A DNA stretch of 64,000 nt from the NCBI GenBank assembly GCA_021432635.1, contig MU270028.1, positions 916,420 through 980,419 of the forward strand. Reading direction: 5' to 3'. Below, one piece after another: positions 1 to 64,000 of this stretch; the stretch's first letter is position 1, and each line of letters opens with the position of its first letter. Under the pieces are notes generated by a model. That model saw only the letters and a program-made list of their open reading frames with translations, was not told where the DNA came from and did not search any database. The stretch comes from Thozetella sp. PMI_491. Its lineage: Eukaryota > Ascomycota > Sordariomycetes > Chaetosphaeriales > Chaetosphaeriaceae. The translations under genes were made by a program, and so were the position numbers.

Positions 1-1
1 G

Positions 2-1003
2 GCCGTCTACCCCATAGTTGCCGGGTCAGACACAACCCTCCAGCTTCGGAACCCTCCTGCTGACACGCTTCTCGTGCCAGTTCGGGCCAAGACATCATCC
101 TCTGTACACTGGAATTTGGCGGTTATCTCTCGAGCAGAAAGGCTAGTCTCATTTTACAATCCTCTGTCGCGCGGCCAATCTCTTCCTGAACTAGCGGCAA
201 TCATGCAGCCGATTTTTGCGAGAGTGTTACCGTCAGAGATATTAGACGACTGGGCAATCATCCCCCGAAGTTGTCCGCTGCAAGAAAGCGGATCCGACTC
301 AGGGTTGGCCGTCGTGGTCTTTGGGCTATACTTTCTCGTTGGGCGCGCAGTGCCTTTAGATATCGATCTTTGGATATGGAGGAGGATGCTCGCCTACTAC
401 CTGGCTCGCATATCGTCTGTGGATGGTGAGAAAGCAGCAAAAGAAGTTCAGATAGCATCTGAATTTGCTGTCAACCACATTGCTACCTACCACGAAGACA
501 ATTCACCCCTCCTTCCACCACCTTCGGGAACCCAGTCTATCATCAACTTTGGTATGACTATTACAGAAGCACTTGCACAACACAAGCCTGGTATGAACGA
601 CTTATGGGAAGTCATCAAAGCCTCCCAGATACACCTCGTGGAACGCCGAGCCGCGCTCCGCAATTCAGCTATTGAAGGAAAGGCTGTCTGGGCTGCAGTG
701 TTGTGTCTGACTGATCAAGTCGAATCTTGTGCAATCAAAGAGCGGGATAGGAATTTAAGCGCACTAGAGACTACGCGACAGGCCCTTGAGACGGTAGGAC
801 AGCAGACGAAGACGGGTAAGAACGACGAACAGATTTTCAGGTCACCAGAGGAAGAAGCTCTGGAGAAATCCGTCAGTCTTCTCCAAAGACGTGTGAGGGA
901 AGCGAAACTACGTGTGGACGGTATTTCACAGTTAAGAAATGCTTCCAACGCTGTGTTGGAAGATCTAGATGAGTTGATGTCTTGGTTAGCGAACTGTGCC
1001 TGA
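2..1003 (+). CDS. Ulp1-like (C48 peptidase fold) protein, 3' part, probably inactive
   Basis: The reading frame is open from base 2 to the stop at 1003, so the gene begins left of the window; a GTG at 74 is only an internal valine. About the first 120 visible residues follow the end of the Ulp1/SENP fold: His-Trp (His codon 107-109), a hydrophobic strand, Tyr-Asn-Pro (Asn codon 158-160) and CPLQESGSDSG. In active family members the triad is His, Asp, Cys, with a Gln five residues before the Cys. Here the Asp position is Asn and the Cys position is Ser (codon 299-301), while His and Gln are kept. The rest is a charged, probably coiled-coil tail. SUMO- or ubiquitin-like protein binding without cleavage is possible. 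The fold assignment is fairly secure; loss of activity is inferred from the two substitutions. Confidence 0.6.
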   Translation, partial: AVYPIVAGSDTTLQLRNPPADTLLVPVRAKTSSSVHWNLAVISRAERLVSFYNPLSRGQSLPELAAIMQPIFARVLPSEILDDWAIIPRSCPLQESGSDSGLAVVVFGLYFLVGRAVPLDIDLWIWRRMLAYYLARISSVDGEKAAKEVQIASEFAVNHIATYHEDNSPLLPPPSGTQSIINFGMTITEALAQHKPGMNDLWEVIKASQIHLVERRAALRNSAIEGKAVWAAVLCLTDQVESCAIKERDRNLSALETTRQALETVGQQTKTGKNDEQIFRSPEEEALEKSVSLLQRRVREAKLRVDGISQLRNASNAVLEDLDELMSWLANCA

Positions 1004-1393
1004 CTACCCGAGAAGGGTAATGCTCAGAAAGTGATTTTACAGTGTAGCCAATGCGGCACAATGGCCTAGAAATACTTTGGGCGATTAGCTCGATAAACGC
1101 ATCAAGTTTGTTATATCAAAGCCACGCACCGGCTAGTGTTGCATGAGCCCATACTTAAAGGAGGATAAGATCGGTCAATTGTGTGTGCAGGAAAATATAT
1201 ACATTCGGAGGAATGATAGAAGCGAGCCATCTAGTTGGAAACTCTGCTTTCCCCAGTGTAACTATATACATAAAAAATGGTGCAAACCAGCATTCCTCTG
1301 CGGCCTTCCCATAGAACACCAAAGTACATGCGTCATATTGACGGTTCTACGAGACGAAATGCCGGCCATACGAGTGGATATCTCATCGGGAGC
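1004..1393. other. intergenic, convergent gene ends
   Basis: The gap lies between the stop of the Ulp1-like gene and the stop of the chitinase on the other strand. A plus-strand reading frame runs through it into the chitinase (to 1829) but is antisense to it and matches no family I know. No structured element is visible. Confidence 0.5.
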
Positions 1394-4300
1394 TCATTGT
1401 AACGAAGCCCGCCTAAAACGTAAAGGCTGTGTAGTGTTCGAAGAAAGGGTGCCATTCTGGCGAGCAAGCGGGTTCGGTGTTTCGGAGGCGGTCGTCAGAG
1501 CCGAAACATTGTGGAACGTAACGCCGTCCTTGGTCACAAGCGGGCCGTCCCACGAGAAGCCTGCGGGTGTCTCATCACGCACTGTGCCGTTAGCGAAGAT
1601 GACGCCGGTCCAGGGCTCGAAAGCTAGCTTCGCGGGCTCGGTCTCGGTGCTTGAGATGGAGAAAAGAGCTTTGGCGTTCTTCGTCACAGGAGGATACAGC
1701 GGCGGCCGCTTCGGGTTGATGTTGCAGTTCTCGCTGAGGGTGAACAAATTCAGCCCGATGGAAACTGCGTACATCTCGGCGCTGAGGTGGTCGAAAGCGT
1801 TATCATTCATTGTCACCTCACCAATGTAGTCGACCATTAGCACGTTGGGGAAGGTCTCCGGGCTGATGTTGTTGACGCCAGCCCAGTATAGAGTGGGGTT
1901 TGTTGGGATGACGGCGATGGCTTGGAGGCCGAACCCTTGAATATCAAGGGGGGCGGCACTCGGCAGCCACTGGTTGATGAAGATCTGGTCATCGTTGCTG
2001 CGTCCGCCACCTCCGGGCCTGTTAACCGTCTTCCAATCGGATATTTCCTTGCTCGCCATCGAGTCGGTGAAGCCCTGCTGCGACCAGTCGTCCCAGAAGC
2101 GGATGTGACTGACCGAGTAGATGCCGTCGTTTACAGACTCAATCGACTTTTCTATCTGCCCGTCTAGGATGACGATCACGCAGCCGCCACCGCCGTTCCC
2201 ACCGAGGAAGTTGCCGATAGGCTGCTCGTGAAACTGCTTGCTTGTATCCCAGTTCGTGCAGCGGTTGTGCAGACCTCTGAGGTGAGAGATAAAGTCGCCC
2301 AGGATGCCGCTGTTGATATCGCTTCCCCACCGAATGGGCCCGAGGCTCGGCACTTTTCGGAAACCTACGAGATACTTCATCCTCAGGAATATCAGCTCGC
2401 CGGGGTTCTCGGCCGTGAAATGGTTTATCTCGCTGATGATGTCGTCGAGCGACTCCCCGGTGTTTCCGAGGACTACCTCGGCTAGCTCGTCACTCACATG
2501 GGCAGCCCAGAACTCGTAGCTACCCTCGTTGGGCGTGGTCTGGTGAATGCTGGCAATGCGCAGGTCAAACCAGCGCGCGCCGCACCGAAGCTGATCGTAC
2601 ATGTTCAAGTTCTGCGTCTGCGTGTTGACCGACGAGCCACCAGATAAGATCTTGCCACTGATGTAGCTCATGCCGGAGTCATGGGTGCCCGGAAAGATGA
2701 CGTGGCGAACGTCACGGTCTTTGATGACGTCCTTGATGCGGTGCATCCAGTTGCCCGGCCCGTGGTTCAGCGACGTGACGAACCCATACTCTTCACTTCC
2801 CGTGATGACGAGGGTCACGCCGCCGTGCATCCAAGGGTTGCTGTATTCGCGTGATCCTAACCCCATTCCTCCCAGGTCGAAAACTGTTCGCATGGGATAG
2901 TCATCTGGGATGTGGGTGGTAGCCTTCACGACGAACTCCTTGTGCTCGTTGGTGCCCTCAAGCACGTAATAGAAGTGGCCGTTGGAGTCGACCGGATTGC
3001 CACCGCCATAGTGCACCATGTTCGGGCGACTCTTCCCGGGGGGGATGTCGCCGAAGTCATAGGGGTCAATCTGATAAGGTTTCTCTCGGACCTCTAACTT
3101 GAAGTTGTAGGGCGTCAGGTTGACAATAGTGACCCAGTAGGTGCGGTCAACATCAGGATAGGTCGGGTCCATCCAGATCCAGTTCATAAACTCTCCATCG
3201 GGCATCGTGTTAGAGCTATACTTGCGCTGTTTGATATCGCAAACATCATCCGGGTCCGAGCTCGGCGGGTCAGGGTCGGTGAGAGCGGGCTGGTAAGTCA
3301 TCAGATCCACTGCCCAGTCTGTAGTTCCGCCAAAGTTTAGACCTGATACCCAGCTGGCTCTGCTTTTCTTGGTATCCGCGCTCATGTAGGCCGCCCAGTC
3401 TACGGAACTCGAAGTACCATAGACAAGGATGTCTGACTCGGAATCCTGATCGAAGAAATACTTGACATTGGGATAGCTCGACTTGCCGGCCTTGATCTCT
3501 TCGAGCTCGGCATTGGAGATGTAGCCCGATGTTCCCGTACACTTGCCCTGGTATGCTTCAGAGTGGTTCTTGTCGCCCTGGTATTTGCACATGACGCCGA
3601 GGCAGCCGGGGTCCGACAGACGGAAGCTGCGCGCGTAGCTCGAGACACCAATGACGATCTTGTTAGCGGTAACGCCGGCCTTCGTGATCATGACCATCGC
3701 GTTCTTGGTCTCGGTCTTGTTGATGTGCGAGCGCACGCAGTTACCTGTCTCGCAGCCCTCCACGGACCATTTTGAATCAACGTCCCATTGCCCGTGGAAG
3801 TCATACGTCATGTAGACGAAGTAGTCCACAACAGACTGCATCAAATTGACTGGATACTGCTTCAGATACCAGTAGGAGGCCGGGAGTGCAATGGAAAGAG
3901 TCGCGCCAGAGGGCAGCTGGTTCTTGACGACGGTCAAGAACTTCATGTAGTTCAGCCCTTCTGCTGTGGACCCTGCTGGAATGCCAGGGATGTCCGGGGC
4001 GCCTGGATACTCCCAGTCAAAGTCGAGGCCGTCCAGACCATTGTCCTTCATGAAATTGACCGCGTTGGCCGCAACAGTGTTGCGGTTAGCCGACGTGGTC
4101 GCATCTCTGAACCGCTGGAAGGTGGCTGGGTCGGTGGAAAAGGTCCAGCCGCCAAAAGAAAGGACCTTCTTGACGTTCTTAAGGTTCTTGAAGGCCTCAA
4201 ACTGCTTCTTCGACTCGTCTTCAATCGTCACGCTCCAGTCTGCAGCCAGAGTTGCGAATGCAAAGTGCACAGTGTTGTACTCCCCAGAGTCGATCTGCGA

Positions 4301-5836
4301 GGCGTCCATCGTCAAGCAAGGCCGCGCACCGTTCCAACCCTCGAAATAGGCAACTTTGCGGAACGTGCTCGGAGGAGACCCATTGTTGACGATGTCCATG
4401 CCGCAGTTCGAGATGCACCCGTTCGTGCCCGGCTTGGCGGTTCCGGGAGCCCCTGTGTCGGCCGGCGTTGGGGTGCAGAACTCGGCTGTCGTGCCACAGA
4501 AGCCCCAGACATCGCAGCATGAGTTGAGTGGGCAGGGGTTGAGATCCGCCCAGTTGGTGCCGTCGGTGGGCTTCTCAGTCCCGGGGACGGTTGGGCCGCA
4601 GGTGACGCCCTCTACTGAGTCCGGGAATGGGGGCGAGCCTTTGCTGAGGCAGATCTTTTGGCCCTTCTGCAAAGCGCCGCATCCGCCCCAACCCCACGTC
4701 TGCTTGTTGTAGTTCTCGATGGCAGTCTGGTCGATCCCAAACGCGTCTCCGATCGCCCAGCATCCGTCGCCCTCCTGCACCGTATATTCATAGCAAGACC
4801 CGTCCGATCCCGGCTGAGGGGTGTGGTCTGGCAAGGTCCCTGCGCTACAGCACACGTACTGCTTTGGCATCAAGGTCGAGCACAGGTCTGTCTTGGGATT
4901 ATACTTCGTAAAGTCATCGCCTGAGATGCCGCACTTGCTAGCCAATGAGGCGCAGCCGTCGCCCGATATTACCTGAATGTCCCTGCAGTCTGCCCTACGG
5001 TCGAGGTGGGGACGACGAGCTGCCAGGGTCGTGCTGTTTCCGCCGGCTGTAGAGGTGAGCAAGCCGATTTGCACGCCGATCTTGCTGGATGACGAATCCT
5101 TGTTGTCGCTGAGACACTGGTTGTTGGCCCATGTCTTCACGGTGTCCTGGATCTTGCTCAAGTCCGCGATGTCTCCGGCAACGAGTCCAATAGTCGTCGC
5201 AGTGGTCGAGTTTGCCTTGCAGACCTGAAGCACGAACTTGCCGCTTTGTGCCTCCTCGCCGAACTGATTAATGGTGGCAGCGAGCGTAGGGGTGAAAACA
5301 TCTGCACCCGCATAGAGGCCGAGGACAGCACTTCCTGATTTGGCGAATATGATAGTGGTACCGCAGGCTGCCCCATCTTCCACGTATTTTGCGAGCTCGC
5401 CGACGACTGAGGAAAGATCTGCCTGGTTGAGAGGCACAGTGTTGTCTTCTAACACGAGCTGAGCAGTGGCATTGACCCGGTTCGTCTTGGCGCCGCAGTT
5501 GTTGGCAATGGACGGTCCCCCTTGGACGTCTTTATTGACGGCTATTGCGGACCCGAAGCTTTGGCTAGCGGCACGCGAGCAAGTTTGTATGGTGATCTGG
5601 GTTGTCGGCTCCGTGAGGAGGTTTTGGACGTTGAAGCTCAGCAAAACCGGCTCATCACAACCCTTAAGATCTTCAATTTTGTGTACCTGCGGCCAGGTTG
5701 AGGGGTCGGCACCAAGCTCACTGCAAGCCTTAGGGCAACGATCGACATAGTCCCCATTTAGGCCTTCTTCAACGGCATTGACCAGCCACGGGCCAACAGA
5801 GGTGGCCAAGATGGCTACTGCCCGGTGCCACTTCAT
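1394..5836 (-). CDS. killer-toxin-like LysM/CBM18/GH18 chitinase fused to a PLC-like phosphodiesterase
   Basis: One intronless frame encodes 1480 residues. Order: signal peptide (about 1-21), cysteine-containing N-terminal domain with N-glycosylation sites (to about 280), dibasic Arg-Arg pairs at 274-275 and 280-281, LysM1 (about 284-330), LysM2 (about 348-397), CBM18 (about 413-454) and a GH18 domain (about 492-850). The catalytic motif DGLDFDWE is intact, with Glu609 as proton donor. From about 895 a second enzyme module begins: a beta-rich region (TYWVTIVNLTPY), then FPGTHDSG (His1052), a Phe-Asp-Leu-Arg motif (Asp1091, Arg1093) and His1113, as in fungal PLC-like phosphodiesterases. The first part hydrolyses chitin outside the cell. 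The PLC-like part may cleave a phosphodiester, perhaps in lipid or a GPI anchor, but its substrate is unknown. Subgroup C chitinases resemble the alpha/beta chain of the yeast killer toxin zymocin; the PLC tail is unusual. Confidence 0.9.
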   Translation of the reverse strand: MKWHRAVAILATSVGPWLVNAVEEGLNGDYVDRCPKACSELGADPSTWPQVHKIEDLKGCDEPVLLSFNVQNLLTEPTTQITIQTCSRAASQSFGSAIAVNKDVQGGPSIANNCGAKTNRVNATAQLVLEDNTVPLNQADLSSVVGELAKYVEDGAACGTTIIFAKSGSAVLGLYAGADVFTPTLAATINQFGEEAQSGKFVLQVCKANSTTATTIGLVAGDIADLSKIQDTVKTWANNQCLSDNKDSSSSKIGVQIGLLTSTAGGNSTTLAARRPHLDRRADCRDIQVISGDGCASLASKCGISGDDFTKYNPKTDLCSTLMPKQYVCCSAGTLPDHTPQPGSDGSCYEYTVQEGDGCWAIGDAFGIDQTAIENYNKQTWGWGGCGALQKGQKICLSKGSPPFPDSVEGVTCGPTVPGTEKPTDGTNWADLNPCPLNSCCDVWGFCGTTAEFCTPTPADTGAPGTAKPGTNGCISNCGMDIVNNGSPPSTFRKVAYFEGWNGARPCLTMDASQIDSGEYNTVHFAFATLAADWSVTIEDESKKQFEAFKNLKNVKKVLSFGGWTFSTDPATFQRFRDATTSANRNTVAANAVNFMKDNGLDGLDFDWEYPGAPDIPGIPAGSTAEGLNYMKFLTVVKNQLPSGATLSIALPASYWYLKQYPVNLMQSVVDYFVYMTYDFHGQWDVDSKWSVEGCETGNCVRSHINKTETKNAMVMITKAGVTANKIVIGVSSYARSFRLSDPGCLGVMCKYQGDKNHSEAYQGKCTGTSGYISNAELEEIKAGKSSYPNVKYFFDQDSESDILVYGTSSSVDWAAYMSADTKKSRASWVSGLNFGGTTDWAVDLMTYQPALTDPDPPSSDPDDVCDIKQRKYSSNTMPDGEFMNWIWMDPTYPDVDRTYWVTIVNLTPYNFKLEVREKPYQIDPYDFGDIPPGKSRPNMVHYGGGNPVDSNGHFYYVLEGTNEHKEFVVKATTHIPDDYPMRTVFDLGGMGLGSREYSNPWMHGGVTLVITGSEEYGFVTSLNHGPGNWMHRIKDVIKDRDVRHVIFPGTHDSGMSYISGKILSGGSSVNTQTQNLNMYDQLRCGARWFDLRIASIHQTTPNEGSYEFWAAHVSDELAEVVLGNTGESLDDIISEINHFTAENPGELIFLRMKYLVGFRKVPSLGPIRWGSDINSGILGDFISHLRGLHNRCTNWDTSKQFHEQPIGNFLGGNGGGGCVIVILDGQIEKSIESVNDGIYSVSHIRFWDDWSQQGFTDSMASKEISDWKTVNRPGGGGRSNDDQIFINQWLPSAAPLDIQGFGLQAIAVIPTNPTLYWAGVNNISPETFPNVLMVDYIGEVTMNDNAFDHLSAEMYAVSIGLNLFTLSENCNINPKRPPLYPPVTKNAKALFSISSTETEPAKLAFEPWTGVIFANGTVRDETPAGFSWDGPLVTKDGVTFHNVSALTTASETPNPLARQNGTLSSNTTQPLRFRRASLQ

Positions 5837-7782
5837 GTCCTATAAATGAACGAAAGCAGAGGTCGAAACCTCCTAGAGAAACGACTGTTTGAAGCTGACG
5901 GCAACATCAAGTTCAGTCATGCTAGCGTCCGTTAAAGATATATACTCGAGAGACTATAGTGATGAGGCCAGCCAAGAACATTGTTTCCCACATATCGTGC
6001 ACACCGTGCCGTTCAACCACAGCTAGACCCTTGCCCGAGGAAGAAACGCTTAGCACCGAAATGTAGGATTCTATATAGCCCTTGATCGCCTTGCCAAGCA
6101 AATAGGCGTCAGGCCACTGCACACGGAATCCCAGAACCTGCCAGTTTAAGACCCTTACCGATAACCTAGAACACTGAATAGGTTCTTTGTGCAGCCCCCA
6201 AATTGGGACATGACTCGGGTGCTACGCTGCTGGTAGCATCGGGCAAGGCGAAAAGGCAGGGGCGCGAACCCTGCCACCATCGATCCTCGCATATGGTAGG
6301 TGACGAGCAGCGATTTCAGGCGCGTGCCATTCCATCCCACCGGTCCCAGCACTGGAGATCTTGCCGTTCATGCATAATATGACGATCTATCTGGTGAGAT
6401 TCGGCAGGATACCTATGCGGCGCGCTCCGATGATAGGAAGGGGCGGGATACGGCGCGGCTGCGCTGCAGGGTCGTCGCAAATAACAGGGTGCGGGCCGAG
6501 GGGCAGAATCAGTATCCTTCTGGAGCACCGGCCAATATCGCGATGATGTCTCGTTCAGCGGCAAGCGCCTAGACCGCATTTTGTTCGCATCGCCTTCGAT
6601 AATGCTGGCGGGTTTCAGCTCGCTTGCTGGCTCGCCTACCTAGTCGCTTCGGGTATGTACATCGCAAGTGGAACGTTACGACCTTACGATCGCGCTTAAC
6701 AGAGACAAAAGGACTGTGGGAAAATTTACCTAGCTAGCCCGGTGCCTTAGTGCGCTCCATTAGTCGATTCTACCTAGTGCAACTCGGGTCTGCCAATGGG
6801 ACGAATAAGCACATATTTCGAAGGAATATAGGTGCTACCTCACTAGGAGTAGAACTTATGTAAGAGGTCCATACTAGGCCTTATCAGGACCGCGCTTCAA
6901 TGCCCTGTACTTTCGGCTGCGCCAAGACGATAATAATAAAAAAGGACAGAAGGAAAAACAGGGGAGCCTGCAACCCCAAAGGCGGTCCATGACATGTAGC
7001 TCACAAAAAGTACGCTCATGGGAATCCATGGAGGACTATCCAATGGTTATGTTGCGACAAGACTAATATATTTAGCAAAAAACACCTCTAGTGAGTGCCA
7101 CCCTCCGCAACTCTACCGATCCTTTCCTGCCGGGTTTGGTAGCTGGAGAACTATTGCCATAGGCCTTGACCCAGTTTGTGTCATATCCGTATTACACGGA
7201 GCGGCCTCGAACTCCTAGCTGCCTAGGTCAGTCAACTAGGTCTCGAAGCACGCGAGTCAAGAGTACTACTAGGTAGTCGAGGTTCAGATTACGAGGCTGA
7301 GGGACGCCCCCTTCGGCATATTTGTGGAGGCGGCGCAGGCAGATTCGATTCCATGCAAGGTACACTCAGTAGAGTACCGCATTTTGTTCTGCGCCTTACC
7401 GAGCCTCAGGGGCCCGGTACTACCTAGGGCGGCCTGGGCTTCTAGTCTCCGCACATCGCAATGGGCTATTGCTAGTTGGTACTTTTGGGGTTGCAACTGC
7501 CAAGACCTATGGAGGGGCAAAGTCGCTGGCTAATGATCCGGTTTGAGAAATAGAAGGTCCTTTTGTTTTTCCGGGCCCCCCAAGCATTTCCTTCGCGTAT
7601 TCCCGCCCTGCATCACTGCCTTGGGGCTGCGGCGGCAAGCTCGAAACAGCCCAAACCTGCATTACCGTCGGCCAACTCCGACCCTCGCGAAAAGCCTGCC
7701 TCAAAGTGGTCGCCTCGAAGCCATCGTGGGCACTCACCTATACTACCTCTCTAGCCTTGCCGAAGGCTCAAGTGCCACCCGA
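5837..7782. other. intergenic region, about 1.9 kb
   Basis: No convincing gene. Short reading frames on both strands lack recognisable motifs, signal peptides or splice-supported extensions. A TATA-like box for the chitinase lies at 5938-5944. Confidence 0.5.
5938..5944 (-). promoter_or_regulatory. TATA-like box of the chitinase-PLC gene
   Basis: TATATAT read on the minus strand, about 100 bp upstream of the ATG at 5836. Spacing fits other boxes in the window; functional use is inferred. Confidence 0.35.
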
Positions 7783-8641
7783 ATGTCGGGCTCAAGCATG
7801 ATAGCGACGGCGACGTCGCTGTTGGCGCTCACGACGCCTTTCGCCCAACCGCCTAGCTGTACATCTATTTGGGACCTGACGACTGTCACAACCAGGACAG
7901 ATGGCGCACCCACCACTATGACCATTCTCGCCTCCAATGCAGCGGACGCGCGTTTCGCATCGTGCCAGCCCTCCGGCTGGGCGACTGACCTTCCGGCGCG
8001 ACACTTCACCTTCAGTCCAGCTGTGTGTCCCAGTAGCTGGACATATTGGGCCATGAGAGAGACAGAGACGATTGACTCCCAGGCGCATACCGGTAGTACC
8101 TTCTCTACTGCCTACTGCTGTGCAAGGTATGTAGATGTAGACCCCCCTCAATATTTTTTCCCAATCCCAAAGCTGACCGACGTCTCTGCTCGCCGAAAGC
8201 GGCTATACGCTGAAAACTAGCAACATCGTCATCCCTACGATGGCGGCGCCATGTGTCCGCAGCTTCAGCGCAGGGGATCACACGACAATCACGGCAACAG
8301 AAGGGGGTGGCGCGAGTCAGACTACGGCAATAACCGACGGCTGGATGATCCATGACGCTTGGCAGGTGAGCTGGGCAGCCTCCGACACCAGCACGCTCTC
8401 ACCGTCGCTCCCTACTCTTACCTCTAGCAAATTTCTCATGACCTGGGTGCCTGGCCAGACGGTAGCCCCGGGAGAGGGCGATTTGCAACCCAAAGACCCG
8501 CCTGAGGATTCTACCATCACGGGCGCCAAGTGGTTTGGCATGGTCGGGGTGCCCATCCTCGCTGCACTGGGGATTGGTGGTGCTGTCTGGTATTGCATTG
8601 TGCGACGGAGGAAGGCAGCTCAGCAGCCGAGCACCGGCTAG
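7783..8641 (+). CDS. fungal single-pass membrane protein, unknown function
   Basis: Two exons, 7783-8126 and 8200-8641, are joined over a 73-bp intron with donor GTATGT and acceptor AAAG; the frame is kept. The product has a serine/threonine- and cysteine-containing ectodomain (FASCQPSGW, SPAVCPSSW, AYCCASGYTL), a membrane-proximal stretch typical of this family (WAASDTSTLSPSLPTLT) and one C-terminal transmembrane helix (VGVPILAALGIGGAVWY), then a short basic tail. It belongs to a widespread fungal family of small membrane proteins whose role is unknown; a surface or sensing role is often supposed. No clear N-terminal signal peptide is visible from the chosen ATG, so an upstream exon cannot be excluded. 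The C-terminal helix could act as a signal anchor. Confidence 0.75.
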
Positions 8642-8761
8642 CGAGCAACACAGATGCCCCAATCGACAATTCGATCTATGTGAGGGGGCCTGCTATCCCA
8701 GCTATCAATACAAATCGAGAATACTCCTGCCATGTGTGGCGGGGCGTGTGCCATGACGCCA

Positions 8762-10439
8762 TCATACAGGGTAGGCACTGTAGCATTCTGTGAACATGTC
8801 CGCCCCTCTGACCAAACCCACCGCGCACTTGATCCCCACGGAGGACTTCAGCCAGTCCAGCATCTCAAAGCACTGAAGCTTCTGCTTCGGAGTCGCGTAG
8901 GGACACGAAGCAATGAGGGAGATCGGGTACATGATGATGAGGCCGGCGGCACCTTCTCGGCGCACCGCGGTCGGGTTCTTGGAGCTGGTCACGTTGCCGA
9001 TGGCATATTGGACAGCCGCTAGGGAATCCACGATAGCCTGGCGAATGCCGACTTCCATGTTCGCCTCAAAATCCGGGGGCACAGGGGCATCAGCCCATAG
9101 CTGCTTGAGCCTATGGCAGTATGTCAAAAGACTCCCAGCAAGGACGATGCGTGACCCGCGAAAGAGCAGTATGCCGCCCGCCTCCCCGGGTCCCGTATGC
9201 AGGGCATCCTTGAACTTGTGATCCCAACTATCAAAATCTTCTAAAGTTTGGACGGAAGAATTCAAGAGGCTCGTAGCATATGAAGCATCCGTGTCCACTA
9301 GGCGAGTGACCGTATCGTCGGTCGAGTCAGAGGTATTCTGGAGACTAAGTACGTGCCTAGCAAAGGCTTGCCTTAGCCGTAGCGTCTCGCGCACGAGGGT
9401 CGCGGGGTGCCAAAAGGGGCTGATGCATTCCAGCAGGTCGACAAAACCACCTGGATCAGTATAACGGAAGTTGTTGGTAATAAAGGATTCAATTTGCTGA
9501 GAAATTAGTGGCTGTTTAGCAGGAAAATTGTACCTGGGCAAGGGAGGATGATCTGGGGTGGAGAAATAAAGTACCTACCAGTCTCATCATTGCGAGAATA
9601 TACAACTCTATTCCTATCCCAGAGGATAGTTGCTCCTTGCCTCTCTTCTCCAGCAGAAAACAGAGACCTGGAGAATGAATATTCGGTTGGTCGTGGCTCT
9701 CGACACTGAGATCCTACCATCAGGTTAACAGACTAGCCGAAGCCGATAGGAAAACTTTTGGCAAACTAACTGCAACGATGCACAGTAATAGTACAGTTCC
9801 TATCGTCCGGTCGTCTATGACACCATTTCCCGTCTCCAGTGTCTTATATAGCAGCCGGATTGCAGTATTCTGATTCTTATACGACTCGGAAAGCAGCTCT
9901 GGGGCGCCGAAGCGATTGAAGGCGGCCATTTGCGCGGCGCTCAGGGTGGCTAGCTCCAGAGACCCGCGGTCCTGCAAGGAATAGAGGTCGTATAGGAAGC
10001 TCAAATGCCCCGGGAAGGTGTTGGTTGCACGTGGGTAGACAAACCGGGAAATAAAATAGCACAGCGACGTTTGCTCGCGACACGGCGTTAGAGAAGGTCT
10101 AGGAGACACTACCCGGGCTAAGGCATTCGGCATCGACGTGCGTGATAACCTAGTAGGGAGAGTCGTGCGAGTTGGTCTTGCTCTAGATACTACTCTCTCT
10201 ATTCTCTCGTTCTGGGGGCGGAATAGGAAGGGGTCCGTATAGCCCGGACATGCGCGACCATAGGTAGAGCACCGCTTACAGGCAGGCTTTGTCTCGTCGC
10301 ACTAGGGCAACATGCATGCGTCTTAGTGGCCTCGACATGGGTATGTATGCGGAGGCATGATGGGAGAGCATAATCATACCTTTATTTTGCGACGCCTGCA
10401 GCGCATGCAGCCCGTACTGTGCTTCCCAGGGAACACCAT
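8762..10439 (-). CDS. Zn2Cys6 transcription factor
   Basis: Four exons: 10380-10439, 9771-10301, 9579-9713 and 8762-9511, giving 491 residues. The zinc cluster is split by the first intron. Cysteines are at 11, 14, 21, 28, 31 and 38 (C-x2-C-x6-C-x6-C-x2-C-x6-C), with the basic stretch RCRRRKIK and the common end ACPGY. A fungal transcription-factor middle homology region follows, including the recurrent segment LCFLLEKRGKEQLSSGIGIE in exon 3. The third intron (9512-9578) was placed by frame: its acceptor is CAG at 9512-9514, while two closer AG sites break the frame. Such proteins bind CGG-type sites in the nucleus, often controlling neighbouring metabolic genes; the target here is unknown. 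It transcribes away from the hydrolase pseudogene. Confidence 0.85.
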
Positions 10440-11313
10440 GGTACCATTCGCCTCCCTCCCGGTCGAGCTCCAGCGGGTTCCTACCAGGAAAGGCAGCCTG
10501 TATCAATAGATGGAGATACTTTGAAAAGGGAAGTTAGCAGCCGAAATGGGCTGAGATCCGAGTTTCGATAGCTTGGCGCAAAGAAGAAATTCTGTCGCAG
10601 ACTGTTCAATCCAAAGAAGGAGCCGTGATGTTGACGTGGAAGATGATCGAGTCGTGACAGCCGGGTCATGGGCGCTAAACCTTTCTAGGCCCTACTTTGC
10701 GACCTGCATTTGCGGGGGAGCTCGTCATTGGACGACTAGATCCCGCGGATCCCGTGGTGGTGCGAATGCGCCACGCTAGCAGCTAGCCCCTATAACTAGC
10801 CAAGATGTCCTTGTGACACCAGCTATGAAAAGATGGAAAGGCTGCGGACCGCCAAGGAAAGCGTATAGGGAGGAATGAAGGGTCGGACAAGCGAGACTGG
10901 GCCAGACTTAGTCCTGAAGTATAGCCAGCAATAGTCTGGATGAACTTGATCTGCTTCATACACCTAGCTCTCACCTCTGGGCTCTTAGGCAATTTTGTAC
11001 ATTTGGACCCTCGATTGGTCATTTGACTACGCCAATGCTCAGGCAATTGTACATCATCGCGGGGTCATGGTACATGTCCCAGAGATGGACTATGGTTTAG
11101 CTTTGGCTACGGATTGATAAGATTAGGGCGATTTATCGGCGTTGATCTCCAAGTTACTCGTTCAGCGAGTACTCTGGTAGTTACACGATTGGGAAGTAAC
11201 ATTTGCTCGAAAGTCCGACAGGCGACGAGGTTTATAGTATAAATGTGAGGAGCAAGGTACCTCTTCAATACAAGACGACCAAGCCAAGATCATATTAAAT
11301 CTAGTGGTTTGCC
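10440..11313. other. intergenic region between divergent genes
   Basis: It holds the promoters of the Zn2Cys6 gene (minus) and of the broken hydrolase gene (plus). No gene with recognisable motifs is seen. Confidence 0.5.
11238..11244 (+). promoter_or_regulatory. TATA-like box of the hydrolase pseudogene
   Basis: TATAAAT, 76 bp before the ATG at 11314. It supports the idea that the gene was originally plus-strand and began here. Confidence 0.35.
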
Positions 11314-12251
11314 ATGGGAGGAATCCACACATCCGTGCAACGCAGCGACGGGGTGAAAATCCATGTCTGCCTCATGTGTCGCGTACGATCAGCGCCGAGA
11401 CGCGATCTGGGCGCGAGAAGACATATTGCAAGGCGACCATGCCGCCACAGGAGCCCCCTGCGAGAACGAGCTTCTCGTCTCCTGCCCACTTCCTGTCACG
11501 GATTGTAAGAAAGTGATTGGCATGAAATGAGGTGGGATGCATCGACGCACCGGAGCTCCTCTATATCCGCAATCCATTGCTCGTCTGTGTATGGGCCACG
11601 CCAGTCGCTAGTCCCGCTGCCCCGAGCGTCATAGACTAGTAGACGAAGTCGTGTACTGAGAAAGCCGTAGGTCTTCTTGGGCTCGTTGTGATCAGCCAAC
11701 CTAGGAGCTCCGTGGAGAGCTATGAGGAGTGGCTTTGACTTGTCATCTCCGATGGGCAAATGGGTTCCGCGGGACGCTCCGCGCATTAGGAATCATCCTG
11801 ACATCCCTGTGCTCACAGTTGACCTAGACCGTCAGGTAAGGCTGTGTGGTCTGGCAGTCTGAGGGGCTACGAGGACTTCGAGGAATCATTCCGAGAAATA
11901 GAGCTAATCTACAACTCTCCAAATGTCGCCGAACAACGGAAGACTAGTACGCGCTTCGAAGGCGTCGTGGAGAAGCCCAAATTCAACTACGAAGACTAGA
12001 ACTTCGCATTTTCACACAACCAACCACGCTATGACGTGGCTGCTAGATTGGACGAGATCATCGCCCCTACCTTGGTTGTTGTGGGACGATTCGACGTCAT
12101 CACGCCCGTGCAGTGGAGCGAGGAGATTTCCCGAGGCATTAAGGGTATTGACTTGGCCATTTTCGAGAAGTCAGGTTATTCCCCGCCTTCTGACGAGCCG
12201 GAAGCTTTCGCGGAGAGGCTTACCAAATTCCTTGATTCGCTAGGATACTAA
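11314..12251 (+). pseudogene. alpha/beta hydrolase (prolyl-aminopeptidase-like) pseudogene with an inverted middle
   Basis: Three pieces of one hydrolase are seen. A start on the plus strand (11314 to about 11376) carries a short N-terminal peptide. The middle lies on the minus strand (11786 down to about 11379): oxyanion-loop motif LIALHGAP, YDARGSGTSDW, and, after a spliceable gap, the nucleophile elbow GGSCGGM. The C-terminal third is on the plus strand (about 11810-12251): PTLVVVGRFDVITPV and the end DEPEAFAERLTKFLDSLGY. The plus-strand part also has an in-frame TAG at 11997-11999 and a frameshift near 11848-11852. The family includes prolyl iminopeptidases and related hydrolases. No intact product can be made, so this is a decayed gene with an internal inversion of about 410 bp. 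Confidence 0.8.
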
Positions 12252-12823
12252 GAGGAAAAGATTCAACGTGGTCGCTTGCCGTTGCCGGCATGCTCATAGC
12301 AACACTATATATTTAATACTTCTCTCGCGCGGGAACATAGTTACGTCTCTGATGAAACCAGCTCAAGGTCAGTCTAGTACTAGTAGATGCATATAAGCTG
12401 CTGAGCAGGGCTTAGCTTGTGAAATGGTTTCTGTCTTTCTTTGTCTACTATAGATTGTGTTGTCTCCAGTATACATTTCGCGATAGGGGATCATCGCTAC
12501 ACTGCTAGCAACGTATTAACCTCCGTCCGGATCAATTATGGCTCCGGGCCTGAGGTAATTGACGAAAAAAGTGCGGTTATCAAAATAGTTTCCCAAATAG
12601 GCTGTTCAGCCCCAGGCGTCGCTAGGCTTTTTTGAGACGGGGTGCTACCAACATATCTAGGTACCTTCCGAGATAAGACTTTAAGGCTGTGAGGGAGCCA
12701 AGGCAGATTTTCTTTTGCTTAGACAAACACAAACAGTATCTTAGACATAGACAAATCTACGGTTACTGCTCGTAACTAAACCACTTTTGCTAGACTCGAT
12801 GGGCGAATCAAGAGAGTTTCACA
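12252..12823. other. intergenic region
   Basis: No gene or structured element recognised between the hydrolase relic and the large membrane-protein gene. Confidence 0.5.
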
Positions 12824-15480
12824 ATGCGCACTAATTCTGCCCATCTAAGGGCAAATCCACCTTTCTGTTTACGAACTCTGGAAACATATGCGACGTATTC
12901 TGTGGCCACGCTACAACGCCTTCTTGGCCCTCTCGCATGGCTTTGGGCTCGCACAGTCCGGTTATATCGTCGACTGATCGATAGATCCGCGATTCTCCTC
13001 CGAACTATCGGACTCGGTATACTGACCTTTGTCCGCGGTGATAAAGACGAACCGGCCAAGGTCGCTATTGACTCTTCCCGAAAGCTGGCCCTCACTCGCT
13101 GCGCAATTCACGTTGTGCCGGCTTTGGTCTCCATTGCTCTTATTACCATCAACCTGACCGGCTACTTCATCGGCAACGAACTACAAGGCTCCAGAGACCA
13201 GGACAATATCAAGCTAGGGATGTTGCAGATTGCAGCTAAGATCCAAGTCGGTGCAAACCGTTGCTCCATCGCCCATTTGACAGTACTGACCCTTGCACTC
13301 AGGAGCTCCTCATCGTTTCCAGCGCAGGTACCGTGATTTTCCACACCCTTCATGCGGAGATGACCCGCGGTGAAGGGGTTCCCTTTGGTCTGTTGGTGTC
13401 TGGGTGGTCTTTCGCTCAAGCCAGGTGAGAATAAAGCGTTGGTCAAGTTTCGTTGGGGCTCAGCTGACAGGCTGCTGTAGTTACTTCTGGTCCGCTGAAT
13501 TTTGGGGAGGAGTGATCGTCGGGAGCACTACGACTCGGAGCCGATGGAGGCTCTACCGGTTTGTTGTCTTGATATTGATCGGTGGCGTCCTCGCGCTTAC
13601 CGCTGGCCCCGCAACCGCAGTGCTCATGATGCCACGAAAGCAAGATTGGCCCGTAGGTGGCGGAATATTTTGGCTTAATGGTGAGGAGATTGGATACCGG
13701 CTCCTGTGACGTTTTCCTGTTAATCCAGCCACCAGGGAGTGACGAGCAGCTATGGCCGAGGCATTTAGACGCTGACTATTACGCGGAGCTGAATTGCTCG
13801 TCAGGAGAAGCGCGCTTTAGCGACTCGAGATGCCCTTCGGCTGGGTTTCTACCGTTGCTACAGCATTACACCACGTGGTGGAATGACCAGAGCACAGCAT
13901 TCGGGTTCGAGTTGCTCGATAAGAATCTTCGCAAAACCATGTATTCCGCGCCCTCGCTAGTACCCGAGGCCAACACGTGGAGTTATACTGCGCATGCACC
14001 CTCTGCCACTTTGCAAGATGCAATCCGGAGTCTGCACAACGGGGCGTTAAATTTTCTCGCTGCTAAACATCCGCTCTGGCCACCTACTCCTCTGCATCTG
14101 AAGTGGGCCGACATGATCCGGTTCGAACTTTCAACTAAGGTGCCTGCAGTGCGCGTCTTATGCCTCGCCCAAGGAGTCATAGACCTAACGCTCGGGAATT
14201 TGACATTGGAATTTCCTAACATCGAAGGGTTCGACGCCTACTGGGACTGGCAGAAGCAAGGAATTGGCTTGCCGGTTACAAGTCTCAAAAATGATACCTT
14301 GGACGTGCAGGAGGACGTACGGCGCCATCTTCTTGCCAGAGGGATCACGAACAATAAAACTTACCCGCTTGGTGAAGGCATCTTCAACGAGTCCCGGACA
14401 ACACTCCAGGTGCCGATAGATCTTTGGGGACAGACCGGAGCCTCCCTAGGCGCAGTTATGCTCTTCAAAGACATATGGACAAGATCGGAACCCCCATCGA
14501 ATGTCCTGGCATGTTCGGTTGACGCTAGATGGGCTCAGGCAAAAATCAATATAGATCTAACGGAAAACACCCAGCTAAACTACGAATACATCACTGGCAC
14601 TGTTAGAAACCTGGTGACCACGAAGTTAGATATCGAAGAAAGTCATGGCCATCTGGGCTACAGCCACATCAAACCACTAGATGATGGATCCATGCCTATG
14701 ATCAGACTTAGCCCCAGCTGGTATGATATCGTGGCACCAGTCCTACCAGTCGAACTGAATTTCGCGGCGAATATAACCCCGTTGGCAGGAGCTCGCCAAA
14801 CAACGGCCGAAAAATTGACAAGCACCATTTTCCATACCAATTCTGTAAAACCGGAGTTCGAAAACATCATAGCCACTGTTATCGCGGATGGTCTTTCACG
14901 GTGTGGCCTTATTCCAAACTACAACGCTAGCCGCTTTCTCGAAGCCTGGCCATATCGAGACTGGACGATTGAACGGGAGGACCTCGCTAGGACGTTGGTT
15001 CGCTATGGTGAGCCGAAAGAAAGCTTTCCGGCGCCAAAGATCCTCCAGTCGGGCAATATGACCCGCATGGTCACGAGGGCCCGTTTCACAGGCTATGTAC
15101 TATCCTCGACTGGATGGTTCGACTATCTGTGTATCGTTGTCCTGCTTACCCATTCTGTTCTGGCCTTAGCGCATACACTTTTTGTTGTGTGGCGAGGTGA
15201 GACGAGCGGAGCGTGGGATACCATTCTCGAGTTGATTACCTTGGCGAAAACTTCTAGACCTCCTTCTTCTCCCATTCTAGCTAATACTTGTGCCGGGATT
15301 AAGTCATTTAAAACGGTTGGCCTCATTGCATGGGTTGAGAGATCGCCGGCCCAGTCAAGTGCACTCTGCCATGGTCAAGAGCCGAACGAAGAACTCGAAT
15401 TACGACTGAAGGATGGCCGCCCATGTAGAAGTGCCAGCCTAAAACCAGTTCCGGGGGTGCTTTATGGCCGATCGATATAG
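12824..15480 (+). CDS. large multi-pass membrane protein, fungal family of unknown function
   Basis: Four exons, 12824-13246, 13303-13424, 13481-13680 and 13736-15480, keep one frame and give 829 residues. Intron sizes are 55-56 bp, with branch-like CTGAC and CTGACA in the first two. The N-terminal third has several hydrophobic helices (for example HVVPALVSIALITINLTGYF and RFVVLILIGGVLALTAGPATAV), followed by the motif MPRKQDWPVGGGIFWLNGS, a long N-glycosylated extracellular part with scattered cysteines, a last helix (YLCIVVLLTHSVLALAHTL) and a cytoplasmic tail containing NTCAGI. This layout matches a large, poorly characterised family in filamentous ascomycetes. The exon 3 to 4 junction has an alternative donor at 13653; I prefer 13681 because it keeps WLNGS. 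Function is unknown. Confidence 0.75.
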
Positions 15481-15673
15481 GTGGATAGAGAACTTCCACT
15501 CTGTAGTCAACCGAACTCTTGGGCTTAGGAGATTTCATAGCTCCTACAGCTCCCACGATTTACAATAAATACTTCAAGCACCGTCAGCTCTTCAAACCTC
15601 ACTATTAGATTAACACAGGATATTATTAGGTATACATATAGTTTGTCTCTGGCTTGTATACGGCAGCGTGGTT

Positions 15674-17314
15674 TCACAGTTCTCCGGTAAAGGTAACTGG
15701 GATTTGTGCCCCTTGCTGACGTGGAGGAACCGCGCCTCCTTCTTCCAGATTGTACTGCGCCCTAGAGACACACTCTTTATCAACCTTGCGACCATCTACT
15801 ACAAGATCGACCTCACCATCGATACCAAAGCGCATGATCCTACCGCCCTGTTTAACGGTACCGTCGTGTGGAGGCCAGCCTTTATGCTTGAGACCATTCC
15901 TGGTGTCCACCATAAAGGCGTACAGAAAGTCCTGCATGGCGTGAGCGACACGGGTTTCAAATTTAGTCGCGGGTCCGTTCAGCTCGTAGCTACCCATGAA
16001 CATTGGGATGTCACTGGCGTGATAGGCACCTAGCCACGGTAGCGGAGCCACGTTGCTGAAGTTACCGCCGTATTGGTAGCGATACGTCCTCAGGCCCAGT
16101 CCTGCACGCGCGTTCATCAAGCTAACGGCCGGGCATAAAAAGCTGGCGACTGTGGCTTGATGAACAACCTCCTGGTTTGGCCCAACAGAGAGGTCAGATG
16201 GGTACCCAAAGAAGGCTGCCTCATTCGTGGTAGTGCTGACGATGGCGGGAACGCGGGCCATGTGACCTTCGGCAGCGCGTTTCGTATAGTTGAGCCATAC
16301 AGTACGCTCATCAGGCGTGGGCCGGAATGAGAGAGGCGGTTGCATGGCGTGGTCGCTATAGTTGCCGATGAAGTTGAGGATATGGACCACGGGTAGCGTT
16401 TGCATGCACTCTAGCTCCGCCGCGGCATCACGGGGAAAATCGCATCCAAGTTTCTTTGCCACAAAGGTGAAGTTCCTATGCTCATGATCTGGCGGTTTGG
16501 TGCTACCAATCGCCGTACCGCTTTGTACGAATGCACCAGTGATTAGCGGCTCTTCTGGAAAGGCAAACAGCTGCATGTCGACTGAGATAGCGCCGGCTGA
16601 CTGGCCCCATAGTGTGATGCGGTCGCGGTCGCCGCCAAAGGCGGCAATATTGTCATATACCCATTCGAGTGCCCTACGCTGGTCCAGCAAACCCGGATTC
16701 TGATCTTCGAGGCCTGCTGCGTTGGGGAACCCCATAATGTCCAGCCGGTAGTTCGCCACAATGGCGATATGCTGCTGCGTACGCTCTACCCAGCCGGCTG
16801 GCAGCTGGTATGGCACGTTGAGGCCGCCGATCTCAAAGGCCCCTCCGGGGATAAACAAAATGACAGGTAACTTGGCATTCTCTTTTACGTGAATTGGCGC
16901 CCATACTGCCAACTTGAGGCAGTCTTCCGCAGTCGTCTGGGCAAAGTCACCTGCCAAGTAGCTTTGGCCTTCGAGTCGAATATTGAAGTCGGTTAAATTA
17001 GTGTTCCACAATGCCCGTTGCGACGATAAATACTGTGAACATGGCGGTGGGAAACTATAAGAGTAGTGATGTTTGCTGGACGGAGGTGCAGCTACGGGTG
17101 GCATCCAGCGTAGCGGGCCGGTCGGCGGTAAAGCATAAGGAATGCTGCGGAATTGGCGGGTGTTAGGAAACTTGTTGTCGATGAGACCGGTGAATACGCC
17201 TGTATTGGTGCGAATAGTAAGGTCGGCTCTATTCATGGCCTCGTTGCCAGGTACCGCCGACACAAGACCGCGGGTAAGCAACCAAGCCCCGAAAGTCAAA
17301 GGTTCGAGCTTCAT
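15674..17314 (-). CDS. secreted type-B carboxylesterase/lipase
   Basis: A single intronless frame of 546 residues from the ATG at 17314; the frame also extends two codons upstream through a TTG, which is not a fungal start. A signal peptide (about 1-21) precedes a full carboxylesterase fold. The family marker EDCLKLAVWAP is at about 131-141, the oxyanion-hole motif PGGAF at about 156-160 and the nucleophile elbow GQSAG has Ser239. The acidic residue probably lies in TTTNEAAFFG, and the catalytic His in GAYHASDIPMF. It hydrolyses carboxylic esters outside the cell; the substrate cannot be told. The length is normal for the family and no break is seen. Confidence 0.9.
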   Translation of the reverse strand: MKLEPLTFGAWLLTRGLVSAVPGNEAMNRADLTIRTNTGVFTGLIDNKFPNTRQFRSIPYALPPTGPLRWMPPVAAPPSSKHHYSYSFPPPCSQYLSSQRALWNTNLTDFNIRLEGQSYLAGDFAQTTAEDCLKLAVWAPIHVKENAKLPVILFIPGGAFEIGGLNVPYQLPAGWVERTQQHIAIVANYRLDIMGFPNAAGLEDQNPGLLDQRRALEWVYDNIAAFGGDRDRITLWGQSAGAISVDMQLFAFPEEPLITGAFVQSGTAIGSTKPPDHEHRNFTFVAKKLGCDFPRDAAAELECMQTLPVVHILNFIGNYSDHAMQPPLSFRPTPDERTVWLNYTKRAAEGHMARVPAIVSTTTNEAAFFGYPSDLSVGPNQEVVHQATVASFLCPAVSLMNARAGLGLRTYRYQYGGNFSNVAPLPWLGAYHASDIPMFMGSYELNGPATKFETRVAHAMQDFLYAFMVDTRNGLKHKGWPPHDGTVKQGGRIMRFGIDGEVDLVVDGRKVDKECVSRAQYNLEEGGAVPPRQQGAQIPVTFTGEL

Positions 17315-18956
17315 CCTCAAAGGTAGTTATCTCGGGTTATAATTTTGAAACAGAAATCAGGACCTCACCTTTTCTTTTTTTTTTTTTCGCGGAGGAAAAG
17401 GAGGGGGTTTATTTATACCCTTGGCAGGATTTGCTTTCCCATCTAAAGTCCAAATTTGGGTATATTCGCTGCTACGCCCATGTTGGCGGGATATAAGACT
17501 GTACTTTAGCAAATACACGTAAGCAGACAGCGCTAAGACATAAATTTCAGCCGAAAAGAATAACAAATCCGTGTGACCAGTGCGAGCTAGGCTACCGTTA
17601 CATCAACCTAACGAGTGCCGGTGCAATTAGACCGGCGTCGTACGGAAATCGTTTCAAACCCTTTACGCCGGTACACAGTGATCATCCACCGAACCACAAA
17701 GGCCTCCTAGGGGTGGAAGTACCTCTTTCGCGAATATACCCTCGAAATCACAGTGTTGGAGTTTCAACGGCCAAAGGGCGCATCGAGTCACTTGATCCGC
17801 TTGCGCGGCGTAGAACTTTTGTTTATCAGCCTGAGGATGAGGTTGCTCGGAAATCTGACATGTAGCAGCCTTTCACGGCTAGGCATAATAAGCTAACCGT
17901 AAGACAAGACCGACTCGGGCTAGGAAAATCAGTACTGCACTGACGTAAGCGAGTTTGTACCACACAGCTAAGTAAGGTTATTATCTCTCGTTGGGGAATT
18001 CTTACAGTTTACTTGCTTGGTTCTCGTTTTGTTTAAATATAAATAATAGTATTTTGGTTTGTTTCCACCCTAAGGTGAATGCTTTTATTCACCTCTACGA
18101 GGAAACTTGAACTATCACCAGGTTTTTCCCCATCCATTTAGCCGCGATCAGAACCCAGAAGCCCTTTGTTATACGCGCGCTTCGTTTCCTTCCATATACT
18201 GGTAGACTTTACGCCGTTTCAGTGGCCTTATTGTATCGCGCGCAGGTAACGAGTATTAGTTCCGCACTACGGCCATTGGACTAGAAGGTGTGTGTATGTG
18301 TGTGTGGTTTTCGTATGCGTGCCACGATTGCAGCTACTGTTAAATAGCGAAGCCATATAACACGGACTCGTTCTTTAATATCTCACACAAATAATAACCA
18401 AAGGAAGTAAACTAGGATATTAGTAATCGAGATATTGTGTAAGGACTGAAAATGTGTGAGAATACCGCCACCTTAGTGTCTATTGTCTGCGTATAGTGGC
18501 GGCATTTTCCAAACGCACGTAGATCGTAGTGGAAATAACGTAGAGAGGTGCCTAAGGCACCCGATGTGGGCCACATCCAAGCGTGTGAAATAACCGACAT
18601 ATCAAGAGCATCCACTTGCCTAAAACGGCGGAATTTCCATGCACACACAGGTATGTATTAGCAGTAATACATTAACTATACCGTTCCTAGTACCCCCTTA
18701 CAGATTTCATATAGGCTTTCCCCTAATAATATAAATCACCTTCTCTTAAACAGATTTCAAAATTTGCCTTTTGTATAATAAAATATCCTTAGCGAGTATA
18801 ACCTAATGCCTTCCATCTTCTTCTGGGTTGCCAAGCCAAAAAAGAATTACCCAGGCGGAAGGCAGGTGCTATCCGGGACCACCTCCATGATTACAAACAC
18901 AGCTACAGAGAACATTGTAAGCTTACAGGCGTCATCCTCAAATGAACAGTCCGCCG
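17315..18956. other. intergenic region, about 1.6 kb
   Basis: It contains the carboxylesterase promoter with a TATA-like box, a 13-base T tract (17375-17387) and a short GT-rich run near 18288-18306. No coding potential is recognised. Confidence 0.5.
17411..17417 (-). promoter_or_regulatory. TATA-like box of the carboxylesterase gene
   Basis: TATAAAT on the minus strand, about 100 bp upstream of the ATG at 17314. Confidence 0.35.
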
Positions 18957-20872
18957 TCAAGCCCCGTGGCGTCGTCTGACCTTGGAAGACGTGGAGCCCC
19001 CATTGATGCAATATGCCTCTCCTAGCAGAAGATTGCCACAGTCGTCGTGGAGATCGGGATTCCATTGCGTGAGCTGCGCCATTGTGATGCCGGCGCTCTG
19101 CTCAATATCAAAACACGTATCGCCACTCACGACCACGTGCCACTCGTAACAGCTGGTTGTCGTCCCCGGCGGTGTGGGCGCAGGTGGAGCCTGCGTTGTC
19201 GAGCTAGTCGGCCCTGAAGACGAGCCACCATTGACGCAGTATGCCTCCCCTAGCAGAAGATTGCCGCAGTCCTGGTTCAAGTTGGGATTCCATTGCACGA
19301 GTTGATCCATGGTTATCCCGTAGCTTTGCTCGATAGCGAAACAGGAATCGCCACTCACGACGACGTGCCACTGGTAGCAGCTGTGTGTTGTCCCAGGGGG
19401 GGTTGGCGCAGGTGGCGCCTCCGTCGTTGACGAGGCTGACGAGGTTGAAGAGCTGTTGCCTCCCCCAGGATTGGTTGTATTCCAGTTCTGTGTTGGTAGG
19501 ACGCAGTACCAGAAGTCAGGAATGAGGTTGAAGCAATTCTCATCGATGGCCGGATTGATCTCCTCAAACAAGGCCACGCTGATGCCTGCGGCAAGGGAGA
19601 TGCGTTGACAGGTGTCGGCGACTTGCACCTGGTAGAATCCGCCGCAATTAGGTGTTGTTTGAAATGGAGTCGGTCCAGGAGGAGCCACAGTAGCGGTTGC
19701 AAACTGCAGAGGGGCATTAGGGTTCGTTAAGTTGCTTGCGGGAGGTACGTAATCGCGCTGTGGATTCGAGATGCAGATGACGGAACTAGTTATGTTGAGA
19801 TTGGTGCAGTCGGCATTGATTGTCGGGTTATAACCCAAAAGAGTACTGAAACTCAGCCCCTGGTCCGCGGCGATTGACCAGCAGGTGTCGTTTGCCTGCA
19901 AGGTATAGAGGCTACATTGTTGGGGGAGACATAACGATTGCCCAACCGTAAGAGCTGCGCAGTCTGGGCGGAGATTATTAATAGCCCACAGTGTCCCCTG
20001 CGATACCGACTTGGCAACCGCGATCGATTCGCACGTGTCTCCTGCCTGAATTGTATACGTGTTTCCTGAAAGGCAAGTGATGTTGGTAATTACTTGGTCC
20101 GGCGGTGCGGGGAAAGTAAGATTCGAATTATTGTCCACGCCCAGGGACGAGTTAAGACCGCAGGCTGTGCGTCATATAGTCAGCGAGTGCACACAGCTAG
20201 CCACGCATAAGAGCCGCTTCATACCTACCTTTCTGAGTAGTGAACCAGTTCAGTGCCGTGTCAAGGTTATATCCAAGGAATGGCGACTTCTGCAGAATCT
20301 CAAAGTAGGATACTTGGCAAGCTGAACACATCACCGAAGTAGGCAAGTGGTCCCACTCCGTGACAGGAGGATTGATGGCTTGAAAAGCGGCGACTAGGTA
20401 ATCTAATCCGCACTAGGCGTCAGCGTGCTCTTGCAGCAAAGAAGATGGCGCTCAGGTTGCACATACCTGGGCAGTACTGGCCAGTAGTCGAGTCTTTAGT
20501 ACAGACTAGGTCGTAATAATCATGAAGCAAGTCTCCGACGAAGGTGTTCGCAAGCTGAGGGTCAATTACAGCAGAGTTCCCACAGGCACTCTTGACGCTG
20601 TTTTGATAATTGGTCAGAGCACTGCTGCACCCAGTCGAACACAGGCTGGCGGCATTACCAGTTGCGTTTGGCGAAGCGTAGACGTTCGTGAGAGCAAGGA
20701 CTTGGAGGTCGTCATCACAGTCGATGGTACTGTTTAAAGCAGCCGCGCAAGACTGAGGAATAGTAGAATCACCACCAAAGCCATTGTTTCCGGCAAAGAC
20801 TGGGAATGGAATGATGGTTGAGGTCGCTGCGTGTAGCAGGACGGCTATCGTGAGCGCCTGAAGCGTACTCAT
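18957..20872 (-). CDS. secreted protein with five LysM domains
   Basis: Three exons, 20467-20872, 20229-20393 and 18957-20164, give 592 residues with a signal peptide (about 1-18). A cysteine-rich N-terminal region of about 190 residues precedes five LysM domains at about 226-271, 275-322, 366-411, 454-500 and 530-576. The domains are separated by Ser/Thr/Pro linkers; LysM4 and LysM5, with their linkers, are near copies of one another. LysM domains bind chitin oligomers. Secreted fungal LysM proteins can shield hyphal chitin or sequester fragments, and are often encoded beside subgroup C chitinases. This gene stands head to head with the chitinase at 21696, sharing an 823-bp promoter region. 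It ends in a short basic tail (KVRRRHGA). Chitin binding is secure by family; the biological role is inferred. Confidence 0.9.
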
Positions 20873-21695
20873 TGTGGCGGACTTTGCTATACCATCCGGA
20901 GGGAGTAGGCTGAGAAAGGTGGGAGCCAGCTGCTATTTGCACTCACAGGAACTGCCCACTGATTTGGGCAAGTGGTCCAGGAAAATACAGCCATAGTTGC
21001 GATTACCTATCTATGGTGCGGCCAACTCAGTGTTACCCTCCTATCTTTGTGTGGGACATTGCACTCAGTAAGGTAGACGCGCAGCCGGTATGCGTGATCG
21101 CAATAGTGCGTGAAGACATGCAGGTACCCCCCTTGGCATGTAAGCACTAAATAGGGTCATGCCATCAGCATCCAAGAGCTGTCATTGGCCTGCTAGCCTC
21201 CCAAAATCCGGACTCAGAAAGAATCGTCAGACTTGGCTTACGGATGTTATATCGGGGCGTTAAAAAATTGAACTAGCTATAAGCCGATATCACCGCCCAG
21301 TGTAACTGAAGTCAGGATCCATTATCTCTCCTAGCCGTCACGACTAGCATGTAGTTAGTAATCGTTCGTTGTATTGCTTATCTCATATGTCATTCACCTA
21401 GTATCTGATTGGATCAGCTCTCCGAGACGTATCCGTGACAACTCAAAATAGCTAGGAGAGTATTAGGCGTTAACTATATGCTCGGCATCTTCGGCATTTC
21501 TGCCTTTGTAGTGATATTTTGTATCAGCTAATTGAGTAAGATAGCCATGTTCGGGCATGCGGCCTCAGTTACGATGGGGCAGTCGGGCCACGAGCCTTTC
21601 TACTACATGAAGCAAAGTATAAGACTGGTTCGTCTTCCGAAATAGTTGATGATAAGTATTAAGCTCTATAGTGCCGTCACCAAATATTCTGAGCT
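20873..21695. promoter_or_regulatory. divergent promoter region of the LysM protein and the GH18 chitinase
   Basis: This 823-bp stretch separates the two ATGs of a head-to-head pair and contains no gene. Shared control of both genes is inferred from the layout; I did not identify a specific operator. Confidence 0.5.
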
Positions 21696-24600
21696 ATGGC
21701 GTCCTTGCCACATCACCGCGGAAGTGGTGGCTATGGCTACGGGTTCTACCTTCTCTTATTCCTTGTCGCCATACTTTCTCAGCCTACGTGGTCACAATCG
21801 ACACCCCAGGATCCAGATTATACTTGTGCTGCAGATAGACCATGTGCTGTAGGCTGCTGCGGCAAATTTGGCATCTGTGGCATGGGCCCAGGTGAGACCT
21901 TCTCACCTACCCCATAGAAGTTTCCTCTCTGACACTAATGCGATCGACCACAGATTTCTGTGCGCCCGAGAACTGCGTCAACAGCTGCGACGCCAAATCT
22001 GAGTGCGATCCTGCCGGCTGGGGACCGCAGTACGCAAAGTCTGAGGGATGTCCCCTTAACGTTTGCTGCAGTAAATTCGGCTTCTGCGGTACTTCGACCG
22101 AGTTCTGCGGTAATGAAGTGATCCAGAACCCCAGCTGCCCAGGCGGCACTTCGGCCTCGAAACGCACAGTCGGCTACTACGAAAGCTGGGCAGGCGGACG
22201 GCCCTGTGATGCCGTGGAACCCGAGACTATTCACTTCGCCGCGTATACCCATATCAATTTTGCTTTTGCTTCGGTCGACCCAACAACCTTTACTGTCGTT
22301 CCTAGTGATCCCGGAGACCTTGATCTTTATTCCCGTCTCACAGCTTTGAAAGCATACGCTCCTGGATTACAAGTAAGTTGAGACATTGTTTAGAACCCGA
22401 TTTTCTACCTCTTTCCATCCGTTATTTTTCTCCGCAGGGAAGTCAAATAAACAAGCAGCCCATCGGTCTAATGTGTTTTTTATAGGTATGGCTCTCAATT
22501 GGAGGATGGACTATGTAAGCATACTTTAGCCGCATTTTGGCTTTGTCTAACCTCATCTCTTCGTGCAGGAATGATCCCGATCAGCCGACAGCAACCACGT
22601 TCTCCGACGTTGCAGGTTCTCCGGATGCTCAAGCTGCTTTCACAAACTCCCTTATTCGAATAATGTCTACTTATGGGTTTGACGGAGTTGATATCGATTG
22701 GTGAGCTCCCCCCAGCCTTATTGAACATGGCATATCTGTTTACTAAGGGGACAGGGAATATCCGGTGGCGCCCGAGAGAAGCGGTCGTCCAGAAGACTAC
22801 GCCAATTACCCCAACTGGCTCACAAATCTGCGAGGGGCATTCGCCGCTGCTGGACATAACTATGGACTCAGCATCACACTGCCTTCCTCGTTCTGGTATT
22901 TACAGAATTTCGATATCGTGAAACTTGAAAAGGTCGTTGATTGGTTTAATATGATGGGTTCGTGTTCTCTTTCCCGCTTTCCTCGTTTCGCCTCGCCTTT
23001 TATTATCATTGGTACAGTGATTTCTAAACATATCGTGAAGAGTACGATCTGCATGGTACATGGGATTCGACTGATGTATGGATCGGAGGTAAGCTTTGTG
23101 ATATTCGGACCCTGTTGTTGTCCCTGATGAGCCAACCGAGCTGATGATTCATTTTACCAGCATTTGTCAATGCGCACACCAACCTCACGGAAATTGACCA
23201 GTCCCTCAAATTGATGTGGCGTAACAATATCGACCCTTCCAAAGTTGTGATGGGACTGGGATTCTACGGACGAAGTTTCGCTCTTTCAGATCCCTCATGC
23301 ACGGCACCAGGCTGCCCTTTTAGCGGAGCAGCTCCAGCAGGTCCTTGTACCGGCTCGCCAGGCACCTTGTCGTTCGCAGAGATTGAAACCCTGATTGGAC
23401 AAGGCGCAACTGTCACCCTTGACACGGAAGCAGCAGTCAAGATTGTCACATGGGATGGCAACTGGGTTTCGTACGACGACGCGACTACGCTTCAGGCCAA
23501 GATCGACTACGCCAACGACAACTGCCTTGGTGGCACAATGGTATGGGCCGCGTCCCTAGACGACAGCGTAGGCACGGCATCCAACGCTCTTGGTCAGGCT
23601 GGTGGACTTGGAACGACCGGCGCCCCGAAAGCCAATATCCTCTTAGCTGCTGCGGGTCCGTTAACTGCCTGTGCTTGGTCATCATGCGTGAAGCCCGGCG
23701 AGACAGCATGTCCAGCTGGCCAGACAGCTGCCTACCAAACCACAGAGGGCTGTCCTGTGGATGGAAATGGTGTCCAGCTTCAAGGAACCGGTATCGCTGT
23801 CCAGACGAACTCGCAGCGCAGCTTCTGCTGCCCCTTCGATCAGGCGCCGACGTGTTCATTGCAACTTCCAGCGACCAGTAACTGTGGCGCTGCCTCCTGT
23901 GATGTTGGAACCGTCAGCATCCTGTCAATCCCAAATTGGGCAGGCTATTGCCCCACTGCCAGCGCGTCTGTCTGCTGTACAAGCCCCCAGGTCATTAGCC
24001 CCAGGGCTTTGGGTTGCCAGTGGACCGACTGTGGATCGACGAGCTGCCCGGCGGGTTTGTCCGCGCTCGTCAGTGTCCGAACTGCCCAGGACGGCACCCC
24101 GGCATGTTCCCTGAGCGCGAGAAAGACACTCTGCTGTCCGAGCCCGCTCGCCTACGATCCTAGAACCTGTTCATGGGAGGCGGATCAATCGGTCCGCCTC
24201 CTCTGCCGGACTGGATGCCCACAAGGCAAAGTCGCCGTCGCCGACGATGTCTTAGAGGCGGGTTGTGTCATAGGCTCTTCTTCGTACTGCTGCGATCCAC
24301 CGAGCAACGTGAATAGCGCCAACCAAGAGGGAATCGACGCATTTACACGTTATGTGACACAGTACATGCTGGGCGACAGGTGCAATCCGGGAGGTTCAAC
24401 AACCTCGTCGCGAAAGAAGAAGAGGGCCTCGGGCGACTTGAACGTGAGCGTCGGCGGCATGGCGTCGTTGCTGACGGTCCCAGAGTATGCTTGGGAGTTT
24501 GAACCAGGGTCCTCGCCTGATTTACAATACATTGCGCCATATCGGACGGAGTGGAATAGTCTACGCACGTTCCTCAACCCTTCGTTGCCATCTTGGGATG

Positions 24601-25598
24601 ACATGGGTGATGCCGTGCTTCGGAGGGGACCCAGTGCCACTAATGTCCAGGGCATCATCAGCGCAATGCTATGTCCGACGGTGACCACATCGACGATCGA
24701 CCCGCTTGTTTGTGATCTTACCACCTGTAGCAGTGGTCTCTGTCCCCGCGACAGGGGTCCGACCCCAGGCGACATCGCCGATGAGAATTTTGACACCACG
24801 AGAGCTACGGCTGGGCAAGATTTCACCAACCCAGACCCCCTCGACTTCCTCGGCCTTGATTGGTGGCATGCTGCCACCGCCCTCGACTGGTGGAATGGCT
24901 CGAACCACGGGGTTAGAGGCGGTACCACAGTAGCATCATCCTTTTTTGTTGATTTCGCCACGAACCCGGGTCAGAACCTCTTTACCGGTGCGGGACCGGT
25001 CTGGGGCTGTACCACTGTGGCGGTTGTTTCCGATCGCGGTGCCTGGACTGCCCATTTCTGGCAGGGATTTTTTAACAACGCACCCACTAGTGATGGATTC
25101 TTCTTAGACGTCTTGTCGTTCATTGACCTCGGCGACTTCATCGAATACGACGGGTTGAACGCGCTGTCCGCGCCTAACGGGCCCTTCGATCCCGACACTG
25201 CCCAGTTTGTCCAGGTCATCATCATGACTCCGGAAGCCTTTACCCTGCAGCAGGCGACGCCATGGACAAGGCCGCAACTGGTTCCCGGCACAGGTCCATT
25301 ATACCCTAACCATATCCCAGCTATAGAGAACCAGTTGCGAGCCAGTCTCAGGAACCAGAACGTCCCTATTTCCACTTATAACTACGCTAGCGACCAGGCA
25401 ATCTGGGTGTGGAATCCTGTACTTTCAAGTCCTACAAATGTCCACTGGCCTTGGGGGCTTGACAGGGAAATCCACTTCCTAGATGAGCCTTGGACAGGCA
25501 TGATGACAGTCCAGCGTCGCGCAACTAATGTCGCTGGCTTGGCTCCCGCAGTCCGGGTTTGGGTTGAGGATGTCGTAGTCTTTACCCATTCCTGGTAG
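21696..25598 (+). CDS. CBM18/GH18 chitinase with long cysteine-rich and unknown C-terminal region
   Basis: Seven exons: 21696-21891, 21954-22372, 22486-22514, 22569-22700, 22755-22957, 23041-23088 and 23161-25598, giving 1154 residues in one frame. A signal anchor or peptide (about 17-33) is followed by cysteine-rich chitin-binding segments (CCGKFGICG; CCSKFGFCGTSTEFC) and a GH18 domain. The catalytic motif DGVDIDWE (253-260) is intact, with Glu260; an intron splits it just before the Glu. No LysM is present, unlike the other two chitinases here. After the GH18 domain come about four cysteine-rich segments of related layout, a basic KKKRAS site and a C-terminal region of about 390 residues, rich in Trp and Asp, that I do not recognise. 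The protein is an extracellular chitinase of the killer-toxin-like group. The exon 5/6 junction gives Met-Glu-Tyr-Asp where many relatives have Met-Thr-Tyr-Asp, so that splice is the least certain. Confidence 0.85.
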
Positions 25599-27207
25599 TA
25601 GCTCTCGATGATGTGTTGAGCTGCACATCATGCGTATCTTGAGGGGAATCCTGTATATGACGTTAAGACTTGAACCTAAATCAAAGTCTCTAATAAACTA
25701 AGCAGTACCTTGTTTCTTTCATCTCCACCAGATTTAGGACGCGGTTCTCCCAGGTGAGAGATTTGAGACAGTAAAACAAAAAGATAGTCCCTAGGGACTT
25801 TCGGTGCCTTGTGTCTTGTGTTCCTGGCTCATAATGGAGGCAGAACGGACGTGGGGCCCGCGAGCGAGGGCAGCTACCGTTTCGTTATCTGTGTGTGCAC
25901 GGAAATGCCGTTGTTTCAGGCAGGTATTTGCTCCTAATGCGGGAGACATTCGACACATTTTGCATCCTTAGGCATCCTAGTACTCCGTCCCAAAAAGTTA
26001 CATAACTGTCGCCCCGGAACCTCACGATGAATCCATCCTCACCAGGTTACATCAATATTTCTACTAGCGCAATGCTACGATATGAAAGTCTTACCCTTGA
26101 TATCAGAAGCCCTGGAGGAAACAAACGCTCGCAAGGCCAATACTATCTAGCATAGCCCACTGTGAGTTGAACGGGAATAACTTGTCTACTAGATTTCGAA
26201 TGAGTTACCGTGTCTCAGTTCACCATCCTTTCACAAAATAAGCACATGAAATCTGTTTTCGCGCTTGCTCTTATCGACGCCCCAATACCTCCTTGATCCA
26301 GAGGGGACGATTATTGTCTGTTAAGGCTGGCAACCTCGCTTTCCTGCTCTACACACCTTTTAACATGTAACCTTTACTTTGCAGCATAGATGGTGTTTGG
26401 GATAGGCATGTACTCCTGTAGTCTGGATTGCAGATCGCAAACATGATATAGAATCTGAGGTAGGTTGCCTTGAATGCCTTAAAGCTGATGTGATTGGATA
26501 GCATGAGATGCATTAGAAATACAATCCCGTTATATGCATAGCTATAATGAATTCTGTGTGTAGGAGAGTTGTTCACTTGGCTGCTGAGCTAGAAGCCACG
26601 GGATTAGCGCGAATGGGAATGGAAAAGGAAAAAGTGTTGACTGAGTTAAGGGCGTACCCCTGCCACCCACGTGAAAGCGGGAGCACAGCGCCCGGAAAGG
26701 ACAAATTCCGCTCAGGCCGGATTTTGCGAGGCTCATACATCGCCCGTGCATTCGTCGCAACGTTTCCAGCTGGAGTATGATGCTGCGAACAAGTGAGATC
26801 TCCGCTTTCTTGCATCCGACGCTGTACCCCTCAATCCCGACGAGGGGTCGGAGCCGTTATAGAAATGGAATCTTTACGCTATTCGGGCCGTCGCCTAAAG
26901 GACACACAGCCTGCCTCTCTCCGCGATAACTAGCAGTTCCGTAGTCTTACGGCGGCCGTAGAGTGGGGACCTGAGCCGGAAAGGTAAATGGTGCGCCGGG
27001 GTTATGGTGGCGCGGCAACGCCGTCGATGCAACTGGACCGTTCGTTTGGCAGAAGTAATGGTGTCGGAGAACATTGGTTCGCGACAAAGTTTGGGTTGAC
27101 ACTGCCTTTGTTTCTTATAAAACCCCAGGTCGGTCGGTGCCCCCTCCAAAAGTCCCTCTCCGCTTGTTTCGTATTTTCTCTTTTCACTTTTGTTTGGAAA
27201 GGTCAGG
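25599..27207. other. intergenic region, about 1.6 kb
   Basis: No gene recognised. Short frames at 26349-26815 overlap each other on both strands and carry no motif. The right end is the P450 promoter. Confidence 0.5.
27116..27122 (+). promoter_or_regulatory. TATA-like box of the P450 gene
   Basis: TATAAAA, 92 bp upstream of the ATG at 27208. Confidence 0.4.
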
Positions 27208-28988
27208 ATGCTTGCGCAAATATTCACGCCCTCCGCGATCACGTTGCTGGCAGCAGTCGAGTGGATACTGGCGCCAAGATTGTTTCCAGCATTACTCCAC
27301 TCCTATGGCTACTTGCAATTGGGATTCCTCATCTTTTTAGGCAATTACGCGACTCTAGTGATATACAATGTTCTCATCTATCCGGTTTTCGTCAGCCCCT
27401 TGCGCCATCTGCGCGGCCCCAAGGTTTGCGCCCAGGAGAACGGCCCAGCCAAGTCAATTGCTTACATCGATAGACGGCTCTGATGCTTATGGAGCGCAGT
27501 CTAATGACCCCGGGCAGAGCGCCTGGGGATATGATGTTAGATGTATTGAACGAGTACCCCGATGAGGAGTTGATATTACTCAATGCCGCTCGAGACGAGG
27601 TCTTGGTCGCAGGCCCACGTGCCCTCGCAGATTTACTAACCAACCGCGCGTATGACTTCACCATGCCAAGCAAGTTCCACGGCTTCCTGAAGGCGGTCGT
27701 GGGGGAAGGGTTGCTTATGGCGCAAGGGGATCAGCACAGATTTCTGCGCAAGGTCTCGCAGCCTGCATTTAGTTTTCGGCACGTCAAAGGTCTATATTCC
27801 ACGATGTGGGACAAAGCAAGACAGCTGGTGAAAGCTGTGAAGGCCGAGGTAAATTCCGGCGGTCCTACGAACCACCTATCTTCGAGAGATGACGACACTT
27901 CGGGGGTGATTGAGTTTAATGTCTGGACTAGCCGCGCGACTTTGGACATCATCGGCATCGCCGGACTGGGGCGGGAGTTCAATTCTCTAGCAGGGGCGGA
28001 GGATCCTCTACTTCAAGTGTACGAGGAGCTGCTTCAGCCATCCAAGAAGTTCATTCTTTACTTCTTGTTATCCGGAGCATTTGGCCTAGAGTTTCTCCGA
28101 CTCTTCCCTTGGAAGGTGAACGATTGGTTTCGAGATCTTACCGGCACTCTGGAGACGCAGTGCCAGGCACTTCTTGAAGACAAAAAGGAAAAGATTCTCA
28201 AACAGCCAGAGGACCATTCCGATATTCTCTCCATACTCATGCGGTCAAACGCTCTTTCTGAAAAAGAGCTGACTGGTCAAGTGATTACTTACTTACTTGC
28301 CGGGTAAGTTCTGCCCTCTCGGACTGGGCCGGCGCTCGTAAGCGGCACAGCTAGAGCTTTCGCTGACGACGACGATGACAGCCACGAAACATCGTCTGCT
28401 GCACTAACGTGGTCATGCTATCTCCTGTCGAAGCACCAAAATTTCCAGGAGATAGTTCGTCAGGAGGTCAAGGAAGCCCTGCTCGGCGACGAGTCACTCG
28501 ACTCCAACGAACTTGCCAGCATCCTAGAACAGCTTCCGTATTTAAATGCAGTGATCAACGAGACGCTGCGGCTGTACCCGCCAGCCGCGATGATCCGACG
28601 AGAATGCATCCGAGAGTCATCTCTAGTAGGCTATACCATCCCGGCAGGGGCCCAGCTCGTCTTTTGCCCATGGGCAACCAACCGCTCAACGAAGATCTGG
28701 GGAGCGGATGCCGCCGAGTTTCGGCCCGAGCGGTGGATAGCCGACGGCAAGCCCAATTTGACTGGCAACGTCACCAGTAACTACGACTACCTGACCTTTT
28801 CCCACGGCCCGCGCAGCTGCATTGGCCAGGGGTTTGCTAAGGCAGAGCTGCGCTGCCTGCTGGCGGCGATTATCCGCTCGTTCTCCTGGGAACTCGCCCT
28901 GGAGGACTCAGAGATCATTCCCACTGGACTGATTACGATTAAACCGGCGAATGGGCTGCGTTTGAGAATGAAGATACTTGATGTGTAA
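27208..28988 (+). CDS. cytochrome P450 monooxygenase
   Basis: Three exons, 27208-27423, 27474-28303 and 28382-28988, give 550 residues. An N-terminal membrane anchor leads to the proline-rich hinge (LRHLRGPK). The I-helix motif AGHETSS is assembled across the second intron. The K-helix ETLR, the PERW-type motif FRPERW and the haem-binding loop FSHGPRSCIG follow, with the cysteine ligand present. All parts of a working microsomal P450 are seen. The first intron (50 bp, GTTTGC...ATAG) is short but is the only joint that links hinge and body in frame. It would use oxygen and electrons from a P450 reductase to oxidise a small organic substrate; no neighbouring core biosynthetic gene indicates which. 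Confidence 0.9.
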
Positions 28989-29274
28989 CATGCGTAGCGG
29001 TAGTCAATACAATGCTACTCGTAAAATACCTGTTTAACTATTATATTCTTTTGAAAAAAAAACACCATCCATGTGCTCCCGTCCCTTACTCCAGCCCGTA
29101 ACCACGACTTAATACTCGCTCAAAATAAGGGTATCTATCACTCTCTGAACGACCCCGTCTATCTCCTTCGATACTTCGAGTAGTGGTGGCGAGTGAGATA
29201 AGACGCCTGCGTACTACCGGGATCCTAACTGAAGTGACATATTTCTCCCCTCGATATCCGCGCCAGGAGGAAGC

Positions 29275-30509
29275 TCATCCCTGCACTTCGTAGACGCCAT
29301 TGATGGGCCCTCCTTGGTTTACGCCATGAGCATGCCCTGGCCCGGGCGGGCTGCTGCTGAGTGGCGAGTATTGGACGTTGGGGCTTCGCGTGGAAGCTAT
29401 TGGGCTCGGAGTCGCGTGCGCCATCTGCGCTTGGAAAGTGCCAGCGTTTCCTGCCGGCAGCTCGGAGTGAAATCCTTGCTGCTCGGATCCCGGATAGTAG
29501 CTTCCCTCCAGCTCCATGGGGTGCTGTGGGATGGCCGCCTTCGGAGACTCGGCCTTCGCACCCTCGACGCCCGGCTGCACGAAGCCGCCCTGGTTGTAGG
29601 TGGGCGCCGGGGACATCGGAGTTTGGGCGGTCTCTGGGTTGGCCGGTGGGACGCCTCCCCGGCTGATGCGCCGATTGAGCGTGAACAGGCACCAGAGGAT
29701 GCTGATAATCGCGATGGCGCCGATGGCAACGCCGACACCGATCCCGGCCTTGGCGCCCGTAGAAAGGCCGCTGTCTCCGCCGCCGGAGCTCGAACCGCCC
29801 CCAGACGATCCCGATCCGCCGCCGGTCGGTGTTGCGCTTGGATCAAGCGTAGTCCAGCCAGATTGCGGTGTTACGGTTGCCCCAGCCGTGAGCTCAGTCA
29901 GGTTGATCTTGTTTGTAGCGGTCACAGCCGTATTGGATGGGCCATACCCGCTGGCAAAGGTGATGGACTTGCCGGCTGCTGTCGGGAGCAGCGCTTCCCG
30001 CGGGAGGTCCGGCGGGCCCTTTGTGTACAGGTTGTTGGCTAGGCCCGTGGTGCACTTACAGGGGTCGCCGATGTTGTTCAAAGGCTGTACGGACTCCACG
30101 CAACCCTGCCAGACCTCTTCTGACTTAGAGTTGTCGTTCGAGACCTGGCAGCGCACCATGCCGACCCATTGTTGGTTGTCGAGCTTGTACTTCCTCGGGC
30201 ATGCTGCCTCGTTGTTGTACGTGTCACCGCTCGTGCATCCTGCCAAGTACACATTTCCATCTGTATGCTATGTGGTTAGTCGCCTACCTACTTGGCAACG
30301 ACGCGCGGTCCTGACTAGAGAAAGAGTGGATACTGACATTGTTCGTTGAAGCAAGCATTGTTACTCAAGCAGAAGTCGCCGGCTTGGCAGCACGGTATCG
30401 TGCCAAAGGCAACATTGCCACAAGGTATGTAGGCTGGGTCTGCCTTCTGCCCGGATGCATAATAGCAGGTGCCGTTCGAGACGAAGGGGTGGGCTTGAGC
30501 TTTCGACAT
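29275..30509 (-). CDS. cysteine-rich single-pass membrane protein
   Basis: Two exons, 30338-30509 and 29275-30260, joined over a 77-bp intron, give 385 residues. The ectodomain has a spaced cysteine pattern (NGTCYYASGQ, IPCCQAGDFC, YLAGCTSGDTY, CKCTTG) typical of a large fungal family of surface proteins, then a Gly/Ser linker, one transmembrane helix (AGIGVGVAIGAIAIISILWCL) and a proline-rich cytoplasmic tail of about 130 residues. Relatives usually have a signal peptide; here the first ATG in frame starts MSKAQAHPF and an in-frame stop lies 33 bases before it, so a short upstream exon may be missed. The function of the family is not established; a wall-sensing role is a guess from its shape. 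Confidence 0.75.
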
Positions 30510-32749
30510 GTTGCCGCATGCGCGCGTACGATGTGGATTTCATACAGGTTTAGCAGCGCAGGAGAGTTTGGAAGATGGGGAAGTCAGCGTTCGCCCACCC
30601 ACGAGGAGGACATAGAGCAGACGGCCCTGCTTCTTGTCTTGGATCCTGGGCCCGCCACCGATCCCTGCCCAACACGGTATTCCGGAGGAACGTCAAATGC
30701 GAGCTAATTCGCGAATCGCTGTGCAGTACTGTTTACTGAGCCTGACATCTCCGGCCCATCTGGATCAAAGCTGAAATGGAAATTTAGCGCCAAACCGCCT
30801 GCAGGCCGGGCAGGGGCCAGAGCAAGGCAGCAGCTCTTCAATGGCAATTCTTTTCCGGATCGAGTAGGTAGTCGACCTGGGGAGCGGCTTATTACAGATC
30901 GTCTCACCTCGCCACAAGTCCAACGCGCTTCCGTTATTCTTAACCCTCTTGTTTGACGTAAAGGAAGCTCTAATAACAAACTAAATTTCTTTCTTTTTCT
31001 TGCAGCGCATCTAGTCGAATGCCTTTGCTTCGGCGCTTCCGTGCTACGACTATCGCAGTGAAGATCCCAGTTTTCTAAGTGGAGTAGAATGCAGATCGGC
31101 GAAGGATGTTGGAGGCGGAGTTAGCCGCTAAATTCCTCATACGAGCCCCAACGCCGCTCCTCCGGAATAACTTGGGGTTGGAAGTAAGCTTACGATGTGC
31201 AGCAGGCTCCGCCCCTGCTTTCCTCACTACCCTGTCTGAGCCAACAGGAAAGCGGCCCGCACGACTAATCCCCCGGAGGACTATACACTACAAATGACGC
31301 CTGCCAAGGGAGGCGACAAGTACTTCGTTCCTCCGCCATACGAATGCATCCTCTACCTGGCCACGTGCGCCTGCGGTTCGTAGGGTAGCGTTACCGATGG
31401 GCCGGACAGGCGAAATAGATAATGGGACATACCTGCTGGGTTGACCAAAAAAAATAGGGTTTTGTCGACTTTGGCATGTTCGACTGGAACCTTAGGGTCG
31501 TTTAAAGCCTAATCGGAAATCACACGCGCAACCACTTTCGGTTTCTCGCGCCGCAGTCAGCATTGCATGGGCCGACCACGAGAAGACAATGGCGCCGAAC
31601 TTCGTCTGAGCCCTGAATGAGATTAGCGCTGACAGGCTGCCCTTCCCGCTGAATGAGTCCAGCAGACTCTGAAACCAGCCTGCCAGCCTTGCTAGCTCTC
31701 TGCCTACGGGTTCGAGGCTGGCTCGAGTACATGTCATATGGAAATAAGACTACTGCTACGTTACTCCACCTAGGGCATGACTGTATTTCCCCGGAAAGCT
31801 TTTAGAGAGAAAATCATAGTCTTATTAATTACAAAGTTAACTGTGATGGCCAAGGGCCGTCCCCGCGTTCGTTTGTTTGGACCCACGTGATACAGTGGCT
31901 CAATTGACCACTATATCTATCTATCTGGATCTGTAGCTATTAGTTTGCCTTCTTCATCTCTTTAGCTCAGTATTTTGTACGTTCTTGATACCCACGGATA
32001 CAGATCCAGTTCATCGCCGCCAACGCCGTGACATATAGCTTTAGATCTCTAAATCTTTAAATACATAAGGGAAATCTAGGAAAATTCGTGCCGGCCCCTC
32101 AACCTCTTTACAGAGGTCTCCTAGGCACGCCTTTGCTACTCGCTTTTCCCCAGCTGCTCTACTACTAGGGGAAGCTATAAACTTTCCGCCCCCTAATTCC
32201 TACGAGCTTTACCTCCTACAGGACCTACTTCCCGGGTGGTACAGGCTATCTTTGTATAAGCTCTACTGCAGCGCGCCACAGATTAAGGGACAGGGAAGAT
32301 GGGCTATATATTTAGCAAGAGGATAATCTTTGCTTCGAATTAAAGAAACTGGTTCAACCAGAGTACCAAGTACCATCGAGACAATGATTCGTAGTGGAGA
32401 AGCGATTTATGGGCGGCATAAGTGTTGTGCCACCTGATTCTGAAGGAGGAAAATGCATACATTCAGGAAGAGAGCGTAAGACAAGTATTGAAACAACGGA
32501 ATAATTTCGTGAAAAACTCCACAGTATAAGAGTTTTTCAACTCTTCAAAATGGTAATGACAATGGGTTTTCACCATACACCCACCAACACCCTTTGAACT
32601 TTTCTAATCCACGTATTAATTAGTGCACTGCATGTGGTTGGTCGACCTGTATTTATGGTGCATATATCGGACCCATGGGTAATGGCACTGTGCATGCAGG
32701 ATTCTGAATTTGCACATACTTATTCAACCCTAGCCTTAACTATCATGAC
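30510..32749. other. intergenic region, about 2.2 kb
   Basis: No gene that I can support. A short ATG-less open stretch near 32155-32325 has no recognised relatives. Runs of A/T (for example near 31800 and 32030) and no structured repeat are seen. Confidence 0.45.
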
Positions 32750-33967
32750 CTAGTTACCTGGCTTCACAGGCGCAGGACTTTGAACATAATCGAAAGTCCC
32801 CAGGATGTTCGTCAACCAAACATCTTGACCACCTTCAGGACAGATAGGGTCCCCGCCGAATTGTGACCCGGAAAGGAAACTATGAGGAAATCCAGGCTCA
32901 AAGATATTTGCTTTCTCAATGTCCTCGATATCATCAGCCGTAAGGTTGACTTTCAGGGCCTCAATCGCATCCGTCAAATGCTTCAGTGTTCTGGTTCCCA
33001 CAAGCGGGAAGACATATGGTGCTTTTTGCATCACATATGCCAAGGCAATGCTGTGAAGACTGGCATTCTTTTTGGCCCCTATTTCCTCAAACTTCTGAGA
33101 CACCAGCTTGTATTTCTCTGATGCTTGCCCTCTTCTTCCTGGATTATCATTCTCTCGATCCTGGAATGCGCGCTGTGTTTGAAACCGCCCTGCGCCGACC
33201 GCCCCGAACGGAATAATTGCCATTTTCTCATCCTTGCACATGGGAATAATGTCACGTTCGAAGTCACGGACTGCTGCGTTCCATAGTCCCTGGTAAGCAA
33301 CGAACTGGCGAAGGCCATGATCTCGTGCATATTGATTGGCCTTGGCTACTACCCAGGACGGGCTTCAAATAAGTTAATTGAATTGATCTCCCAAAATTGA
33401 GGTTTGTTTTACTTCTCACCAGTCAGAAATACCCAGGTAGTTCACCTTCCCTGCCGTCACTAAGTCGTTGAGGGCGTGCATCAGTTCGGGAATGGTGGTG
33501 TTGTAATCCCACCAGTGAACATAAAAGAGGTCGATGTAGGTCGTCCGCAAATTTCGAAGTGAATTCTCAATTGTCAAACGAAGACTCTTGGTTCCATTGC
33601 CACCAAAGTTGGACTGTATCTTGATATGTTTCTCGTGCAAACGGTATGCACTGGAATATTTGGTTGCAATGACAAACTCGTCACGATTTCCGCGAGCGGA
33701 AAACCATTCCCCAAGCCATTTTTCCGACTGCTGGGATTGGTAGCCGCAAGCCGTGTCAAGAAAATTGCCACCGAGACTCCAGAAATTATCCAAAATCTCA
33801 AAAGCAGTCTCCTTGGTGCATTCACCCATACGAGCTTTGTCGACTTCCCCAAAACCCATGGTGCCCAGGCATAATGGAGAGACACGGACATTTGCAGTCG
33901 GTGCCAGTTGGCGGTGGCGATAGAGAGGAGACTCTGGGGCGTCTGGGAATGGGAAGGGGGGGGCCAT
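32750..33967 (-). CDS. aldo-keto reductase (norsolorinic acid reductase/aryl-alcohol dehydrogenase-like)
   Basis: Two exons, 33420-33967 and 32750-33362, joined over a 57-bp intron, give 386 residues. The start region PLCLGTMGFGEVD, the catalytic Asp and Tyr in NFLDTACGY, the Lys in IATKYSSAY and the His in DLFYVHWWD form the complete AKR tetrad. The NADPH-binding end is also seen (FPLVGTRTLKHL). The length and ending fit the fungal AAD/NorA-like subgroup, which reduces aldehydes or ketones with NADPH in the cytosol. A TATA-like box precedes it. Substrate unknown. Confidence 0.9.
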
Positions 33968-34918
33968 TATGAGATGAGATATTTGGCTTGCAGCCTTCTT
34001 GAGTTAAAAGTTGTGCAAGACACTGAACTCTGCCGACGGGAGGTCTTCCTCGCTACTTTTATACCTCTTCGGTACATTGCAGATATGTCCGGCACCGAGA
34101 AGAATGCTCATCTTGAAGCAAGGAGACCAAGCTAACTGCCTGCCTGGCTTGAGTTTGATACTCTTTTGGGCGTGAGTCATTGAGGGCCAAACCCATCTTC
34201 CGAAGGTATGTTCCATCTCAGCAAGTGACGTATGATAATCAGGTCGCATTTATTGCGTTCCCTACAGGGTTCAAGCTGCCCCCCACCTTCTCTATCTCAG
34301 TAACAACGGCGGCTCATCGACTAGGGGACTACGTCCACCGATTATCCAAGTACTGTACTTTCTACTTCCCTAGGAGCGGAGCTTGACCCAGCCCAGTGTG
34401 GGCCGGCTCTGCAACTTGCTTATCATGTTCATTGAAACGTGCAGGGCATGCTCTCCTGCCAACACCCGGTCACTCCTAGATGCCCTACCGAGTCTAGGAT
34501 AGTGGCGATAATACGCTAATAGTCGCGAGTGGTGTGGAGTGGTGAAAGTGGTTACATACGGTGGGGGGCGGTGCACAGCTACACAAGCTATTCCGTACAG
34601 TACTATATACACTATATGAGCTGATTAGGGCCTCAAATGAAACAAGACAAAACAAGTGGAGCGACGCACAGACTTTGCCCGGGAAATTCTGCCCCGCACA
34701 ATGACGTATGATAATCGAGTCACATACTCCCCAAAGCACCTATCGATGCACTTATGTCACTAGCAACTCAATTGGGTATCGAACTACTGCACCTACAAGT
34801 GCCAGGCCTAACTTTTTCCGGCATCGGAAGAAGTGGGGTGAAGCACGGGTATCTCGGTAGATTGGTAGTCTCGTGGAACCTTTCGCAACGTCTGCTCGAC
34901 ATTCTACCAATACAGACC
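33968..34918. other. divergent intergenic region
   Basis: Promoters of the aldo-keto reductase (minus) and of the bZIP-like gene (plus). No other gene recognised. Confidence 0.5.
34057..34063 (-). promoter_or_regulatory. TATA-like box of the aldo-keto reductase gene
   Basis: TATAAAA on the minus strand, about 90 bp upstream of the ATG at 33967. Confidence 0.4.
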
Positions 34919-35999
34919 ATGTCGACGACTTCTGGGGATATGCACAGTGGCAGCATAGGCCCAGCCCTGGGTTCTGCAATCGCTGTACCTGCTACCACTA
35001 AGATTGTACTTGGCCGGATGAGTGAGCAGGCCGAGGTCCGCAAGGCTCAAGATGACTGGACGGGAGTGACGGACCCTATCCAGCGGAGAAAACTGCAGAA
35101 CCGTTTGAATCAGAGACGATATAGTATGTACTGAAGCTTGCCTCGCCAATATCCGCTCTAACGCCCCATGTATCCAAACCAATTCGCCGATTTATCCCGA
35201 TATAGCCGCCCATTGAAACAAAACCCCAGCTAACAGTAGTGTAGGGCGGGCACGAGCAGACCCCAACAGGCCGACTCGGCCCCCGGCCAATGTGTCACTG
35301 CCAATTTCCTCCCACTTGGATCCCGCGAATCTGGCGCAGCAGGAACTTGCTTTCAAGTTCCGAGGTCTCATACATGCTGTCATTTCCAATGCCCCCGCAG
35401 ATTTAATGGAAAATATCATCTACGGCTGCGCAAGTATGTCGCCTACCGTCATAGGACAAATTGCTCAAGCATTTGAGAGGATCATACATCAATCGCTGCT
35501 TGGGTCGCCGAGGGTTGATTTGCTTCTTACACTTGTCCAATTCAACGTTTTTCGGGCACTTATCAGTAATTCCAAATGTCTAGGTTGGGGTTTGGAATGG
35601 TTGGAGTGCGACGAAGCCGGTTCGCCTTGGAACACGATGCCACGAGACCACGCAATTTCGCTCCCCCAAGGTCTGCATCCCACAACAGTCCAAGAGAACG
35701 TCAAACACCATCCGTGGATTGATCTCTGGCCAATCCCAAGGATGAGAGATAATATACTGCTGGCCGTGGACTACAATGAAGATCAGCTGTGCAATGCCCT
35801 GATTGAGTTTCAAGATTTGCCAAATGATCGATCTGGCCTGGTGGTGTGGGGCGAGCCGTGGGATCCTGCTTCCTGGGAGGTATGTGAGGCTTTTGCCCAA
35901 AATTGGGCTTGGGTAATACAAGGATGCACTGAACTGTACGAGTCGACAAATCGCTGGCGTTCGGAACGAGGGGAACAGCCAATAGCCTTCAGGGCTTGA
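34919..35999 (+). CDS. bZIP-like regulator with DUF3425 domain
   Basis: Two exons, 34919-35123 and 35230-35999, give 324 residues. Exon 1 ends in the fungal basic-region signature DDWTGVTDP and KLQNRLNQRRY, which in relatives starts a bZIP basic region. After the 106-bp intron there is no leucine heptad; instead the protein continues into a DUF3425 domain with the marker HHPWIDLWPIPRMRDNILL. Such proteins are presumed nuclear regulators, but few have been tested. An internal ATG at 35019 is a possible alternative start. Confidence 0.75.
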
Positions 36000-37125
36000 A
36001 CCCACATGGCGATCGTTAATGGATCAAATAAGATGGCTTCATTAATTCGGCCATGGCCGAGATGTCTGTTGGGTTTCGCCAGCCGGTGGCAATCGGTCGG
36101 ATCTGTCGCTATCCTTGCTATCCTATCTCATCCACATGACGTTTAAAGACGGAGGTCATTGGCCCTATTAAAGTGACTCCCATTAGATAGATGTCCGATG
36201 ACCGCGATCCGAGACGAGTTCTGGATCCGATCGAATGGCATTTAGACTATGAGGAATAAGAATGAAAGCATACAAATCACTAATTAACTAGGTACCTGAG
36301 TTACCTTGTCCAACAAGGTTCCAGATTACGTAAATACATTTTATCTAGTAACTGCCTGTGTGGGTAGCGGATTACAACTCTACATGGCATACGAGTCTAT
36401 CTCTAGGTCTACTCCGTTGGGCAAGTAGCTCCGCAAGCTCCCTTGCATAGCTGCAGCTTGCTTATGGTTACATTAGGGAGATAAGTATGTGGAGATAAGC
36501 GGCATTAAGATAGTGAGATCCGAGAAGAGACGCGAGTCAAGGTCTCATCTCCTCCTGGACTAATCCGAAAGTCTTTCTATGGATTACGACAGCCGCGAGA
36601 ATCTTGACTCTCACGGTATTATCAAATCATATATCTGCTGCTCTTGCTGGGGCGTCCAGCCCCAATACACCCATCACTAGGACCAAAACGATTGTCCTCG
36701 AATCGGAGGCTGCAACACAGTAATACTACGTGACTCAAATTTGTTATTTTGGTGACAGGGATAGGGCAGTCAAATCCACGCGGCTTCTCCCGCTAGTTCG
36801 GAAAAGAAAAAACCGGCCGCATTTGCTATCACTCCTCCTTTTCCAATCACTTTTTATTTTATTTATTTTATTTGCCGACGAGTCTGTGTAGATCATGAGC
36901 AATGCTCAATATGAATAACCTTCTTTCTACTGCTACATTACACTATCAGAGATGGCCGTATTGAAATCCCATGTCCATCTTAGATACTAGAAAAGTGTTT
37001 TATCTCTACCAAAAATCACTACCCACCACCTCGAAACCCGATTTGCGATCATCTATCTCGCCCGAAATATCATCTTTGCATCACACAACTAGGCAGAATC
37101 GAAAGTACTAGTGGAGATCCTAATA
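36000..37125. other. intergenic region
   Basis: No gene recognised. A T-rich simple repeat of TTTTA/TTTA units lies at about 36851-36873, in the upstream region of the MFS transporter gene. Confidence 0.5.
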
Positions 37126-38758
37126 ATGGATGACGAGTCGCGAGATAAATCTCTAGGCCCCGGGGGTATGCTGGCAATATCTGACGGACCAGACGTCAGG
37201 GCCATTTCTCTCCAGCCTCAGTGGTGTACCACCAGCATTGTTGACTGGGAGGGACCGAACGATCCTGCCATGGCTCGCAACTGGTCATCCCGAAAAAAAT
37301 GGACAAATGTAGTGCTGCTTGCTGCAATGACTCTCCTCACGTACGTATGCCAATACTATTTTCTCTCTCGGGCACTCTAGGTCTTGAGCTGACAATCACG
37401 AATAGTCCATTTGCATCATCAATGTTTGCTCCTAGTGTCAGCTTAGTCTCGACGGAGTTTCACAACTCAAATGAAACTATTGGAACTCTCGTAGTATCCA
37501 TCTATCTTTTGGGCTATGCAATCGGTCCGCTCTTCCTTGCCCCGTTGAGCGAGCTTTACGGTCGACTACGGCTGTATTATACCACCTCATTACTTTTTAT
37601 TCTCTTCAACATAGCATGTGCGAAGTCAAACAACTTCCCGATGCTGATTGTCTTCCGCGTACTTACCGGGATGGCAGGGGCTTGTCCCCTTACAATCGGC
37701 CCTGGAAGTATCGCGGACATGTTTGAACAAGAGCAGAGAGGACGAGTCATGTCGATCTGGACATTGCCAATTTTGCTTGGCCCTTCGATTGGTCCTATTG
37801 CCGGTGGGTATATATCTGGATCTCTCGGATGGCGATGGGACTTTTGGTTTTTGATCATAGTTGTGAGTCTTTTTACCCGACCCTGACCCCAATCTAAAGA
37901 CTGACACCAGATTGCTCGAAGACTGGGATTGTCTCTGTTTTAGGTCTATTATTGCTTAACGAGACCCACGGGCCTACAATCTTGGAGCATAAAACGCAGC
38001 GATTGAGTAAGGCGAATAAAGATCCCTCCCTACAATCAGCCCTGAAACCCAAGCTGGCTTCCAAGGATCTCATTTTATTATCCATCATCCGCCCTTCCAA
38101 GATGCTTCTCACCGATCCCATCATTTTCGGGCTCTCTGTAGCCACCGCCATTGTGTATGGCACGATTTACCTACTTTTCACCACAATTTCGGACGTGTTT
38201 GAAGATCAGTATTCCTTCTCATCCTCAAGTGTCGGGTTGACCTACCTTGGCCTCGGAATCGGCCAGATCATCGGCGTGACGGCGTTCGGCATGGTTTCTG
38301 ACATGATGCTTCGCCGTATGGCCAAGAGTGCAGACGGCGTGCTAAAACCGGAGTATCGACTTCCACCGCTGATAGTAGGCACGTGTTTCATCGCCATTGG
38401 ACTGATCTGGTATGGTTGGACAGCTTACAAAAAGGTCACATGGATTGTGCCCATTTTGGGGATGGGATTCATTGGCGTGGGTGTCATCACAAGCTTCCTG
38501 CCCGTGAGTACCTACCTCGTTGATGCATACACAGAGTTTGCCGCCAGTGCTACAGCAGCGAATACGGTGCTTAGAAGTCTTGGTGGCGCGTTGCTACCTC
38601 TCTGTGGAAAGAGCATGTATACGACTCTCGGGCTAGGATGGGGAAACACCCTATTGGCCTTCGTTGTATTTGTGAACATGCCGCTGGCGCTATTCTTCAT
38701 GTGGAAGGGGGAAGCGATTAGGTGTCGCAAGTCGCTCACTTATAAAAATGCTGCATAA
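37126..38758 (+). CDS. MFS transporter, drug:H+ antiporter-like (DHA1)
   Basis: Three exons, 37126-37340, 37406-37862 and 37922-38758, give 502 residues. The N-terminal cytoplasmic part ends in the family motif VDWEGPNDPAMARNWS. The usual 12 transmembrane segments are visible as hydrophobic runs, with the motif-A-like loop FLAPLSELYGRL after the second helix and a long central loop (about 230-280). The last intron was placed at GAAG (37920-37921) because this gives LIIVTGIVSVLGLLLLNET as in relatives. The protein sits in the plasma membrane and probably exports small molecules using the proton gradient. It might serve the neighbouring oxidoreductases, which is only an inference. Confidence 0.9.
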
Positions 38759-39289
38759 ATGATTGTACTTAGAGCTAACTAGATAAATCAACCGTGTCAA
38801 CATGTTTTCGAAACATTACGTGTCACCCTGCCCTTTAGAGACAGCATAATCTAGATTGACTTTGAGGGTACTACTACGAGGCAATACAAGAAAATTGCAT
38901 TGCATAATCTAGCGCCACAAGACGTTTTTACGTTTGATAGAACACATGATTCATCCTGCTTGTACGCAACTTTTCGAAATAACTCACGCTATTTTGTGGA
39001 AAGCAACTACCTTCGTTCTGGACAGCTACAGTCGAGTCCCGTGGCCTGCTGTTCAATTTGCGGTATCCAGGCAGTTTTCTAGTCACGGCTTAGATGACCC
39101 TAAGGTATGCCTTTTTGACAGGCTCATGAGTGGATATGATGACATTTTCAGGTTTTCGACCGCCAAGTCAGAAGACCAATGATAGCGCCATCGTTCTGCA
39201 TTTCGCACACATCCGTATAACGGTGGCGGTGAGGCCAATATTGCAGATTCCTACGTGTAAAGCTTTAGCTTGCCGTGCGACATATATTT
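38759..39289. other. intergenic region
   Basis: No gene recognised between the intact MFS transporter and the MFS relic. Confidence 0.5.
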
Positions 39290-39560
39290 CACTTCTCTGA
39301 TATGTTTAGGTTACTGTGGGCCATCGTCCTCGCCCTCCACGAGGTAGCGAGCAACTTTGGTAGCCTCTTAGCAATCCGAATATTGCTTGGCATATTCGAA
39401 AGTGTCGTGAGTCCTGGTTTCAGCATGCTTACTGCCATGTACTGGAAGCTGGAGGCGTTATGAGCAACCTTTCATTCATGGAAGTTGGTATGCTGGCAAT
39501 AGCGTCGCATCCTTTTTTGCAGGCTTAATTTGCTACGGCATTAATCGTCTATTGAATTAC
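39290..39560 (+). pseudogene. MFS transporter relic (allantoate-permease-like)
   Basis: A short frame reads ASNFGSLLAIRILLGIFES and continues to SPGFSMLTAMYW, a conserved part of the DAL5/ACS group of MFS transporters, before a stop at 39461-39463. After a frame change, the continuation SWYAGNSVASFFAGLICYG is readable at about 39480-39545. Nothing else of the gene is left. It belongs to a different MFS group from the intact transporter upstream, so it is not a simple duplicate of it. Confidence 0.65.
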
Positions 39561-40258
39561 TTAAACATTGATTCCCTTCTGTGATTAATTGAGAATCGTC
39601 TCAATGGATTTATTTGCGTAAATCATACCTAATTGTGTTTTTATTTCCTGTCTAGGCTATTCGCTCAATAGTTACTATACACTATAGTTAAGTTATACGT
39701 TTTGTAGTTCTATATATTATGAATATTGATGCAAGACATCCCTATAGTTAAGAAAGGAACAAACAAAGGTCTTGCAGTGCAGCTACTGCGCTAGCCTACC
39801 GACCTCTCGCAAAATCCCCCCGGGCTTGATGGAGCCCCTCGAGGTGGGGCTATGACAGAGCTCGCTTCCGCTTCCTCGGACGGGCCTGAGTTGGACCGCT
39901 CGTACCTAGAGACGCTACATGATTGGCTGTTGAAGGCGTCCGTGACCCCACATATCACGGAGGTCGGTCGGCGCCGATGCAGTGGGGCCCTGGTTTGACC
40001 TACAGCCCCGGCGCCGGTCGGCACCACAATTCAGCCCGGACAGCTGCCCGGATCTAGAGGCTGTTCTTCACAATAGCGGGGAGCCCGGGAGCGAGTGCGA
40101 GGAAATTGCGGCTTCCCAGGCGAGGAGCATGTATAAAACCCTCAAACTCTTCGCTCCTATCAGTTGAGTTCTTCAGTCCAAAGTCCACCCCAAACTACCA
40201 AGGGCAAATACACTCTAGCTACCTCAAATACTCTCTGCTTTCTACATCCGCAATCGAA
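39561..40258. other. intergenic region with an AT-rich left half
   Basis: About 39590-39760 is AT-rich; the right half holds the EthD gene promoter. No gene recognised. Confidence 0.5.
40132..40138 (+). promoter_or_regulatory. TATA-like box of the EthD-type gene
   Basis: TATAAAA, 127 bp upstream of the ATG at 40259. Confidence 0.4.
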
Positions 40259-40783
40259 ATGGCGAAGCTGGCCCGCATCTCCTTGTTTCTTCGCAAACGC
40301 GACGACATCACCTACGAGCAGTTTCACAAATAGTACGTCGTTTAGCTAGGGAAGCATACCAGCCAACTACTGCCCCTGTGCCCATCAGCTCAATTGCATC
40401 TGGACATTGACATGAAATCTAGTTGGTCCGAGGAGCACCCCAAAATCTGGCTCTCTGTCCCTATTGTCAAAGAGAAACTCGTCAAGTACAACCAATTCCA
40501 CGCCGACGAGACGATTGACCTCTCCGGTTCCGGTTTCCCTCCGGTCGCGCCTTACGACGGGGTCGCTACCATGTGGGCGAGGAGTCTAGAAGATCTCATG
40601 GCTGTGAGTCGACCCGGCGATGCATGGGAGCCCTATAGCGAGACTGACCCGCCGAATCAGATCTTCACCGATGCAGACTACAACAGGATCGTAGTTCCGG
40701 ACGAGGAGAAGTTTCTCAAGCGCTCCGAGGCGGTCCCAATCCTCGGTTGGGACGAGGACAAGTACAATGCCGAGGAGAAATAA
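40259..40783 (+). CDS. EthD-domain protein
   Basis: Two exons, 40259-40332 and 40423-40783, joined over a 90-bp intron, give 144 residues. The join restores the family start: LARISLFLRKRDDITYEQFHKYW, seen here as two halves around the splice. The end DEEKFLKRSEAVPILGWDED also fits EthD-type proteins, small dimeric alpha-beta barrels. In fungi, EthD-domain proteins include dehydratases and decarboxylases of polyketide tailoring, and others of unknown role. It is convergent with the FMN monooxygenase gene. Substrate unknown. Confidence 0.8.
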
Positions 40784-41133
40784 ACTGAGAGAAAGACTGG
40801 AAATTGAAGGAGCTTCGGGGATAGGGACTTTCCTGAAGATAGAATAACAGATGCAGGTTCTTAGATACACTCTTCTTCGCCATTCAGCCTTATATACCAT
40901 CGTTCCCACTGTCGCATCTAACTACGGGCAATGTCTCGCGGCTTGAATTTCAAGCGATAAGTAAATATTTCCCTACTGGAAAGTATAAATGATTGTCATA
41001 TCACGATAATGTCGAAAAACTAGGTCGGCTGGGCTATTTTCGGCCTGGTAAGTCGCTCTAAGTGCCTGTTAAAATTTGTATCATTGCTGTGGCGGTCTGG
41101 GGCCATCCATCACATGAATATCTAGTGTAACAA
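40784..41133. other. short intergenic region between convergent genes
   Basis: No gene or structured element recognised. Confidence 0.5.
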
Positions 41134-42744
41134 TTAAAGTGCGACTTGAGCTGGGTAGTCTTCTTGAAGTTGATATTTAGGCACCTTTTCCCCGGCCCGC
41201 CACCGGTATTTGCTGCCCGGGTGGTCCGGCGGCAAACTGCTCGAGCCGATGAACACCTCTCTGGCCGTGGCACCTTCTTTTTCTGGGTTTGCCCGGAATA
41301 GACCCCGACGCTGCAGCTCGGGGAGCAAATGCTCGATGATATCCTCGAAAGTACCAGGGTTGACAATGTGGGCTTCAAGCCGAAAATCGCAATCATTAGC
41401 GCAAAGGAATCGAATGTAGGGTATGAAGTGCGACTCACCAATGTTGAAGCCGTCAACACCAGAGAGGTCAGTCCATCGTTCTAACTCGTCGGCGACAGTA
41501 GTAGGACCGCCAACGATCTTGGGCTGTAGGCCGCCGACAGTTATATACTTAATAAGCCTGCGTTTCGTCCAAGGTAGATTGTCAGTTCCCGGGACAATAG
41601 GGGACCAGCGCCTTAATAGTGGGCGTAGCTTCTCAGAATCGTTGAAGTTGAAATCTTCATCGTCTCCATAGCTAGATATGTCGATCCCGGTCCACCCCCC
41701 GAAGAGAGCTAGAGCCCCTTCGGCGTCCGCGTATCGCACATACTCGTCTCGCTTCGCTACCGCCTCGTCGTCGGTGGCCGCAACGACTATCGTAATTCCT
41801 AAGAGAATCTTGATGTGGTCTGGATTCCGACCTTCTCGGTGTGCCATGGCCCGGATATTCTCCACGGTCTTGCGCACCACCTCAGGTGTCTGTCCACCAA
41901 TAAAAATTGCTTCGCCATGCTTCCCGCCGAAGCCATTGCCCGCCTGGGAAATCCCAGCCTGAAACAGGAACGGCGTTCGCTGCGGAGATGGTTCGCAGAT
42001 ATGAGGGCCTGGCACCTCAAAATATTTGCCTTTATGATAGATCGGGCGGACGGCATCGCTAGCGATATATGTACCGGTCTCTCGGTCCGCCACGACCGCG
42101 TCGTCTCGGAAGCTCCCCTTCCACAGCTTGTAGAGCACCTCCAAGTACTCGTGGGCGATTTCATACCGCTGGTCATGGGGGATCTGCTCCTTGAGACCGT
42201 GGTTGCGTGCGGCGCTGTCCAGAGAGCTGGTGACGATGTTCCAAGCAAAACGGCCCTCGGTGAGCTGGTCGAGCGTGGACAGCCTGCGGGCAAGCGCATA
42301 CGGCTTGTCGTAGGTGAGGCTGGCCGTCACGCCGAAGATCAAGTTCTTCGTGGCTGCTGCCATCGACGGAACTAGGTATAGAGGGTCGCTGACTGGGTAC
42401 TGTGACCCGGACGACAACACGGGGACGGTGTTCGCCGGCCCTTTGTATACGTCATAAGGGCCAAGGACGTCGGCGATAAACATGGCATGGAACCCTCCCT
42501 TATCGAGGAGCTGCGCCAAATCGGTCCAGAATGAGAGCTTTTTGTATTGGTCCGTCTTGTTCTTTGGGTGTCGCCACAACCCCGGGGCCAAGTGGCAAGG
42601 TGTGTTCATAACGAAGGCATTGAGAATGAGCTGCTTCTTTTCCTTCTCTTGTCCTGCCACGGATGGCTTCGTGCCGCTGTTTAACTTCCTCCTTTTGATG
42701 CCAGCTTGAACGCCATTGGCCGTGGTGGCCGGCTCATCTGCCAT
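41134..42744 (-). CDS. FMN-dependent monooxygenase (NtaA/SnaA/DszA family)
   Basis: The frame is open without a stop, but relatives indicate one intron at 41373-41438 (GTGAGT...GAAG, 66 bp); exons 41439-42744 and 41134-41372 give 514 residues. With the intron removed, DGFNI joins directly to AHIVNPGTF, as in the family. The start MADEP is at 42744; the open frame upstream uses a TTG. Markers are LNAFVMNTPCHLAPGLWRHP, the region LTEGRFAWNIVTS and FQAGISQAGNGFG. These enzymes are flavin-diffusible monooxygenases that need reduced FMN from a partner reductase, and oxidise chelators, sulfonates or similar small compounds. No reductase is seen nearby. Confidence 0.88.
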   Translation of the reverse strand: MADEPATTANGVQAGIKRRKLNSGTKPSVAGQEKEKKQLILNAFVMNTPCHLAPGLWRHPKNKTDQYKKLSFWTDLAQLLDKGGFHAMFIADVLGPYDVYKGPANTVPVLSSGSQYPVSDPLYLVPSMAAATKNLIFGVTASLTYDKPYALARRLSTLDQLTEGRFAWNIVTSSLDSAARNHGLKEQIPHDQRYEIAHEYLEVLYKLWKGSFRDDAVVADRETGTYIASDAVRPIYHKGKYFEVPGPHICEPSPQRTPFLFQAGISQAGNGFGGKHGEAIFIGGQTPEVVRKTVENIRAMAHREGRNPDHIKILLGITIVVAATDDEAVAKRDEYVRYADAEGALALFGGWTGIDISSYGDDEDFNFNDSEKLRPLLRRWSPIVPGTDNLPWTKRRLIKYITVGGLQPKIVGGPTTVADELERWTDLSGVDGFNIGESHFIPYIRFLCANDCDFRLEAHIVNPGTFEDIIEHLLPELQRRGLFRANPEKEGATAREVFIGSSSLPPDHPGSKYRWRAGEKVPKYQLQEDYPAQVAL

Positions 42745-43382
42745 TGTCTTCCGGATTAGCAAAACGGACTGATAATAGCTAATATATAGTCTACCTAACG
42801 TCCGACCAGTACTGAATAGCCATGAAGTGGACGGCTACCAGGAACATTTATCATTGTGCGGCTGCCGGATATGCCCCCACTTTCAGTCGATACAAGGTGC
42901 TCTGGTGTCATCGACGCGCTAAGCACGCCATCTCTCTTCCGGTCACTGACTCCTATCATCCAGCCTTTTCGCTATGCAATTCTAGATATATTCTATTGCC
43001 TTTTGAGCCGATCGGATCCCGCGTTGCCTAGGTATCATCCCCCGGTCCCACCCTTGGCGGAACTCGTCGTACAGTCCCCTGGCACGCAATGCAACCCGGC
43101 CTGACTGACATCCGCTCCTGTAAAGATAACCTAAATGTGGGCCCTGAAAGTGGCCAAGAATGCCGGTATATGCCCTAAAATTCGAATATTTGGACATTAA
43201 GTGGTCGATCCATAAACACGCTATAGCTCCATTGCCTGCGCAGTGCGGTAGGATGCGCAGGACCGAGAAGGGAGCGATCCCCTATTGCCGCGTGGCATTA
43301 TCTCCTGAGCCTTCGTAGTGTAGGCTTTACACTCATAGAGCTCTAAGATATCTGATAAAGAAGTTATTTTTTGGTGGATGCG
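42745..43382. other. intergenic region
   Basis: No gene recognised between the monooxygenase start and the peroxidase stop. Confidence 0.5.
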
Positions 43383-45250
43383 CTAAGCACAGGTGCCAAA
43401 CGCAAAAGAGTTGAAGGTAGATTCGGCCGTGACATCCGGTCCCACAGCCACCAAGTCATAGGGGTGAGGGGAGCGTGTTGCTCCAGACAGGGCCGTATAA
43501 TTGGCGGTGAATAATGTGTAGTTGGTACCTGGTATCAATGCCGCTGGCTGCATGGCAATCACTGCTGGGACCCAGTGTGGGAGGATCACGCCGAGGTTGG
43601 CTTGCTCAGGGACGATAAGCGACACATTTGTGAATCGGTCTGCGTTGTAAATCTACGGCATATTAGCCTTCGAATTTTTGCATTTACACCAACGTACAAT
43701 ACACTTACCAAGGCAGTCATGTTTGTAGTTTGCGTGGAAGTGAAGCTGCAGGACCTAGACGCCGACGGGAGAACGGTATCGGGCAGGGGGAATTTGTGTC
43801 CCGAGTTGTCGTAGAATGTGGATGCTTGCATGGCAGTATCGACAACTTCGACAATAAAAGCGGAGACACCCGACGCAACAGGAGCGGTTGCTGTGAAGAT
43901 GTATCCCTTGAGAGGGGGGCCACAGTTGGGGTAGGCACAAGTTGACTCCATACCGCTGCTCGTCGAGGCGGTCACGACGAGGCATGAGGTTTTAGTGCAA
44001 TCGGCGCCATCGCGCGGGCTGAAGTGCACACGGACTTCGTTGCTGGCCGGTAGAAGGGTTTTATCAAACTGTGCTACACATTAGCTGTCTGCAGCCGCAT
44101 GACTGTGCCGGTGGATACCTACCCTTATGGTTCCAGATATCGTCAGGTTGTTGCCAGTCTTGTCCATGTCCATGGACAACGCCAATGGCTTCACTGGCAC
44201 AGGGGCGATCACGTCGGTGAGTTCAACCCCCCTCGGCACAGTGTTGAGCATGCGCTCTAGAAGTGAGTTGCATGTGGAGAGGAAAAACGCGGGAGATGCC
44301 GCCATTTTGGAAATCAAGTCGCCGCCGTCCGCATTGAAGATGCGGAAGTCGGATCGAGTGGTCTCGTTATGGCCAAACGCTAGTGGGTTCTGCGACGTAT
44401 TGGCGACGAACTCAGTTGCCCTTGAGATCCATGTTAGAGCGATTAGTCTGTGCAGAGCCATACTACTTACACTCTATTGTCAAAGATCTCGATTGACGAA
44501 TCAAATCCAACGGTGTTGTCGTCCCGTCTCTGTGCTTCATTAGCCGCTGCTGCATTTTACATCCGGTACAAGCCTTACCGTGTCATTCACGATGTCGACA
44601 ATCTGGGGAAAGTCGACGCCGTGCACGCCGCCGACGCTGTGGCCACATGCTACGAGCCCGATCATCTCCGTGGCATTAAAGCCCTGCCGGGCGAAGCTTG
44701 CAGTGTGGGACTCGAGGCTCTCTTCCGGCTTGGGAACGCCGGACGGGCCTGGGGCGGTCGCGTCCACTCTACCCGCTTTTAGAGGGACTATCACAGTCCC
44801 GTTCGAGCAGACGCCCAGGGCCATGACGGCCGCGAGGGCGAAGAGATCCGCTCCAGACGAGCGGGTGGTCGAAAAGGTAAGAACGTTGCCGGCCGTCTCC
44901 TGGAATGCCGATCCGACGTTCTCGGGCCGGTCTATCTCGAGCGCGATGGAGGCGTCCATACCGCCCGTGCCGGCTACGATGTCGTGGGTCGCCATATCGT
45001 GGTATGCGTTCCGGATCCACTCGGCCCCGAGACTCTGTCCCGTCTTGACGAAGGGAAGGCCGCGGCAGTGGAAGGTCTTGCCATCGCCAGTGCCGAGGAG
45101 CGCGATGATGCCGTTCGAGCGGAACCCGACCTGCTGGTATAGGAGAGCCTCCAGCTCGTCCGTCCTGGGGCTAGGCCACACATACTCGCCAAGGGCAGTT
45201 GGCCAGAGGCCGGTGGCGGCTAAACCAAAGAAAGCTGCTCTGAGGGCCAT
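43383..45250 (-). CDS. secreted class II-like haem peroxidase with C-terminal beta-rich domain
   Basis: Five exons: 44579-45250, 44471-44529, 44123-44420, 43709-44068 and 43383-43652, giving 552 residues. The start at 45250 is chosen because it yields a signal peptide (about 1-21); an in-frame ATG 78 bases upstream would add a polar leader. The distal site WIRNAYHDMATHD has Arg80 and His84; the proximal site GLVACGHSVGG has His204. Both are intact, so haem binding is expected. The region after about residue 300 is a Thr/Ser-rich, probably beta-sheet domain with cysteines and N-glycosylation sites, not part of the peroxidase fold. The enzyme uses hydrogen peroxide to oxidise an unknown substrate outside the cell. 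It lies 1.5 kb from the chitinase gene at 46769, on the same strand. Confidence 0.85.
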
Positions 45251-46768
45251 AGTTGCGGTCAAGTGCAAGGAGGTAGCGGGAGACTCCGTGGGTGCAGAAG
45301 CATCACCGATGCTAGAATTTGCGGGCAAATGTCTTTATATTGCTCGCATGATCCAGCCTTAAGGGGGCCAGCCTCTGGGGCGAGAAAAGCTTACTAGTTG
45401 ATTTCATGGTGCTACACGGTGCTACGTAGTCATGTGCGCGCTGGGATACGAGGGTTGTGGTCCCCTGGTGTGGGATCCGAGGGCTGGCAACTGAGTAGCG
45501 CCGGGGCACAGCTTTTGGCATGAGCGTCTTGGCGCTTGGAAAACTTCGTTGGCGAAATTCTCGTGTGCCTCCCTTGACCCCTTTTATTGGCTCTGTCTGA
45601 CTTCGCCGCTCGCTGCCTTGCTGACGGTTTCCCGCCCTGGAACCGCTGGCCCCTTTGCTGACTGCCCTTGTGCTAGGGGTAACCAAGAAGTACAATCCCG
45701 ACGGGGCGGTGGATACGACATCGGATTACCGCTTGTTGGGGCTCCTCGTTGCTTCTGCGCCAAAGCCGAGGGCCCGAAGACCGGGTAGAGTGGGCGGTGC
45801 CCTAGTCTAGCGCCTTCCTATTCAGGTCTCACACGAACACAAGCTACCGTTTGTAGGACTTTGTACGGGGTACAGAGTACAGTCGCGCGTGTTTTCGCCG
45901 AAAGCTCAGAGGTTCCAATTCTCTCAGACATCGCGCTATGAAGTGGGGATGATGTAATAATAACCTCCGTGTGGACGTTCGCTAGCGCTGAAGCGTGGTA
46001 TCCGAACCCGAGCCCTGCGCGGCATTTTTACCACGTAGCAGGCATGCAACGGCCCAGCTTCGGTGGTGAGGTTTGCTAGGCCTAGACTCGAACCAGAACT
46101 CCCAGTTTGGTTGGACTGGGGCTATACTGCGCCAGTAGGCCAGTTGTATTACTGTACAAACCACGCTATTCGTTATTGGTTACAGGGCTGTGCTCACCGC
46201 CTGCCCAACGGAGTGTCCGCTAGCTGAAAATGCGGCACAGGCGCAGGGTCGAAACCCCCCCGTCGCTCCTCAGGTACCAGCCTTGACATCTAATGAGTTA
46301 GCCTTGTTGATCGTCCCAGCAGGATTCGACCAAGATACCCTCATGCTGGTTGCGCACTAGACCGAATATGCTTCCCGAAATTGCCTTCTGCAATCTTCGA
46401 TGCGTGGAAAGAAACCATCGCCGACGCAGATTAGCCCTGAGCTGTAAATATTGCAACCGTCCTCCATCGCACCCAGGGGGTTTCACTCACAGATCCTGGT
46501 TAGCGACAACCAGGTAAATCCGCCTGCAAGACCTTGATCAATCAACTCGACGCCCCCCCAGAGCACGGGACATTTAGCGCAAGGATCCCACAATACTAAT
46601 AACGCTGATTGTATTCTAGGGGTTTTGGCTACGGAGTAGTAACTAGGTACAGTACCTAGAGGTAGCTAAGGTAGTAGCAATGTGCAGGGCAGGTCTGTAT
46701 ATACAGGTGCATTCTTATACTGCCAATAACGGCGTAGTTATGCTCGATTTTGTGCCCCTTCGGCCACC
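45251..46768. other. intergenic region, about 1.5 kb
   Basis: Contains the peroxidase promoter. No gene supported; a tRNA-like stretch near 46072-46141 was examined and rejected. Confidence 0.5.
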
Positions 46769-49700
46769 TTAATATCCTCCGTGGAGGTATCCGGGCAGCG
46801 AGCGACCATCCAAGCTGCTCATCGGCCAAGCCCCAACGGGTGCGGTAACAACGCTCCTCTTCCTGGCGTTGAGCTTGCAGAAGTTCTTCACTCTGTCGAT
46901 CTTCTGGACCTTGGTGGCCACGTTCTCACCCAGCTTGCCCACATCCTCCTCCGCCACGGCCCTCCGGAATCCGGCGGCCTTAGCGATTTTGGCGACGTCC
47001 AGGAGCGACACCGCCCCGGTGACCAGCAAGAAGATTGCGAGCGGGGCGTTGGAGGGGTCGTCAACAATGCTGTAGATGTCCAGGGCGGCGTTGCCGATCT
47101 CGCCGAGTAAGGCGGCAATGCGGGCAATGGCGGCTGCCGCACCCAGCGCGCTGGCGACCTCGCCGACCATGGGAATGAAGAACAGAATTGCGGACAAGAA
47201 GGCGAGAATGATGGCCTTGCGCTTTTCTTCCTCAATCTCGTCGGCGATATCGACGACCAAGTCCATGTTTGCGAGGGCTTCCTCCAGCATGGCCAACGGG
47301 ATCGCGAGGGTATCCACCAAGTCATCGGCGCTGCCTTCATACGTTCCACCTTTGATCTGCCCGATGATGGTGGTAAGTTGCGACGGGACATCAACCAGGT
47401 TGTCGTGCGCGGCGGTCGCTGTGTCCTTTGGATTCAGCACGTCGTCCTTGTCGTAGCCGTTTGGCACGACAATTCTAGGCCCGAGATTAGCTGTTTCGCA
47501 AATAAAAAAGCAGGTGTTCAATGTTGCGGTGCACTTACCCCATGTCCCAATGTTCCCAATGGCACGAGTCGAAGTCGTTGCAGTCCCACGCGCCGTTCAT
47601 CACGTCCGCGATCTTGAGATTGTCCCTGTCGATGCTCGTGGCGGCGTAGATGTCCGCATAGAACTGCTCCTCCCTGTCCGGACGCATCGACCACCATGTC
47701 GTATCGGTCTCCGGGTCGCCCTGGCCGACTCCGCGCTTCGAATAGTCCGGCGGACAGGGCTCAGAGTAGTTTTTGAAGATGACGTTAGGGTCCGTGAGGA
47801 TGCCGGCGCCTCCTCCGTTATCGCGTGTAGACATGAGCCGAAGGTCTCTCTTGGAGGCGCGATGCTGGCATGTAGACACAGTCGGGTGGCAGTAGCAGTC
47901 GCCCCCATCGAAGCAGTACGTGCACGCGCCGGGGAAACTGGGTGCAATTGCCTGGCATTCGTCACAACCTGTTTTGTTGTCCAGTCAGCCAAGTCTAGGT
48001 GGGTTTCAAGCCTGATTTGTTTCCTGGCACAAAACGTGGGCGAGTAGGAATCCACGTACAAAAGGTCATTTCTGTCACAATACAGTCAAAATAATCGTTT
48101 CCGTGCCCCAGCATGAAGTTCTTGACTGATTTAGACGCGCTCTTGACGACGGCATCAGCGTAGGTATTGAACTTCCCGTCGTACTTGTTCTTGATGAGGT
48201 CATCGTAGTGCGCCATGGCCACTGTCAGGTTGTTCGCCAGCACCTCCAGAACGTATCGAGCCCTACAGTCGAGAGAGATGGAAGAGTCATTGTCAATATC
48301 GTCCAACGTTGCGTAGGATCTGCTGTTGTCACACTGGATCTGGCTTTCTGGCGTCCCAACGATACCCGGCGGCTCGTCCGGATACTCCCAGTACCAGTCC
48401 CAGTCATCGTTAGAGAAGAATCCATCGTCGTCGGTATACTCTTGCAGATCTATCGCCCAGTCGATGGTTCCCGCGAAGTTGTATCCCTGCCACTGGTTCC
48501 TACGGGTTGTTTTGACGTCCTCGCTCATGTAGGCGACCCACTGGGTGTCTAAGGGAAGCCGCAGTTAGCATGGCGCTGACTAGCTTCGATATACACGCAT
48601 TTTGGAAAGGCTCACCGTTATACACTAGTATGTTTGAAGCAGAATCGCCGTCTTCGAAGACTTGCTGGCCCCATCCATACGAGATGATCTCCTCGATCTC
48701 GGCGTTCGAGATGTAACCCGCGACGTTAGTGCAGGGTCCGGGCGCGGCATCGGAATTGTCCCTGTCTCCCGTGAAGAGACAAGTCGGACCGACACAGCTA
48801 TTCTCGGCCATGTGGAATGACCGCCCATAGCTGGACTCGCCCACAAAGATCTTGTTGCTCTCCACTCCAGCCTTGGTGACTAGCATACCGTGTCAGCCAA
48901 ATGTGCCCCCAACAGTGGCGTACAAGATGCATACTCATCGACAACGCATATTCCTGCTCCGTGCGGTTGACTGAGAACGTTTTGTTAAGAATCCTAGGTC
49001 TGTCGGAGATCGTTGATAATGCGTACCATGGCTTCGGAGGCAGTTACCCGTCGGGCATCCGTACTGGGAGTATTGGTTACCCGCATCCCACTGGCCTATG
49101 AGCACGAATATTGTTAAGACTGTATTGAGCATGTCTCGAACTCAGGTAGGCCACCCACCATGCAGATCATAGGTCATGTAGACGATGTAATCTACGGTGT
49201 CGGACATGAGCTGAATGGGGAAGCCCCTCAGATACCAATAGGACGCTGGTGCAGCGATGGACAATGTCTTCCCGGCCGGCATCTTCCCTTTCAAGGTGAT
49301 CAGGAACTTCAGATAGTTTGGTCCGTCGGTCTCGAAGCCGGCCGGAGTGCCAGGAATATCTGTAGCCTGTGGTCACTGTTAGCTTTGCCGCCGCGACGGT
49401 CCATTAGCATGCCCTCTACTCACGCCCGGGTACTCCCAATCAAAATCGACGCCGTCTAGGCCTTCGTCATTGATGAACTTCACGATGTTGTCGGAAAACT
49501 TCCCCCGGTTCGCAGCGCTCATGCCCTCTGGGAGAATATCGTAGGTAGCAGGCTCCGTCGAGTATCCCCAACCGCCAAAGGACGCAATCCTCTTGGAGGT
49601 GGTGATAGCTTTGAACTCAGACCACTGGGCAAAGGTATCATTGACAACAGGCGTCCAAGTGGACGTGTCGATGGTCATGAATGCCCAGTGGAGGTGCGTA

Positions 49701-51304
49701 TAGGTACCGCTGTTACTAGCAGTTGATACCCTCATGTTCAGGCACGGGCGCTCGAAGTTCCAGGTCTCATAGTATCCGATGCGGCCGAAGCCGGCCGGTG
49801 CCGAATCGCTCTTCTTGATATCGAATCCGCAGCTGGACACACAGCCGTTCTGGCCGGTCGAGGTTCCGGGGTTTCCGGTCTTCGCCCTCTGCTCGACGCA
49901 GAAGTCCTGGTCCATACCACAGTGGCCCCAGATGTTGCAGCAGACGTTGAGGGGGCACGGGTTCAGGTCCGAAACGGTTATGTCACCACCGATTTGGCTG
50001 AAATCGGTGTCCGGAACAGTCGGGCCACATATGGCGTCGGCCTGCGGTGCCGGGTTAGGCGGCTTACCCTCGCTGAGGCAGATGTTCATGCCAAGGAGGA
50101 GCTTGTCGCAACCCGCCCAGCCCCAAGTGCCGTTCTTCCCCGTGTTGAAAGACTCAATGTCGTCCACGGTGAGACCGTTCGTTACGGCGATAGCTGCGCA
50201 GTAATCGTTGCTTTGAACTAGGTAACTCGCACACGTACCGTCGGGGTTCTTCTGGGGTCGGATGTCTGGCAGTGTGCCCGACGAGCAACACACTCTCTGG
50301 CCTGGTTGCAGCGAAGAACAAATGCTCGAGTCAGAATTGTACTTTGTAAAATCGGAGGGCGATATGCCGCACTTGCTCGCCAGCGTGGAGCACGTGTCGC
50401 CTGACACCACGGTGGTAGTGGTACAATCGCTACGTCGATGGAGGGTGCTGTTCGCCATGGTGAAGTTGCTCACTGGGCGAAGATCCACGGTGGATTCCAG
50501 GACGCGAAGGCTCTGCAGCTGGCCTTCTCTCTCTGCGTCTGATACGCATTGAGCCTCTCTCCAAGATCTTACGGATTGTTGGACACTGGCAAGATTGCCG
50601 GTAGTGTCTACCGCGATGCCGAAAACATGATCCCCGTTCCTACCATCGCCACAGAGCTGGGCCATCAGGCTTTCAGAGGCGCCTTCTGCTCCTATTTTAG
50701 ATTTGAGGCCTTCGATGGCATTCGAGATAGTAGACCTGCCAAAAGACTTTCCGACATAAATGCCGGCAACAGTGTTGTTGAAGTACGCAAACATAAGATC
50801 CGAGTTGCAAGTGTTACCATCCTCAAAGTAAGTTTGCAGGCGATTCAACACAGTGAGGACATCATCGCCCCCGGCGATTGCGGTACCGTTGCTCAAGTAG
50901 GGAACGTCCAGCTTGCTCTCTACGGCAGTGGTCTGCGTACAGGTAACCTCGCCACCCGCGGCGGCTGCGCTAGTATCGGTTACCGTACACCCACGCAGCT
51001 TGACGATAGTCTCAGGGTCATCCAGCGGGTGGTAAAGGGCGAAGTCAAGGAGAACTGTCTGGTTGCAACTTGACAGCTCCCAGAGCGCGCCGTAGGTGCT
51101 CCAAGTCTGCGGGTCACTGGTGTTGCCGGCGAGTGGGCAGGGGTTGAGCTGCTTGTAGAAAGTGCCCGGGGTGTCGATAGGAGCCGCGGAGGCTTGAAGC
51201 ACGTGGACGCGGTTTCCGTTTATGTCTTGAGCACCACGAACTTGCAGAACGAACAGAGGCCAAAGCAGCGAGCCCACGGCCCGGAGGCTAGACGAGCGCC
51301 GCAT
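46769..51304 (-). CDS. killer-toxin-like LysM/CBM18/GH18 chitinase with hydrophobic C-terminal module
   Basis: Eight exons: 49424-51304, 49159-49366, 49027-49095, 48935-48970, 48616-48879, 48060-48548, 47539-47968 and 46769-47474, giving 1360 residues. Order: signal peptide (about 1-24), N-terminal domain, Arg-Arg at 290-291, LysM1 (about 294-340), LysM2 (about 358-411), CBM18 (about 426-469), then GH18 (about 506-900). The catalytic motif DGVDFDWE (617-624) is intact, with Glu624. After the GH18 domain come a cysteine cluster, two Lys-Arg sites and a C-terminal part with strong hydrophobic, Gly/Ala-rich helices (ILAFLSAILFFIPMVGEVA; PLAIFLLVTGAVSLLDVAKI). This is the same front end as the gene at 1394, with another tail. 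The last intron uses TAG at 47475-47476, with a CTAAT branch just before it. The hydrophobic part could contact membranes; that is inference. Confidence 0.87.
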
Positions 51305-52046
51305 GTCACTGGGTGGTATAGTGGGCAGAGGAGTTGCAATGGTCGTTCATACAGCTGCCAAGCCTGCGGCCTTGCTAAGGGGGGCAATATATACCTACAT
51401 CTGAGGAGCACGCGGCCGCCCTGCTCCCCTGAGGAGCACGGAGGAAACTTAGTTAGAATTCTGGTTAGCTTGTTACTTGGAGGTTTGATCCTGCGGGCAA
51501 ATACCCGGCTTCAAACCTGAAGCTATAGCCAGATTGCACCTTTTCAGGGGCTAGCTCCCCCACAGGCTGTAATTGAAGGAATGAGACTAAGCAGAGATTA
51601 ATGGGCAGTTGCGGTTTTCGCTCAACAAGGCTATCGCAGGATTCGCCGGGACTTGTTGCTAGTGTGGGGCAGTCGTCAACAGGCCAAGACGGGTATACAA
51701 TCTTGCCCTAGTTAGTCTAGTTGTTCTATAACCGGCCATCGGGTAGGATTCTGCCAACCGATGTGGGAAAATTCGCGGCCAGTCAGGCACAACAACAGTG
51801 GTCACTTAACGTTTCGTATGCATTTCAATAAACACTGTCATTTCGGCGATACTATAAGCGCGCTAAATTTGCTATCTGGCCGGGAATGTATTCCATTTTT
51901 GCAATATGATGTCGGGGCCCTGGCCAAGAGGCTTCATAAAGTGTAGAGCCCAGTCCTATCTCTGTAGTCCGGGTTGACTTGGCTGTCTTGTCAGTCTCCC
52001 CGGCTCTGTCGCTTCCTGGCTTGTTCTGCAACAAGCCCTGGCAGCC
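51305..52046. promoter_or_regulatory. divergent promoter region of chitinase and secreted partner gene
   Basis: This 742-bp stretch separates the ATGs of a second head-to-head pair. It contains a TATA-like box for the chitinase at 51386-51393. No other gene is seen. Confidence 0.5.
51386..51393 (-). promoter_or_regulatory. TATA-like box of the chitinase gene
   Basis: TATATATT on the minus strand, about 85 bp upstream of the ATG at 51304. Confidence 0.35.
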
Positions 52047-53076
52047 ATGAGGACCTCTCTTCTGCTGTCCTGCCTATGGCTGCTGGCTCCTTTGACGGAG
52101 GCTTTCAAGGAGCGTGGCGGAGCTGAGCGGTATGGACTTCCCCTCCTCCTCTTTACCGTGAGATCTGCTGACCTGGTTCTGTAGATATCTGATGTGGTTG
52201 ACATATATCGCGGAGGAGATCTTTGAGGACGGAAAGAGCTATACTATCGCAACTGGCTGTGTCGGAACGCGGACAGGTCTGCGAGGTCAGCTCAACCGAT
52301 GCGACTTGATCGAGTTCTGCAACCACATCTGGAAGGCAACGCCCGATCCCAAGGGGAACCTAGATTCGATCCCCCCGCGCGAATTACAAGCCTGGCCTTC
52401 AGAGACCAAGATCAAGACTGGCTGGGACTTCCCCTTCACATCGGTCGCTGGCTGGATCAACACGGTAAAGCAAAAGGAGACTCCCGACGCCAAGAAGTCC
52501 ACGAAGATCAAGGGAGCCGGATTTACTGGATTCCTAGACTCAGAAAAGCTTCTTGGCGGCCCGGCGAACTGGTACACCATGTTTGGTGAGTGGGGGAAGC
52601 GGCTTAGTGCTCCTCAGGCCGAAATGAACCTAGTCTGGGATAGCCTGGACGACTTTGAGAAGCCTGCCTTCAAACGGCTGATGGCGGCCAAGATCCCTAA
52701 CGCTGCAAAATACGCTGCGACGCTCCGTCTGCAAGACAGGCACAAGAACTGGATCAACCCCTCGCCGGGCCACAAGTCGTTCAAGGAGGTGTTTGGCCAC
52801 GATGTCGTCGTCGAGAAATACACCATCGACAAGGCCCTGACGGACGGCAAGACAGTACAGTTCGATTTTATCAATCGCGATAAGACCGCGGAACTAATCA
52901 AGGGCGACTTTGGTGGCGATGCCAACAAGGCTGCCGCTGCGTTCGATGCGACCGTGGCGGATATCAACAATAAGGATATCGGTTTTGACGGCAAGCCGTT
53001 TGCTCACCAACGTGCCATGGATGTCTTCGAGCAAATCGAACAGGATGTTAAGAAGATTTCTGCGCCCTGCGGTTAG
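52047..53076 (+). CDS. secreted protein of unknown function
   Basis: Two exons, 52047-52129 and 52185-53076, joined over a 55-bp intron, give 324 residues. A clear signal peptide (MRTSLLLSCLWLLAPLTEA) precedes a soluble, charged, largely helical protein. Cysteines after the leader are few (Gly-Cys-Val, Arg-Cys-Asp, Phe-Cys-Asn and the C-terminal Pro-Cys-Gly). I do not recognise a domain. It stands head to head with the chitinase at 46769-51304, so both may be made under the same conditions; the LysM gene and the chitinase at 18957-25598 have the same layout. It may act with the chitinase or protect the producer from it, but nothing in the sequence shows this. Confidence 0.7.
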
Positions 53077-53332
53077 CGACAGCTCTTCCTGTCTATTTTC
53101 TAGACAGTAAATTCTTCCTTCTTTTTACCACTTCATAGTTGTTACCCCATCGTCCACTCTTTGACTTTGTATATACTACAGCGAATGCTAAGTTTTTAAA
53201 TTACGTGTCCATTTTGCTCAAGCAATTGAAGCTATATACCAAGGAGATCTTGTGCGCTTACAATGTTGCAGTCCATTTCTCCCGAAGACCCAGTCGCGGC
53301 TGCCGTAGTGTCCCCGTATTGGCACCGTGTGT

Positions 53333-55168
53333 TTAGTATTCGGCGGCTTGAAGCATCTCGAGAAAATGCCCTAGGACAGTTCAGTATACGATTACGAACG
53401 CAGTCAAGAAAAAAAAACACAAGCTTACCAGCAATATCCCATCTTCTACTAACAATTCGCAGCGCATCCGTCAAAGCCTGAAGTGTAATCACCATTCCCA
53501 CATTTGTGTTCTCTTTGACAAACCACTTGGCCACGCTAGCCGCCGTGTACAAACATTCCACAACCAAAGGGCTCACTCTGTACATGACTGTGTCGTCTGA
53601 CGACCGTAAAAAGCGAGCCACTGTTGTAGCCCTATGCTCCACGACCTGTCTCAGCCCGTCCAAACTCACGGCTTGCATCTCCGTCTCCAGCGCAATCCGC
53701 TCCTGTGCTCGAGCGCCAAGGTCTGGTTCGTTGCATCCATACATGTTGTAAAGCAGCATTCGAGCAGAGCAACAAATGGCAAGCTCTGTGATACAGTCCA
53801 AGCTTATTGAGTTGGAGTTTATCCGCTGGACAATGTAGCTGTCTAGCGAAACGAGGGTTGAATGAAGCTGGAGTGCACCGGCAAGCGTTGTAGCCCTGCC
53901 GATTCTTTCGCACCGCGTATTCCGATGGAGGAGAACCATTGAAAGTGCATGCGAAGCTTGGCAAAGACGTGCAAATGGGCCAAGGCTGGTCGTGCGAGAG
54001 AAGTCTTGCGTGAAGACAGCTTCGGATGGCCCTATATCTCCTTTGTTCCAGTGGGCATCGGCGGTCGGGAAAAGCGCGTCTGGCGCTGGTTCCGGTACTG
54101 CTAGTGGCAGGCCGGTCGGCCCAACGTTGATAATTCTAGGTAATGTTACATATTATTTGGATGGAAGAATGGGTTGGCCTGTACCTCTCTAAGATAAAGG
54201 TAGCCCACCATGCGCGGCGCTCTTCTTCACGGAGGGTCCAGGTATCTGCCGCCTTAAACAGCTGTGTCGAGTTTCTCCTGTCCGCGAGCCCCATCAAAGA
54301 TGCTAGTCTAGCTGCTCTTCCAATTGTGAAATACGCAGCTGGGAAAATGCCATGACCTAGCTCATACAGGGCGATCAAGAGAGTTGACTGGAGGAGGCCG
54401 AGTGATGTTGCAGACGCATCTTCCAAACTTCTCAGCTGGTTTCTAGCTATGTCGTAAAGCCTGGATAGGTCATCTTCAGTATTGTCTTTCCGCGAACTTT
54501 CCACGAGCTTCATTGATAGAAGCAGTGCTGCGATGCCGGGGTCACGAAGCTCATTGAAACATGTGGCTTGCTGGAACAATCGCTTCTGGCTGATAAGGGG
54601 AAACCATGTGTGCACTCTAGCCAGATAAATATTGCATATAGTGAGAGCTTCAGAACCGATTTGGTCGAGAACTTCCGGTATCATATGAAGCCTAGGAGCG
54701 AGGAAGCTGCGTGGAAGCGGGGCGAAGAATTCCGTATCAAGGAAGAAGGCCCGAGGAAACATTGATGACGAACCGCTCTCTTCTTCCTTCTCCGATTCAT
54801 CAGCCTGGATAGTCGGATCATCCGACTCATGGCCAAGGTTCGGTAGCACATCCCCAAGGCGCTGTTCTAGATCTCGAATTCGATGGAGGAGCGTCTGATG
54901 GTCTACCGCACTATGATCTGGGATCTTGGGATCGGGTGGGTATCGACAGGTCTTCTCTAACCGCACGCACTGGATAATATGTCAATGATCGGCTTTACGA
55001 TTTTGGCTTTGCAGCGGACCGTCGTACTAATGAGCAAGATGGAAGGTCTCTGGAACACCTGCGTTTCAATCGTCTTGGCTGAATTAGCGATGGGAAATAT
55101 GAGATTGAAGGCTTGCCACCGTACCTGCACGCCCGACACGCAAGTGTAGCCTTTTTAGTCGACTCCAT
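53333..55168 (-). CDS. Zn2Cys6 transcription factor
   Basis: Five exons: 55125-55168, 55028-55073, 54185-54969, 53429-54135 and 53333-53370, giving 539 residues. The zinc cluster is spread over three exons, the second only 46 bases long. The joined cysteines are at 11, 14, 21, 28, 31 and 38 (C-x2-C-x6-C-x6-C-x2-C-x6-C), with the basic stretch CRRLKRRC. A coiled-coil linker (HRIRDLEQRLGDVLP) and the fungal transcription-factor regulatory domain follow. The last small exon gives the usual ending GHFLEMLQAAEY. Such proteins bind CGG/CCG half-sites, usually as dimers. It is divergent from the SDR at 55676, and a cluster of TCCGCTC repeats lies between them, so it may control both. Confidence 0.9.
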
Positions 55169-55344
55169 GAAAGGTATTTCTCAGATTTTCGTGGAGGAAA
55201 AGTCCCTCGAGAGCAGGCAGCGATGCTCTTAGTCACGAACAATTCTCGCAAGAAAGTGGATAGTTCTATTTCCTGGACTTCCTCAGTTTGCCCCAAGCTA
55301 AGCCGATGGCGCGGAGGTAGTCGATTTGTAAGGGCGGAGGCACG

Positions 55345-55415
55345 TCCGCTCCTGTCCGCTCGATTTCGTTGTGTCCGCTCTGGTCCGCCCGTCCCGCTCT
55401 CCGCTCCGTCCGCTC
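55345..55415 (+). repeat. array of seven TCCGCTC-type repeats
   Basis: Heptamers begin at 55345, 55355, 55374, 55384 (TCCGCCC), 55393 (CCCGCTC), 55400 and 55409. Five are exact. The steps are 10, 19, 10, 9, 7 and 9 bases, near one helical turn for most. Each contains CCG, the core half-site of Zn2Cys6 proteins, and a Zn2Cys6 gene starts 177 bp away. Operator function is inferred. Confidence 0.6.
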
Positions 55416-55593
55416 CTACTCAATTTGGAGCCCGCTTTTCAACCGGCTAGATAGGCGGAACTAAACAAGATTGATCGTTCGTGACCTAATCACTATGCCA
55501 ACAGTCGCTACTGAACTCATTTTTGGCAGGCCTTATTTGTAATTGTAGACCAAAGTAAGGCAGAGTTTAGTTAAGCATCTGGGATGAGAAGCA

Positions 55594-55600
55594 TATAAGT
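55594..55600 (+). promoter_or_regulatory. TATA-like box of the first SDR gene
   Basis: TATAAGT, 82 bp upstream of the ATG at 55676. Confidence 0.3.
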
Positions 55601-55675
55601 AATGCTAGCACCAAGATCGGAATCTGCCTCACTCCATCCATCCTTGAGTCCGTTAACGCAGCAAAGACTCATAAC

Positions 55676-56809
55676 ATGATGGTTACAGATGCATTTGCAC
55701 CGTACAAACACCTGTACGCAGACCCCCAAGGTCCCGGCGACGCCCGCCCAACTGCTCAGCAGATTGTCAAGGATAATGATCTTCTGGGAAAATGGGCTGG
55801 TAAAGTTGCTCTTGTTACTGGGGCTACCTCAGGTATCGGCATCGAGACAGCCCGGGCTCTCCACATGACAGGGGCAGATGTCTATTTCACAGCGCGAGAC
55901 ATGAGCAAGGCAGCTTCTACCCGAGAGTATATTCTCCAACACAGCGAAGGCAAGGGCAAGTTGGAGGCGATTAAGATGGAGATGGAATCTCTAGAGTCCG
56001 TCAAGAAGGCAGCGAAGGAGTTCCTTGAGAGATCCAATGTCAGGCTGAACGTTCTAATCTGCAACGCGGGTATGTTTGCCTTGTTTCCGCTATGACTTGA
56101 TGCTAATGATCGAAACTAGCCATTATGGGTGCGCCGCAGGGCGAAACTCATGATGGGTTTGAGTTGCACTTTGCCGTTAATCATCTAGCCCATTTTACAC
56201 TAACTTTCCTTGTGCTTCCGGCTCTGATGGACAGCAGCAGTCCTGATTTCAACTCCAGAGTAGTGGTTGTATCCTCCTCGGCTCATAGATGGACCTCTTT
56301 CGCTTTGGACGACTACAATTACACACTTGACTACAAGCCATACATGGCATACGGGCGAAGCAAAATCGCCAATATTGTGAGTACATAGTGCCTGAACCTT
56401 TATACTTTCCGTCTGCTGACCTTACTAGTGGATGGCTAACTATATCAACCGGATGTATGGAGCTAAGGGGGTTAATGCGCTCAGTCTCAACCCTGGCGGC
56501 ATCTGGACCGGTCTGCAGAAATACGCTACGAAGGAAGACATGGAAAACTGGAAATCTGATGGGGAAATCATGAAAATCATGCAGTCGCCGGAGCAAGGGG
56601 CGTCGACAACGGTGTGGGCGGCTGCTGGGAAGGTATGGGAAGGCCAAGGCGGCAAGTTCCTATCCGCCTGCGCCTTGGCGCCGATGGACACTGGAGATCT
56701 GAGCACGCAGACTAGTGACGGGTATGCTCCGTGGGCATACGACGAGGATGGCGAGACGAAGCTTTGGGAGTTAAGCGTTGACCTAGCGGGGTTGAAAGAG
56801 GAAGAGTAA
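55676..56809 (+). CDS. short-chain dehydrogenase/reductase (retinol dehydrogenase/WWOX-like)
   Basis: Three exons, 55676-56069, 56120-56376 and 56429-56809, give 343 residues. The NAD(P)-binding motif TGATSGIG is at 48-55, the NAG-like motif is NAAI (made across the first intron) and the catalytic Tyr-x3-Lys is YGRSK, followed by SLNPGGIWTGL. It is a cytosolic oxidoreductase of small alcohols or ketones, substrate unknown. Two ATGs lie side by side at 55676 and 55679. It is divergent from the Zn2Cys6 gene. Confidence 0.88.
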
Positions 56810-58081
56810 TTAACCGGCTTACTTTGCCGTACTCACTTTGCTAGAAGTTCCCACACATACATCTATCATTAGATCAGGCGAAGCGGTATATAAAATTTCA
56901 ATTGGAGAGAACGAAAGTGCGTCTACTGTCACATCTCGGACGTGATATGGCGTCATCGTTCCTCAAGTGTGGCCAGGCTTCTACTAAATTGACTTCTCAT
57001 GTATAATCACACACCATCTGCGCTTCTGTAAACAATATAGACATAAAGCAAATTGGGAGTAGTGGCAAAATTGAAAGTCATCCTTCCGGCTAAGATGATA
57101 TTTTTCAGAGTGTGGGTGTTTTTGATACTGCCGTTGTCAGGTCTAACGGGAGTCGCCCTCGAGCAGGAGGCCTAACTATCACTTGATGTGAGTCATAGCT
57201 GAAAGGAGTTGAGCTTCGCGCAGTCGTACTACGCCAACCAAGGTCACGCGCCTCTTATCGGCGGCGAGTGCGAATCTAGCAAGCAGCCACGAAGTGATTA
57301 GAATCTGAAAATTGATGAGATCAGTACAAAATTGGCTGGCCGCTAACTAAGCGGCACTGCTGCCAAACAAGAGAGCTGACGGGCTGTTTTGCGAATGCGG
57401 AAGGGAGAAAGGGGCCTTATCGGCTAGGAGCATAGCGATGGCCGAAGCTGACGGTTCCAGAAGAAGTGTTTTAGGTGTGTGTCAAAACTAGAGCTCGCTG
57501 GTATTGTAGTTCAAGAAACTGATACACATCGGAGGATAGGCCGTCTGCTATCTACTGGAGATGCACAGCAGGGGACTCCATCTATTCACCTAGAAATGAT
57601 AGCTGCCTCTTCAAGCCCGTAAATTGCCATTTAACCTACACTGTATTCGCATATCGGCACAGGGACTTTTGTATGGCCTTGATAAGCGATTATGATCCGA
57701 CTCGGGGCTAGCCGGGGCTAGCGGCAGCACGACGGGAGCGGCGCGGCGGACGGAAAGTCCCTCCGGCGATCCGGAACGTGGCCCTGGGAACGGCCCACTT
57801 TCCTTAGAACCCGTTGGGATGTTTGGCGCCTCTAATAACTGCTACAATGAATACCGGCGGATTAAGCCACCGAAGTCCGTATACTCAATTACATGCTCGG
57901 TAACCTTTAAACAGGCATCAACGGACCCGACTCGCTTGGAATATAAATCATGCCTTGATCTTACTATCGCCTTCGAAAGTGCACTCATTTTGGTAGGCGC
58001 TCTTGGCTATTCCTTCTTGCAGCCTTTCCATCGGCATCTATTAGTCATTAATTTGCTCCAAACTCGACTACATCAGGTAAT
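56810..58081. other. intergenic region
   Basis: No gene supported. A plus-strand frame from 57819 runs into the next SDR in another frame and has no motif. The right end is that SDR's promoter. Confidence 0.5.
57942..57948 (+). promoter_or_regulatory. TATA-like box of the second SDR gene
   Basis: TATAAAT, 140 bp upstream of the ATG at 58082. Confidence 0.3.
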
Positions 58082-58980
58082 ATGGCCAAGAAGACGGTTC
58101 TCATCACTGGCTGCACCGATGGCGGACTCGGCGGTGCCATGGCAAAAGCCTACCGCGCCAAAGGCTTTAGGGTCTTTGCCACATTGCGCAACACAGCTAA
58201 GGCTGGATCTCTGGCTTCTATGGAGGGCATAGAAGTCCTTGAGCTCGAGGTCACTTCGGCAGAGTCAATCCGTCAATGTGTCGCAGGCGTCGAGAAGCTC
58301 ACTGGAGGGTCGCTGGACGTCCTGGTCAACAACGCGGGGCGAGCTATGACCACGCCGCTTCTCGATGCGAACATTGACAACGCCAAGAAAGTATACGATC
58401 TCAACGTCTGGGCCATGCTTGCAATGGTGCAAGCATTTGCGCCGATGCTCATCAAGGCGAAAGGCATCATCTGCAACGTCAGCTCCGTTTCTGGGGAGTT
58501 GGTCACGGCATGGGCGGGTAAGTCGTCCCTATCGCACTCGCCACAGTACCAAGCTCACAAATTTGCTCCGGTGCAGGCATATATTGCAGTTCAAAGAGCG
58601 CCAATGCGATGCTGTCCGAGACGCTCCGCATCGAGCTGGCGCCGTTTGGCGTCCGGGTTGTTACCTGCATGCTCGGCGGCATTTCGACCAACGGCAACGA
58701 CTCCAGCAAGAAGCCTGACCTCGAGCTGCCCCCAAACTCGCTCTACCAAAAGATCTACCCGACGATTAATCGACATTCGAAGGCAGAACAATACGAAAAT
58801 AAAGCGAACCTAGATGAAGCTGCAAAGAATATAGTAAAGGACGTCCTCAACGGTCGCCATATCTTCATTCGGCACGGCGTCGGCTCCAGTCTAGTGTGGT
58901 ACTGCAACACCTTTATGCCTCATGGATTCGTGACCGATATGATCAACGCGAATTCTGGCCTCAAAGAGCTTAGTAAGTAA
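58082..58980 (+). CDS. short-chain dehydrogenase (1-acyl-DHAP reductase-like)
   Basis: Two exons, 58082-58517 and 58577-58980, give 279 residues. The cofactor motif is TGCTDGGLGGAMA, in which the middle differs from the common TGxxxGIG in the way known for Ayr1-like proteins. NNAG is present, as are the Ser (NVSSVSGE) and, across the intron, the Tyr-x3-Lys (YCSSK). Ayr1-like enzymes reduce acyl-dihydroxyacetone phosphate or other lipid ketones with NADPH; relatives with other substrates exist, so the substrate is open. Confidence 0.85.
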
Positions 58981-59149
58981 GCGATAAAAAGGTGCGAGGG
59001 TCGGAGCATATCAACCCACGGCACATATGAGGGATGGTGTACCGGGACTACCTTCACTGTGTTTTCCTATAGTGGTTTCTCATAGCATCTATTGCGTACA
59101 TTCTCGCGTATTCGTATGTTATTTAATATATAGAAGGGTTGGTCCGCTC

Positions 59150-60664
59150 TCAGTCTAGATATTTCTGTATCATGGCATCAACAACAGCGTTACTTTTGTC
59201 CTCCATCGACGTCCAGGGTATAGGGTGCCCTTGCTCGCGCGTCCAACTTTGAAGCTCGTCGAAGAAGACTTGCTTCCATATGTTCCCAGCCTTGTCGGGG
59301 ACGACAAGGTCCAAACATCTCATGGCCTTATCCCACTGTCCTCGCTCCTTGTAGTAATTGGCGAGCTCAAGAGTAGCATTACCTCCCCACGCCACACCTT
59401 GACCCTTCTTCAGCTCTGCCCGTGCCATCAACTGCAGCGCGGTCGCCTCAAACCTGCCATCGTTGGAGAACGAATAGACTGAGGCAATCTCATCCAGATA
59501 GATCAGGGCGAGGTCGTCGTCGGCATGACAATCAGCGTGGTGCAGCAACATGTTGAGACAGTCAAGTTCGGGTTGCATCCAGTCCCGCCAGCGACTTACC
59601 GCTGCGCCCATGGTGCCTTGTCTGGCTCCGATGGGCACCGGGTGCTGCAAGATGTTGCTCCAGTATTCCCTTCGAGAAACTTCAGTGGCGACAGTCTTAG
59701 CGCCCGCGGCTCTAGTAGCGCGGTGGTAAGCTGACCACGCTCTAAACACACTGTTCGCCATCTGCGCGTCATTGGCGTCGAGTTCTACGGCCAATCGCTT
59801 CAGCCGCTTCAGTATCTGCGGAAAAGGATGGTTTATATGACCGATTTCGCCTAAATACTCTATTCCTTCTTCGGGCTCCGGCTCGAGTTGAGCTACGAGC
59901 GGCGACTTTGGGTTATTGTTGCCCTCAGTATTCCCTTGCATGATGGCGTCCACTAAATTCGTTGCGTGCTCGACTAGCATCCTTGACGCGGTGAACATGC
60001 CTTCCTGATTCAAGATCATTAGGGCTAGGAACAAACTGTGTAGTGTGAAGGCGGACTTTGCTCTCGGCGACAGCGTGCGTTCCATATCGACGAACGCTTG
60101 CCGCAGCATCACGCCTCCGTAGTCCGGGTTCCCGGACCGAAATGCAGCCGCTGCAAGGGTAATTCCGTGTGTAAAGTCATCGTAGATGTAGGCCGCACGA
60201 GGAGGACAATGCATGTGTCTCGTATGCGGCGAGGAACGCCAGAGGACAGCTGCCTGATCGATCCAAGGTGAGAGAAGATTGAGCAAAGTGTGCAGCGACT
60301 CGTCAACATCGCTCTGGGGTATGTCCCGGGGCCCACAGACGAGTTGGCCGTCGGGGACAGGCGCATTGGTGGGCAAGCCCCTCTGTGTGTTGTTCTTGCG
60401 AATGTCCCACTCGCGGAACTTGCGCTTGTACATGGAAATGCTGCACAGCGACGATTAGATCCCGGCTCGAGCTGTCAGGGGAAATTTATCTGCGGCAACC
60501 GACCTGGGCGCGAACTGACGATCTCGTTCCATAATCCGCATGACACTGGTCAACGGCCGGCCCCGGAGGTAGAGGTCCATGATGATTGGTTTCTCCCGCA
60601 GCCATTCCTCGTTGCTGTATTGCAACCCTCTAGTCGACATGTTCGCAGGCATGTTAGCAGGCAT
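59150..60664 (-). CDS. Clr5-domain protein
   Basis: Two exons, 60504-60664 and 59150-60440, give 483 residues. The N-terminus is a Clr5-type domain: EEWLREKPIIMDLYL and, after the 63-bp intron, the ending MYKRKFREWDIRKN. The domain is helical and presumed to bind DNA. The rest is largely helical, with tetratricopeptide-like spacing near the end (LMARAELKKGQG; LELANYYKERGQWDKAM). A regulatory role in the nucleus is likely by family, but targets are unknown. Several ATGs lie at the start (MPANMPANMST), so the exact initiator is uncertain. Confidence 0.8.
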
Positions 60665-62455
60665 AAGTTCGAAGCAATATCGCCGGTCTTTTTAGGGCTG
60701 CAGCGTGGCTGCAATACGAACACGATGACTGGGCGGCGGAGAATTGCGAGTGCTCAGAGCAGCTCGGTCGACCTAGGTCGCCGCCGTGCTAGGTTTTGTA
60801 TGCGACGAGCCTCAAGTCGATGGCCCAATGAAAACACTCAGCTTACCCGACAAGACGCTAAAAAGTTCGCAGGAAGGGTTATGCTAACCGAGCGGGGCAC
60901 ACCCTTGTTCCTGGGTAATAGGGGCTGGGGTTGCCCAGCACTTGGCCTATAGAGATCTAGACTGTATTATAAATGCCTTTGAATTTGGCGCAGCTTGGTG
61001 GTCGGGAGAGTCCCCATCGCGGAAAAAAATCTCTCAATAAAGACGTCTAATGGGCGATTTACTTTGCGATATAAGGCACCGTCTCTAAGATGACCAACTA
61101 ATGGAAACTCGCCAGCACTGCCACTAGTCCCGTGCGAAATGGCGAAGGATTCGACAATGGAACGGAAGATGTTTAGACTCCAGAGGGGGCACTGGTTCAG
61201 GCACCTGGAACTATTATTATACCTCAAGTGCCCATGTCGGGGCTAAGCCTTCCAAAAATGGCAGCCCAAAGCCACCATTTACAAGTCGTCTGTACCCACA
61301 GGCCGGCTGGGGCCTGAGGAGCTGCCAGGCGTACCAATGTGAGGTTAATTAGAATAGCTGGCCGAAGTTGGCGATTCAGTACAGCAGTTGGTCATTTGAA
61401 AGGACTCAATCCGGCCTGTACACATCGGCGCCCACCTGCGTCAGATGTCTCATGGCAACCTTTTGTTACAATTAATGCAATAATAAGTGTAGTCACTCAC
61501 TCTATGCGTCCTAGACACAACTCCTAGCACGACGTAATTAACGCAACTAAGCTCCAAAGTAGTCATGGAACAGCTATTAACATCTCACCTAATGTAAAGC
61601 TTAGTGTAGGCTAACTGATTTAACGAGGCTTACGCTCGACTGACAAGGATCTTTTTGTCGACTCTTGTTGAGGATTGGGAACGACAAAAGGCGCAGTTGA
61701 TTGTCTCAGACTTATTGCTAAGACACTTCAGCTCCAATGGCTGCCCCGGTCTACTCTCAATTAAGCCGTTCGTTTAACGGGTTTTTATAAGAGACTAGGA
61801 TATTGTAACCTGTTATCCAGAGGCAGCGTGCATCAACAACTTACTTGGGAAATGATAAAAATATCTCTACGATGGACAAACTGAATACGAGTCGAAGCAG
61901 GCTGGAATTATATTAGAGAAAGGCTGAAGATCATAGCTAAGACGATGTGCAGTGCAATATGTGGAGTTCTTCAGACACCAACACCAACAGTAATACCAAC
62001 CCCAATAGCAACACGAAAATTACTTTGATTGCCCATAAGTCGCCAGTGGCAGAACTAAACACCATACAATATTGCATAATACAGTTTCCAGTTGAGGTAT
62101 TTCTACATCAGCTCTACTGATACTGCAGTTGCCTCCGACATGCATCGATCCTGACGTCAAGAGCAGACGGGTTATCTAAACCTGACAACCAAAATTGGCG
62201 GGTTGTTGGAATAGCTGTTCGCAGCGCTGGCGAGCTGTGGAGGATCTGTAGTATTAGGATCCTATTGATCATGTGGATTCTTCTTACGTGATTAATAGGA
62301 GCATATAAAAGTCGTTCCTGAGCTTATTGGCTCTTAGGAATGATATACACAAGATAGATACTAATACACGATACAGATTTATACAGTTTGTTTGCTTTAT
62401 TGCTTTACAAGATCTCGTACGCTTACTAAACACTGATTAGTATTACTTTTAAAGC
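60665..62455. other. intergenic region leading into the AT-rich block
   Basis: No gene recognised. Base composition shifts to more A/T from about 61560. Short frames (60967-61227 minus, 61339-61527 plus) carry no motif. Confidence 0.5.
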
Positions 62456-64000
62456 GATATAAAGCAGCTAAGGGAAGCTTATAAACACTCTTCTAGAGAT
62501 TGCTGCCTTAAAACCTAGAATCAGGGATCTCTAAGAATAAGTAATTAAGACAAAGGGCCACCCTTAAATAAGGAATTAGGACTTTGCTTTGATTATAAAA
62601 ACAACTATTTTATATATATATAAACACTATAGCTAGTATATAAAAAATAGCTCCTTGTTAGGTTAAACTTACCTAAGAGAAGTATGATAAAGTAAAGGTT
62701 ATTAGTATCCTAGAAAAGTTATAGCTTATAATCTAGGATTAGATAATTATTAACTAAGAGGTAGTTTTATAACTGCTATAATCTATTAACCTAGAAATAG
62801 CTTTAAGAGAGTAAAGAAATATATAGATAGTGTCTTATCTGTTTAAGTATATAAATAATTATATAAAGCCTTATAGTTTTAAGCTCTTAAGCTATTATTA
62901 AGAAGACTTTAAAAAATAGTAAACCAAGTATTTTAAAGAGTTAAACAGCTAGATTAAACAATCTCTAGCAAGTTTTTTAAAAGATTAAGGGCTTTTAGTA
63001 TAATAATCTAAAATAAGACTAATTATAAAGATCTTATAGAAGTATATAATCTAAGATTTTAATAAAGGAATAATTATTAAAGCCTATTAAGAGATTAAAA
63101 TAAAGATTATAAGTATAATAAGTATAATCTAAACTAGGGATAAGTAAAGACTTTAAAGAATAAAAGTTTAAGAATCTCTAGTATAAATCTTATTATAGAG
63201 ATAGGGCTAGAATTAATAAACTAGTTATATAGGTTAATAATCTAAACTAGACTAATTATAGCTTATAAACCTATTAGAATAGTTTAATATAGGTTTATTT
63301 AAGGCTATTAAAAGCTAATTAAAGACCTTAAATACCTAGTATAAACCTTATATAACTTACCCTTTAAATAAAGGATTTTTATAGTGTTACTTTATATAAC
63401 TTTAACCTTAAAGATATACTTAATAGTAAAAAAGAGATACTAGGACTTTATAAGTAGCTATAAGCTAGAATATAATAAGAAATAATTAGTAGAAAGACTT
63501 ATAGGAGATTAATATAAGTATATTATAGTTATTTTCTAAGATCTAAAAAGAGAAAAATATATAGATTAAAGCTTAATATAATATATTAGATTCTAAGGTA
63601 AAGTAGTTCTTATTATACTTAAAAAAGCTTAAGATCTATCTTTTCTAGCTTTATATAGTATTTAATTAGATATTAAAAGAGGAAGCCCTATAGTATTTCC
63701 TTAACTATATAAATCTAGAGTAATTATTTATTATATTATATATAGAGATTAAATAATATTATAATATAGAGATAAATAAAGTATTATATTATAATAATTA
63801 GAGCTTATTAATACTTAATATCTTAAGAGAAAAGCTAAAGATAGTTAAAAAAAATAGTTAAAAGATATTTTAAGTATTGTTTAATAAGTTATAATTATAT
63901 TAATAAGTTTTTAATAAGAAATACTAAATAAAATAATAGCTTATAAATATAATATTAAGAGCTGTTTCTAGTATATAAGAGCTATTAATTACCCTTTTTA
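62456..64000. repeat. RIP-mutated AT-rich block, probably a dead transposable element
   Basis: Very AT-rich to the window end. I found no CpG after 62456, no CpA from about 63000 on and only a few TpG, while TpA is very common and CT, CC and AC remain. This is the mark of repeat-induced point mutation, which changes CpA to TpA on both strands. No frame reaches 60 codons. The parent element cannot be named; a retroelement is most likely by frequency in fungi. Confidence 0.75.

What the first reader, a model, noticed from the sequence alone, without database searches (positions are those of the whole stretch)
1394..5836. Chitinase fused to a complete PLC-like phosphodiesterase
One unbroken frame joins a LysM/CBM18/GH18 chitinase with intact DGLDFDWE to a PLC-like module with FPGTHDSG, FDLR and a second His. 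Fungal PLC-like phosphodiesterases normally stand alone and begin with the same beta-rich segment seen at about residue 897. A chitin-anchored enzyme that opens the wall and then attacks membrane lipid or a GPI anchor would be a new kind of killer-toxin-like effector. The lipid or GPI target is inference.
Basis: partly seen in the sequence, partly recalled or inferred. Interest (0 to 1): 0.85.

Follow-up and report, generated by a model that had tools for sequence, protein, structure and literature searches.

The report
Chitinase carrying a swappable phospholipase warhead
A fungus encodes one large protein that joins a chitin-cutting enzyme to a tail shaped like a membrane-lipid-cutting enzyme, and the same tail turns up on other enzymes that cut fungal walls, which suggests a family of mix-and-match weapons that fungi may use against other fungi.

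The parts
1394..5836 (-). whole ORF, 1480 aa, killer-toxin-like chitinase with PLC-type tail
5774..5836 (-). signal-peptide-like N-terminus (about residues 1-21)
   Evidence: read by eye from the sequence; no signal-peptide predictor was available
4997..5773 (-). killer-toxin-type N-region (residues 22-280), no Pfam family; related N-regions stand directly before the PLC tail, without GH18, in P0002, P0003, P0005 and P0064
   Evidence: P0002 rechecked
4994..5017 (-). dibasic sites RR at 274 and 280, possible Kex2-type cleavage between N-region and LysM part
   Evidence: cleavage is inference, and P0008, P0009, P0011 and P0014 have no dibasic pair there
4646..4786 (-). LysM (residues 351-397)
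4469..4540 (-). CBM18 chitin-binding module (residues 433-456)
3305..4357 (-). GH18 chitinase domain (residues 494-844)
   Evidence: PDB sequence matches to chitinases
4010..4033 (-). GH18 catalytic motif DGLDFDWE (602-609)
3170..3301 (-). Pro/Asp-rich linker and tail lead (residues 846-889) with PDDVC and a C-x6-Y lead; PDDVC also stands before the tail of P0001 (GH71 head)
   Evidence: C-x6-Y in 133 of 160 tail proteins with enough sequence
3261..3310 (-). 50-nt GT..AG stretch that the database model P0176 appears to treat as an intron, which would shift the frame to LGPG-stop
   Evidence: inferred from the end of P0176
2771..3148 (-). beta-sandwich of actinoporin/aegerolysin type (residues 897-1022)
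1742..2761 (-). PI-PLC-type TIM barrel (residues 1026-1365)
2681..2683 (-). His1052, catalytic by alignment (H in 62 of 62 tails)
2558..2569 (-). FDLR 1090-1093: Asp1091 and Arg1093, 62 of 62 tails each
2498..2500 (-). His1113, second catalytic His by alignment (61 of 62 tails; P0015 has Tyr)
1829..1831 (-). Asp1336 (57 of 59 tails), place of the barrel's late catalytic Asp
1397..1597 (-). C-terminal segment from the conserved FANGT motif (1414-1418) on; model confidence under 50 from residue 1453
18957..20138 (-). neighbour: ORF with four LysM stretches, possible wall-protection partner
46871..51304 (-). neighbour: second killer-toxin-like chitinase gene, in several pieces, with a PF26794-class tail

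Best explanation
The ORF encodes one secreted antifungal protein built like a polymorphic toxin. LysM and CBM18 hold it on chitin and GH18 opens the rival's wall. The beta-sandwich then docks on the plasma membrane, and the metal-independent PI-PLC-type barrel cuts inositol phospholipid head groups by acid-base catalysis with His1052 and His1113. Likely substrates are PI, inositol-phosphoryl-ceramide sphingolipids or GPI anchors. The warhead is a module exchanged between heads, three of which belong to families that attack the main fungal wall polymers. Shown by computation: the frame, the domains, conservation of the catalytic set, the two predicted folds, and the head/tail shuffling. Inferred: one transcript, secretion, membrane docking, the substrate, and killing.
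Confidence: 0.58

Rival explanations
1. Two genes lie head to tail, as in the database models: a chitinase that ends after a small intron and a separate PLC-like protein starting at Met889.
For: P0176 (835 aa, named as Thozetella) and P0062 (exactly residues 889-1480, on a contig of the same length) are the database models. A GT..AG stretch of 50 nt exists at 3261-3310.
Against: The tail model starts after the C-x6-Y lead that 133 of 160 tail proteins with enough sequence have, and has no signal-like start, whereas 84 stand-alone relatives do. The head model also leaves out 33 nt in frame, very short for an intron. Fusions of the same order are annotated in Emmonsiellopsis, Helicocarpus, Pseudogymnoascus, Tolypocladium and Verticillium. 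Codon make-up is even across the junction.
Confidence: 0.13
2. The protein remodels the fungus's own wall: the chitinase loosens chitin and the PLC releases GPI-anchored wall proteins of the same cell.
For: GH18, GH55 and GH71 enzymes are also used on own walls (established knowledge, recalled). A PI-PLC-type barrel could cut GPI anchors.
Against: Shuffled architecture, and head and tail trees that disagree, are unlike a housekeeping function. The head belongs to the killer-toxin-like group.
Confidence: 0.13
3. It feeds the fungus on dead hyphae or arthropod remains: chitin and phospholipid are digested together as food.
For: Thozetella is a plant-litter and root associated genus (recalled); digestion of chitin plus lipid would release carbon and phosphate.
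Against: A covalent lipid-cutting tail with a membrane-binding-type sandwich is not needed for scavenging, and the same heads carry quite different tails, such as the PF26794 class and one with an HExxH motif.
Confidence: 0.1
4. The target is an animal (insect or nematode), the sandwich acting like the insecticidal protein Cry34Ab1.
Against: Heads include alpha-1,3-glucanase and beta-1,3-glucanase, polymers of fungal walls, not of arthropods.
Confidence: 0.06

Closest known systems
Killer-toxin-like (subgroup C / C-II) GH18 chitinases of filamentous fungi, and the alpha/beta subunit precursor of Kluyveromyces lactis zymocin
   Same: Same N-region, LysM, CBM18 and GH18 order; several relatives are named 'killer toxin alpha/beta'. 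PMC8715425 and PMC4392113 (passages) describe the group and its wall-opening hypothesis.
   Different: Of 122 head homologues examined, 75 carry a PF26794-class tail and 25 none; zymocin's toxic part is a separate tRNase subunit. Here a PLC-type enzyme is in the same frame.
Bacterial, calcium-independent PI-PLC (Bacillus, Listeria, Staphylococcus; 1ptd, 1aod, 3v18)
   Same: Barrel fold and the places of His32, Asp33, Asp67, Arg69, His82 and Asp274 (His32, His82 and Asp274 appear in PDB titles; the others are recalled).
   Different: About 16-19% identity, a beta-sandwich in front, a chitinase head, and no score with the Pfam PI-PLC-X model.
Actinoporins and aegerolysins (FraC, equinatoxin II, bryoporin, ostreolysin A, Cry34Ab1)
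   Different: No long N-terminal helix, the pore-forming part of actinoporins, in either model; about 9-14% identity.
Hce2-tailed GH18 chitinases (class III Hce2 effectors)
   Same: Also a GH18 chitinase of subgroup C with an extra domain; mentioned in PMC8042737 (passages) and PMC3689799 (passages), where Podospora Pa_5_1150 rises about 3-fold during incompatibility.
   Different: Hce2 is another, effector-type domain, not a PLC; no Hce2 match in the query.
Bacterial polymorphic toxins
   Same: Exchangeable C-terminal toxin modules on different carriers; [quoted passage not shown]
   Different: No immunity gene for the tail recognised, no bacterial-type processing or secretion parts found in the protein, signal-peptide-like start.

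Membership tests
PI-PLC-type phosphodiesterases | TIM-barrel fold of the PLC-like superfamily | tested here: met
PI-PLC-type phosphodiesterases | Two catalytic histidines | tested here: met
   H1052 62 of 62, H1113 61 of 62 tails; both invariant in 20 fungal and bacterial rows. Register of H1113 against the HH pair of solved enzymes is uncertain by one residue; geometry not measured
PI-PLC-type phosphodiesterases | Asp/Arg pair of the FDxR motif and a late Asp (metal-independent type) | tested here: met
   D1091 and R1093 62 of 62, D1336 57 of 59; all three invariant in the 20 rows; P0008, not among those rows, has Asn at D1336
PI-PLC-type phosphodiesterases | Score above the cut-off of Pfam PI-PLC-X (PF00388) | tested here: not met
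   0 families for the tail; 2 of 82 relatives match, best 0.036. So I call it PI-PLC-like, a related family outside the Pfam model
PI-PLC-type phosphodiesterases | Cleavage of PI, GPI or a related lipid | not testable with these tools
   needs an enzyme assay
Killer-toxin-like (subgroup C) chitinases | LysM and CBM18 in front of a GH18 with DxxDxDxE | tested here: met
Killer-toxin-like (subgroup C) chitinases | Long N-region shared with proteins named killer toxin alpha/beta | tested here: met
   e.g. P0200 and P0202 (49% over 98% and 95% of residues 1-860)
Killer-toxin-like (subgroup C) chitinases | PF26794-class tail, the commonest in the group | tested here: not met
   tail clusters with the PLC class instead; 25 of 122 head homologues have no tail, so this tail is not a strict requirement
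Actinoporin / aegerolysin | Beta-sandwich fold | tested here: inconclusive
Actinoporin / aegerolysin | N-terminal amphipathic helix that forms the pore (actinoporins; recalled) | tested here: not met
   no such helix in the models: only a 4-residue helix, none
Polymorphic toxin | Toxin module recombines among different carriers | tested here: met
   reverse direction
Polymorphic toxin | Adjacent specific immunity protein | tested here: inconclusive
   none recognised among the 9 ORFs scanned; spliced genes of the window were not modelled; a LysM protein that could shield chitin lies at 18957-20138
Hce2 effector fusion | Hce2 domain | tested here: not met
   not among Pfam matches at E up to 1

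The most novel reading that the evidence does not exclude
Ascomycete fungi possess their own polymorphic-toxin system: a warhead made of an actinoporin/aegerolysin-type membrane-docking sandwich plus a metal-independent PI-PLC is repeatedly recombined onto enzymes for each main polymer of fungal walls (chitin, alpha-1,3-glucan, beta-1,3-glucan), while the same chitinase heads exchange it for other warheads, including peptidase-like ones. The warhead attacks inositol lipids such as IPC-class sphingolipids, which fungi have and animals lack, and LysM neighbours act as the producer's shield.
Probability: 0.45. Interest if true: 0.9.

Novelty: new variant of a known kind. Interest (0 to 1): 0.78.

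Why it matters
Killer-toxin-like chitinases have been proposed to open walls so that separate antifungal molecules can enter. Here a candidate molecule is attached, and its type is readable from sequence: a membrane-lipid enzyme. If the module works as inferred, fungi arm wall-cutting enzymes with exchangeable warheads, much as bacteria do with polymorphic toxins. That would make fungus-fungus warfare testable gene by gene and point to inositol-lipid-directed antifungal enzymes. It also shows how such a family stays hidden: the tail scores with no model in the Pfam copy used, and the locus is split in the database gene models.

Tried and rejected
Rejected: (1) chance ORF, because of end-to-end relatives. 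(2) Hce2 tail, no match. (3) Tail as a Pfam PI-PLC-X member, not scored; NCBIfam gave for the tail one chance-level row. (4) A one-off fusion, because 68 of 177 fetched tail-bearing proteins have heads. (5) One origin of each head-tail pairing, rejected for GH71, GH18 and SGNH and for eight GH18 fusions including the query, but not for the query with P0008, P0009, P0011 and P0014 (p 0.335); GH55-type and N-region-only groups were not put to that test.

Led nowhere: the window's own genome could not be searched. Literature searches bearing on a chitinase-PLC fusion or fungal polymorphic toxins listed no paper that, by title and start of abstract, describes this fusion; several lists were capped (20 of 47, 15 of 188, 25 of 35). 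The library lacks most subscription journals; the 2018 review on killer toxin-like chitinases by Tzelepis and Karlsson was seen only in a reference list. PF26794 is a precomputed label; the local Pfam copy gave no such match for P0181, which bears the label, so I do not know its name.

What the counts rest on: one search listed 61 of 61 proteins (only the 7992 candidates sharing most words were scored), one search listed 120 of 210, one search listed 120 of 1161; 286 proteins in all were fetched. The 177 with the tail (BLASTP E 1e-5) include P0062, the window's own, and P0177, which matches only 67 tail residues. The 122 head homologues are the 111 proteins first listed plus 11 that I added because they carry the tail, so the share of PLC tails among them is not a rate. 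Tree: 111 rows; 42 of 84 stand-alone rows sampled, 25 short or ambiguous rows left out. Tree: 59 of those 111 rows; 14 partial or divergent rows (P0177, P0255, P0061, P0058, P0048, P0026, P0022, P0059, P0029, P0037, P0055, P0060, P0051, P0052), 10 GH55-type rows and two of three stand-alone rows were dropped. Tree: P0176 (the window's own split head) left out. Bacterial relatives: 80 of 83 loci kept by the tool, 24 read (L046 gave only a 25-residue scrap), 18 aligned, 14. A first count of the C-x6-Y lead was cut at the wrong place and is replaced.

Full report
What is there. The ORF at 1394-5836 lies on the minus strand and is open for 1480 codons from an ATG. Pfam finds LysM 351-397, CBM18 433-456 and GH18 494-844. 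The N-terminus looks like a signal peptide by eye. Residues 22-280 have no Pfam family but are shared with killer-toxin-like proteins.

Where it comes from. The best match to the head is a protein of Thozetella sp. PMI_491 on a contig of 1,249,355 bases, 99% identical (P0176). P0062, for which no source is shown, lies on a contig of the same length and equals residues 889-1480 exactly. The window is therefore from this ascomycete (genus Thozetella, Chaetosphaeriales) or a near-identical genome. These models split the ORF. P0176 leaves out 33 nt in frame (residues 128-138) and ends in LGPG after Ala842, which fits removal of 50 nt (window 3310-3261) and a shift into a frame that stops at once. 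P0062 starts at Met889, with no signal-like start and after the C-x6-Y lead that 133 of 160 tail proteins with enough sequence have. Third-position GC is 0.72 in GH18, 0.70 in the linker and 0.72 in the sandwich. Annotated fusions of the same order exist in Emmonsiellopsis, Helicocarpus, two Pseudogymnoascus, Tolypocladium and Verticillium. I judge the split to be a gene-model error, but no transcript data were at hand.

The tail is a shuffled module. Among the 286 proteins fetched, 177 carry the tail; 109 have under 130 residues before it (84 of them with a signal-like start) and 68 have more. These 68 fronts fall into four sequence clusters: 27 of the PF12708 type, 21 killer-toxin/GH18, 10 GH71, 10 SGNH or FG-GAP (representatives checked). 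The PF12708 head of P0034 matches solved beta-1,3-glucanases (5m5z 9.7e-157), the GH71 head of P0007 solved alpha-1,3-glucanases (8yfh 1.5e-45), and the SGNH head of P0018 a lipolytic enzyme (2vpt 3.1e-13). Four proteins (P0002, P0003, P0005, P0064) join a killer-toxin-type N-region to the tail without a chitinase. So the warhead sits behind enzymes for chitin, alpha-1,3-glucan and beta-1,3-glucan.

Trees. In a careful tree of 59 tails, six head labels need at least 11 changes (5 is the minimum; 0 of 200 shuffles as low). One clade is rejected for GH71 (p 2.7e-119), GH18 (9.8e-45) and SGNH (6.9e-7), and for eight GH18 fusions including the query (3.3e-41). For example, the tails of P0006 and P0013 (both GH18) sit inside a 100/100 group of SGNH, GH71 and GH18 tails. 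Against this, the query with P0008, P0009, P0011 and P0014 is not rejected as one clade (p 0.335). In the quick tree of heads, 13 of 14 PLC-tailed GH18 heads fall in one supported set of 14 rows, together with the tail-less P0179, while P0255 lies outside; one clade of all 14 is rejected (p 2.2e-4). So the chitinase line is fairly coherent, while its tails have been replaced several times.

Heads also swap tails. Of 122 head homologues, 97 have 60 or more residues past GH18: 75 of a PF26794 class, 13 PLC-like (14 with the query), 4 of a third class, 2 with an HExxH motif (peptidase-like by eye), and 3 singles; 25 have none, among them the split model P0176. Eleven of the 122 were added because they carry the PLC tail, so these are not rates. 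In this very window a second killer-toxin-like chitinase (about 51304-46871, minus strand, in several pieces) has a PF26794-class tail. A four-LysM ORF lies at 18957-20138. In Clonostachys rosea a LysM protein encoded beside a killer-toxin-like chitinase is proposed to protect the wall from the fungus's own chitinases (PMC7176902, passages).

Mechanism and its limits. Best reading: chitin binding and cutting open the rival's wall, the sandwich docks on the membrane, and the barrel cuts inositol lipids. Fungal sphingolipids carry inositol phosphate and animal ones do not (recalled, established knowledge), which makes IPC-class lipids an attractive target; this step is inference. Dibasic sites between the N-region and LysM (274, 280), and none between GH18 and the sandwich, suggest that head and warhead stay joined, again inference. 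Killing is supported only by analogy: loss of chiC2 in C. rosea and chiC2-2 in A. nidulans lowered the inhibiting activity of filtrates (PMC5999205, passages).

Known or new. The killer-toxin-like chitinase group and Hce2-tailed chitinases are in print. In the listings, some of them capped, I saw no paper that describes a PLC-type tail on a fungal wall hydrolase; the library misses most subscription journals. I rate this a new variant of a known kind (killer-toxin-like chitinases), with a bolder reading, a fungal polymorphic-toxin system, that the evidence does not exclude.

Noticed in passing
window 46871-51304 (-): A second killer-toxin-like LysM/CBM18/GH18 gene, in several pieces, has a PF26794-class tail: same head type, different tail within the same 64 kb.
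   Followed up: partly
window 22022-25598 (+): A third GH18 gene whose ORF continues about 680 residues past GH18 with Cys-rich repeats and a C-terminal part for which I found no match among the fetched proteins.
   Followed up: partly
window 18957-20138 (-): ORF with four LysM domains, possibly a wall-protecting LysM protein near the toxin-like genes.
   Followed up: partly
window 5423-5455 (-): The database model P0176 leaves out 33 nt in frame here, very short for an intron; relatives of this locus may be mis-annotated in the same way.
   Followed up: partly
proteins P0267 and P0278: Killer-toxin-like GH18 heads in Metarhizium and Lecanicillium carry a tail with an HExxH motif, a possible peptidase warhead.
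   Followed up: no
L001, L002, L003, L010, L030: Bacterial proteins of about 445 aa or more with the same sandwich plus PLC barrel; L001, L002 and L010 have no signal peptide by eye. L030 also has a weak F5/8 type C match (26.2 bits, below the cut-off 28.2). Function unknown.
   Followed up: partly
proteins P0018, P0019, P0021, P0025, P0046, P0050 (Fusarium): The same tail behind an SGNH hydrolase with FG-GAP repeats that also bear a TcdB middle/N-terminal label; target unclear.
   Followed up: partly
window 15674-17320 (-) and 41134-42762 (-): Carboxylesterase-family and luciferase-like monooxygenase ORFs in the same window.
   Followed up: no
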